From: Pocillopora verrucosa
Taxonomy: Eukaryota > Cnidaria > Anthozoa > Scleractinia > Pocilloporidae
Assembly (NCBI RefSeq): GCF_036669915.1
Contig: NC_089320.1
Location: 16,261,339 to 16,325,338 of the forward strand
Length of the DNA stretch: 64,000 bases
Direction of reading: 5' to 3'
The translations under genes were made by a program, and so were the position numbers. The notes below the pieces were generated by a model. That model did no database searches and was not told the DNA's origin. It saw nothing but the letters and a program-made list of their open reading frames with translations. Shown piece by piece: positions 1 to 64,000 of the stretch (within the stretch, counting starts at the first letter, position 1; every line of letters begins with the position of its first letter).

Positions 1-92
1 AATAAATAAATACAAATTACATGAAAAATAACTATCAAGCACTTAGATCTTACAAGTAATGTGTACATGTGATTACTGCTTTGCTTTCTCAG

Positions 93-765
93 GAATTGGA
101 TTCTTCTCAATTGAAAGAGTTGCAAGCAGCATTGAAAGGTTTTGTACAAAAGAATGAAACTCTTAAGATTGAAACTAAGGTGAGTAAACCACCACTGGCT
201 TTCTTTTCATCCTAGTAGAGTGGTCTTTTATACTACATTTCTAGTGCGCACTTGCTGTAATCTCTCCATTTAGCACTTTTTTGGCTTACTTTCCTCCAGA
301 CACTCTTAAGAGTTACTGGAGCTTGTAAGAGAGAGAGAGGGTTGGGGGGGGGGAGGTGGCTGGCTGGCTGGGGGGAAGCTTGAGAGGATATATAAAGTTA
401 GTCAATATTGTTTTTTGAGGTAGCATTATAACCAACAACATTTAATATTTGCCCTTCTGGGTCACTACAAACATAACCTAATTTGAAGAGGACTTTTTGA
501 CCAAAGAGATGTCTTCAGGCATCCTGTTTTTCATTTAAGAGCATGACTTTAAGCTTATGGACTAAGGCTAAAATTGCCACACAGATAAGATCACTGTAAC
601 ATTTAGAGCTTGCTCAGGGGTCTGCTAATGTTAACTTGTTACCTCCTATAGATCGACCCTTCAGTGATTGGAGGAATGGTTGTGGAAATTGGTGACAAAC
701 GCATAGACATGTCCATGGCCACAAAGATAAAGAACATCACAAATTCACTGCGAGAAAGTGTCTAA
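93..765 (+). CDS. ATP5PO: ATP synthase peripheral stalk subunit OSCP, mitochondrial (last two exons, 5' partial)
   Basis: OSCP joins the F1 head to the peripheral stalk of mitochondrial ATP synthase. Two coding exons are visible: 93-179 (29 codons, starting ELDSSQLKELQAAL, after a pyrimidine-rich AG acceptor and followed by GTGAGT) and 652-765 (37 codons plus TAA). Both are in phase 0. The last exon carries the family's C-terminal signature, IDPSVIGGMVVEIGDK followed by IDMS and a short helix ending RESV. Human OSCP ends with a closely similar segment (TDPSILGGMIVRIGEK, then VDMS). The N-terminal three quarters, including the targeting peptide, lies to the left of the window. The gene is convergent with the membrane protein gene that ends at 2372. 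Confidence 0.93.
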
Positions 766-806
766 TATTTTTGGAGTTGTAAGTTCTGAGATTTCCCAAG
801 TTGTTC

Positions 807-812
807 AATAAA
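807..812 (+). terminator. Polyadenylation signal of ATP5PO
   Basis: An AATAAA hexamer lies about 40 bases after the stop codon, followed by a T/G-rich stretch. It is the first such hexamer after the stop. Confidence 0.65.
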
Positions 813-2371
813 GGTTCGATTGTTTGATGACTAAAAATTAATTTGATTGTAATAATTTAATAAGTTGTGGAATATCTGCTCTTTGGATGTAGTGTAGTTG
901 AATATATATGAATGTTGAGAATCTTTTTAACTCTCAAGAATGCATTTACCCCCAAGTGTGATTTTCCTCATTGGGAAATAAATGGATGAGAAATTCTTAT
1001 GTTGATTAATTATAAGAATTTACTTTGGGATCAAATTGTCTAATTTCAGTGCTCAAGCGTGGTTTTTTTTAAAGAATTGGTTGCAATATCAGTAAGATTA
1101 TGCATGGGGGTGGGAGAGGGAGGGGGTTTGATTCAGTAACTAGGATGTCCTGATAAAATGCATACAATAAAGTTTCTTTTACATTATCTTTTTTTATATT
1201 TGAAAATGTTGTGCAGTTGTATTTTTTCACACCTGATTAAAACCTGATGTTAATGTGCACCTTCCTTAACTTAACAGTAAACAGCGACTACTCACTTGCT
1301 GAAGCCATCACCAAGAGTCTGGCAAATTCTATATTCATCAGTTAAAAAGGTTTAACTATCCACCACACCCCATATATTCTCTATGAAAATTATATCTCAC
1401 TCCCCACATAAAAATTTTAATATTTTGTGACTGTTAAGGGCCATGTAAAGGTAGGGGATTTTGTCCTCTATTTATCAAATGCATACCACTTTTCCATGTG
1501 TTTTGTCAGTTTTAAGGCACACATGTTATTAAGAACTGATAAGAATGAGCAACTACTAAGAACATTGTTTATTGTTTAAAATTACACAATAAAAATACAA
1601 TGTAATTCAAATGCCAAGCACTATGTATTGCTTTGTAAAATTGTATTTAACATTCTATTTTTAAATTATCTGAAATGATTTAAAACTTGTGACAGATAGT
1701 TGCCACATACAATTAAGGATGCATATGCTCCATTTCACAAATGTGGTCTACTTCTGTCTTGCAAAGACAAACTTTTCTTTCATTTGATTATTTACAAGTT
1801 ATAAAATTCTCTTTTATATCACAAAAGGGTTAAAATTTAAACTCCATTGCATTTCTCTAAGTTGCAGTTCTCTTACTGTTTAGACCGTAGTTGCATTGTT
1901 AAGTTACAATGAACTCAAAATGGAGAAGAAAGTTTTTCAAAACTTTTAAAACTAGGAAACCTTCTCTTGCTGTTTGAGAATGTGGAGTCCAACTAAGGAA
2001 ATGGAGCTAGTTTAGAGCACTGCATTCTTGCAGCATCTAATTAAGATTTTTGCTCTCATTATTTCCTTCTATTTTTGTTGTCATAAAAGGTAACATTTTC
2101 ATCAAATTTGATTGGTCCAGATCCACAACCAGCATAAAAATAAAGGGGTACCAGGAATTTTTTTTTCAATTGCATTGAATTAATTGGGTTGAAGGAAGAT
2201 GATTGGTTAAAATTGTTGACCAAATTATATTTTATTGGTTAAAAACATACTGTAACTATCAGTTGAAAGAATTAAAGCAGACATTTATGAGGAAATCCCC
2301 TTTAAAAGTGAACTAAAACACTGTCCATGTACCATACCAAAGTATGATCAGACTCAATCTGTAATGATCAA
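813..2371. other. Convergent intergenic region, no gene seen
   Basis: AT-rich sequence between two converging genes. It has no long reading frame and no recognisable coding similarity. It should contain the 3' UTRs of both neighbours. Confidence 0.5.
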
Positions 2372-5300
2372 CTAAATTTCCTTAGCACAACAAGCAGATA
2401 TAGCTCTTTTAGTTATGAACTCATCTTCCATCAACCAGAGGTGAAAACGAACCTGTTGCAAGAAATTTCTAAAGCTGCTGTGCTTAGCAAGGGGAAAGTC
2501 TCTCTCCATTCGTACATCATCATGAAAAGCTTCCTTGTTTTCTTTGCCTGATCGAAATGGGCCATATGCATGCACTTGTAGCTCATATTTTGCAACATAG
2601 TGCCTCAACACGATGTAGTGTTTTAGCCAGTCATCAGCACAGTAATGGATTGTGCGGGGGTCAGTTAGTATTTTGTGTTGTCTGTCAGTAAGTGTGGACT
2701 CCATCTCTTGTAAGGTTTTCTTTAGTTTTCCTGTTACAAGAATTAAACAAGTACAAATTTATTGATACTGTCATTTCTATTACATTGTATTTCATTGAAA
2801 GAGCACAGTAAAGGATCAGTTTCTTAAAATTTATGACAAAAAGAAATCTTTTAGTTTGTTGAAAATTGACTAGCAGTAGCATTCTCATATTTAAAAACTA
2901 GAGAAAGTGTAAATTGTATGGTAAAAAATTTTTTTCCCAGTTATATTTACCATAGTACATTTAGTGCTTACACAAGTTGGTATGAAGAATTGTAAGGGTT
3001 TTTTTATGCTAGACTGCTATTCCCAGGGTAAGAGTTTGTACTGTTTAGTGAGGAAGGTGGCTAACCAAATGATGGAGTTTTTTTCAGCCCTTATTTACCT
3101 TCAGACATTGTCTCTGTCTCAATTTCAAACTCACAGTTAAATTACTATAGGGATAAAGCCTTCCAGTGCATGATTTTCCAGCAAATATACTACACTTCTT
3201 GATTGTTAAATGAACTTCAACAGTTTTGTTCTTATTCTAATGATTTACTATAAATAACTCATTCTTACTTATGTTGTAACCAATGTTATAATTGTTCTCC
3301 AGAGCTTTACCACTTGTACCAGTTGTAGATAGTGAGACTTCTGCAAAAAGTTAAAGAAAAAACAAGTGATTTAGGGGAAAAACAAGACATTATGCAACAC
3401 ATATTCTATTAGTGGAGACCAGATAGAGAACTTGTCTTATTAAAATTTTGAGAAGAAATGTACATGTAAACCATATAACTTTACTCCAATTAAACTGTAA
3501 AGTACATCTTTGATGTATTTTAATTCCTATTAAGGAATTGTCTATAGATAGGAAAAGGTGAAGAACCATTCATGCTAACCTCTGGCAAGAGGACCTACGA
3601 GAAACTTTCTTGTAGTTGTGGAGTGATTATGAATGTAAAAGTTTGTCTTTATCTCAGCTAATTTAAAAGTCACTGTGTTTAATAGTTAAGGGTACCCATT
3701 TTGTCATTTGGTGTTGCCAAAGAAGTAGAGTTTCTTGTAGAAATCGTCTTGTGCTGTTTTGGCAGACCAGTGAAACATGTAGTTGACCATCAACTTGAGT
3801 TACTTTAGTTGCTCAAAAGCCTAGTTATCCAAAATTCACAAAGGCAGTTTGTTAACCTTTATCAGTTATGCATTTAACTTTTTCATTTTTGTGGAGCTCT
3901 GTAAACGTGAGAGTGCATGTATGGTCAGGGAAAGAGAGACTTGATGTCTTCAAGGGTGTGAAGCTGACTGGATTGTCTGTTGGTATTTTGTAAGATAAAG
4001 GAAATGTTATTTTTGAGAAGTACTCTGTACATCACCTCTTAGATTTTAAGAAAAAGCTTTGGTTGTTACTGTAGCATTTTCCAAAAATAGTTATTTTCCA
4101 GTTTAGATTATGTTTCTCTCTGTCATTATTCTCACCATGTTTCAGTTTGACATTTCATTGATGTCAAAAGGCAACATTTGAGTAAGTAGAAAACGCTTCA
4201 GCTGTTTTTGTTGTCACACATATATTGTATACCTACCAGGTATCACTGAATCTTTGGGAAGATAATCAGCCCCACCTGTGCCAATGTAGTCCAATGCTGG
4301 GTCCCCTGTTGAGGTCAGAATAACCTATCATTTATATTTATTAGTCACATTGATCACATGATCAATTTTGAGTCAAGATGAGATTTATGGGTTGGGATAA
4401 ATCAATGAATTTTGCTATCCCCCTCCCTCCTCGCCCATGGGTTCACAGTTTGTTGAGAATTAATATTTGATCTTGTCAGTCTGAGAATTTTTGTTTCAGG
4501 AAGGCATGATGTGAGGGGAATCCAGATCTCCTGGCTGAACCCTTCCTCTCAATCTGCCACTGAGCATAAATGAGGGTAGCCAAATTAAGACTCAAAATTT
4601 GAAATTTTTCAAATAAACTGTTGAGTCTCTTTACTACAGCACTTACTTTCCACACTTGATAACAAATGCTTACCATATTGTAACGACTTTTTAACCAATA
4701 TCTTCAATACTTTCCATTCCTTTGGACTATATCCAAGAGTGAAACAAACTCGTAGGATCAATAGGGGAAGAAGCCTTGGTGATGCCATAAGCTGTTAGAA
4801 AAGTACACCCGGTTAAAAAGAGAAATTAGAGTGAGAAATAAAGGCTTAATGGCCCTGAGTGCACTTGAATGTGGGATGTAAGGTTGGGTTTCAATTCAGT
4901 TGGCTGGGTCACTGTGTCAAGTTACTACCACCTTACTAGCCTGCAGAACAGGTGAAATTTGTTTACAATTTTCAGATGAATGGAGACAAACAGGGTTTAA
5001 TTTTTTTTTTTTTTTTTTTGCACTCCTCCTCTTAAACCTGACTCGCACTTTATGCTCAGCTAGCGTTTGCCTCTGTTGGCCTGAGAATTGTCAAAAATAA
5101 TTACATTTTTTCTGCTGGGTATCACCTCACCAAACAAATTGCAACAACATAATCCAAGTGTGATTACCTCATCAATGGTTCCGAAGATAGCTTGTGCCAT
5201 GAAAATCAATAATGTCTTGGGAAAACCATAAGTCTTACATATTATATCACAACTCATCCAGTGGTTGGTCTGATTAACACGTGGTGGAATCTTGGCTGTA

Positions 5301-8300
5301 AGGAGTTGATTTTAAACTTTTAAAAATTGACTAGTTATCAGTGGGAATAATACTTCATTATTGAAGCTTTCCAAATGTGATAAGTTTGCTACCCAATTTA
5401 TGACTGTTTCAGGTTGCTCTCATTCACCCTCTCATATTTCTTTGTGAGAGGGTACAGAGGTTTCAAGCACTTTCTCAATTTCAAACTGACAGCTTGTTTG
5501 TTTTAATTATTTCAAGAATAGTTTGAATGAAATAGTGAAGTCTACCAAATTAGGCCTACCACACAACAAATTACAGCTAGTGAGCAAGCTCTAACTGGTG
5601 CTGTGGCATGACTGGGGCAGCAATAAGTGATGTAAAAGCTGACAAGAGAAGGAGGGCTGGGATTAAAATGTTTTTGCTACTCGACATGCTATGAGCACTG
5701 ATGGTGGCCTATTCTCTGGCTACCTAAGTAATTATGCCACTTACGTTCAAAGCTATGACTGATTGCTTGACAGAGGCACAAAACAAGTGTCCACAAGACA
5801 GGATTGAAGTACCAGTGCATCAGATTGAATGCATTATAGTATTTCACATGGTTTGACAGGTGATTTGTATGATTCCAACAAGTTTCACAGTTCAAGCTCT
5901 GCAGTGCAGAATTCTTCACAGCCATTTGAAAAGTGATGTTTGCAAGAATGTACATGACAGCCAAAGGCACAATCATGAAAAACTAAGGAGAAAGGAAAAT
6001 TATTATTTTGGTAGGGGAAATTAAGAGGGATTTAGACAATGGTATAAATGTGGTTAAAAAATTAATGCAACACATACAATGACAGAAGTTTTGTGATTCC
6101 TGATGGATTTTAAAAATGATCTTGCCCCTGAGATTTATGATTATAAACTGAGGCATGATGCTTCCAGTCACAGTGCCAGTTGGGCTAACCTTTAACACTG
6201 TAACATTGGTATTCATGTGCCTCATACTGTACTCTACATTAACTAAGGTGCTGAAAAGGAAAATTTGTCAAAGAATCAAGAGTTTCTTTAGTTAATTTCC
6301 TCTGTTCTCATCACATTAATGTGTGATTCAGTGGTTATATTGTAAGGAGAAATTAGATGCTAGTCACTCTCAATGGTTTAGGGTTAACACTTGAGAACCA
6401 GAAGCTGTATGGTGTCCATGCTCTTCCTATTGGGGAGGAACAAAGGAGCAAAGACCTAACATGTGAGGGCTGCAAAATCAAGCCTAGTTTAAGAACTCCA
6501 AAAAAAGGTCAACACTTTGGCATCTTTAGATTAATGAATAACCCTAACATTAAATTTCATTTACATCGAAGTCTCATCAAGTATTCTTTTTACAGTCTGC
6601 CATATGATTTTTATGATGTTAGTTTGGAGAATTTGATATTGGATTGACTCTTAATCCCTTAATTGATATTTTTTTTTTATTCTCATCACTTGTTGGTTTG
6701 ATACTTTTAATATTGTAAGCAAAAATTATATCTTGGTGAGTCATGGGAGTTAAAGGGTTAATGAATTTTACGAAGACTACATACCCCCATACAAGGTGTT
6801 CTTTGGATAAGACCCCACAAACAATACCAGAAGAGAAGAAAGAAAGCAAAGACAGCAGCTCCATTCCAAACAAGCACTTCAGTGTTGGCTAATGTGTAGC
6901 AGTCATGATCAAATCTCCACTGGGCGAAGAAACATAGCATCATCATAACAATCAGTGGCTAGGAGAAAAAAGATATGAACAGAAATGTCACTCTTTTTAA
7001 ATGGGCTCATTGAAAGTTATACACAACTTAAAACCTGAAAACCTTGCCAAAACAATGTTAACTCCCTTTAAGACCTCTTGGATAGGTGACGCTTAGTAAC
7101 CTAACACCAGGAACTTAGAAAAAAAATACCAGAAGTTCAGTTCAATGGATCCCACTGGGAAAATGCTTAATTTCCTTTGCTGCCTTTGTGATCATACAGT
7201 TTCTGTTGTTTGCAAAGTGACATATATGGTCTATTGGTTAAATGATAACCATGTAGCCATAAAAATTGGGTGAGTAGCAACCATGTGCCCATGATTTGGG
7301 CATGTAAAGACCTAATCTTGATTTTTCCACAAGCTTGTGGAAAATAATACTGGCCTTGACTTCTTGGAAAAAACATAACAAAAACAGAGGTGCTCAATTC
7401 ATACTGGCCAATACTGGGTCTTACATTACACAGAATTATTTACTACCAGTTAATGAAAAGAGGAAGGGCACTACATATTGTTGGAGTCTGTAGGACAAGT
7501 CCATATTAATCTAATGCAAGACACTATACTTTTTTCAAACCTACCATGAATAAATAGTGTCCAAGCTTTGTTTTAAATCTCAAGTGAAATATTTCAACAA
7601 GGTACAGTTGATAGTACAGACTTAAACCAGTTACATTGGTCAATGGTGCCACAAAGAACATGGCCAAAAATCTTGTGAACCAGTTTTCTGAACGCAGGAT
7701 TGGATCACAGCAAGGCCGCCAACAAGACATCTCCCAGGAATCTGGCCAGTAACGTTTGGCACGCGGTGGTTGCTATGAAAACAAAGGAGATCTGTAAGTT
7801 AGTTTAAAGATATACTGTTTTTATACTGACTTGATCTTAAATTGATCTGTAACTCTCTTATTGATATGACATTTTCAATCATGAGATATGGTTGAGGTAT
7901 ATGAACTAGACTTTTAAAAGGGAAAGAAGATGATGACTTAATCAATTCAGTAAGTTTTCTTTTCTGCAGGATCACTGATGTAAAATTAAGAGCAAGATGT
8001 TTTGGTCACTTAAATGTCAAAAGAACCTGCAAGACTTATTGTCAGGTAAATATCTAAAGAAAACATTTGTGAGGCACAATGCAAAAAATAGAATAGGAGA
8101 GACCAATTTCTCCTATTCTATTTACAAACATGACACTATTGACATTGCTGATCCTAGCAGTATGCAGGACGCATGTCATATGAACTTTGTAATAGACCTC
8201 ACTCACTGAAGAGTCTCTGTGGCTTAGTGGTAAAGTATTGGAGCACGGAATCTGAAGGTCTGAGGTTCAATTCTTTATGGGAACTCAGAATTTTTTCTTT

Positions 8301-10054
8301 CTCCCACACTCGTGACAAGACAACAAACATCTTTCTCCACATATAGGGAAGTTCTGATATTTACCCCTAGCAGAGGGTCCAGTTCATGTGTTGCACTTAA
8401 ATACTCTAGACTACCACTTGTTTCAGCTTCAGCATCTACTTGATCCATTGGTCCCTCTATAACTGCAGATTCTCTGGCTCTACGTCGTGCCATGGAACCA
8501 TATGTCCCTTCAACCAGTCTTGTTGATGTACGACGCTGAATATCATCTCTTATTTCCCCGTTATGTACTATTAATTCATCCCATATTGGATCTGAAAATT
8601 TCATAATTTACAGTTTTTTGTATGTTCTACCCATTAATTGCAAAAGTAGTTGCCATGTGCTACACAAATAGTAGCTGTGATGGCTGAAATCTACACTTCT
8701 TCTTTCATCTTTCGAGGTCAAAGTAGCTGGATAGTAACAGGAACAAGGAGAATTACATTCATTGTCAATTTCAGAAAACAAATTCCTCCACACCTCATCG
8801 CTATACTTATAATAACAGCCAAAGTTTTTTGATAGCTGATGGGTACTTACGATTGTAGACTCTGTGACTGGCATCATATTCATGATCTTGTTCAGTAACT
8901 ACGCCCAAATACTGACCCTCACTGTCACAGTATGGTATAGTAAATTTCACCAACCCACCAGGCGCTCTTAGAATGTCATCTGTCATTAAAAGTTTTACTT
9001 CTGAGCGGTAACTTGTACAATTTTCCTCTTTTGGTTTTATCCTTTTCAAGAAAGCTTGGAGTCCTGCAAACTTTATCTGCAACAAAAATTTTAAGAATCA
9101 CTCTACCAGTAAGCAGGGGAAGCTACAAATTCTAAAATAACGAAGTAATCATGGTTATAATATTGCTGATGATAATAATGATACATGAAGGTGGGGTGCC
9201 TAAGATAAAACAGGCTGGCTCATCCTAGGTGGGTTAATGTGGAGGAATTAAGCCTAGACCATTTATTCACAAATCAGATTAAATATGTCAATGGATAGTG
9301 ATTTAAGTGTGTAGTCTACCACTGAGTTACTATAAAATAATATAATAAAAACATGAACCTGCCTTCTTGTTAGGTTTTGAATGAGTAGTAGATTTACACT
9401 AAAAATAGGAAATAATTATTTTCTCTTGATTTCCATGCATGAGAGCTGACTTGTGTCTTGCTTTTATTAACCAACACCCAATAGAAATCTTCAGCTTTTA
9501 ATCATAAAAAAAGAAATGAAATCACTTTTCAACCTTAAATGCTGCACTCATGTCATAGAGAGTAATGGTTTATGGTAGAAAAGGTATCATAGTCTATGGG
9601 GTCATAAAATACCATTTGGTTGTCATCCTACTAAAGAGGCTGTTGGATGATTACTGCCTGTTGGTTGGGTGTTTTAGGTTTTGTCCTTGTGGGTATATTA
9701 ATGACTAGAATTTTATTGGAAGACCACCTTCAACATGTAGTAAAATTTTTGTTAACTCTAGAACACCAGGTTTGACAAAGACTTCTTAAGTCTCACCTCA
9801 TATTGTGTATCCTCCTCACCATGGTGACGCTGATCAGGCCACTGTGGTCCTGCAGTAGCCCCACCTAAAGAATGATCCTGATTTCTGCGAGTGAGTGGCT
9901 TAAAATTTTTGCCAAAATCAACAAAAAGGACAATTTTATCTCCAATATCAGCAAAGTTGGGAAAGTGATTTCCTGATGAACACATTCGTACCAGTGGCTT
10001 GTTCCGATGTTCAGGAGGTTGGTGCTGTGGTGCAGTGCAGCAACAACTTCCCAT
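2372..10054 (-). CDS. Multi-pass membrane protein with Mpo1/DUF962-like core (698 aa, 11 coding exons)
   Basis: Exons in coding order: 9797-10054, 8851-9076, 8365-8591, 7545-7772, 6785-6958, 5745-5982, 5168-5295, 4674-4791, 4237-4305, 3269-3340, 2372-2730. All junctions are GT-AG and the phases join to 2097 nt (698 codons plus TAG). The ATG at 10054 is chosen because it gives MGSCCC, a typical myristoylation plus palmitoylation motif. Residues 1-240 are hydrophilic, and residues ~260-520 hold several hydrophobic helices. Within these, FHLRFKTKLGHYLFMP (about 299-314), QAISHSFE (about 443-450) and the SPRLLPLLILRVCFTLGY segment (about 497-514) resemble the three conserved blocks of Mpo1/DUF962 proteins. 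Those are ER membrane 2-hydroxy fatty acid dioxygenases in which histidines bind iron; H300, H309 and H447 are the candidates here. The last ~120 residues are soluble and unrecognised. The gene model is solid. The family call is inference from motif order. Confidence 0.72.
6239..6389 (+). repeat. MITE-like repeat fragment in intron 5 of the Mpo1-like gene
   Basis: The sequence from GGTGCTGAAAAGG through AGGAGAAATTAGATGC to TTTAGGGTTAA matches a MITE at about 42616-42810 (minus strand) in the same order of blocks. Elements of this type end in TTAACCCTTT-like inverted ends. The left end is missing or diverged here. Confidence 0.6.
6612..6766 (+). repeat. MITE-like repeat (second family) near exon 5 of the Mpo1-like gene
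   Basis: Starts TTAGTTTGGAGAATTTG and ends CATGGGAGTTAAAGGGTTAA. The same order of blocks occurs at 51007-51152. It ends about 18 bases short of the 5' splice site of the exon at 6785-6958, so it replaces most of the proximal intron sequence. Confidence 0.6.
8086..8345 (+). repeat. tRNA-derived SINE with terminal hairpin, copy 1
   Basis: The core at 8211-8286 is tRNA-like: a box A-like segment (TGGCTTAGTGGT) and a box B-like segment (GGTTCAATTC), bracketed by GAGTCTC and a complementary GGGA(A)CTC. A second copy lies on the minus strand at 32848-33113, with shared flanks on both sides of the tRNA-like part. This copy begins with a 15-bp perfect hairpin (8086-8100 pairing with 8109-8123). It ends about 20 bases from the 5' splice site of the exon at 8365-8591. 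Confidence 0.75.
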
Positions 10055-12354
10055 TGTCACACCTCTTTCTTGAAGACACTATCTGTTGATGACACACTTC
10101 ACTTTATCTCTACTGATAACTAAGGATGGTACCAGTTACATTGTACAGAGGAAGATGGAGTAATGTATGTATTTTTTACTATGCAGAGGGGAAATATAGG
10201 AGGCCTTGTTGACTGTATGATTAATTTAGTTCGTTAATTTTGAACAACACTAGAGCTCATCGCTCCTCATGTTAAATGTGCAATTTGTTGTACTTTGCAA
10301 CTTGTGGAAGACTAGTCACAATCGCTTCCAACTTTTAAAGGACGATTTGAGTATGAATAAGTAATTTAATAGGAAAATGTTATTTTTTTCCGGTTTGGAG
10401 GTAAAGAGATAAAATGTGACGGAGAAAAATTGATTAGGAAGAAAAAAATAAATATCGCAATGATCTCTTTCCACTATTTCCACTATCATGTTCGATAACC
10501 GGTCGCTTTTGGAAAATGGGTCCATAACGAACTCGACAAACGTGTCTGCGGCATAATTGTGGAAAGCGGAAGCAAATAACTGCGCATTCGTCTATCCATA
10601 TCGGTCAGCTTCAAAATTTTGCTTACTTAGTCAACTTCGGATATCGGTTTAAACACGTTGCCTTCGATTTCTTAGGTGATGAACAAAACACAGACCCTAA
10701 GTCCATGGACTACCCCAATGGACTACTAGATTTGGACTAGCCCCGCAATGACAATGTATTATGGAAATGCTACTGAACTAGTCGTTTTAGTGCAACAGAG
10801 GAGAAACCGTCTGCTTTGCGAATTTCTCTTAAAATAAAGATTGACCCTTTTTCATCGTAGGAAACTGAAACTTATGGTAAATGGACAATAGCATGTGTTT
10901 GATGGCCGAGGCCAAGCATCGAAAATTGCATCATAATTAATAATCAAGGGGTCCACTTAAAAATTCACCACGGATTATTTGGATGTGCTTTCCATTTTAG
11001 CAAACCTTTGACTGGACTTTTAAACAAAGATTTTACTTTAGAAGAAGGGCTGTGGGATAGTTTGTGGAGAAAAGATGTCAATAGAGCACGCAATTCTACA
11101 GAACGAAAATGTTGCACAAATCTTGATCCCGTTAAATCAAAATTCGTCTGCACAGTATTCTCACCTTAAAAGTTGACCCGCTGGAAAATCTTGCTTAGCG
11201 CACTACGCTGAGTAGTTTTCCCTCTTAATTCGATACACACGATTGATGAAGTATTGTCTAATGTAATGGAACTTTATACCACGCGGTAATGCTATTATTA
11301 TGATTCTTCATGGAAAGGCAGGAAGATGTATCGCATTACGAGATTACTACGCCATTCACAAGGAGTCATATGATCTCTCATGTGACGGAATTTATTCCGG
11401 ATTCCTGTTTCTGGGAAAATCTCGGAATTAAGAAGAACAACAAGTAATGCTCTCGCCTAAATTAAAGATGCATTCCGTGGAAGTGAAAATTTAAATCCAG
11501 TCTTTTTTAATGATACGAAACTTCGTGGAGGTTTACAATGACGAGAAAAATATCTTCTTTAGAGATGTGCGTATCAATTTCCGCACAAACTTAACGCAGG
11601 GGATTCCCCAAGTTTTGCGTATGGTTCCAAACTCATTACCACAAATCAGTTCGAGATGGAATGAGTCACTACTTTATCACGAGTTCATTATGAAACTGCA
11701 ATTGATTTAAAAGCAGTTTTTATGCATTTAGGCATATATTTTTAGGAAAGTTGCTAAACGTGACCCGATGGGTTACCCAGTAGCAGTCACGCAAGAAGTA
11801 ACTTTGTGCATGGAGAAAGAAACAGTAAAACGCATTTTTCTTTTTTTTAAACGGAGTATTTCAGGGCTTTCAATAGCAACCTTCTCGTCACTCTTCATTA
11901 ACCTCTGCTGGCTCATTTTCCTGAGCTGGAGGCTGGTCAAACATCACAGATGACAGTTATTGGCCTATGTACTTTAATGTTCCTCAATAACATCAAAGTA
12001 CGTAAGCCAATAAACTTAAGTTTAATTTAGAACAGTAAAGCCTTTGCACTTTTATTCATTTCTTTTTTTCTTGTATTTGTTAACTCAAACAATGACATGC
12101 TCTGACAATCACACCCTCCTTTCTTCACCTTTAGACCGTTGCGTGACTTAAGTTCTATTCAGTTAAAGTGACGCTGGGGATTCCCGAGGTTTGCTGATGC
12201 AAGACGCATTTTCCCCAAACAAATAGAAACTGAATTGATCATTGTTATATCACGAGTTCATGTTTGAAATAGTTCTGATTTGAAGATGAGGCTCTTACAT
12301 CATTGTATACACGAAGGGAAAAAGACGTATGATATGATTCCTGAGCGATATCGT
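10055..12354. other. Upstream region of the Mpo1-like gene and left flank of the TPR array; no gene supported
   Basis: The part near 10.06-10.66 kb should hold the promoter and 5' UTR of the minus-strand membrane protein gene, but no clear TATA box is seen. Short open frames further on (for example 11510-11710) show no recognisable similarity and no splice or codon evidence. Two weakly similar stretches (about 11590-11710 and 12165-12280, both with GGGGATTCCC and a later ATCACGAGTTCAT) suggest an old local duplication. Confidence 0.4.
11957..12013. repeat. Short imperfect inverted repeat (hairpin)
   Basis: Arms of about 25 bases, TTATTGGCCTATGTACTTTA at the left and its near-complement ending GTAAGCCAATAA at the right, separated by a few bases. 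It could be the remains of a small foldback element. Confidence 0.5.
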
Positions 12355-12943
12355 GAAAAACGCGTCTTCTTCAGTTTGAGGAGAGTTTCGCATGCTGTTT
12401 TAAAAAAAGGATTTTATTTGGAGGTTCGTCTGTTCTATTATTCGCCATTCTTTTTTATATTTTACTTTAACTTTGGCCCATGTGCAACTCTGGCAAAATC
12501 ATCTTGTTCTGTCAAGTGCTTCTCATCGGGGTTAACCGTTAGCCTTAAAACAGCAAACCAAAGTTTAGCCATCAAGCGTAAAAAATGACAAATTTTAACT
12601 GTTATTCGTGAAAAAAGTTAACCTTAAAATTATTTCTTAAATACCATGTGTCATTTTAAAAGTGTCAAAACTTAGACTGTTATAAGTCTTGGTTTGTGAA
12701 TTGTAACCATTGTGGGAAACAGGAAATTATTCTATATCAACCTAATAGAAGCTCGATCTCGAATTACCCTTGTTGCTTCACTCTAATGGTAAAAAAAGCG
12801 AGAAGTAGATGTGTTTCAGAACAATTAAAAATTAATTTTTAACATTTCTGTTGACCGTAACAGAAAGAAATTAACCGTAAAATGGCCAAAATTGCAACAA
12901 AAATTCTCGCACTCTTTAAGCATTGATCACGACATTGTGTTCA

Positions 12944-14344
12944 TTACTCAAGACATGAGCTGTCCCCTTCGCTATCAGTTTGATTTTCACTGCTTGAACA
13001 CAAGTCGCTTCTAGACCACTCCCCTTTTTCTAGCCTTAGCATATCAGACAAGCGGCTAATGCGCCTCTCGGCAGAATCAAGTTCCAGCTCAAACCCATGT
13101 CTCTGAATGAGCACCTTCGCTTCTTCAGCCTTCTCGATAGCCATAGCATTGTTTTGTTCAAAACAGTACTGATCAGATCGCAAAAGCAGCAGCTTTATTC
13201 TTGTCCCTAACGCCATTTTACCATCAGCAGTTCTAGATTCAGTTAAATCAAGGTGCCTTTTTGCTTTCATGACGTCTTCTTTGCAGATGTGGGTGTTGTT
13301 GTTCGCTGCCTTAGAGCAGGACTTTAGGAGCAGAGCCGCCATTTTGACGTTAATGTATTCTCGGTTGATTACAGCGTACTGACATGCCAGCTCATAGGAT
13401 TTGTACGCTGTAGTTTTTCGGGTGTCCCGAGTTATATTCGCTGCAGGTAAAGAGTTAAGCAGTGCGCCATAACTTTGATAGAGTTCCGCTTTGTCTTCAT
13501 GGGAATCCTGAAGTTCAAGAGCTTTTTGTGCCTCTTGCACGCACCTCATAGCGTTTCCAAATTTGCTCTGACGCTTGTACACCGCCGTCAAAAGATTCAA
13601 GGCTCGTCCGATCAGAATTCCCGGGTTTTTCAACTGCGGCTCCAGTTTCAGTACAAATTTTAGTATTCTTTTGGCATCTTTACCATTGTTCTGAAAAAAA
13701 AGGGCCATTGCGCGTTCAATCTTTAAACTCACTTCCATGTCAACATCTTCGGGCGACCTTCTTGCCAACTGTTCTCGTATTATTTGCTCATGTAGCTCAA
13801 ACTCCCCTTTATCTTGTAGATAGTGTAGTTTTGTTATAAGTAAGATATAACCGGAAGTATTCATACATCCGCGCTTTGGAATGACTGGCATTGGAGAATG
13901 GACAGAGCTGGGTTTGCCTAATATTGAGTAGACTTGGGTTCCTCGACTGTCTTCTTCTGTCTCTTGAGTTTTTGTGACTGAATGGTTTTCTTCATCAGAT
14001 GAAGTGGGCAGATTCTTGCTACAATATTTACAAGTCGGTACTTGACACGGTGTGCTGTTAGAGCCATTCTGGATTATGGGAAAACCTGAAACCTTGATAC
14101 GTAGAACTTTCTGGGATTGTCTTATCTCTTGATCCTGATCTGTTTCTATTGCTGCACCTTTCCTATGATGTGATTCACGTTTTCCATGAACGATTCCTCC
14201 TTCCAAGAGAGGGTGGATCCTCCCGTCATAAGAAAGAGTACAAACCGGATCTCCATTCTGAACTTCATCGGTGAAATCTTCAGGAATATCTTCGTCTAAT
14301 TCTGTGACAAAAACTCCAAAGGAAAGGCTATTCTGAGTGGTCAT
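12944..14344 (-). CDS. TPR-like helical protein, array copy 1 (466 aa, single coding exon)
   Basis: One open frame from ATG (MTTQNSLSFGVF) to TAA with no intron. Residues 1-165 are polar and low in order, with a small Cys cluster (CQVPTCKYC) and an acidic SSDEEN stretch; SVHSPMPVIPKRGC then marks the start of the folded part. Residues ~165-440 are regular amphipathic helices; GRALNLLTAVYKRQSKFGNA and MAIEKAEEAKVLI have the A/L/Y/A pattern of tetratricopeptide-type hairpins. The tail is Ser/Glu-rich (SSENQTDSEGDSS). No catalytic motif, signal peptide or membrane segment is visible. Three paralogues follow at 18890-20290, 26453-27814 and 37015-38376, all on the same strand. The function is unknown; TPR-like folds usually mediate protein binding. 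This copy is the most distant from copies 3 and 4. Confidence 0.85.
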   Translation of the reverse strand: MTTQNSLSFGVFVTELDEDIPEDFTDEVQNGDPVCTLSYDGRIHPLLEGGIVHGKRESHHRKGAAIETDQDQEIRQSQKVLRIKVSGFPIIQNGSNSTPCQVPTCKYCSKNLPTSSDEENHSVTKTQETEEDSRGTQVYSILGKPSSVHSPMPVIPKRGCMNTSGYILLITKLHYLQDKGEFELHEQIIREQLARRSPEDVDMEVSLKIERAMALFFQNNGKDAKRILKFVLKLEPQLKNPGILIGRALNLLTAVYKRQSKFGNAMRCVQEAQKALELQDSHEDKAELYQSYGALLNSLPAANITRDTRKTTAYKSYELACQYAVINREYINVKMAALLLKSCSKAANNNTHICKEDVMKAKRHLDLTESRTADGKMALGTRIKLLLLRSDQYCFEQNNAMAIEKAEEAKVLIQRHGFELELDSAERRISRLSDMLRLEKGEWSRSDLCSSSENQTDSEGDSSCLE

Positions 14345-14475
14345 TGTTAAGGCAATTGACAGTAAGTGATTTTACTGTCCAGTAATTGAAATGTTTCCAG
14401 TGTGACTTGATGATAACGACTTGATAATAACCGTGAATCAAAATAAGGGAATGTTTGAAGACAATTTAGGTGCAC

Positions 14476-14599
14476 CTGAAAATAAAATAAAATGACAAAC
14501 ATAGGTTATGTGCGAATATGTAATACGAAACCCAATGAAAAACATTCAATATGCTTGAGGAATCAGAAAACCTGCTCGGTAACCTGACCTAAGTCGCAC
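14476..14599 (-). other. Predicted 5' UTR intron of TPR copy 1
   Basis: Reading the minus strand, CTGTTAG|GTGCGA gives a donor at 14599 and TATTTTCAG|GTGCACC an acceptor at 14476. The same donor and acceptor surroundings recur upstream of copies 2-4. The upstream exon contains an ATG at 14661 (MDPRSKFERF) that reads into a TAA just after the splice, so it is a small upstream ORF and not the protein start. Confidence 0.55.
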
Positions 14600-14727
14600 C
14601 TAACAGGACAGAAAAAAAAGGAGCTTGATACAAAGCGTTCAAATTTCGATCGAGGGTCCATGTTATACCGAAGTCAAGAAACCACACCTCTCATCACACC
14701 GAGGAAAGGAAAAATATCTCAGCTAGA

Positions 14728-14810
14728 CTATATAGGCGTACTCAGGCACCCTGACTGCCCAGAAGTGCGTTTGATTGGACGAGAAGGTAGTGCATATTTT
14801 CTTGACCAAT
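14728..14810 (-). promoter_or_regulatory. Core promoter of TPR copy 1 (TATA box plus CCAAT boxes)
   Basis: On the minus strand a TATATAG element covers 14728-14734, about 380 bases above the start codon. A CCAAT box reads toward the gene at 14774-14778, about 40 bases upstream of it, and a second CCAAT in the other orientation lies at 14806-14810. The same arrangement occurs before copy 2. Spacing fits a TATA-dependent animal promoter with its start near 14700. Confidence 0.6.
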
Positions 14811-16773
14811 CACAGAGCGAAGTATAGCAAAACCGGTCCAATCCGCATTACTTTCGACCCTCAAATCTCAGACGGATGTAAAGTTCAAAGCAACTGCGTC
14901 TCTGGGTTTTTTCATCATGATCCCTAGGAAGAAGAAAGATTGAACCTTTGGGGACATAGTAAGGTGAAGAAACTTCTCGAAGGATTTTGAAAAAGTTAAA
15001 GATTCTAATCAAAGGTCATAGTGTCCAGAAATAAAAATATATTTTATATCTCACATATCACAAAACTCAAAGCTCTGTGTGTGACAACCTGAGAGAGGAA
15101 AATCGTAGGAAAGTCTGCGGTCTCGACAAAGCCGGTTTCAAAATTAGAGGAGCTAAGACGTTTTAAAAGTTAGGACTGATTTTTCCCTATGTAGATAAAT
15201 ATTCGACTTGATCTGTCAATGCGTATAATCTTTATCATATGACTCGTAAGATCTGGTTTGACTAGAAGAATTAAGGAAACAATAAGATTCGAATAAAGGA
15301 AACTAAAAGAAACAAACAGGAAACGAAACACTACTTACTGGAGTTATGGGCCTGAAGGAAACGAAAAACGCGAAATCAACTAACTGAAGGCTCATCGTCC
15401 AGACCATAATAAGCAAACTGAACCCAGTACCGCGCGGTAGGGCAAACAAAACGATGTATATTGCGGTCAACACCATACCTTGTTTTTAAATCTGTTATGG
15501 GCTGAAAAAAAGGTTTATAACGGGTACATATTTTGAAAAAGCTAATTATTTGCTTAAACCTTCTTTGACCGCATCAAAAATGAATGGTTTTTAAAAAGGT
15601 CGGTCACGAGTGATTGAGATAGCGAAGGAGGAAGTATTTGTTTGTTAACACGTCAAAATCATTGGAAGAAATACGCTAAATATTGTGCGTATTCCATCAG
15701 TTCTGGAAAAATCATCTTTAATGTATGGCGTCTGTGTTGTCAAGAATCAAACGCTTTTAAGTCGAAAGACTTGGTTACAAATCGCCTGATAAATTCTTCT
15801 CTTAATTAAAACATGAAACTGAACCTTATAGATTGTGGCGTTCTTAAAAATTTTCACGCCATGATGGAGACCATGCCTGTAAACCAACATTATGTTATGG
15901 TATCGGGTCAGAAAACAAGAGCAAGACAAATATCCATTTTGGCTTATTTATCTGAAACCCTAAAAGTACACAAAACGGAAGTTGTGAGGACTGAACGTTC
16001 CTTCCTGTTAAACAGCAATTAAAATTCCTTTTCCTTTCGATTTTGATTGTGAACCATAGCATCGGTTAAAACACCACTGCACGCTATGGGGATCACTGAT
16101 CATGATCTTAAGTTGAAGATGAAAATTTTGTTTTCATTTCGGCAGTGATACCATTTTGTTTATGCGGAAATTTTTCGCCCGAATTGTCGAGCGCGTGAAT
16201 GAAAGCTGTCAACTGGAACCATAAACTTAGGAAGTATGACCTAATGAAGACGTCAAACATAACCTACCGTGGTTTAACAAGTAATATCCGTTGAAATGAA
16301 GCACGAAATGTTAAACATCTCCGCACTGAAACACTCACAGACCTTCCGTTTCGTGAATACAAAATTTCCTTCCAACCTCGTTCCCAAGGGCCTCTCATTT
16401 AGCAAGAAGGAGAGCCTGGTAAAGCCGGACCGCAATGCGTACAGATGTCTTCGTCTGCACACCACTCATCGATGGCGGAACATAAAAAGGTATATCGAGG
16501 ATTCGTCTCTTAGTCCCTGTTTACATTTCCGCTATCCAAAGGCAAAAAGCAGTGAGGGAAGGTGATATCATGAGATGAGAGATGGGAGCCATTCAGTATA
16601 AAATAAACAAATCACAGACAAACAATAAAAGACCAAATGATACCATACAGCATCGTCAAATCCTTCTTAGAAACGAATGAAGACAAGTCAACCTCCGAGC
16701 AGCCGGATCAAAGAAAGACAATAAGAATTGTAAGACAAACAAATTATTCACCCCAACATTCAAATTGTTATAT

Positions 16774-16870
16774 TTACATTCTAACAACAATTTTACGAAC
16801 AATATGCTGAGATATTTGCCAGAGTGTTTCACAGGCATATTCCAGATACACAGTATGCTGAATGACCGGT
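16774..16870 (-). pseudogene. Copy of the CRYZL1 terminal exon, array unit 1 (diverged)
   Basis: It keeps the same length (97 nt), the same TTCTTTAG acceptor and the same phase as the terminal CRYZL1 exon at 41695-41791. It still reads PVIQHTVYLEYACETL and ends VVRM before TAA. Several residues differ from the other three copies (for example D to Y and G to R), so it is drifting. Confidence 0.75.
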
Positions 16871-17056
16871 CTAAAGAAGACAACATTAACATAGCTGGTC
16901 TAGTATGTTAAATTATAAAATTCTACGCCTGAATTGTTTATACCACGATCCTAGAGGAACTGCAATGATGAGTAAAAGAGCTGCAGAACTTTGCCCTTTC
17001 TGTCCTCTTCAAAAAGGAGCAAACGAATCGCAGAAAATTATTCTTGGCGCACTCTA

Positions 17057-17156
17057 CCCCACCCGACCCCCTCGCCCTCTGCCCCACCCGACCCCCTCGC
17101 GCTCTTCCCCACACGACCCCCTCGCCCTCTCCCCCACCCGACCCCCTCGCACTCTG
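17057..17156. repeat. GC-rich minisatellite, four 25-bp repeats
   Basis: Four head-to-tail copies of a 25-bp unit beginning CCCCACCCGACCCCCTCG. The equivalent place in units 2-4 has a single related motif (CCCCAACCGACCCCTACTC), so the expansion is private to unit 1. The proline-rich open frames over it are a by-product. Confidence 0.85.
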
Positions 17157-17386
17157 CTAGATGTTGTCTAGCCCTCGCGCATTTCACAATTCCATTTCTC
17201 TTCGGTTGTATGCCGAAAAAGTTAAGCTTAAATCTTTAAAGTTCCCGCAAAACTTCATTGTAATCTTCGCCATTTTCCTATTCTCTCTTTTCCCCTTTTC
17301 TTATTCCTTAATAATAAATTTTAAATTTAAAGTTTGTTTTATCTCTCAACCGCATTAGTAAGAGAGTAGAAGCCTCGTGTTCTTAC

Positions 17387-17451
17387 CTTATCACTGAGTT
17401 AGACAGTTTATCCATTATGTCTTCGCGCAAGTTAAGAGAAAACGGGCAAAC
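17387..17451 (-). pseudogene. Copy of the penultimate CRYZL1 exon, array unit 1
   Basis: Minus-strand segment bounded by TCTCTACAG and GATAAG|GTAAGA. It reads VCPFSLNLREDIMDKLSNSV, with an R completed across the splice into the exon at 16774-16870. EDIMDKLSNSVIR corresponds to KDVMEKLSTGVFR of human CRYZL1. No other CRYZL1 exons are seen in unit 1, so this is an orphan 3' end. Confidence 0.7.
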
Positions 17452-17634
17452 CTGTAGAGAAAATCAAGCATTAAGCGATCAGTCAGTTCCACTCCACTTG
17501 TCAATTTCAATATTTCTGTGCACATTTCAGAGAGAAGGCATTTCACTAATTTGAATCAGCATCATCACCAATCACACAAGGGACTCAACTGTATTCCTAT
17601 GGACAATACAGTTTACCTCGCAAGTTTTAATCCC

Positions 17635-17731
17635 GGTCTGACGAAGGGCCAACGCTCGAAACGTCAACTTTGTAACTATTTACGGTAGCCAATTTACGTT
17701 ATCAACTCAGTTGATAAAACTAAATTATCCC
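17635..17731 (+). repeat. Fragment of palindromic foldback element
   Basis: Contains CTGACGAAGGGCCAACGCTC, GAAACGTCAAC and a half ending CAACTCAGTTGATAAAAC, matching one arm of the element at 22738-22986. Only one arm is left. Confidence 0.7.
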
Positions 17732-17799
17732 TTAACGATCATAGCACCTTTGTCCAAGAGTTCGCGATTCTTCTGGATACTCAAGAATGATCGCTCTCT

Positions 17800-18560
17800 C
17801 ATTATTTCCAAAACTGAGTCGTGCATAATGGTATCCTCATCTGGTGTACAAAATATGGACTTGCTCGCAATCCAGGCAAAACAGAAGTTCTACATTCAAC
17901 ATCGCAGTTTGCAAAGCATCATGGAAAAATTCTTGGACATAATATAAACAATGTAAATATTGCACCTTCACTAACTGTTCGTGATCTGAGAGTCATTATT
18001 GATTCGCATCTTCAAATGACAAAACATGTTGACAACATTTGTAATTCTGGTCATCTTGCTTTGAAGAACATTGGTAAGATCAGAAACTACATCAGTCAAT
18101 CTGACTGCGGGTGTTCGGTGCATACTCTTATTACTTCTGTACGATTCGTTGAATTTACTTACGGTCTATAGCGCCGCTGAGAGTTTTCCTAGGGCGGAGT
18201 TTCCCACGCCGTGTGCATTGCTTGAGCGTCGTTTATAGCTTTTTTTTGCCAAGTTTAGTTTATAGCTAAGGGATTTTGAGGCTGTCCTGTAAGAAGTAAA
18301 AACTTAAAAACGTTGCTGGCCCCTACAACAGCAGCACCAAAACTATAAAACTCGTGCCTGGCAGCATCTGCTTATCAAATTTCAAGTAACTTCAAAAGTT
18401 CAGTTAAAACGTATCTTTTCAATAAAAAACTTCTTTGAACTTTTTTTCAAGGGCTTAAACAGCAGCACTAAAGCAATCTATTTCGATGCCAAGCAGCATC
18501 TGCTTATCAAATACTTTTATTAATTTCAAAAGCTCAGTTAAAACGTATCTTGACATACAT
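17800..18560 (+). mobile_element. Decayed non-LTR retrotransposon (CR1/L2-like) 3' fragment
   Basis: A broken frame at 17821-18171 reads NPGKTEVLHSTSQF, then TVRDLRVIIDSHLQMTKHVD and NICNSGHLALKNIGKIRNYI, the usual segment after the reverse transcriptase palm in CR1/L2-type LINEs. Further on, two similar blocks (about 18320-18430 and 18458-18560) encode a SFKSSVKTYLFNK-like end, typical of the LINE C terminus and duplicated here. Frames are interrupted. Confidence 0.75.
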
Positions 18561-18889
18561 ATTTTAGTTTAGTTAAGTTGAATATGCACAGTCGTACACA
18601 TATGTAATATGTGCATTCCTAACTGATTTTGTGACAAAAGCGTTTTCTTCAGCTTGAGGAGCATTTCGCACCCTGTTCCAGCGACAGAGGAGAAGTTTAA
18701 AATTTTGTTTCTAATGCATTTTTTTTAATTGTCCGAAGGTTCGTCTGTACTATCATTCGCCATTTTTATTTTCTCTTTTACTTTAAAATTTGACCCATGT
18801 GCGACTCAGCCAAAATCATCTTGTCCTGTCAAGTGCGTCTCAACCAAAATTCCCGCACTCTTTAAGCAGAGATCCCGACATTGTGTTCA

Positions 18890-20290
18890 TTACTCAAGAC
18901 ATGAGCTGTCCCCTTCGCTATCAGTTTGATTTTCACTGCTTGAACACAATTCACTGCTAAGCCATTCCCCTTTTTCTAGCCTTTGCATATCAGACAAGCG
19001 CCTAATGCGCTTCTCGGCAGAATCAAGTTCCAGCTCAAACCCATGTCTGAGGATGAGCACCCTCGCCTCTTCAGCCTTCTCGATAGCCATGGCATTGTTT
19101 TGTTCGGAGCAGTATTGATCAGACCGCAAAAGAAGATGCTTTATTCTTGTTCCTAACGCCATTTTACCATCAGCAGTTCTAGATTCAGTAGAATCAAGGT
19201 GCGTTTTTGCTTTCATGACGTCTTCTTTGCAGATGTGGGTGTTGTTGTTCGCTACCTCGGAGCAGGGCTTTAGGAGCAGAGCTGCCATTTTGATATTAAT
19301 GTATTCTCGGTTGATTACAGCGTACTGACATGCCAGCTCATAAGATTTGTACGCGTTAGTTTTTCGGGTGTCCTGAGTAATATTCGCTGCAGGTAAAGAG
19401 TCAAGTAGTGCGCCATAACTATAATGCAGTTCTCCTTTATCGTCGTGAGAATCCTGAAAATCAAGAGCTTTTTTTGCCTCTTCCACGCATCTCATAGCAT
19501 TTCCAAATTTTCTCTGACGCTTGTACACCGCCGTCAAAAGATTCAAGGCTCGTCCCGTCAGAATTCCCGGGTTTTTCAATTGCGGTTCCAGTTTAAGTAC
19601 AAATTTTAGTATTCTTTTGGTACCTTTAAGATTGTTCTGGAAATAAAAGGCCCTTGCGCGCTCAATCTCTAAAATTGCTTCCATGTCAACATCTTTAGGC
19701 GACTTCTTTGCCAACTGTTCTCGTATCATTTGCTCATGTGCCTCAAACCTCCCTTCACCTCGTAGATCGTATAGTTTTGTTACAAGTTGGATATGACCGA
19801 AAGTATTCATAAATCCGCGCTTTGGAATGACTGGCATTGGAGAATGGACAGAGCTGAGTTGACCTAATATCAAGTCGACTTGGGTGCCTCGACTGTCTTC
19901 TTCTATGTCCAGAGTTTTTGTGACTGAGTCGTTTTCTTCATCAGAGGAAGTGAGACAACTCTTGTTACAACATTTACAAGTCTGCACATGACACAGTGTG
20001 GCGTTAGAACCATTCTGGATTATGGAAAAACCCGAAACCTTGATACATAGAACTTTCTGAGATTGTCTTATCTCTTGATCCTGATCTGTTGCCATTGCTG
20101 CACCTCTCCTATGATGTGATTCACATTTTCCATAGACAATTCGTTCTTCTAGGAGAAGGTGGATCCTTTTGTCATTAGAAAGAGCACTAACTGATTCTCG
20201 ATTCTGAACTTCTTCGGTGAAAGCTTCAGAAAAACTCTGGTTTAATTCTGTGAGAAAAACTTCACAGGAAAGACTATCCTGAGTAATCAT
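18890..20290 (-). CDS. TPR-like helical protein, array copy 2 (466 aa, single coding exon)
   Basis: Uninterrupted frame from ATG (MITQDSLSCEVFLTEL) to TAA, the same length as copy 1 and alignable end to end. It has the Cys-rich patch CHVQTCKCCNKSC, the conserved SSVHSPMPVIPKRG boundary, then about 270 residues of amphipathic helices including GRALNLLTAVYKRQRKFGNA, and the acidic Ser-rich tail. The upstream organisation (5' UTR intron, TATA, CCAAT) matches copy 1. Copies 1 and 2 share a 13-residue N-terminal segment ending near ERIVYGK that copies 3 and 4 lack. No known functional motif can be assigned. Confidence 0.85.
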   Translation of the reverse strand: MITQDSLSCEVFLTELNQSFSEAFTEEVQNRESVSALSNDKRIHLLLEERIVYGKCESHHRRGAAMATDQDQEIRQSQKVLCIKVSGFSIIQNGSNATLCHVQTCKCCNKSCLTSSDEENDSVTKTLDIEEDSRGTQVDLILGQLSSVHSPMPVIPKRGFMNTFGHIQLVTKLYDLRGEGRFEAHEQMIREQLAKKSPKDVDMEAILEIERARAFYFQNNLKGTKRILKFVLKLEPQLKNPGILTGRALNLLTAVYKRQRKFGNAMRCVEEAKKALDFQDSHDDKGELHYSYGALLDSLPAANITQDTRKTNAYKSYELACQYAVINREYINIKMAALLLKPCSEVANNNTHICKEDVMKAKTHLDSTESRTADGKMALGTRIKHLLLRSDQYCSEQNNAMAIEKAEEARVLILRHGFELELDSAEKRIRRLSDMQRLEKGEWLSSELCSSSENQTDSEGDSSCLE

Positions 20291-20663
20291 TGTTTAGGCG
20301 ATTGAAAGTAAGTGAACCAAGAATTGAAACTTTCCTACTGTGGGCAAGACTTGATGATAACCGTGATTCGAAGTAAGTTAACGTTGGAAGACAATTTAGT
20401 TCCACCTGAAAATAAAATAAAAAGTCAAAAACGGGTGATAAACAATGGACGGATATATAATACGAAATCCAATGAAAAACATTCAAAATGCTTGGGTAGT
20501 CAGAAAACCCACTCGGTAAACTTACATAAGTCGCACCTAACAGGACAGAAAAAACTGAGCATGATAAAACGCGTTCAAATTTCGATCGAGGGTCCATGTT
20601 ATACCAAAGTCAAGTAACCACAACTGCCACGACATTGAGGAAAGAAAAAATACCTCAGCTAGA

Positions 20664-20746
20664 CTTTATAGGCGTACTCAGGCACCCTGACTGCCCAGAA
20701 ATGAGTTTGATTGGACGAAAAGTTAGCGCATGTTTTCTTGACCAAT
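20664..20746 (-). promoter_or_regulatory. Core promoter of TPR copy 2
   Basis: Minus-strand TATAAAG at 20664-20670, CCAAT reading toward the gene at 20710-20714, and an opposite-orientation CCAAT at 20742-20746. Spacing is the same as before copy 1. Confidence 0.6.
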
Positions 20747-21099
20747 CATAGAGCGAAGTAGAGCAAAACCAGTCCAATCCGAATTACTTTTGACCCTAAA
20801 ATTTCATGCGGATGTAAGGTCCGAGCTGGTTGGGTTTAGGAACTTCTCAAAGGACTTTAAAAAGTTAAACATTTTTCTCATAGGTCAAAGTGTCTGGAAA
20901 TAGAATCAATAGCAGTTTGGTTCCTGTTGAAAATCTCGCATAGAACAATATTGAAAGCTCTCCGTGTGACAACCTGAAAGAGAAAAATATAAGGAAAGCG
21001 CAAAGTCTCGGGGAATTTTTTTAAATTTGTTATGGACTTGAGAAAAACTTTAGTACGGAAGCATATTTTAAAAGGCCAATCATTGACTTAAGATGGCTT

Positions 21100-21680
21100 C
21101 TTTGAGTATTTATTCATTTATTAGCGATATTTAAGCAGGCTGGCTCAGCTCAGCTTCAAGCTTGTTTAGATGGGGGCCTGCTTAGGACATATTAAGTAAA
21201 ACAAAGTGTACATAGAAATACAAAATACAAAAGGAGCCGACAACACAAATTACAATTTACACGCAAGATATACAAAATACATTAGGCTAAAAAGTACATT
21301 ACATCAGTTACTGAAATGAAGTTTGAGAAGTTTCTTGAAATTAGTTAGAGAAGTTATGTGTCGTAGTTTACTAGTCAGAGTATTCCAAACCTTTGCACCT
21401 TTGTAGCAAAAGGAACCTTGATATTTGGATGGTTTTGGCCAGGGGTAATCGTAAAAGGTCTCTGTATCAAGTATTGTAAACTTCCTTTTAGAGCGAGAGT
21501 TACGAGAGGAAACCTAGTTAATTTATCTCAAAGTTTTCCCTCAAGATATTTGCTAGTTCGGCTAACGATATAAAAAAGTGTTTTGCTATGGGTATCTTTT
21601 TTAGACTTAAGAAGTTACCTTGGCAACATTATTTCGAATGACAGGCAGAGGTATTCCAATTTTTGGCCTAGATACCTCGG
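21100..21680 (-). mobile_element. LINE 3' end fragment, array unit 2
   Basis: The minus strand reads PKPSKYQGSFCYKGAKVWNT and then LRHITSLTNFKKLLKLHFSN before a stop. KGAKVWN followed by an FKKxLKxHF block is the typical C-terminal end of CR1/L2-type ORF2. The same fragment recurs in units 3 and 4, so it predates those duplications. No matching fragment was noticed in unit 1. Confidence 0.7.
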
Positions 21681-22737
21681 TATCTTTATTTTTTCATGGT
21701 TCTATGTCTTCATTCTTTGTTACATTATAGAAATGATATTGATTGACCTTTGGAAAAGGTAAAACTCAAGGTTGTTCGGACAGTTTTGCAATGTTCTCTC
21801 ATTTGTCATTTTTCTAAGAGTATACTGTATGTGGTTACGACTAGGCCAATAAACCCCACTAGAAAGACTCCCTCTTCCTTACTCTCAAAACATTAAGCCA
21901 TAAAATAACACTGCGCTAAGATCAATATCTGAGCATGCGTAAACTTTAGAATCTGTTGCTGACTCTGTTGCCGATTCTGTTGCCGTTTCGCAATCTTTCT
22001 CTCGGTGTTTCCTTTCTGTTTACCTCTTTTTCAGGTGTAGAGGGCCAATGAATATCGTGGGTATGGTTACTAAAAACTCTTGAGACCATTAGATAAAAAC
22101 TGTATTGTTTTGAACTCTTTTAATACACCTTTTTAGATAACAATCGTGCGATGGCATCGCCATATTTGTTCACAGGCGGCGCAAGCTTTAGCTATGAGAC
22201 AATCATCTTGCGAAATAAGAGTCACGGCGAAATTATAAGAGTTTGTATGGAAATATTTACGACCGTTCTTAGGAGTAAAATAATACAATCAATTTCTCAA
22301 TAAAAATACCTCAACTTACTTCCACAATGCATCGCTTGTTATCTGACAGCTTATTATGATGAAAAGAACCCATTTCCAAATTTGATTAGCGAGTTATTTA
22401 GTTTTAGGTTTACTAGGCACAGAAGAGGGTCTCTCTTGGGCCACGTGTGGTTTATTTTGCATGTTAACATTTTTTGTTCGCGTCCAGAACTCGCGCGGTT
22501 CAAAACCATAATGAGCCTAATATAGAGCCTTTGAGCCTATGACGGCTATGACTCAGTGGTCGAAAATGAAAGGTTGAAATGAAAAATGAATGTAGGTCAT
22601 CAGAGGTTGAAGAAAATATGCTCCATTCTCTGCGTGCTCCTCCAATTATGACAAAATTTTCATGTTTATCGTGTCTGTGTTGTCAAGAGTCGATCACTAT
22701 CTAGTCGAAAGACTTGGTCACAAATCGCCTAATTAAT

Positions 22738-22986
22738 TCATCAGGGTAATTTAGTGTTATCAACTGAGTTGAAAACGTAACTTGGCCACCGTCAAGAGTT
22801 TTAAGGCTGGCTTTTCAAGCGTTAGCCCTTCGTCAGAGCGATTGACGGAGGGCTAACGCTCGAAACATTAGCCTTTAAACTCTTTACGGGGGCCGATTTA
22901 CGTTTTGAACTCAGGTGATAACACTAAATTACCCTGTTCTAATCTCCCACCGACGTAGCACCACAGTATCTTTAGAAACTTATTAA
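22738..22986. repeat. Palindromic foldback element, near-complete, array unit 2
   Basis: Two inverted arms: GGTAATTTAGTGTTATCAAC with CGTTAGCCCTTCGTCA, then the complement GACGGAGGGCTAACGCTCGA ending TAACACTAAATTACC. A further block, CTCCCACCGACGTAGCACCA to GAAACTTA, follows. Flanks carry a similar TAATTAATTCATC-type sequence on both sides, suggesting a duplicated target of about 13 bp. Confidence 0.75.
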
Positions 22987-24015
22987 TTAAGTCATCCCTT
23001 AATTAAAAAACGAAACGAAGCCTTATAGATTGTGGCGGTCTTGGAAGTTTTCACGTCATGATGGAGATCATGCCTGTAAAACTTCTTGATGTCATGATAT
23101 CGAGAAATAAAAAAATCCATTTTAGCCTTTATCTGTTGCCTTTAAAGGTATACATAACGGAAGTTATGGAAACTGAAAATCCGCCCTGGTAATAAGCAAT
23201 AAATCGCCATGTTCTTCTCGAATTACATGTCAAATTTAAGTATCGGTGGAAATGTCTGTAAAATTTAAGGAATAACTATGGCAACATGATCTAAAGATGA
23301 AGATAACAGTTTTGTTTTCATGTCAACAGTGATGTTATTTTTTCTATGGGATAAGTCATTCGCTCGTACTCGAACTCAGTGGTATGAAGCTTACCGTCGA
23401 GTATGTGAATAAAAGCTGTCAACTGGACCTTAAAACTCCGACAATGTGGACCAAAGATGTATGACCTAATGAATACGTAAATCATAACCTACCGTGGTTT
23501 AACAGGTACATGTAATGCCCGTTTAACTGAGACCCAAAATGTAAAACATCCTTCTGAGTAAAACTTAAAGACCTTCTGCTTCGTCAAGACGATGCTTCCA
23601 TTCAACCTCGTTCTCAGGGAACTCACTTTCAGGAAAATCAAGGGGCCTGGGCCTAAAAGAGCTTGAAGTTCGCCGTCAAATACGCAAAGCTCGAGTTCAA
23701 TGCGTACATATGATGTGTGGCGCTCGTTAGCTGTGGAACGTCCTTATCTTTAATCTCCTCTATCAAAAGACAAACGGCATTGAGGATTGGCGATGCCATG
23801 AACATTGCGGTGTATACTGAAATGGGAGCTATTCATCATAAACTCCCAAACAAATAAGCAACGAAACGATGCAATAAATGCGTACAGTGTCATCAAATTC
23901 TTCTTAAGAACGACTGAAAACGAGTCAACAAGTCTATACCGGCCGAAACAAAGACGGAAAGGAGAAAGTGTCATGTAAAATAGAATTCTTTATTTCTAAA
24001 CTCGAATTGTTGTAT

Positions 24016-24112
24016 TTACAAGCTAACAACAATTTTGCCATCAGTGTGCTGAGGTAGTTGCCGCAGGGTCTCACAGGCATCTTCCAGTGACACAGTATGG
24101 TGAATGACCGGT
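24016..24112 (-). pseudogene. Copy of the CRYZL1 terminal exon, array unit 2
   Basis: 97 nt with an intact acceptor and frame. It reads PVIHHTVSLEDACETLRQLP, then QHTDGKIVVSL and TAA. It differs from unit 4 by a V to D change. The penultimate exon is deleted in this unit, so this exon cannot be reached in the normal order. Confidence 0.8.
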
Positions 24113-24487
24113 CTAAAGAAGAAATATTGCTGGTCTAGTATGATAAGTTATGAAAGTCTGAGTCTAATTGTCGTTCAAATCACGATCTTAGAAGAACTGC
24201 AACTATGAGCAAAAGAGCTGCAGAACTTTGGTCTTCGTGCACTCTTCCCCAACCGACCCCTACTCAAATGTGACACTTCCTCTGTGGCACTGTTCACGTA
24301 CCAGAAGTTTACATCGCACTGAGTGCATTTCGACATCAAAAGAGAGAACCAGATCTCTGAGACCGATCTTGGAGTAATTACAGCTATGTTATCTAGATCC
24401 CGTGCATTTCATACATCTATCGTTGTATGCTAAAAACGTCAGGCGCAAACGTTCATTTTCCCCTTGTCTCCGTTTATCTTCTCCATA

Positions 24488-24656
24488 GCAGGTAATTTAG
24501 TGTTAACAACTGAGTTGAAAACGTACATTGGCCGCCGTAAAGGATAAAAAAAAGCTGACGTTTCGAGCGTTAGCCCTTCGTCAATCGTTCTGACGACTAT
24601 ACTCTCCCACCGACGCAGCACCATAGTTTCTTTAGAAACTTACCCCCCTAAATTCA
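24488..24656. repeat. Foldback element derivative with 15-bp target duplication
   Basis: Contains one arm of the palindromic element plus its distal CTCCCACCGACGCAGCACCA block. It is flanked by TTTATCTTCTCCATA (24473-24487) and TTTATCTCCTCCATA (24657-24671), a 15-bp duplication with one mismatch. Units 3 and 4 have a single copy of the target (TTTATCTCCTCTATAATTC), i.e. an empty site. Confidence 0.8.
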
Positions 24657-24721
24657 TTTATCTCCTCCATAATTCTTTTTCTCTTTTTTCCCTTCCCTTA
24701 AACTTAGATTCGTGAGAAACT

Positions 24722-25018
24722 GATGTTAGGGTGTAAAGGGTTAGAGGGTACGTAGGTATCTTCCTTGTTGACCTAAGGAAAGGACCAGGGAACCTTTTTT
24801 GAGCAATCACTCAACCATTTCCTAATGGTGATTGTCAACTGATAAAAACAGGTTTGACTGTAACAAGGTAAAGCATCTAAGAATCAGGAGGGTCCAACTG
24901 GATGTAAGAGAAGGGGTAGTAATATTTCACAAATTATTAAACACATAGAAAATAAAAAGCAGAGAATACCTTATCATGTCCATTTTAGTAAGAATGCTAG
25001 AAAAGTTTATAAATTATA
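24722..25018 (-). pseudogene. CRYZL1 exon remnants, array unit 2
   Basis: The minus strand has the acceptor and start of the QQGRYL exon (upper end 24772), which runs into TAACCCTTTACACCCTAACA, a MITE end. Upstream, the LDPPDS exon keeps only its first ~20 bases of similarity (through about 24905) before an internal deletion. Downstream intron sequence is shared with units 3 and 4. Confidence 0.75.
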
Positions 25019-25416
25019 AATTATCTCATGACTAATAATCTTCTTCCCAGGCAACAATCAGCTTGTAGATGTCTCTATAGTGTTAAAATAGATCTCTAGC
25101 GTGTGTTCAATGATATACTGGCTGCCATCGATAATCACCAGGATGTGGTACTTGATTATTGGGTTTCAGTATCATCAGCCTTTGATACCATAGATCATAC
25201 GCTGTTTTTAAAGAGATTTCAACATCGTTATGAAATTGGTAAGTCCGCTCCTCAATGATTCAGCTCCTTATCTTCGTGATCGTACGTAGTCAGACGAAGT
25301 TAAAGATGTGTCATCATCGTCTGAAGAAAAAGTGCTCTATGGTGTGCCTTAGGGGTCAGTACTGGGGCTTCTACTGTTTGCAATGATTTTTGCACCTATA
25401 GAGGATGTCATTAGTA
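25019..25416 (+). mobile_element. Decayed LINE reverse transcriptase remnant at the unit 2/3 junction
   Basis: Frameshifted coding similarity: VLVYWVSVSSAFDTIDHTLF-like residues (the D..SAFDTIDH motif of CR1/L2 reverse transcriptases) and later YGVP(stop)GSVLG, a broken GVPQGS. A second copy lies at 32456-32847. It ends in an AGT trinucleotide run like the tail of the LINE at 33480-35976. Confidence 0.7.
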
Positions 25417-25509
25417 GTAGTAGTAGTACGTTCACGCAAGTGAGGGAGATTTAATAGGCTATTTGTAAATAAAGCAATTAAATGGACTTTTTTTCGGCCT
25501 CTCGGATGT

Positions 25510-25911
25510 CACGTGTACAGTCACGTCACATTACTTTGTATTGTTTGAGTATGACTGTGCCTTATATCATTAAAAGGTAATTATCGATATCAGAAGTTTT
25601 TCTTCCTTAACAACCTATGATACAGCCATACACAATAGTTACCCTGTTGAGCCTCGCTTTCATGTTGACTAGTAAATGGAACAAAAATGGTAACTATTTC
25701 GTTGTTTCAGGCTAAACAAGCTAGAATTTAGCTAGAACTGTGTAAAGTAAGCAAATAGCAGAATATCAATTGATAATCTTTAAATGTGTGACAGTTGAGA
25801 CGCTTAAATCTGCTCTTTCAGTTGTTAAAGGCCATTTTTGGTCTCTCCTTGTCACGTGTTCGGTCACGTGACCTAATTTTGCATACTCTGATTGGGATTC
25901 ATATTATAAAG
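25510..25911 (+). promoter_or_regulatory. Promoter-like cassettes reading toward TPR copy 3 from its 3' side
   Basis: Two tandem cassettes. The first has CACGTG at 25510-25515 followed by TCACGTCAC. The second has CACGTG at 25853-25858 and 25865-25870, ATTGG at 25891-25895 and TATAAAG at 25905-25911. E-boxes, a CCAAT-type box and a TATA box in this order and spacing suggest a plus-strand promoter, which would give antisense transcripts over TPR copy 3. It could equally belong to a decayed mobile element. Unit 4 has the same set. Confidence 0.4.
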
Positions 25912-26452
25912 ATGTAACGTGCACTAATAAACGTTACATTTAGGCAGTATTAGTGGTTAAACGACTGAGCCTCGTTTCCGCGAATTTAGGGGGTTTCGCA
26001 TGAAAACACCCCCTTAACACAGAACCTATACCACAATTCAACTCTACAAACTAAATGATATTAATCAGCAGGTCTTATTCTATAAAAATCCGCTATCAAA
26101 CCTTTTCTGACCCGATCATTGTACAAAACCCTCATTTTGAGGTCTTGGCTTCCGGACTATTTTGAAAGTGTCAAAACTCAGACTGTTCTGTGTCTTGGCT
26201 TGTGAATTGTGGCCATTGTGGGATAACTGGAAATTATTCTATATCAACTCAACAGCAGTTCGATCTGGAATTACCCTTGTTCCTTCGCTCTAATGATAAA
26301 CACAAGCGAGTAAATGTGTTTTAGAACAATTAAAAATTAATTTTTAACATTTCTGTTGACCGTAACAGAAACCAAGATATTAACCGTAAAATGGCCAATA
26401 TTTTAATCAAAATTCCCGCACTCTTTAAGTAGTGATCTCGACATTGTGTTCA

Positions 26453-27814
26453 CTACTCAAGAGATGAGCTGTCCCCTTCTCTATCAGTTTGATCTTCACT
26501 GCTTGAACACGATTCACTGCTGAGCCATTCTCCTTTTTCTAGCCCTTGCATATCAGACAAGCGCCTAATGCGCTTCTCGGCAGAATCAAGTTCCAGCTCA
26601 AACCTATGTGCGAGGATGAGCCCCATCGCTTCTTCAGCCTTCTCGACAGCCATAGCAATGTTTTGTTCAAAGTAGTGCTGATCAGATCGCAAAAGAAGAT
26701 ACTTTATTCTTGTCCCTAATCCGATGTTACCATCAGCCGTTCTAGATTCAGTTAAATCAAGGTGCCTTTTTGCTTTCATAACGTCCTCTTTGCAGATGTC
26801 GGTGTCGTTGTTCGCTACCTTGAAGCAGTGCTTTAGGAGCAGATCTGCCATTTTGGTGTTGATGTATCCATTGTTGTTTACAGAGTACTGACATGCCCGC
26901 TGATAAGACTTGTACGCTTCAGTTTTTCGGGTGTCCCGAGCACTGTTCGGTGCAGGTAAAGAGTCAAGCAGTGCGCCACGAGTGTAACACAGTTCTCCTT
27001 TATCGTCGTGAGAATCCTGAAGGTCAAGAGCTTTTTGTGCCTTTTCCACGCATCGCATAGCATTTCCAAATTTTCTCTGACGCTTGTACACCGCCGTCAA
27101 AAGATTCAAGGCTCGTCCCGTCAGAATTCCCGGGTTTTTCATCTCCAGTTCCCGTTTAAGTACAGATTTTAGTATTGTTTTGGTACCTTTAAGATTATTC
27201 TGGAAATAAAAGGCCTTTGCGCGCTCAATCTCTAAAATTGCTTTCATGTCAACATCTTCAGGCGACCTTCTTGCCAACTCTTCTTGTATTATTCGTTCAT
27301 GTGCCTCAAACGTCCCGTTATCTTGTAGATCGTGTAGCTTTGTCATGAGTGAGATATAACGGGAATTATTCATACATCCGCGCTTTGGAATGACTGGCAT
27401 TGGAGAATGGACAGAGCTGAGTTGAACCAATATTAAGTCGACTTGGATGCCTTGACTGTCTTCTTCTATGTCCAGGGGTTTTATGACTGAGTCGTTTTCT
27501 TCATCAGAAGAAGTGAGACAACTCTTGTTACGACATTTACAAGTCTGCACATGACACAGTGTGTTGTTAGAACCATTCTGGATTATGGGAAAACCTGAAG
27601 CCTTAATAGATAGAACACTCTGGGATCGTCTCATCTCTTGATCCTGATCTGTTGCTTTTGCTGCATGTTTCCTATGATGTGACTTAAATTTCCCATGGAC
27701 AATTCCTCCAGTAACTGGTTCTCGAGTCTGAACTTCATCGGTGTAAGCTTCAGGAACATCCTCGACTAATTCTACAAGAAAAACTTCACAGGAAAGACTA
27801 TCCTGAGTAGTCAT
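26453..27814 (-). CDS. TPR-like helical protein, array copy 3 (453 aa, single coding exon)
   Basis: Open from ATG (MTTQDSLSCEVFLVEL) to TAA. The N-terminal region has CHVQTCKCRNKSC, an acidic patch and the SPMPVIPKRGC boundary (about residues 137-147). The helical TPR-like part runs to about residue 425, with GRALNLLTAVYKRQRKFGNA in the middle, then a Ser/Glu/Asp-rich tail. It is 13 residues shorter than copies 1 and 2 near residue 35. The first ~142 residues equal copy 4 exactly; the remainder differs at about 35 sites. The promoter has lost the CCAAT box that is closest to the TATA position in copies 1 and 2. Function unknown. Confidence 0.85.
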   Translation of the reverse strand: MTTQDSLSCEVFLVELVEDVPEAYTDEVQTREPVTGGIVHGKFKSHHRKHAAKATDQDQEMRRSQSVLSIKASGFPIIQNGSNNTLCHVQTCKCRNKSCLTSSDEENDSVIKPLDIEEDSQGIQVDLILVQLSSVHSPMPVIPKRGCMNNSRYISLMTKLHDLQDNGTFEAHERIIQEELARRSPEDVDMKAILEIERAKAFYFQNNLKGTKTILKSVLKRELEMKNPGILTGRALNLLTAVYKRQRKFGNAMRCVEKAQKALDLQDSHDDKGELCYTRGALLDSLPAPNSARDTRKTEAYKSYQRACQYSVNNNGYINTKMADLLLKHCFKVANNDTDICKEDVMKAKRHLDLTESRTADGNIGLGTRIKYLLLRSDQHYFEQNIAMAVEKAEEAMGLILAHRFELELDSAEKRIRRLSDMQGLEKGEWLSSESCSSSEDQTDREGDSSSLE

Positions 27815-28179
27815 TGTTTAGGCGATTGAAAGTAAGTGAACCAGTAACTGAAACGTTCCTAATGTGGGCATGACTTGATGATTACCGTTATTCAAAGTAA
27901 GAGAACGTTTGAAGACAATTTAGGTGCACCTGAAAATAAAACAAAAAGACAAAAACAGGATTTAAACAATGGATGGATTATAATACGAAACCTAATGAAA
28001 AACATTCAATATGCTTGGGAAATCAAGAAACCCGCTCGGCATACTTACATAAGTCGCACCTAATGGACAGAAAAAACTGAGCATGATAGAACGCGTTCAA
28101 ATTTCATCGAGGGTCCATGTTATACCAAAGTCAAGTAACCACAACTGCCACCACACCAAGGAAAGGAAAAATATCTCAG

Positions 28180-28230
28180 CTGGAATCTATAGGCGTACAC
28201 AGGCACCCTGCGTGTTTTCTCGACCAATCA
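28180..28230 (-). promoter_or_regulatory. Altered promoter of TPR copy 3
   Basis: The region equivalent to the copy 1 and 2 promoters reads CTATAGATT in place of TATATAG or TATAAAG. About 38 bases carrying the gene-facing CCAAT box are missing; only the distal CCAAT (near 28222) remains. Copy 4 has the same changes. Confidence 0.5.
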
Positions 28231-28659
28231 TAGGGCGAATTAGAGCAAAACTGGTCCAAGCCGAATTACTTTCGACCCTCAAATTTCAGACGGATTTAAG
28301 GTTCGAAGCAATTGCGTTTCTGGGCTTTTTCATCATGATCCTTAAACAAGGGAAAGATTGAACCTTTGGAACGTAGCTAGGTTTTGAAACTTCTCAAAGA
28401 ACTTTTAAAAATTAAACATTTTTCTCATAGGTCAAAGTGTCCGGAAATAGAATCAATAGAAGTTTGGTTATATTCCTGTACTAAGTCTCGTATATAACAA
28501 TACTAAAAACTCTCAGTGTGACTACCTGAAAGAGAAAAATGTAAGGAAAGTGCAAAGTCTCGGGAAATTTTATTAAATTTTTCATGGTCCCAGGAAAAGC
28601 TCTAGTACGGAAGCACATTTTAAAAAGCCAATCATTGACTTAGGGTAGCTTCGTTGTTT

Positions 28660-29280
28660 ATTAGCGATATTTATGCAGGCTGGCCCAGTTCAGCTTCAAG
28701 CTGGTTTAAATAGGGGCCTGCTTAGGACATACTGAGTAAAACAAAGTGTACATAGAAATATAAAATACAAAAGGAGCCGACAACACAAATTACAATTTAC
28801 ACATAAGATAGACAATAATAAAATGTACAATGTTACATTAAAAAGTACATTACATCAATAACTGAAATGGAGTTTGAGAAGTTACGTAGAGAAGTTGTGT
28901 TTCGTAGTTTGCTAGTCAGAGCATTCCAAGCCTTTGCACCTTTGTAACGAAGGGAACCTTGATATTTAGATGGTTTTAGCCAGGGGCAATCGTAAAAGGT
29001 CTCTATATCTGGTATTGTTAACCTCCCTTCAGAGCGAGAGTTACGAGAGGAAACCTAGTTACTTTTTCTCAAAGTTTTCCCTCAAGATATTTACTAGTTC
29101 GGCTGACGATATAATACGCCTTCTGCTATGGGTATCAAGTTTTAGACTTGAGTCGTCACCATGACAACATTACTTCGAATGACAGGCAGAGGTATTCCAA
29201 TTTTTGGCCTAGATACCTCAATATCTTTACTTTCCCATGGTGCTATGTCTTCATTCTTTGTCATATCATGCAACACTTTG
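28660..29280 (-). mobile_element. LINE 3' end fragment, array unit 3
   Basis: Same element as at 21100-21680, here with a further internal deletion (the FKKLLK segment is shortened). Minus-strand coding similarity includes QGSxRYKGAKAWN-type residues. Confidence 0.65.
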
Positions 29281-30949
29281 ACAGTTTTATAATATTCTCT
29301 AATTTGTCATTTTTCTTAATGTATTCGATTAGCTCTGGCAGATTTTAACAAAATAGGCTATTTGATAGGAACTGTGTGTGGTTATGACTGAGCAAATTTT
29401 TCAAAAAATTTACCGAAGGAAACGCGATAAACCTTATTAGAAAGCCTTTCTTTTTTTCTTATTCCCAAAACATTACGCCATAAAATAACATTTCATTAAG
29501 ATCGATATTTTGAATCTGTTGTCGATTCTGTTGCCATTTTGCAATCTTTCTCTCGGTGTTTCCTTTTTGTTTACCTCTTTTTCAGGCGTAGAGGGCCAAT
29601 GAATATCGTGGGTATGGTTACTAGAAACTCTAGAGATCATTCGATAAAAGTTGTATTTTGTTATACTCTTTTAATACACGTTTTTAGATAATAATCGCGC
29701 GGTCGCATCGAGCTGCCATGTTAGTTCACAGCCAGCCCAAGCTCCAGCTGTGAGATAGTCAGAGAGTTATGGCGAAATTATAAGAGCTTGTATGGGAATA
29801 ATTACGACTGCTCTTAGGAATAAAAAAATACAGTCAGATTCTCAATTTGAAATGAAAAATAAATGTTGGTCATCGGGGGTTGAAGAAAATATGTTCCATT
29901 ATATTCTCTGCGTATTCCACCAATTATGACAAAATTTTCATGTTTATTGCTTCCTTGTTGTCAAGAGTCGGTCATAAATAATTCATCCCTTAATTAAAAC
30001 ACGAAACGAAGCCATATAGATTGAAGCGGTCTTTTCACGTCATGATGGAGATCGTTTCTATAAAACTTCATGATGCTATGATATCCAGAAATAAAGAAAA
30101 TTCGTTTTTGCCTTTATCTGTTGCCTTTAAAGGTATACATAACGGAGGTTGTGGAAACCGAAATCCGTCATGGTAATATTCTTCTCGTTAAGTGAAAGCA
30201 TCAGTGGAAACGTCTCAGAACAATTTAAGGAAGGAATAAGGAATACTATGGCAAAATTGTCTAAAGATGAAGATGACAGTTTTGTTTTCATGTCAAAAGT
30301 GATGCTCATACTAGAGCTCAGTAGTATGAAGGTTACCGTCGAGTATTTGAATAAAAGCTGTCAACTGGACCTTAAAACTCCGACAATGTGGACCAAAGAA
30401 CTATAACCTGATGAACATGTAAAACATATCCTACCGTGGTTTGACAGGTACATGTAATGCCCGTTTAACTGAGGCCAAAACTGTAAAACATCCTTCTAGG
30501 TGAAACTAAAAGACTTTCTGCTTCGTCAAAACAAAGCTTACGCACAGCCTCGTTCTCAGGGAACTCACTTTTAGGAAAATCAAGGGACCTGGGCCTAAGA
30601 GAGCTTGAAGTTCGTCGTCAAGCACACAAAGCTCGACTTCAATGCATATGATGTGTGGCGCTTATTAGCTGTGGATGGTCCTTATCTATAATTTCCACTA
30701 TCAAAAGACAAACGGCATTGAGGATTGGCGATGCCATGAACATTGCGGTGTATGCTGAAATGGGAGCTATTCATCATAAACTCCCAAACAAATAAGAGAC
30801 AAAACGATGCAATACAGTGTCATCATATCCTTCTTAAGAACGACTGCATGAAAACGAGTCAACAAGTCTATATCGGCCGAAACAAAGATGGAAAGGAAGA
30901 AGTGTCACGTAAAATAGAATTCTTTATTTCTAGACTCGATTTGTTATAT

Positions 30950-31046
30950 TTACAAGCTAACAACAATTTTGCCAACAGTGTGCTGAGGTAGTTGCTGCAG
31001 GGTTTCACAGGCATCTTCCAGAGACACAGTATGGTGAATGACCGGT
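30950..31046 (-). pseudogene. Copy of the CRYZL1 terminal exon, array unit 3 (intact)
   Basis: 97 nt with acceptor TTCTTTAG and phase conserved. It reads PVIHHTVSLEDACETLQQLP, then QHTVGKIVVSL and TAA, followed within 30 bases by AATAAA on the minus strand. It is as intact as the unit 4 exon, so it may serve as an alternative last exon. Confidence 0.8.
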
Positions 31047-31527
31047 CTAAAGAAGAAAACATTAATATAGATTGTCTAGTATGTTAAGTTATAAACGTCT
31101 GAGTCTAATCGTCGTTCAAATCACGATCTTAGAAAAACTGCCACTATGAGCAAAAGAGCTGCAGAACTTTGGTCTTTGCGCACTCTTCCCCAACCGACCC
31201 CTACTCAAATGTAACACTTCCTCTGTGGCACTGTTCACGTACCAGAAGTTTACATCGCACTGAGTGCATTTCGACATCAAAAGAGAGAACCAGATCTCTG
31301 AGACCGATCTTGGAGTCATTACAGCCATATTATCTAGTTGCCGCATTTCACACCATTAATCTACCGTTGTATGCTAAAAAAATTCAGGCTCAAACGTTCA
31401 TCTTCCCCGTCTCCATTTATCTCCTCTATAATTCTTTTCCTCTTTTTCCCCTTCCCTGAAACTTAGATTCGCGTAAAGTTTGTTTGATCCCTTGAAACTA
31501 TTGATGGAAGAAGTCTTCTGTTCTTAC

Positions 31528-32332
31528 CTTATCACTGAGTTAGACAGTTTATCCATTATGTCTTGGAGGATGTCTTCACACAAGTTAAGAGAAAACGGGC
31601 AAATTTCGGTCAAAACGAGCAATAACGTCTCTCTGATAAGTTGGACCAAAACAAAAACACAAAAAAACAGAAGAGACACGAACAAAATAAGGCGGCGACG
31701 AGAAAAAGAAGGCTAAACCGCAACATCACTATTTGTAGGGAGACATAGGTCATATTTTCTTCACTTCATGATATCAGTCGAAGGTCAGATGTTAAGGATT
31801 GGAAAAAGGACAGTGAGAAAGTCAACGGTTCTCAGAAGGCCCCTTGTGGGTTTCATCCTCTTCAACTTCTTCGAATGACTAGTATCTAATTTCTCCTTAC
31901 AATATCACCCCTAAATAAAACACAAAGCACACGAGAATAAAGGAAACGATCACTAACTAAAGAAGTTCTTGATCGTTAAACAAATTCTCCATGTTAGCAC
32001 CTGATGAAATGTAAAGAGAACAGTTGAGAGAATATGCATACTGATGTTAGGGTGCAAAGGATACGTAGGTATCTTCCCTGTTGACCTAAGGAAAGGACAG
32101 ACTCAAAACGTAAATCAAAGGCACCAGGGAACCTTTTTTCAGCAATCACTTAACCATTTCCCGATAGTGATTGTCAACTGATGAAAACAGGTTTGACTAA
32201 AATAAGGTGAACATCCACGCAATTTTCTGTCCTCCATAAATCCCTACCTTTTGTTAAAGTCCATGAATGTTCAAAGAGAAAACTGATTGCAACTCCTTTG
32301 AGGTAAAGCATCTGAGAATCAGGAGGGTCCAA
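31528..32332 (-). pseudogene. Copies of CRYZL1 exons and intervening MITE, array unit 3
   Basis: In minus-strand order: 32248-32332 (LDPPDSQMLYLKGVAISFLF, complete with splice sites), the QQGRYLRI segment with upper end 32085, MITE sequence, then the LCEDILQDIMDKLSNSV segment ending at donor 31528. There are no CRYZL1 exons upstream in this unit, so the block is an orphan 3' gene end duplicated with the TPR gene. Confidence 0.8.
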
Positions 32333-32455
32333 CTGGATGTAAGAGAAGGGTTAGTAATATTTCACAAATTATTAATTACATAGAAAATAAAAAGCAGAGA
32401 ATACCTTATCATGTCCATCGTAGTAAGAATGCTAGAAAAGTTTATAAATTATACA

Positions 32456-32847
32456 TTATCTCATTACTAATAACCTTCTTCCCAGGCAACAATCAGCTTG
32501 TAGATGTCTCTATAGTGTTAAAACAGATCTCTTGCGTGTGTTCAATGATATACTGGCTGCCATCGATAATCACCAGGATGTGGTACTTGTTTATTGGGTT
32601 TCAGTATCATCAGCCTTTGATACCATAGATCATACGCTGTTTTTAAAGAGATTTCAATATCGTTATGAAATTGGTAAGTTCGCTCCTCAATGATTCAGCT
32701 CCTTATCTTCGTGATCGTACGTAGTCAGACGAAGTTAAAGATGTGTCATCATCGTCTGAAGAAAAGGTGCTCTATGGCGTGCCTTAGGGGTCAGTACTGG
32801 GGCTTCTACTGTTTGCAATGATTTTTGCACCTATAGAGGATGTTATT
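32456..32847 (+). mobile_element. Decayed LINE reverse transcriptase remnant, array unit 3 end
   Basis: Near-identical to 25019-25416, with the same AFDTIDHTLF and broken GVP(stop)GS features. At GAGGATGTTATTA it is interrupted by the SINE and LINE insertions; the continuing trinucleotide tail resumes near 35970. Confidence 0.7.
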
Positions 32848-33113
32848 AAATAGAATAAGAGAGATGGTAAGTTTTGAGCTCGGTAAAGAAATAGAGAAAG
32901 ATGTTTTTCGTCTTGTAACGAGCGTGGGACAAAAATTCTGAGTCCCCATGAGGAATCGAACCTCAGACCCTTGGACTCAGTACCGCGCTGCTCTATCACT
33001 GAGCCACAGAGACTCTACGGTGGGCGAGGTCTATTACGAAGTTCATATGATATGCGTCCTGCGTACTGCTAGGATCAGCAATGTCAATGAACTTACCATC
33101 TCTCTTAAGCTAT
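32848..33113 (-). repeat. tRNA-derived SINE with terminal inverted repeats, copy 2
   Basis: The minus-strand tRNA-like core at 32938-33016 has GAGTCTC and GGGACTC able to form a 7-bp acceptor-like stem, a D-arm-like GCTCAGTGATAGAGC and a T-arm-like TGAGGTTCGATTCCTCA. No convincing anticodon stem is present. The ends form inverted repeats of about 20 bp: AAATAGAATAAGAGAGATGG at the left, matched by CCATCTCTCTTAAGCTATTT at the right. Confidence 0.75.
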
Positions 33114-33479
33114 TTACAAACATGACGCTATCGAAACGAGTTTAATTTAACAGGTTTTACTTCCAACACTTACTTACTGTTTGGCTACTAGCAGTTTTGA
33201 AGTTGCTATTGACATTTGCTGCGTTTGATCTTAGTTTTACCTTTCATGAGGGATGCCACTGCATGTCAGACGATGAAATTTGCAAGAACCCGCAGGGTCT
33301 AACTTGCATCAGTGACTCAGGAGAAAGCGACGATAAGTGAAGAGGCGTTTAAACTGTGAAATAATCTGATGTTTGATTGAGTCTTGATTTCATGCTAAAT
33401 AGTTCTCGTAGAGGCCACTAATTGTTACAATATCATGTATTTTAGCCTCAAAATGTATCCCTCTGACCTAAAATGTGGT

Positions 33480-35976
33480 ATGAATAAGAGAATTCGTAAA
33501 ACATACTTACTGGTATAATTAGTACACCTTCCCCGGATAGCTTTCTTTCCGATCACTGCTCTATTTTGTGCTGTCTCAATGTTTCGAAAGTACTGGCTAC
33601 TGTTAAATACACCAGTTTCAGGAAGCTCAAGTCCCTGGATTTAGTTGCCTTTAAAAACGATATTGCTGGTAGTGATTTGTACAACATCGCTTCAATTGAT
33701 TGTAATGAAGTTGCAGAGCTTTATAACAACTGTATGCGCTCCATTTTGGATCGTCTTGCACCGATGACATCAAAAAGAGTGTTCGCTCTTAGAAGCTAAG
33801 CGTCAACGTCGAAAAGCAGAGAGATAATGGAGATCTTCCAAATGTCAGTCTGATCTAGCTGTTTTTAAGAGAAAAAGGAACCATGTGACTTTTCTTATGA
33901 ATGAGGCTAGGCGGGTCTATTATAGTATTCTCATAGCAGAAAATAGCCGCGATCAAAAATGTCTGTTTAAAGTAAGCAAGAAAGTCTTGAACATCACAGG
34001 TACCCCAGTTTTGCCACTGCATGAAGAGAAACAGAAATAAGCTACTGAGATGGGTATGTTTTTCATTAAGAAAATCGCCGATATTCGTTTAGACCTCGAT
34101 AATCATGATAACAACAAGCTTCCACAGACCGCGTTTCTAATGACATCGAAATTGATTCTGTACTCTTCAAGTTTATTTCTCTGTCTCAAGAAGAAGTGCA
34201 CGACCTGGTTCGAGCATCCAGTAAGAAGTCTTGTGGCTTAGATCCAATTCCCACGAAGCTATAGTTGGACTGTTTAGATTTTTTCCTTCCAATCATCACT
34301 AAGATGATCAATTACTCCTCAGAAAACAGTGACTTTCCCTCTGCATAGAAAAATGCTTTGGTTCTGCCTTTGCTCAAGAAAGGTGGTTTGGAACCTATAT
34401 TTAAAAATTATAGACCTGTCAGTAATTTACAGTTTGTGTCCAAACTTGCTGAAAGTGCAGTTGCTAAACAACTCCATCGTTACATGGTAGCGAATGATTT
34501 ATTTCCAGTGTTACAGTCTTCGTACAGAAAGTTTCACAGTACTGAAACCGCACTCTTGAAAGTGAAAAATGAAATTCTATTAAATATAAATAAACAGCAT
34601 GTCACACTGCTTGTTTTGTTAGACTTGAGTGCGGCATTTGACACCACTGACCTGGCATTGTATTTTACCGGAGAGACTTAAATCTGGGTTTGGGATTCGT
34701 GGTACAGCACTGTCATGGTTTGCATCTTATCTAAGTAACAGATCCCAGCAAATACTTATTGACAGTTCCCTCTCTATGAACTTTGAACTGACTTGTGGTG
34801 TCCCTCAGGGCTCATGCCTTTGCCCATTATTGTTTGTATTGTATGCGAGCAAGATTTTTCAAATCGTGGACAAACATCTGCCTGGCATTCACTGTTATGC
34901 AGATGACAGCCAACTTTATTTGTCCTTCTGCCCCAATGCTAGTGTTAACCAAGAGGTTGCTTTGGCTAGAATGGAAAGCTGTATTTATGATATTCGTAAT
35001 TGGATGTTGATGATAAATTGAAACTGAACGACGACAAGATTGAGTTCCTGATCATTGGTACATCCCAGCAACTCGCTAAAGTAACTATTTCCAGTCTCCG
35101 TGTTAGCAAGTCAGCAATTACTCCCGTGTCATCTGCGATGAACTTGGGCTCATGGTTCGATGCAAAACTCATAATGGCAACTCACTTACAAAGAACATGC
35201 AACTCTGCCTCTTACTACTTATACAATCTGAGGAGGACAAGAAAGTACCCTTCTAAAGAGAACACAAAAACTCTGGTCCATGCCTTTATCTCAAGCAGAA
35301 TTGACTATTGCAATAGTTTATTGTGGGGTGCTCCGGAACATCAAATTAACAAATTGCAACGTGTTCAACACGTGTGCTAGGTAAAAATGCAATGAAAGTA
35401 AATATTGTCACATTACTCCTTTATTGATGGAGTTACACTGGTTACCTATTTAGTTAAGAATTGAATTTAAGATCGTATTGATTGTTTTCAAGATTTTTAA
35501 GGGCTTAGCACCGTCTTATCTAAGTTCTTTAATTACACGCAAGCCCGAGTCAAGATATAATTTAAGGAATTCCAGTGACCTTACTCAGTTATCCTAGTTT
35601 TAAGTCTAAGACAACAATTGGTGACCGGGCATTTATGTTTGCGGCACCTAAGCTATGGAATGATTTACCAAGGGATATAAGAGAATATAGTTCTATTAAT
35701 AGTTTTTAATCGAAACTTAAGACGTTTCTTTTTAAGAAAATATTTTATAATTGATAAAGTTTTTATAGTTATTTAAGCATTGATAAAGTTTTAAATAGAA
35801 CATTTCAAGTAATAATTAGTTATATGTTATATTTCTCATTTATCATGAATCGCATTTAATTGTTATATCATTATTATTTTTATTTTATCTTTCGTTTATT
35901 GTAATTATTATGTTACGCCGCGTTTGAATATCTATACATAGAATTTGCGCCCTAGAAGTCAATAAATTATTATTAT
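33480..35976 (+). mobile_element. 5'-truncated CR1/L2-like LINE with reverse transcriptase (inactive)
   Basis: Begins in the end of the endonuclease domain (DSFLSDHCSILCCLNVS near 33540). It continues through the linker (33566-33799) into the reverse transcriptase: KNYRPVSNLQFVSKLAES, LLDLSAAFDTTD, GVPQGSCLCPLLFVLY and the catalytic YADD near 34900, then SSRIDYCNSLLWGAPEHQIN near 35310. Frames shift at about 34670 and 35020 and stops occur, so it is not functional, though recent. It ends in a microsatellite-like ATT/AGT tail. It lies exactly at the junction of array units 3 and 4. Confidence 0.88.
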
Positions 35977-36414
35977 TAGTAGTAGTAGTACGTTCACGCA
36001 AGTGAGGGAGATTTAATAGGCTATTTGTAAATAAAGCAATTAAATGGACTTTTTTTCGGCCTCTCGGATGTCACGTGTACAGTCATGTCACATTACTTTG
36101 TATTGTTTGAGTATGACTGTGCCTTATATCATTAAAAGGTAATTATCGATATCAGAAGTTTTTCTTCCTTAACAACCTATGATACAGCCATACACAATAG
36201 TTACCTTATTGAGCCTCGCTTTCATGTCGACTAGTAAATGGAACAAAAATGGTAACTATTTCGTTGTTTCAGGCTAAACAGGCTAGAATTTAGCTAAAAC
36301 TGTGTAAAGTAAGCAAATAGCAGAATATCAATTGATAATCTTTAAATGTGTGACAGTTAAGACGCTTAAATCTGCTATTTCAGTTGTTAAAGGCCATTTT
36401 TGGTCTCTCCTTGT

Positions 36415-36473
36415 CACGTGTTCGGTCACGTGACCTAATTTTGCATACTCTGATTGGGATTCGTATTATAAAG
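36415..36473 (+). promoter_or_regulatory. Promoter-like cassette, array unit 4
   Basis: CACGTG at 36415-36420 and 36427-36432, then ATTGG, then TATAAAG at 36467-36473. It is conserved between units 3 and 4 with one or two base changes. It points into the 3' end of TPR copy 4. Confidence 0.4.
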
Positions 36474-37014
36474 ATGTAACGTACACTAATAAACGTTACA
36501 TTTAGGCAGTATTAGTGGTTAAATGGCTGAGCCTCGTTTTCGCGAATTTAGGGGGTTTTGCATGAAAACACCCCCTTAACACAGAACCTATACCACAATT
36601 CAACTCTACAAACTAAATGACATTGATCAGCAGGTCTTATTCTATAAAAATCCGCTATCAAACCTTTTCTGACCCGATCATTGTACAAAACCCTCATTTT
36701 GAGGTCTTGGCTTCCGGACTATTTTGAAAGTGTCAAAACTTAGACTGTTCTGTGTCTTGGCTTGTGAATTGTGGCCATTGTGGGATAACTGGAAATTATT
36801 CTATATCAACTCAACAGCAGCTCGATCTGGAATTACCCTTGTTCCTTCACCCTAATGGTAAACACAAGCGAGTAAATGTGTTTTAGAACAATTAAAAATT
36901 AATTTTTAACATTTCTGTTGACCGTACCGGAAACTAAGATATTAACCGTAAAATGGCCAATATTTTAATCAAAATTCCCGCACTCTTTAAGTAGTGATCT
37001 CGACATTGTGTTCA

Positions 37015-38376
37015 TTACTCAAGAGATGAGCTGTCGGCTTCGCTATCAGTTTGATCTTCACTGCTTGAACACGATTCACTGCTGAGCCATTCCCCTTTTT
37101 CTAGCTCCTGCATATAAGACAAGCGCCTAATGCGCTTCTCGGCAGAATCAAGTTCCAGCTCAAACCCATTTGCGAGGATGAGCCCCATCGCTTCTTCAGC
37201 CTTCTCGAGAGCCATAGCAATGTTTTGTTCAAAGTAGTGCTGATCAGATCGCAAAAGAAGATGCTTTATTCTTGTCCCTAATCCCATGTTACCATCAGCC
37301 GTTCTAGATTCAGTTAAATCAAGGTGCCTTTTTGCTTTCATAACGTCCTCTTTGCAGATGTCGGTGTTGTTGTTCGCTACCTTGGAGCAAGGCTTTAGGC
37401 ACAGAGCTGCCATTTTGATGCTGATGTATTCTCTGTTGTTTACAGTGTACTGACATGCCCGCTGATAAGACTTGTACACTTCAGTTTTTCGGGTGTCCCG
37501 AGCACTGTTCGGTGCAGGTAAAGAGTCAAGTAGTGCGCCACGACTGTAAAACAGTTCTCCTTTATCGTCGTGAGAATCCTGAAGTTCAAGAGCTTTTTGT
37601 GCCTTTTCCACGCATCTCATAGCATTTCCAAATTTTCTCTGACGCTTGTACACCGCCGTCAAAAGATTCAAGGCTCGTCCCGTCAGAATTCCCGGGTTTT
37701 TCATCTGCAGTTCCCGTTTAAGTACAGATTTTAGTATTGTTTTGGTACCTTTAAGATTATTCTGGAAATAAAAGGCCTTTGCGCGCTCAATCTCTAAAAT
37801 TGCTTTCATGTCAACATCTTCAGGCGACCTTCTTGCCAACTGTTCTTGTATTATTCGTTCATGTGCCTCAAACATCCCGTTACCTTGTAGATCGTGTAGC
37901 TTTGATATGAGTAAGATATAAGGGAAAGTACTCATCCATCCGCGCTTTGGAATGACTGGCATTGGAGAATGGACAGAGCTGAGTTGAACCAATATTAAGT
38001 CGACTTGGATGCCTTGACTGTCTTCTTCTATGTCCAGGGGTTTTATGACTGAGTCGTTTTCTTCATCAGAAGAAGTGAGACAACTCTTGTTACGACATTT
38101 ACAAGTCTGCACATGACACAGTGTGTTGTTAGAACCATTCTGGATTATGGGAAAACCTGAAGCCTTAATAGATAGAACACTCTGGGATCGTCTCATCTCT
38201 TGATCCTGATCTGTTGCTTTTGCTGCATGTTTCCTATGATGTGACTTAAATTTCCCATGGACAATTCCTCCAGTAACTGGTTCTCGAGTCTGAACTTCAT
38301 CGGTGTAAGCTTCAGGAACATCCTCGACTAATTCTACTAGAAAAACTTCACAGGAAAGACTATCCTGAGTAGTCAT
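37015..38376 (-). CDS. TPR-like helical protein, array copy 4 (453 aa, single coding exon)
   Basis: Open frame with the same start and stop as copy 3. Residues 1-142 are identical to copy 3. From residue ~147 the two diverge: RGWMSTFPYILLISKLHDLQ replaces RGCMNNSRYISLMTKLHDLQ, and another cluster lies at about 290-330 (YTVNNREYISIKMAALCLKP versus YSVNNNGYINTKMADLLLKH). Helical periodicity and length are kept, so both should fold alike while presenting different surfaces. It is the first TPR gene downstream of CRYZL1 on the same strand. No enzymatic or targeting motif is seen. Confidence 0.85.
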   Translation of the reverse strand: MTTQDSLSCEVFLVELVEDVPEAYTDEVQTREPVTGGIVHGKFKSHHRKHAAKATDQDQEMRRSQSVLSIKASGFPIIQNGSNNTLCHVQTCKCRNKSCLTSSDEENDSVIKPLDIEEDSQGIQVDLILVQLSSVHSPMPVIPKRGWMSTFPYILLISKLHDLQGNGMFEAHERIIQEQLARRSPEDVDMKAILEIERAKAFYFQNNLKGTKTILKSVLKRELQMKNPGILTGRALNLLTAVYKRQRKFGNAMRCVEKAQKALELQDSHDDKGELFYSRGALLDSLPAPNSARDTRKTEVYKSYQRACQYTVNNREYISIKMAALCLKPCSKVANNNTDICKEDVMKAKRHLDLTESRTADGNMGLGTRIKHLLLRSDQHYFEQNIAMALEKAEEAMGLILANGFELELDSAEKRIRRLSYMQELEKGEWLSSESCSSSEDQTDSEADSSSLE

Positions 38377-39086
38377 TGTTTAGGCGATTGAAAGTAAGTG
38401 AACCAGTAACTGAAACGTTCCTAATGTGGGCATGACTTGATAATTACCGTTATTCAAAGTAAGAGAACGTTTGAAGACAATTTAGGTGCACCTGAAAATA
38501 AAACAAAAAGACAAAAACAGGATTTAAACAATGGATGGATTATAATACGAAACCTAATGAAAAACATTCAATATGCTTGGGAAATCAAGAAACCCGCTCG
38601 GCATACTTACATAAGTCGAACCTAACGGACAGAAAAAACTGAACATGATAGAACGCGTTCAAATTTCATCGAGGGTCCATGTTATACCAAAGTCAAGTAA
38701 CCACAACTGCCACCACACCAGGGAAAGGAAAAATATCTCAGCTGGAATCTATAGGCGTACACAGGCACCCTGCGTGTTTTCTCGACCAATCATGGGGCGA
38801 ATTAGAGCAAAACTGGTCCAAGCCGAATTACTTTCGACCCTCAAATTTCAGACGGATTTAAGGTTCGAAGCAATTGCGTTTCTGGGCTTTTTCATCATGA
38901 TCCTTAAACAAGGGAAAGATTGAACCTTTGGAACGTAGCTAGGTTTTGAAACTTCTCAAAGAACTTTTAAAAATTAAACATTTTTCTCATAGGTCAAAGT
39001 GTCCGGAAATAGAATCAATAGAAGTTTGGTTATATTCCTGTAATAAGTCTCGTATATAACAATACTAAAAACTCTCAGTGTGACTA

Positions 39087-39247
39087 AAGGGGTAAGTTTC
39101 TAAAGAAACTGTAGTGCTGCGTCGGTGGGAGGGTATAGCAGGTAATTTAGTGTTAACAACTGGGTTGAAAACGTAAATTAGCCACCGTAAAGGGTAAAAA
39201 AGCTGACGTTTCGAGCTTTAGCCCTTCGTCAGAGCGATTGATTAATT
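39087..39247. repeat. Foldback element insertion with 12-bp target duplication (unit 4 only)
   Basis: 161 bases flanked by TCAGTGTGACTA at 39075-39086 and 39248-39259. Unit 3 has a single TCAGTGTGACTA at the same place, so it is the empty site. The insert contains the GTAAGTTTCTAAAGAAACTG and GGTAATTTAGTGTTAAC blocks of the palindromic family. Confidence 0.88.
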
Positions 39248-39394
39248 TCAGTGTGACTACCTGAAAGAGAAAAATGTAAGGAAAGTGCAAAGTCTCGGGA
39301 AATTTTATTAAATTTTTCATGGTCCCAGGAAAAGCTCTAGTACGGAAGCATATTTTAAAAAGCCAATCATTGACTTAGTGTAGCTTCGTTGTTT

Positions 39395-40020
39395 ATTAGC
39401 GATATTTATGCAGGCTGGCCCAGTTCAGCTTCAAGCTGGTTTAAATAGGGGTCTGATTAGGACATACTGAGTAAAACAAAGTGTACATAGAAATATAAAA
39501 TACAAAAGGAGCCGACAACACAAATTACAATTTACACATAAGATAGACAATAATAAAATGTACAATGTTACATTAAAAAGTACATTACATCAATAACTGA
39601 AATGGAGTTTGAGAAGTTATGTAGAGAAGTTATGTTTCGTAGTTTGCTAGTCAGAGCATTCCAAGCCTTTGCACCTTTGTAGCGAAGGGAACCTTGATAT
39701 TTAGATGGTTTTTAGCCAGGGGCAATTGTAAAAGGTCTCTATATCTGGTATTGTTAACCTCCCTTCAGAGCGAGAGTTACGAGAGGAAACCTAGTTACTT
39801 TTTCTCAAAGTTTTCCCTCAAGATATTTACTAGTTCGGCTGACGATATAATACGCCTTCTGCTATGGGTATCAAGTTTTAGACTTGAGTCGTCACCATGA
39901 CAACATTACTTCGAATGACAGGCAGAGGTATTCCAATTTTTGGCCTAGATACCTCAATATCTTTACTTTCCCATGGTGCTATGTCTTCATTCTTTGTCAT
40001 ATTATACAACACTTTGACAG
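39395..40020 (-). mobile_element. LINE 3' end fragment, array unit 4
   Basis: Counterpart of 28660-29280 in unit 3, with the same internal shortening relative to unit 2. Confidence 0.65.
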
Positions 40021-41667
40021 TTTTATAATATTCTCTAATTTGTCATTTTTCTTAATGTATTCAATTAGCTCTGGCAGATTTTAACAAAATAGGCTATTTG
40101 ATAGGAACTGTATGTGGTTATGACTGAGCAAATTTTTCAAAAAATTTACCGAAGGAAACGCGATAAACCTTATTAGAAAGCCTTTCTTTTTTTCTTATTC
40201 CCAAAACATTACGCCATAAAATAACATTTCATTAAGATCGATATTTTGAATCTGTTGTCGATTCTGTTGCCATTTCGCAATCTTTCTCTCGGTGTTTCCT
40301 TTTTGTTTACCTCTTTTTCAGGCGTAGAGGGCCAATGAATATCGTGGGTATGGTTACTAGAAACTCTAGAGATCATTCGATAAAAGTTGTATTTTGTTAT
40401 ACTCTTTTAATACACGTTTTACATAATAATCGCGCGGTCGCATCGAGCTGCCATGTTAGTTCACAGCCAGCCCAAGCTCCAGCTGTGAGATAGTCAGAGA
40501 GTTATGGCGAAATTATAAGAGTTTGTATGGGAATAATTACGACTGCTCTTAGGAATAAAAAAATACAGTCAGATTCTCAATTTGAAATGAAAAATAAATG
40601 TTGGTCATCGGGGGTTGAAGAAAATATGTTCCATTATATTCTCTGCGTATTCCACCAATTATGACAAAATTTTCATGTTTATTGCTTCCTTGTTGTCAAG
40701 AGTCGGTCATAAATAATTCATCCCTTAATTAAAACACGAAACGAAGCCATATAGATTGAAGCGGTCTTTTCACGTCATGATGGAGATCGTTCCTACAAAA
40801 CTTCTTGATGCTATGATATCCAGAAATAAAGAAAATTCGTTTTTGCCTTTATCTGTTGCCTTTAAAGGTATACATAACGGAAGTTGTGGAAACCGAAAAT
40901 CCGTCATGGTAATATTCTTCTCGAATTACATGTTAAGTGAAAGCATCAGTGGAAACGTCTCAGAACAATTTAAGGAAGGAATAAGGAATACTATGGCAAA
41001 ATGATCTAAAGATGAAGATGACAGTTTTGTTTTCATGTCAAAAGTGATGCTCATACTAGAGCTCAGTAGTATGAAGGTTACCGTCGAGTATTTGAATAAA
41101 AGCTGTCAACTGGACCTTAAAACTCCGACAATGTGGACCAAAGAACTATAACCTGATGAACATGTAAAACATATCCTACCGTGGTTTGACAGGTACATGT
41201 AATGCCTGTTTAACTGAGGCCAAAACTGTAAAACATCCTTCTAGGTGAAACTAAAAGACTTTCTGCTTCGTCAAAACAAAGCTTACGCACAGCCTCGTTC
41301 TCAGGGAACTCACTTTTAGGAAAATCAAGGGACCTGGGCCTAAGAGAGCTTGAAGTTCGTCGTCAAGCACACAAAGCTCGACTTCAATGCATATGATGTG
41401 TGGCGCTTATTAGCTGTGGATGGTCCTTATCTATAATTTCCACTATCAAAAGACAAACGGCATTGAGGATTGGCGATGCCATGAACATTGCGGTGTATAC
41501 TGAAATGGGAGCTATTCATCATAAACTCCCAAACAAATAAGCAACAAAACGATACAATACAGTGTCATCATATCCTTCTTAAGAACGACTGCATGAAAAC
41601 GAGTCAACAAGTCTATATCGGCCGAAACAAAGATGGAAAAGAAGAAGTGTCACGTAAAATAGAATTC

Positions 41668-41673
41668 TTTATT
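41668..41673 (-). terminator. Polyadenylation signal after the CRYZL1 terminal exon
   Basis: Minus-strand AATAAA about 22 bases past the TAA at 41695-41697. It is conserved in the unit 3 copy. Confidence 0.6.
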
Positions 41674-41694
41674 TCTAGACTCGAATTGTTATAT

Positions 41695-44600
41695 TTACAA
41701 GCTAACAACAATTTTGCCAACAGTGTGCTGAGGTAGTTGCCGCAGGGTTTCACAGGCATCTTCCAGAGACACAGTATGGTGAATGACCGGTCTAAAGAAG
41801 AAAACATTAATATAGATTGTCTAGTATGTTAAGTTATAAACGTCTGAGTCTAATCGTCGTTCAAATCACGATCTTAGAAAAACTGCCACTATGAGCAAAA
41901 GAGCTGCAGAACTTTGGTCTTTGCGCACTCTTCCCCAACCGACCCTTACTCAAATGTAACACTTCCTCTGTGGCACTGTTCACGTACCAGAAGTTTACAT
42001 CGCCCTGAGTGCATTTCGACATCAAAAGAGAGAACCAGATCTCTGAGACCGATCTTGGAGTCATTACAGCCATGTTATCTAGTTCCCGCATTTCACACCA
42101 TTAATCTACCGTTGTATGCTAAAAAAAAGTCAGGCTCAAACGTTCATCTTCCCCGTCTCCATTTATCTCCTCTATAATTCTTTTCCTCTTTTTCCCCTTC
42201 CCTTAAACTTAGATTCGCGTAAAGTTTGTTTGATCCCTTGAAACTATTGATGGAAGAAGTCTTCTGTTCTTACCTTATCACTGAGTTAGACAGTTTATCC
42301 ATTATGTCTTGGAGGATGTCTTCACACAAGTTAAGAGAAAACGGGCAAATTTCGGTCAAAACGAGTAATAACGTCTCTCTGATACGTTGGACCAAAAAAA
42401 AACACAAAAAAACAGAAGAGACACGAACAAAATAAGGCGGCGACGAGAAAAAGAAGGCTAAACCGCAACATCACTATTTGTAGGGAGACATAGGTCATAT
42501 TTTCTTCACTTCATGATATCAGTCGAAGGTCAGATGTTAAGGATTAGAAAAAGGACAGTGAGAAAGTCAACGGTTCTCAGAAGGCCCCTTGTGGGTTTCA
42601 TCCTCTTCAACTTCTTCGAATGACTAGTATCTAATTTCTCCTTACAATATCACCCCTAAATAAAACACAAAGCACACGAGAATAAAGGAAACGATCACTA
42701 ACTAAAGAAGTTCTTGATCGTTAAACAAATTCTCCATGTTAGCACCTGATGAAATGTAAAGAGAACAGTTGAGAGAATATGCATACTGATGTTAGGGTGC
42801 AAAGGATACGTAGGTATCTTCCTTGTTGACCTAAGGAAAGGACAGACTCAAAACGTAAATCAAAGGCACCAGGGAACCTTTTTTCAGCAATCACTTAACC
42901 ATTTCCCGATAGTGATTGTCAACTGATGAAAGCAGGTTTGACTGAAATAAGGTGAACATCCACGCAATTTACTGTCCTCCATAAATCCCTACCTTTTGAT
43001 AAAGTCCATGAATGTTCAAAGAGAAAACTGATTGCAGCTCCTTTGAGGTAAAGCATCTGAGAATCAGGAGGGTCCAACTGGATGTAAGAGAAGGGTTAGT
43101 AGTATTTCACAATTAGTGATCACATGGAAAATAAAAATTAGATTACACTTCATCTTGTCTATTGTAGTAAGTATGCTAAGAAAGTTTGAGAATTCTGAAA
43201 CTCTTGAATAAAGTGCACCTTTTGATTGCATATCATAAAATTAAAACCAAAGTAATCACAGCAGCTGATCACAGAAAAGAAAAATGTGCAACAAATGTAA
43301 AATTGTCCTTAGAGGATTCTTACCTGAAGATCTTGATGAGAAGTGATCCATCTTCCAGCCACTCCAAGACAGGAGATCACATCATGTTTGGATGGCACTG
43401 AATTTTGGCCAGGTAGACCAATGCCTGTTCCCTTAATTATAACATCATCATCTTGACGAAGAACTGTTCAATAGGAGATTTGATTGGTTCATTTTAAAAA
43501 TTAAACAGTTCATTTAATTTTGTTTCAGATCTGCTATAATTTTTTTTTAAACTAATATGAATGTACCAGTAGGGAATGACAATCAAAAGGAAGACACCAT
43601 TTTAATTCAAACTCATTAAGTTCTAACAGAATGGTACCATATAAAAATAACCTGAAGTGTGTGCAGTGATCTACAATTTTGCTGGACAGCGAGAACAACA
43701 AATAAATCCCAGCATCCCATTACATCAATGGTCAATATGAAAAGTGGCCACTCAAAACCAAAACTAAACTCCTGCAAAGGGTTAAGGCTGACCCTCTCAA
43801 CAAGAGTTTGTGTGATTTTCTCTTACCTCCATTATCAATCACACAATCCACACCAAGTCCACCAGTTTCATCCATACAAATATCTACTAATGACTTCTTT
43901 GTTTTCCTCAAGTCTATTACATTTGCTACAAGAAGACATAGAGATTGTGTTAACCCTCCACAAGAATAGAAAGCCTCCTTACTGTTCTCTACATTTTTGT
44001 TACATAAAAAAATGCATCTGTCAGTGATGGTTCTTAAGATATATGTCTCAGGACATATGTTTTAAAAAACATGACAGCTCAACACTAACTCTCTTTTACT
44101 TTCAGGATGGTGACCTAAAAAAGAAGGGAAGGAATGAAATGGTTCGAAATATCTTGTTATCCATGTATGACACAGGATGAAGCAGGGATATTGTTAGCCA
44201 TGTATCAGGACTGTTAATTCACTTGACATGCCCACAACCTTGGGGACTTTCGTTCCATCAGATATCACTTTCCCTTTTATTACAAATGGTTAGCCCAATA
44301 GTGGAGTAATGCCCTTACCAAGTGGTGGTTGAAGACTCTGCAGGTAAATAACTTCTTCTTCTGATGATGCTGTTGCAAGAACCTGTCATTAATGTTGAGG
44401 AGAATACAACTATTATCATATGAATGTATGGCCCACCAACACTCTAGCTGGAAAAACAAGACAAAATCCCTCTTGTAAGGGCTGCACCCAATAGCTGTAC
44501 AAAAGGCCATTTCACCCTGAAAGATGTGAGAGGCAAGAAGAAAGGAAAAAAAAAAGAAAGAGCAGGAGATATATGATAAATTACTTATTGACTGAGTGGG

Positions 44601-47600
44601 AGGGCTGGACCAGAAAATGTTTTGAACACCCTTGATTATAATGCGTGGACATCACTGTGCTCAGTTTATACTCTATGACCTCAAACTAAAAGTTTCCTGT
44701 CCAGCCCTCCCACTCAGTCAACAAGTGAATATTACTTTTTGTTAAAAATTGACGTTGTCAGCTCTCAGATTGCAAAAGGATTAAAAAGAACTCTGAATTG
44801 TCTTATGTCAACCATACCTTGGCCCCCCAAATATGGGCAAGTTGGATAGCCATAACACCACTGGCCTGAAATAAAGAAATTCATATCATGACCATCATAC
44901 TGTGAGCCTGGTAATCAAACTGTATTTTTGATTTTGATTAATGTTGGATTAAAATGTATTTTTGATTTTGATTAATGTTGGATTAAAATGTATTTTTGTC
45001 ATGCAAATCACTTGAAAACCTTGACTGTTCCTTTGGCAAATAATTGTCATATAAAATATTTCTTAAACTGTGCCTGAATGTCAAGAATAATGGCAATAAA
45101 ACCAAAACAGTGACTTTAAAAACAACTCCTTTGTATAAAATACTCACTGAGGCCCCGTTGAATATCAGTATTGTCTCTCCTCCACATACTCTGGCTTGGT
45201 AGTATAATGCAGTGTAAGCTCTAACAACATCACCAATGCAACCTGCTGCATCTATGTGATCCACTTTCTCTGGTTTTTGGGCTGAACATAAATTTCATGT
45301 GGCGTATAGACATTTTTTATTAGTTACAATAATTTCATTAATTTAAGCCAGAGAGAATGAAAGATGGTAAAAATCAAGAATTTATACATGCCATTAGTAC
45401 AAATACATTTTTGAATAGATCAACACAAAAATTTTGCAAGTTAATATTATAGGATTCACTGCCTTTGCACTGTAATTTTGTCAAAACATGGCACTGACTT
45501 AAAAACTGAGATTATTTAACCAAATTACGCTTGATATCTAAATACTGATTTCCAAGCAGTATTCATACATATCTTAAAATTAGTTTTAGCTTTGAGGGTT
45601 TGTGTTAAATGAAATCATATCTCCTAATTAATGTTTTTACTTCTCCTTGACTTCTTTCTGCTTGAAAATATATTGAAATTCAAGGAGAAATTCCATTTTG
45701 GTCACTCCAGGTGGTGAAATTGTTGATGTGAGACTAAGGAAACTATAAAAATTTGGATTTTATTCTACCAGATCAACTGTGTACTGTCCAATCACAGTAA
45801 AGTTCAGGGTCCAGTTGTTAGAGGGCCAATTAGCACTAGCTCAAGGTTAAATTGTAATCTGGGTCTCCTTATTCCTTTATTCAAAAGCCATTTTGGAATA
45901 GTTTTCTGTGTTCTTTTTAGAGCATCAAATAGTCATATTCCAGACAAAAAGAAATTTGACTGAATTTTTTCTAAAGCTTTCAGATCCGAAATCATATTTC
46001 ACACTAAGCCTGGATTAACTTAACCCAGCTTTGGACAACCTGGCCTGGGACATTGGAGTAAACCTTAATACTACAAACTGCTTAATATTGATGTTTGTGG
46101 TTTACTTTTCTCACTTCTTATTGGCTTCTCCTCAAGAACATAGTAACATTCCGTAAATATTTATGGCGTTCATGATTTTTTTAACTTTTACCGTAACTAA
46201 CCAAGTTTTGCATAGAGCTCTGAGTTTGTATATTGCAGTATGCAATTATTTCCCAAATACTCACCGACATCATACTGTGATAAGATGCAAAAGTTTGCAC
46301 ATCCTGCTGAAGCTGAATCTAATGGAAGCAGGCCTGGTAATGTGGAGTACATAATAGTAGTTTATTTATAATCAAAACCAACCCACTACTGCAGCTACTA
46401 TAATCATCACTCAGTTACAGCATTCAATGCAAGGATCTGTACAAAGGAATGTGGTAGAAGGAAAATTCTGTAAATTAACAGGAGAATAGTCTTCATTTCT
46501 GAGGAATTTTGTGTAGTTGCAAGACAATTCTATCATTGCTGATGCATTGCGAACACTATACTATAAGAAATACAATGTTAACACCCATTCTTATGCTGTA
46601 AGTCATCAAAATATCCATGCTTTGTTGTATATTAAGCCCATGTGTGGAATAAGAAACAAGACAAATAAATTTTGGATACTGTACACTGTTTTTGCACAGT
46701 GACACCAATTTTTTTTCTAAGAGATCACTTCTTATCTGATTCCTTCCACCTTTCTGAATTTCTGAATGCCTGAAATTTTAACTATTTTTGAACTCCCCTT
46801 AATAAGTTATTCACATAGCAACATGATTATTAGAACAAAGAAAAACTCACCAGCCACTTCATCTCCAATGCTGACTCTTGTGACTGCTGATCCAACTGAA
46901 AGAAAATAAATGATTAAACATGGACTTAAATATAAAATTTAACATATTAAATGTTCAGAATGTTTATCAATGTTTGATGAAACAACTGTGTCTTTGTGTA
47001 CCATCTTATGAATAATGGATTTATTGAAGTACCTCATAAAAGGAAAAAATTGAGTCCAAAGTAAAAAAAATTTACTTTGACATAACCTCTTTCCATGTAT
47101 GGCCCTTTTCTTAAACTGAATTTTGATAATTTAAATATCGTGCTTATTTTAAGTTTGGCAATGTATACCATTTGTAACAACTCCTGATATTTCTTTTCCA
47201 AATGGCTGTTCCTTCTTGCTTATCAAGTTAAATTCCTCTAAAATCTGCAACAGAAAGAAACACACTCATGTCATCAGCCTTAACAATCGGAATATGAAGC
47301 ACCCCTGTACAGAAGAAATTAATTAGCTATTTAGCAAGTGTTATTCAAAGTTTTGCACCTTGTTATGGTGTGGAGACAAGCCGCAAGCTTTGACCTTTAC
47401 TGCAACGCTGTTTTCATCTAGTGTTGGGCACTCAAACTAAAAAATAAATAAAACATATTTTTTAAAACAAACAGACTCCAAGTTGGTGTGAAAAAAGTGG
47501 CCTACAAGATCCAGCAGAGTATGTTACTGATGTTCTGACTCATTTCAATTTGACGTATCCTCTGATCTATTGCCGAACACAGCACCATGGAATTTTTTTT

Positions 47601-47867
47601 TAGAATACAAAGGGAAATACTGTGATGATGGTGACGTAATCTGTGCGTCTGTTCTGCAGTAGATCATGAGTAAGAACCAATGAAAATGCACAAATCACTT
47701 CAGATCTTAGACATCTGAAGTTCTGATTCAGTCGAACGACTCCGGTCTCAAAACATAACATATGAATAGCAATGTCAATTTTCTCCTGCAGATCTCACCG
47801 ATTCGCGTAGTTCATAAACCCTTTGACCATTTTCGTCCTTTCTTACCACGACAGCTCTTGTCTGCAT
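41695..47867 (-). CDS. CRYZL1: Quinone oxidoreductase-like protein 1 (zeta-crystallin-like 1)
   Basis: MDR-superfamily, NAD(P)H-binding quinone reductase-like protein. Secure exons in coding order: 47799-47867, 47359-47436, 47169-47244, 46851-46895, 46265-46318, 45148-45281, 44818-44865, 44319-44382, 43827-43925, 43324-43463, 42993-43077; phases all join. Matches to human CRYZL1 include GCIGDVVRAYTALYYQ, ETGGLGVDCVIDNG, HDVISCLGVAGRWIT and LQLDPPDSQMLYLKGA. The acceptor exon below 42830 reads QQGRYLRIL and then runs into a MITE; read through, it would stop at 42739 after an unrelated tail. The expected continuation, LCEDILQDIMDKLSNSVIR (donor at 42274) and PVIHHTVSLEDACETL to a TAA (41695-41791, 97 nt), lies beyond it, and how they are joined is uncertain. 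Start chosen at MQTRAVVVRK. The 3' exons are shared with the TPR array. Confidence 0.88.
42340..42810 (-). repeat. MITE and unknown sequence interrupting a CRYZL1 exon
   Basis: Between QQGRYLR and LCEDILQ coding segments, the minus strand carries CCCTAACATCAGTATGCATA through CAGGTGCTAACATGGAGAAT to AAGGAGAAATTAGATAC, the same block order as the intronic repeat at 6239-6389. The remaining ~230 bases are unassigned. Unit 3 carries the same insert; unit 2 keeps only the inserted end TAACCCTTTACACCC. Confidence 0.65.
44588..44721. repeat. MITE with 23-25 bp terminal inverted repeats in a CRYZL1 intron
   Basis: Left end TTGACTGAGTGGGAGGGCTG and right end CAGCCCTCCCACTCAGTCAA are perfect complements, enclosing about 85 bases. 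It lies between the exons at 44319-44382 and 44818-44865. Confidence 0.85.
44921..44998. repeat. 34-bp tandem duplication in a CRYZL1 intron
   Basis: Two perfect 34-bp copies beginning TGTATTTTTGATTTTGATTA plus 10 bases of a third. Probably a recent slippage or unequal-exchange product. Confidence 0.85.
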
Positions 47868-48384
47868 CGTAAAAGGAATAATTCAACAGTACCAATCATA
47901 TGGGAAGTAGCGTTCAGAACGCCTTAGCCCTTTATATTTATTTGTGGTACCGCTGTACTATTAACAAAGATAATGCTGGCGCTCCTAACCAGGTTAGGTA
48001 GACGGTCACGCACTGATTTTCTAATTGCGTGACGTGACAAACTGAAAGAAAAGCACAGTTATCTGTTTTCGATCTCATATTTTTTTAAATTGAGAGGAAA
48101 GTGCGAAAAGACGGAGTTTGATACATTGCTGAGTAAAATTTGTTTTTTTTCATGGCTAATTCTACATTGGGAAAACGTTTTTTCCACAGAAGGAGAATGA
48201 GAATGATTTGTAAGTTAATGAATGATTTAAAATATCTATTAGCAAAAATTTGTCAGTTATCAAGTTTTTCAGTTTCAAAATAACTCAAAGAAATGTGATG
48301 TAAAGTGGTCTTAATTCTTGTTGACGTCAAGACATGTTTATTTTCAAATTCGTAACCCTATGAATGCTGGGTAATTTAAGTAAG
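47868..48384. promoter_or_regulatory. Shared head-to-head promoter region of CRYZL1 and SFT2D
   Basis: Only 517 bases separate the two divergent start codons, so both promoters must lie here or overlap. A CRE-like TGACGTGA is at 48030-48037. No TATA box at a suitable place was seen. Divergent housekeeping pairs usually share such a region; that part is inference. Confidence 0.55.
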
Positions 48385-55010
<6,626 letters not shown>

Positions 55011-56239
55011 TATATATATTTTTTTGCCAATGGAGACATCAACCAACATGTTCAAAATTTGTACTTACCGTTAAAAATTATCTTAATGATCATTGATGTG
55101 ATGTTAATAATTCCATCCTAAATGTTGAATGAGAATTTTGAATGTCACCTAAATAACAAAGGGTCCAAATAGACCAAAATAGAACAAGGATTATTTTAAA
55201 AGGTTAAATTAGTTTGCAAATGTTGAACATTACAAAGTTAGGTTAAATTTCACAAGTTGGATTAATTGTAATGTAGCTCCTCTAAAGAGTTTGCAAACAG
55301 CACTTTAGCTTGTGAGCAGGTTGTCTTTGGCAGTTCACCTTGAATAGCAAAGGCTGCAAGACAAGACTCTTGTAGGCGTTAATGTACATGCCTTGCTGTT
55401 TGTGCCTCAGTATTTATGAGAGCATGCTCATAGGATACAATTACCATAGACTGAAATCTCCTATGGCTCAATTACAGTAACTGAAAATCACAAGCATTGT
55501 TTAAAGAGGAAGGTGGCAAATGCCTTTTGTGACATCAACCTCTTAATCTCTTTTGTCAGAGCAAGTTGTAATGTTCAATGTAAATAAAGCAATTTGTTTA
55601 ATGATATTTTACAGGGTGATGGTGTTTGGATAGAATGGTCAGCAAAGTGTGGGACAGCAGAATATTTAAAAATTTAGTTTTTTGTAGAAGGGGACATGAT
55701 ATGAAGCCATTGCAATGTGTTTGGTTTGAAATACTTTGAAGCTTTATTTTTTTGCAATTCAGAACTGTGGTTCTACCTACCCTTTGTTTACCTAGATGCC
55801 AATGCCTGCCTCAATCTTGTTTCGTCTAAAAAATTGGGTTGTTGATCACCCAAGGTTTGCGTTTTTTGGTTGGTTACGTTGTTCTTTTTTGTTGTAATTG
55901 TAAATAATTAAAAAAAAAAAAGAATTAAAAAAATATATATACGGTAAAACACACCAAGAGACAACAGGTCAGAGAATAGGCCAATTTATAGTTGGGTACT
56001 TAGTTGCCAAGCCTTTGATTTGGAGTGAGGCTTAAGTCGACCATGTTCCGATAGAAACTAGTATTTAGTTTGCGTAATAACAAAGTCAGTGGTACATTTG
56101 AAAAGCAGCAAGGTTTGTATCATAACAAGGTCACTCTTAGCCTCATTCCTATTTTCAAAGGCTTGGCAACCAAGCACGCAACTGTAAAATGGACTATTCG
56201 AACTGTTCAAGTATCACCTAAACAAAAACACTAAAAGCT
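55011..56239. other. SFT2D 3' UTR and POLL upstream region
   Basis: AATAAA at 55583-55588 is a plausible polyadenylation site for SFT2D. An A-rich run lies at 55910-55930. From about 55970 on, the sequence should hold the POLL promoter and 5' UTR; no TATA box was recognised and no coding frame is seen. Confidence 0.5.
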
Positions 56240-57895
56240 ATGTCGAAAAAGCGAGCATCCTCACCGGAAAATGACGAAAGGAAAAAGCAAAAGCTTTCAC
56301 TCAGTCTTTCTGGGGTCAAAGCTGTGATTGTGGAGGTTGGTCTCGGAAAAACTCGGGCATCCATTTTGGCAAAACAGCTGGAAAGACATGGTGGTATGCA
56401 TCACAAGAACTTTGAAAGCTCCACAACACACGTGTTGGTTGACAAGAAATTAAAAATAGAGAGACTAAAAAAGTGTTTGGGTGTAAAAAGTATTCCTGAA
56501 GAAGTATACTTAGTGGATTCTGAGTGGTTGAGCAAGTGTCTGTCCGAGGGGAAACTCGTAGATTTAGAGCAGTACACTTTGGGTAAGGATGAATGTAAAG
56601 TTGAAGAGAAAGCTGTTAAAAATGAAGCGAATATTAAAACAAGCGATCAAAAGCAGGCGTCAGAACAAAGTGTTGATGAGCAAACTTCAACCACAATGCT
56701 TAAAACTGAAGCAATTTCATCAAATGACACAATAACCTTCAGTAAGTCCCCAACAAAACACTTGACCTCAAAAACTCAAGTAGATGATGACAGCGATTTT
56801 ACCGATAGTGGTGACGAGGGAAGCAAATCAGACAGATCTCCTGCTATTACACCCAACACCTCTCCAGAGAAACTTGGAAATACAACCTGGGTATGTGCTC
56901 ATGCCTCTACTTCACAGCAACATAATCACAACCAACCTATAACTGACAAGCTTCAAGTTCTTGCAACGGCATATGCCAACACTAAAGATCAGTGGAGAGC
57001 TCTGGGATATAAGAAAGCTATAGCGTCAGTCAAAAATTATCACAAAAGACTTGAAACTTGGGATGAATGTAGCAACCTTCCTTTTGTTGGAGAACGTCTT
57101 GCTAAGAAAATCTGGGAAATAGTTCAGACTGGTCATTTACGAAGGCTTGATCATGTGGATCCTAGACAGGATGCCCTAAACTTGTTTGTTGGTGTTTGGG
57201 GTGCTGGGCCTATAACTGCAGAAGCTTGGGTCTCTCAAGGACTGAAAAGTCTTGAGGATCTGACTCGGAATGTGAAGTTAACTAGACAACAAGAGATTGG
57301 GCTGAAATACTATGATGAGTTTCTAGAGAGAATGCCAAGGGAAGAAGCTGGAAAGATTGAGGAAGTTGTTAAAAAAGCTGCATTTGACATTAACCCAGGA
57401 TTACAAGCCTTTGCTTGTGGATCCTACCGTAGAGGGAAACCAACATGTGGTGATGTGGACATCATTGTATCACACCCAGATGGGAAATCTCATGAAGGAG
57501 TTATGGCAAAACTATTAGAAAGTCTAAAATCCTCAGGATTTCTTACAGATGATCTTACTTTATCTGACAATGGGGAGCATAGAAAATACCTTGGAGTTTG
57601 CAAACTTCCTGGGGAAGATACAAAGCACAGACGTTTGGATATCATTGTTGTGCCTTACAATGAGTGGGCTTGTTCTTTGTTATACTTTACTGGTTCTGAT
57701 TACTTTAATAGGTCCATGAGACTTCTTGCTAAGAAGAATGGCATGTCCCTCTCAGAGCATTCCTTGAATAAAGATGTTGTCCGGAAGGGAAGTGACAAGA
57801 TTTTTGAAGGAACTCCACTTCCAGTATTCAGTGAGAAAGATGTGTTTGACTATCTTGGCCTGGACTACAGAGAACCTCATGAAAGGGATTGGTAG
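56240..57895 (+). CDS. POLL: DNA polymerase lambda (family X), intronless, 551 aa
   Basis: Gap-filling polymerase and dRP lyase of base excision repair and end joining, nuclear. The N terminus has a basic KKRASSPENDERKKQK nuclear-targeting-like stretch, then a BRCT domain (about 20-115: GVKAVIVEVGLGKTRA to VDSEWLSKCL). A polar Ser/Thr/Asp-rich linker follows (115-230), then the 8-kDa lyase domain (about 233-305; NLPFVGERLAKKIW, K290 being the expected nucleophile). In the polymerase core, D405 and D407 (GDVDIIVSHPDG) and D467 (RRLDIIVVPYNEW) form the metal-binding triad, and YFTGSD ends the palm. The C terminus, YREPHERDW, closely matches human lambda. Human POLL is 575 aa and multi-exon; this frame is uninterrupted. 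Upstream ATGs in frame are absent. Confidence 0.95.
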   Translation: MSKKRASSPENDERKKQKLSLSLSGVKAVIVEVGLGKTRASILAKQLERHGGMHHKNFESSTTHVLVDKKLKIERLKKCLGVKSIPEEVYLVDSEWLSKCLSEGKLVDLEQYTLGKDECKVEEKAVKNEANIKTSDQKQASEQSVDEQTSTTMLKTEAISSNDTITFSKSPTKHLTSKTQVDDDSDFTDSGDEGSKSDRSPAITPNTSPEKLGNTTWVCAHASTSQQHNHNQPITDKLQVLATAYANTKDQWRALGYKKAIASVKNYHKRLETWDECSNLPFVGERLAKKIWEIVQTGHLRRLDHVDPRQDALNLFVGVWGAGPITAEAWVSQGLKSLEDLTRNVKLTRQQEIGLKYYDEFLERMPREEAGKIEEVVKKAAFDINPGLQAFACGSYRRGKPTCGDVDIIVSHPDGKSHEGVMAKLLESLKSSGFLTDDLTLSDNGEHRKYLGVCKLPGEDTKHRRLDIIVVPYNEWACSLLYFTGSDYFNRSMRLLAKKNGMSLSEHSLNKDVVRKGSDKIFEGTPLPVFSEKDVFDYLGLDYREPHERDW

Positions 57896-60241
57896 TTACA
57901 TCACAGAGTTTCCCTAGTTTATATAGAATGATAATGCTCATTAAAAAACACACCATACTTTTTGACATGCAGACATTTTGATGCTAGCAGTTTAGAGTGG
58001 AGCGAGTCACATATGGTATATGCATCTTGTTGTGATGCCTTTTAAAACTGGATAATTTACAAGAGCATCTGCCCTTCATGTAGGACATTTTTCATCAGTT
58101 TTTCAAAGCATAGATAGTGTTAGCTCTGGAAATATCACCAACCACACTATACTCTTGAATAGATAGCAATTTATGTAGATCTTTTTGTTTTTTATTCTGT
58201 GAAATTTGCATCTAGTGAAGAAGGGTTCAGTAAACAAACTACTCCACCCACTTCCTTGTGTCTTATCCTCCAGGTAACATTATTCATTCTTCAAACAATC
58301 AGAACTTGATGAGCAGTCTTTGCGCTTAAAATTGTCCTTTGTTCAATTTTTGTTTATACTGTGATTCTGTGATGTCTTTTCACCTGTTTGAATTTGGTTT
58401 CTTGGTTTTAGTAACAACAGATAAAAGAAATCTCTAAGAGATCCCAAAAGTGTCTGGTACCTTAGCCTTATCACTTTACCTTTGGTATGAATCTTTATAC
58501 TCAGTTGAGTTTCAGTTTGGGTATATTTTTATTCTCTGATTGGTCCTACATGTAGTGACCCTCTCATTAATTTTAAAAAGTAGTTTAGGCAGACACATGT
58601 ATACTTATATTATGATTTTGTTGATTTTTATCCAGTAGGAGTTAAGTTATGTATTGAAATATGTTGCAGGCAACAGGTCTGACTCGATGTTGGACATTAA
58701 ATGATAATTGAAGCATATTTCACATGCTTCAGATTTTGATTAATGTAATGAAATGTTTTAAGACTAGGATTTATTCAACCATCAATATTACGTTACAAAA
58801 AAACATTTGTATTTTATACTCACACATGTTGTATATTTACTCTTACATTTACCAATTACATCTCTTTGCATGGAAAAATTGTATTTTTTGAAGAGTAGTA
58901 ATCTTTAGAATAAATGTTCAATAATGCTTTAAAAAAATCAATTATTTAACTATGTGGCTGGTGTTACACATACACAACAATAAACAATGGTAAATTTAGG
59001 GAGTTGTTTGATAGGAGTGGTGCAACCTTTGATTCTTAAAGTACAATTTTTTTTCCTCATTAGAGCCTAAATAAACTGCAAGAGATTCCAAGACTTGTAA
59101 CTATTGGTTATTGTTGAATTTTCAACTCTGAATATTATTTTTCTTATTTTATGATTGGTTCACCCAATTCTGGTTATCAGGTTATATTCCAAGTCACTTA
59201 TGTTGAAATGCATTACGTCAACTGTTGTGGAGCAGAAAAACACTCCAGATATCCAAATGTTTAGGATTTAGTAAATTTAGTAAAATGATTCCATAAATTT
59301 AATAAAATTTATGATGTAATAAAAATTTAATAAAATAATGAGGGGGTATGTACCTTGTTAGCTAATTACCATCTCATATGCAATGCACGCTCATGGAATG
59401 ATTGGTAAATAATGTGAGCCTGTCTTTGCAAGAACTTTGGTTTTGGGAAAGATTTTTGTTTAAAAAACCTAACAGTCCTATAGGGGAGCTGAATCCCTTT
59501 CCCCGGAACTTCCTCTGGTGTATGCAGATTATTGGCACAGTTTATGAAAGCCATTAGACATCATTAATTAGAACAATAGATGAGTGCTTGTTTGACAATC
59601 TAGGAAATAAGATAATTATTTGGCTACTATTCAAAATTCTGCTCCTAAATTTTTATGACTTGAACATATCTCTAACTGCTAGTTTTATTAATTCTTCCTC
59701 AAATTGTGGTTACTGGTATGTTGATGCATGCCCTCTTTTCATAGAATATCAATTTTAATTTAGGAATTAAATCAGGCAAATTAAATACAGAGATTAACAG
59801 AAAATTCAGCAATAGGAGGTGCTCATGATAAATTGGCTTTTTCTTTGTAATTGTTTTTTATATGTGACTGTTCATGTGATGATGGCTGAAGAGAAATGGT
59901 TTCTGCAACTAAATATATTCTGTACATTATGATCTGCAAAATATTATTGATAATAATTTTGTTATTTTCTCTGAGCTTCTAGGTAGCTCAAAATATCTTC
60001 TTCCAATTTAGGAGCTCTGGGGAGAATGAAATTTACGTCCACAAAGGAGCCTTGACGGCTCCCTTAAGACCTTAGTGGCGCTGGGTACGCGTTCCCTTCC
60101 GGGGTGTTACTTGGTTTAACCCCCATCCAGGGAAGGCCTGGGGTCTAATTGGGATCGTCGACATGGCGGGCAGATAACCTCGAATTCTTAAGTTTTTTTT
60201 TAAATTGCAGAACTACAGGAAACTCTGAAGAACCACCAAAA
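57896..60241. other. POLL 3' UTR, intergenic sequence and 5' UTR/promoter of the DUF21 gene
   Basis: AT-rich with no supported gene. AATAAA at 58909-58914 is one of several possible POLL polyadenylation sites. GC content rises at about 60025-60170, which probably marks the next promoter and first exon; TTTTTAAATTGCAG at 60197-60210 looks like the acceptor of a 5' UTR intron. Confidence 0.5.
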
Positions 60242-63200
60242 ATGGGCTTTCTTTGTGTCAGGGAGGGTGAAGAGTCTCTGATGTGCAATGGAACTTTATA
60301 TGATCGTCACGAGGAAGCGCTAAACTACAAGGACGGATCATTTTGGGTTTACCTCGGAGTCTACATTGCCTTGGTGTTGTTTGCAGGCGAGTCAGCCTAT
60401 AAATTATATTCTTTCTCGTAAGAGACTGCAATGATTCACATTTGAGGCGATTTTTCAAAGGTAAACGCACGAACAAAAATCGAAGTAGTTGATTCACAAC
60501 GAAACTAAAGGTATATAAATTCTTAACGACTGGGCGTTATGGTTTAAAGTTCAGGAATAGCTGTCAAGGAAATGTTAATAATTTAATATTCAAGGTTAAC
60601 TAAACCTAGCAAAAGTATGGGGATAAAACTTGAATTTGTTACAAAATTCCAGACAAAATTTGATTTGATTATTTTTTTTTCAAATATTTTCTACTGGACA
60701 CGAAGATTATTATTCACATTTATGTATGGAAATCTGGAAGGACGAGGTTACGTTTAGTGTCGTTTAAAAGGTCCTTTTAGTCTCCAAAAGCTCATAATTT
60801 TATGAGAAAGGTTGATTTTCGATTTATAAAACCATTTAGCTTTCAATCTTTCATTCTCAGACCTGGCCTGCACTGCTTTTAATGACATATCAATTTATGG
60901 TTAATTATATTTTTCAGGTTTGATGTCTGGATTGACCATGGGCCTACTATCACTGGATATTTTGAGTTTAAAAGTTCTGCAAAGGGGAGGGAAGCCACAA
61001 GAGAAGAAACATGCTGCTAAAATTTTGCCATTGGTAGAAAAACATCACTTGTTATTGGTCACTCTCCTGTTGGCAAATGCTGCTGCAGTCGAGTCTATGC
61101 CAATTTTTATGGATAGGATCTCCAGTCCTGTTATTGCCATCTGTGTTTCAGTTACTGCTGTGCTGTTTTTTGGAGAGTAAGAGGATATATATATAAAGCC
61201 TTTTTGTTAAAGACAAAGAGAAAACTTTGGGGTGACACAGCTATTTCTATGTCATACCCATGAATAGGTCTGTTTTTCTCAGAGAGTTGGAGGATATGGA
61301 GGGCTTGATCATGATTATGATCAAGATCTTTTAGAAAACTTTGCAGTGACATGGAAATGTTGTTTGTGTCTCTTTATATATATATTTGGCAAATTCCTTT
61401 CTGGAAGTGATGCTTTATTCCAAAGATTGTTTACCTGCTTGTACATGTCGGTGTCAGTTATTTTGTCTTGTATTTTCCCAAATAGATTCAATGAAAGGTA
61501 TCTTTTGTGACTGCTAATACTAAAACAAATAACAGTAACAGTTCAAAGCAGATGTTGGCAGGCTCTGTGTGGAGTTTAAGTGAAAGAACTGTCTTAATAT
61601 GCTGATATAGACAAAGCCGAAGAACAAAGTGAGAACTAAGGAATGCAAAATTTAAGATGCTTTCTTATTGTGATCTTTGTGCATTTTATTGACAGAGTTG
61701 TTCCTCAAGCCCTATGTACCCGTTATGGCCTGGCTATTGGTGCAACACTGGCACCGTAAGTTGTTCATCTGTGTTGTTGAATGATGGGTGGAATAACTGT
61801 TGTTAGTATATACCACACAAGTGAATAGTGCTCATAGGCACACTGATTGGTTAGTGCAGAAGTGAATAGCAAGTACCATTCACCTCTGAGCAGTGGATGA
61901 GACAAAATCACACATCAAAGTTTAATTTTTGACCATTAATGGGTATAATGGAATAAATAAACTAATTTTTTAGTTTCTGTGTGTTATATTATAAAACAAC
62001 CATTCACCTCAGTGTTTGTGAAAGTGGCAAATATCCACCACTATTCACTGCCACTGAGGTGAATAATTGTTAATTTTTTTTTTTATCAGTGGGGTAAATC
62101 CCTCTTTTAAAAACAGTTCATTTGTGATAAAGGTTCATGAAGGAATTTATAAAGGCTTTGTGTGATCCTGCTTTTGGGAACTATATTTCAAGTAGCATAT
62201 TTGCATGGATGAAAATGTATTTCTTGTGATACTTCCTCTCACCAAGTATGTTCCAGACAGTGTATGTTGAAATGGTTTCCAAACTAGTGTGAGTCACTCT
62301 CTCCCTGGTTCCAGATATCTTGTGATAATCCTTAAACAAGAAAAGGAATATGAAACTCACTCTGAATAAGAAGATAATGTCTTAGTTATGTTTCCAGGAA
62401 GAAGTATCACTTAGTTTTGTGGACTGCAATTTCCTGCCTGCTGACTACCTGTGAAATTGTTTCGCTTCGCAGGATGGTGAAATTGCTAATGTTGTTACTG
62501 TTTGTGATTGCTTGGCCCATTTCTAAACTTTTGGACTGTCTTCTGGGACATGAGCACTCCACTTTCTTCAGACGAGCAGGTACTACTACTGATAGTTGTC
62601 TTGTTACACAAAACGAGCATCCTTTTTAGCTTGGATCATGATAATTTAGCAGTTTTTGAATGAAGAACTGCCTCTAATCTCTATTCTGTTAGAACTACGG
62701 GAACTTGTGGATCTTCACAGAGAGTCTGCAGATGCAAATGAAGATCCCCTCAGAGATGACGAGGTCCTGATTATACAGGTATGTTATTGTGTGTGTGGGT
62801 TCCCTGTGTCTAGGCACAGCTGAAAGAAAATGCAAGGATATTGCATCCAAAAGGGAGTTTTGGACTGAAAGCTTTTATGAGATGGGGAACTTTTTCCCAG
62901 CTTGAACTTTTTTCATAAAGTTGTGTCATCCACATAAATGTCTTATATCAAGTCACTCTACTTAAAGGCATGTTGTGGACAAAAAAGTAAGAGAGTGGGT
63001 CCCAAGATCAATCTTTGAGACACTCCTTGTAAAAACTGCTTACTGGTGGAACAGCAGCCATTAATATGAATTTATTATTTCCTGCTTGTAAGATATAACC
63101 TAAACCACTTTTTAAGAGTTTTTTGTTAACTTAAAAGGCTTTTTCACAATGACACGGTTGATACTTGAAACTGTTTTTCCAAATTTACTCATTCACCATA

Positions 63201-63601
63201 TGAAACATGTACAGTATAAATGTGAAAGGCTGGATTAGAATTAGTGTTCAATTTTACACTTGCTATATAGTCCAAGTATTCATCTATGGAAACAGGGATG
63301 AGGAGAGGTAATGGGGATGCAATTTTTCAAGGGTTTTTCTGCTTATAAGATGGTATATTATAAGTTGAGTTATACAGAAGGACAAGAAAAACTTTATTAC
63401 CACCAATTTAAAAATGTTTCGAGTTGTACTTTCAAATTTGAAGCATTGTGCCATCAAGCAGTCTTGTCTAATAATGGTGTCCTGTTGCTGCAGGGAGCAT
63501 TGGAAATGAGGAACAAAACAGTGGCAGATAGATACACACCTTTGGAGAATGTTTTCATGCTAGATGCAAATTGCAAGCTGGATCATGACACAATGACACA
63601 G
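60242..63601 (+). CDS. DUF21 domain (CNNM/MAM3-type) membrane transporter, 3' partial
   Basis: Visible exons: 60242-60386, 60918-61176, 61696-61755, 62473-62579, 62693-62778, 63494-63601; phases join throughout. The first intron uses a GC donor (TTTGCAG|GCGAGT); the others are GT-AG. The protein starts MGFLCVREGEESLMCNGTLY, then has a first hydrophobic helix. The DUF21 core has LMSGLTMGLLSLDILSLKVL, LLLVTLLLANAAAVESMP, VLFFGEVVPQALCTRYGLAI and FVIAWPISKLLDCLLG. It leads into the CBS-pair start (GALEMRNKTVADRYTPL, VFMLDANCKLD). DUF21/CBS proteins are linked to Mg2+ and other divalent cation homeostasis. The sequence looks closer to the plant/fungal/invertebrate MAM3-like type than to vertebrate CNNM1-4; that is an impression from motifs. 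The CBS domains lie beyond the window. Confidence 0.85.
61815..62065. repeat. Probable MITE in DUF21 gene intron 3
   Basis: AGTGAATAGTG near 61821 and CACTATTCACT near 62039 are inverted, and inner CATTCACCTC and GAGGTGAAT motifs repeat the pattern. No clear target duplication was found. Confidence 0.45.
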
Positions 63602-63796
63602 GTGAGTGTTCAAGAATTTTGAGAAATAGAGCACATTTTAATTGACAGTTTTAAAATTAAATTATGGCGCAATTGAGGTTATTTGGAACTAGTGTAAAAT
63701 ATTTCCTTCTGTTCTGTCTCACACTATGGCTAAGCGGAAACCTCTCTAGCCATAATAAATGGTTTTATACATGAGAAATTTAAACAAAGTTTAACT

Positions 63797-63990
63797 TTTA
63801 GCCCCATGTGAGTGCCAATTGTATTTCACACTTATGCACCAAATGATTGAGAGGTGGTAGACATTTCCTGTATTACAAATTTAAAATTCTTTATATTTCA
63901 ATGTTCTTTTTAACTTTTAGACTTGGATAAGTGCCAATTGTATTTCACGCTTTTGTACCAAATGATTGAGAGGTGGCAGATATTTCCTAG
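63797..63990. repeat. Local tandem duplication of about 110 bp
   Basis: AACTTTTAG followed by AGTGCCAATTGTATTTCAC and CCAAATGATTGAGAGGTGG occurs twice (about 63797-63880 and 63908-63990) with about 10 percent difference. It lies in the intron after the last visible DUF21 exon. Confidence 0.8.
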
Positions 63991-64000
63991 AATTCAAATT

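Follow-up and report, generated by a model that had tools for sequence, protein, structure and literature searches.

The window analysed here, 64,000 nucleotides of Pocillopora verrucosa contig NC_089320.1, carries a tandem array of four related genes, designated copies 1 to 4 (Table 1). Copies 3 and 4 share a single 13-codon in-frame gap relative to copies 1 and 2, and the coordinates of copy 4 equal those of copy 3 plus a constant offset of 10562. A stop codon lies shortly 5′ of the ATG in the three copies examined; given this stop and the promoter-like motifs described below, extra coding exons are unlikely for any of the four. In a neutral simulation of 300 ORFs, 20%, 5% and 0 remained stop-free after 45, 100 and 200 substitutions, respectively.

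Table 1. Positions of the genes, duplication units and sequence features within the window
Feature	Position	Strand	Remarks
Copy 1	12944..14344	-	single-exon ORF, intact, 466 aa
Copy 2	18890..20290	-	single-exon ORF, intact, 466 aa
Copy 3	26453..27814	-	intact ORF, 453 aa
Copy 4	37015..38376	-	intact ORF, 453 aa
Tandem duplication unit with copy 3	24866..32300	.	7.4 kb; limits inferred from start and end of similarity
Tandem duplication unit with copy 4	32301..43187	.	32849-35971 inserted
N third of copy 3, codons 1-146	27377..27814	-	1 silent, 0 replacement vs copy 4
C part of copy 3, codon 147 to stop	26453..27376	-	44/924 bases differ from copy 4
Replacement cluster 1, copy 3, codons 147-168	27311..27376	-	10/22 codons replaced, 0 silent; helix A (pair 1) with adjacent loops
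Replacement cluster 2, copy 3, codons 311-337	26804..26884	-	10/27 codons replaced, 0 silent; helix A (pair 5) with a loop
Cluster 1 in copy 4, codons 147-168	37873..37938	-	placed by the 10562 offset
Cluster 2 in copy 4, codons 311-337	37366..37446	-	placed by the 10562 offset
Older downstream flank of copy 3	25410..26452	.	25/1043 (2.4%) differ from copy 4
Young block in the copy 3 unit	27375..32150	.	~1.0% from copy 4; left limit 27374 (all differences), 26367-27146 (silent only)
TATA-like box of copy 3	28186..28194	-	371 nt before ATG; motif at aligned place in 4/4 copies; presumed function
TATA-like box of other copies	copy 4, 38748-38756; copy 2, 20665-20673; copy 1, 14729-14737	-	aligned with copy 3
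Putative 5′UTR intron of copy 3	27930..28048	-	119 nt; GTAAGT donor in copies 2, 3 and 4, weaker in copy 1

The TATA-like box reads GCCTATAGA, an imperfect TATA, in copies 3 and 4. A 5′UTR intron is probable in copy 3, and its putative acceptor, TTTATTTTCAG, is present in all four copies. Sites of interferon type, TTTCNNTTTC, occur at 20976, 28528 and 39263, upstream of copies 2, 3 and 4; the window holds 13 of them against 7.7 expected, and heat-shock-type motifs number 2 against 1.2 expected. Both are at or not far above chance and were set aside.

Predicted fold of the encoded proteins

The AlphaFold model of the domain, made for copy 4, consists of six TPR-like helix pairs and a capping helix. 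Its confidence is low to moderate (pLDDT 63.5, and 47.0 for the full model), and it is low at the replacement clusters. The N third of copy 3 is predicted helix-free at very low confidence and is probably disordered. The antiparallel helix-pair array followed by a capping helix is as in TPR proteins, but the six A helices start 38–51 residues apart in the model and do not form the 34-residue repeat; therefore we use the label TPR-like. No Pfam TPR profile scored above its curated cut-off (27 bits) in any copy: copy 3 matched TPR_2 only, with an E value of 6.8 at 7.5 bits, and the other three had no TPR match listed. The TPR label of the original prediction is thus supported by the fold and lacks support at the level of sequence.

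Among the Foldseek matches listed against the PDB, kinesin light chain, LGN and other TPR proteins came first for both models, the kinesin light chain and LGN matches having 11–18% identity and E values of 3.6e-4 (full model) and 2.5e-3 (domain model). The domain model yielded no PDB match to E 0.001, TM-scores were low, and viral models gave none at E 0.001. The models resemble the TPR domains of these two proteins in fold; no sequence-level match to either was obtained, and a common fold is no proof of function. Sequence searches of the four copies against Pfam, NCBIfam and the PDB returned nothing above cut-off; the matches to FliS, Tho1, Amuc_1098 and secretagogin are weak, and these were dismissed as relatives. 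No NB-ARC or NACHT domain was found in the four ORFs. Scanning viral and prokaryotic contig collections with the four-copy alignment gave 108 and 65 pattern stretches and no relative, little being expected there, and a title and abstract search of the literature found no paper on this gene family.

Coding differences between copies 3 and 4

The ORFs of copies 3 and 4 are both present on the - strand where they had been predicted. An identical first portion of about 142 codons had been predicted for them, and residues 1–146 are indeed the same, with one silent change at codon 13. Beyond them, 35 of 307 residues differ, close to the predicted 35 or so of about 311. Altogether 41 of the 454 codons (stop included) differ, comprising 35 replacements, 5 silent changes and 1 stop-codon variant, and 39 of the 45 coding base differences alter the amino acid, as the prediction of mostly replacement changes had it. 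The replacements had been placed near residues 147–165 and 290–330; two clusters do exist, at 147–168 and 311–337, but residues 290–310 hold only one replacement. The differences in the C part are clustered beyond chance in permutation, with 8 in 32 nt (p 0.012), 11 in 50 nt (p 0.0012), and p 0.006 and 0.0024 for windows of 60 and 80 nt. The clusters map to helix A of pairs 1 and 5 of the AlphaFold model, and the enrichment of replacements in A over B helices has p 0.08. In a TPR superhelix, helix A and the adjoining loops line the concave ligand groove or are close to it; the clusters may lie at such a groove, the register of single residues being uncertain.

Polarised changes in the C part number 20 derived in copy 3 and 15 derived in copy 4, with 9 unpolarised; they are interleaved along both copies, and both clusters contain changes derived in each. 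Of the polarised changes, 15 are S>W and 11 W>S, with 7 S>S and 2 W>W; on this ground GC-biased conversion was rejected as the main cause of the C-part differences.

Codon tests were run on the four sequences with a home-made codon model, and their p values are uncorrected. In the C part (codons 147–453) the copy 3 and copy 4 branches have an omega of 2.30 against 0.70 elsewhere (p 0.007); this omega exceeds 1 at p 0.042, and the branch-site test gives p 0.0056. Without the four two-change codons the branch omega and branch-site tests give p 0.023 and 0.019, and after exclusion of every codon with multi-base differences in any pair (36 codons), 0.048 and 0.041. Multi-base codons are a familiar cause of false signal, and the best two branch-site codons, 315 and 326, are both multi-base. 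For the whole ORF the branch-site test remains at p 0.006, but omega above 1 has p 0.10. M2a does not improve significantly on M1a (p 0.075), and the M0 omega of 0.88 is indistinguishable from 1 (p 0.46); therefore constraint is weak. With both clusters removed omega is 1.02 and nothing is significant; removal of cluster 2 alone brings the branch-site test to p 0.19.

Counted directly, the C part has 37 replacements in 726 sites (5.1%) against 31 changes in 1241 local silent sites (2.5%), p 0.002. When only synonymous sites within the C part serve as the reference, this excess falls short of significance (Fisher p 0.15); significance therefore depends on the codon models or on a neutral reference drawn from the flanks. 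Of the proposed positive selection, the C-part omega above 1 and the branch-site signal stand, while the whole-ORF omega and the comparison within the C part do not reach significance. Copies 3 and 4 display mosaic divergence, a replacement excess over local silent divergence, and intact ORFs. The data favour reading the excess as selection for amino-acid change in the C part, with conversion elsewhere, upstream. Such selection would be concentrated in two places of the TPR-like domain, helix A with its adjacent loops in pair 1 and in pair 5.

Alternatively, one or several diverged paralogues lying outside the window could have donated short tracts to the C part of copy 3, copy 4 or both, producing clusters without selection. 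The clustering of the differences and the loss of all excess once both clusters are dropped agree with such import. In the cluster 1 window other pairs also differ mainly by replacements (9 to 1 silent for copies 1 and 2; 12.5 to 2.5 for copies 2 and 3), and therefore a donor from the family would bring few silent changes. However, with derived states interleaved on both branches, a single import would not suffice and two or more must be assumed; there is no silent codon in the clusters, whereas copies 1 and 3 and copies 2 and 3 show one silent change per 2.5–2.9 replacements over the whole C part; and copies 1 and 2 both fail as donor. We consider this origin unlikely. The original prediction of conversion from another paralogue survives in part, in that conversion is favoured, though as homogenisation of the upstream block between copies 3 and 4 and not as import into the C part.

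It is similarly improbable that the helical part of copies 3 and 4 has merely lost purifying selection, through relaxed constraint or the onset of decay, without any selection for change. Even the background omega reaches 0.70 for the C part and 0.94 for the N part, omega above 1 is supported at p 0.042 only, and A324D puts a charged residue within predicted helix A5 of copy 3. Yet relaxation can account neither for an omega above 1 nor for replacements accumulating at twice the local silent rate; the two ORFs are intact, and predicted helices A2, A3, B2 and B5 are the same in the two copies. Selection for change in the helical part is the reading we retain.

The step in divergence and probable gene conversion

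The flanks had been described as nearly identical, with one or two differences per hundred at 28081–28500, where 4 of 420 sites differ from copy 4. This holds upstream (~1.0%): the 5′ flank at 27815–28524 differs at 7 of 710 sites and the non-coding sequence at 27815–32150 at 46 of 4334. It fails downstream, where divergence is 2.4–3.1%, the latter between 24866–25413 and 32301–32848 (17/548). On the side of the C part, coding sequence and flank have therefore both diverged. Flanks as diverged as the coding sequence would have counted against the original prediction, and here the outcome is split: the downstream flank also shows raised divergence, but at roughly half the level of the C part (2.4% vs 4.8%, p 0.005).

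Over all sites divergence steps from 3.51% to 0.98%, with the break after 27374 (p 0.0005, the floor of 2000 permutations). The step persists for silent sites only (2.6% vs 1.0%, p 0.006) and for non-coding sites only (42/1591 vs 46/4334, p 3e-5). All differences put the break at codon 147, whereas silent sites put it between codon 223 and beyond the stop (26367–27146), which weakens the notion that the break coincides with codon 147 and the border of the domain. Given the silent-site position, cluster 1 may sit within the young block.

The outgroup, copy 1, is no closer on the young side: it differs from copy 3 at 36 of 289 sites in the 3′ flank and 122 of 709 in the 5′ flank. Normalised to the outgroup, left and right differ at p 1e-8 for all sites and p 0.053 for the two short flanks only; a 173-nt indel stretch in the 5′ flank was left out of the normalised comparison of copies 3 and 4, in which that flank has 7 differences. 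In a GENECONV-like test the longest run of polymorphic sites at which copies 3 and 4 agree is 84 (p 0.0005), but the run from silent sites only is not significant (p 0.22). The boundary of the low-divergence block, relative to the outgroup, falls inside the copy 3 and copy 4 pair, as expected of conversion.

One 7.4-kb duplication made both sides, and therefore the upstream part, N third included, was probably homogenised between copies 3 and 4 afterwards. The duplication would have come first, with silent divergence reaching about 2.5–3%; ectopic exchange, by gene conversion or unequal crossing-over, would then have re-homogenised the promoter, the 5′UTR, the N-terminal third as a minimum and some 4 kb of upstream sequence, leaving promoter and N part near-identical while the TPR-like domain went on diverging. 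Conversion is thus a candidate mechanism for the mosaic. A single-age duplication with a slow-mutating or constrained upstream 5 kb and no conversion is less likely than either alternative above: purifying selection could explain an N third without replacements (copy 3 and copy 4 branch omega near 0, p 0.10), and the silent-only run test and the normalised short-flank comparison agree with it, but the outgroup copies are not closer upstream and omega in the N third is about 0.9 on the other branches.

Relation to IFIT genes and to coral gene families

The coding region of IFIT genes is essentially one exon, preceded by a short first exon, and copies 3 and 4 are alike, with the coding region in one exon after a putative short first exon. 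Sequence similarity to IFIT was not found among solved chains: the four-copy profile, searched up to E 5, matched none of them, IFIT1 and IFIT5 presumably being included. IFIT entries are absent from the 50 Foldseek matches listed in each search, though a relationship may still exist. The 146-residue, probably disordered part ahead of the helices is also unlike IFIT. According to Daugherty et al. 2016 (PMC4887208), the 5′ parts of mammalian IFIT1 and IFIT1B are homogenised by gene conversion and their 3′ parts steadily diverge; copies 3 and 4 are likewise adjacent TPR-type paralogues with a probably homogenised 5′ part and a diverging 3′ part. In the IFIT pair the break is found roughly two thirds of the way along the gene (PMC4887208). 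All differences put it at codon 147 in copies 3 and 4, but the range given by silent sites, codon 223 to beyond the stop, would accommodate a break like that of IFIT. IFIT1 is reported to evolve rapidly (PMC12543323). Our best reading is that the four copies would form a diversifying tandem TPR-like family, evolving like IFIT1 and IFIT1B.

Stony corals have expanded TPR-CHAT genes (PMC12314368), tandemly duplicated and TPR-type like the present copies. The latter differ: none of the four ORFs matched a CHAT domain with E values allowed up to 1, no Pfam TPR profile scored above cut-off, and they encode 453–466 aa in a single coding exon. Tandem duplicated families of corals form arrays in which recognition or immunity families are prominent, as PMC10236652 reports, and the present genes form a tandem array too. 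That paper describes gene conversion as very rare in corals (PMC10236652); the young block of copies 3 and 4 would be a counter-example.

The likeliest function would be the binding of a fast-changing partner (pathogen, symbiont or self component), with an N part held constant between the twins and a domain specific to each; an immune or recognition role may be envisaged. In this explanation, which judged as a whole seems to us slightly more likely than not, a gene for a TPR-like adaptor or recognition protein was duplicated in tandem and both products, copies 3 and 4, are functional. A bolder proposal is that cnidarian tandem, single-coding-exon TPR-like genes arrived at the IFIT design independently, with conversion keeping promoter and N part alike and conflict with pathogens or symbionts driving the helical recognition domain apart; we regard it as speculative and rather doubtful.

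Partial conversion combined with diversifying selection in tandem duplicates is already well known in general. If the present reading is true, it would give a short list of residues (147–168 and 311–337) at which twin genes of an unnamed protein family were driven apart, conversion-shaped mosaic duplicates in a lineage for which PMC10236652 calls conversion very rare, and a non-vertebrate parallel to the IFIT1 and IFIT1B pattern.

The array and its genes

The DNA of the window is eukaryotic; its base composition and LINE-type element may point to a cnidarian source, probably a coral. It harbors four intact, single-exon coding regions, c1 to c4, which form a tandem array of TPR-like genes on the minus strand with 70–92% protein identity. 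The DNA polymerase lambda ORF to the right (table below) scores 488.7 bits against the top-matching solved chain of this polymerase, and the gene is apparently without introns in this genome. A Pfam search of both pieces of the quinone oxidoreductase-like exons gave 0 matches. A minisatellite (17048–17157, 4.4 copies of a C-rich 25-nt unit) lies upstream of c1.

Coordinates of the array copies and other features
Feature	Position	Strand	Remarks
c1	12944–14344	-	
c2	18890–20290	-	
c3	26453–27814	-	
c4	37015–38376	-	
LINE-like reverse-transcriptase fragment	34349–35018		Pfam RVT_1
Quinone oxidoreductase-like exons	43735–45294		right of array; translation inspected by eye
DNA polymerase lambda ORF	56240–57895	+	right of array; apparently intron-free; 551 aa, uninterrupted
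CNNM exon	60905–61177		right of array

Motif matches in all four copies place a TATA-like box 371–384 nt 5′ of the ATG and an inverted CCAAT box upstream of the ORF. Each ORF is probably preceded by a first 5′UTR exon and an intron (119 nt in c3), with the predicted donor GTAAGT in three of the four copies; the leader between predicted intron and ORF is 115 nt, or 131 in c1. The array proteins are probably complete, because the open frame extends 5′ of the ATG by only 9 codons in c1 and by a single one in both c2 and c4. An upstream ATG lies within the predicted first 5′UTR exon (28111–28121 in c3, 38673–38683 in c4); owing to a one-base deletion common to c3 and c4, its frame is short there (MDPR) but reaches 32 codons in c1 and, unspliced, >90 in c2. 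The interferon-response-like motif TTTCTCTTTC occurs on the minus strand at 20976, 28528 and 39263, a matching place upstream of c2, c3 and c4; taken over the whole window, motifs of this class do not clearly exceed the chance number.

The M0 model gives an average omega of 0.88, a high value that cannot be told from 1 (p 0.46). Despite this, the genes are probably functional, because ORFs decay in neutral simulation (20%, 5% and 0 of 300 still open after 45, 100 and 200 substitutions) and M1a assigns 28% of the codons of the C part (codons 147–453) to the omega ~0 class.

Uneven divergence of c3 and c4

C3 and c4 are products of a 7.4-kb tandem duplication (24866–32300 versus 32301–43187). 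Only the c4 unit carries a 3.1-kb insertion (32849–35971), which contains the LINE fragment and terminates in ATT repeats; its empty site is visible in the c3 unit at ~25413. At 28512, c3 lacks 173 nt that c4 has at 39076–39248, ~700 nt 5′ of the ATG; 22745–22845 is related to this stretch (86% over 101 nt). The upstream intergenic stretches 22984–24487, 29975–31430 and 40710–42176 have no clear ORF; that of the c2 unit is ~85% identical to those of c3 and c4, and all are ~66% identical to 15789–17010 upstream of c1. Since c3–c4 similarity decays from ~32350, sites past 32150 were excluded from the divergence tests.

Over all sites, c3 and c4 differ by 3.5% downstream (25410–27374) and 1.0% upstream (27375–32150). 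The change point falls after 27374 (p 0.0005, the lowest value that 2000 permutations can give; two-lnL support interval 27369–27453), its exact position being driven by replacement changes. The step persists when the test is confined to silent and non-coding sites (2.6% versus 1.0%, p 0.006), and is then located at 26367–27146. Non-coding sites alone give 42/1591 downstream, a count taking in 24866–25413 versus 32301–32848, and 46/4334 upstream (p 3e-5). The outgroup c1 is farther, not nearer, upstream (c1–c3 36/289 in the 3′ flank, 122/709 in the 5′ flank); c2 is hardly usable downstream, with 49 sites. The outgroup-normalised comparison of two short flanks gave p 0.053. A GENECONV-like run test gave p 0.0005 for all sites and was not significant for silent sites alone (p 0.22).

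A single duplication event should not yield two ages, and we therefore infer, as the simplest account, that a later exchange homogenised the upstream block, including the N third (codons 1–146). PMC10236652 describes gene conversion in corals as very rare.

Replacement changes in the C part

The counting method, starting at codon 146 and including the stop codon, finds 37 replacement and 6 silent changes between c3 and c4 (dN 0.053, dS 0.031). Replacement exceeds local silent divergence (C-part synonymous sites plus 3′ flank, 31/1241) by a ratio of 2.0 (p 0.002); if the synonymous sites of the C part are the sole reference, the ratio is 1.7 (p 0.15). In a home-made codon model of the four sequences, with tree ((c3,c4),c2,c1), codons 147–453 and uncorrected p values, the branches leading to c3 and c4 have an omega of 2.30 (above 1, p 0.042), versus 0.70 elsewhere (p 0.007); the branch-site p is 0.0056, and M2a versus M1a gives 0.075. 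The whole ORF gives omega 1.90 on these branches (above 1, p 0.10; branch-site 0.006). Omega becomes 2.93 (p 0.023, branch-site 0.019) without the 4 two-change codons, and 3.53 (p 0.048, branch-site 0.041) without all 36 codons multi-base in any pair. Omitting cluster 1 (codons 147–168) leaves 1.64 (p 0.26, branch-site 0.009), omitting cluster 2 (311–337) leaves 1.76 (p 0.23, branch-site 0.19), and omitting both leaves 1.02. In contrast, the N third has an omega of ~0 for the branches of c3 and c4 (p 0.10) and of 0.94 for the remaining branches.

Polarised by c1 and c2, the 44 C-part differences comprise 20 derived in c3, 15 in c4 and 9 unpolarisable. Cluster 1 changes come from both lineages and those of cluster 2 mostly from c3. 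In 20-codon windows, c1 and c2 are variable too over cluster 1 (9 replacements), and not over cluster 2 (1 replacement). Import of the clusters by conversion from paralogues beyond the window is a less likely reading. One import from c1 or c2 does not account for the two-lineage polarity and the c1/c2 window variability.

Mosaic evolution and its known counterpart

The mosaic of c3 and c4 described in the original prediction is real and well located. Its two proposed causes, selection and conversion, each hold in part: the replacement excess lies in the C part, and the probable homogenisation in the upstream block. Diversifying selection in c3 and c4 is probable, and the case for their mosaic evolution is moderately strong. 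The nearest known pattern is that of mammalian IFIT1/IFIT1B, in which, according to PMC4887208, 5′ parts are homogenised by conversion while 3′ parts diverge. The array resembles those genes in mode of evolution, a likeness that does not by itself make it a member of the IFIT family; c3 and c4 are a system of an already known kind, not a new one.
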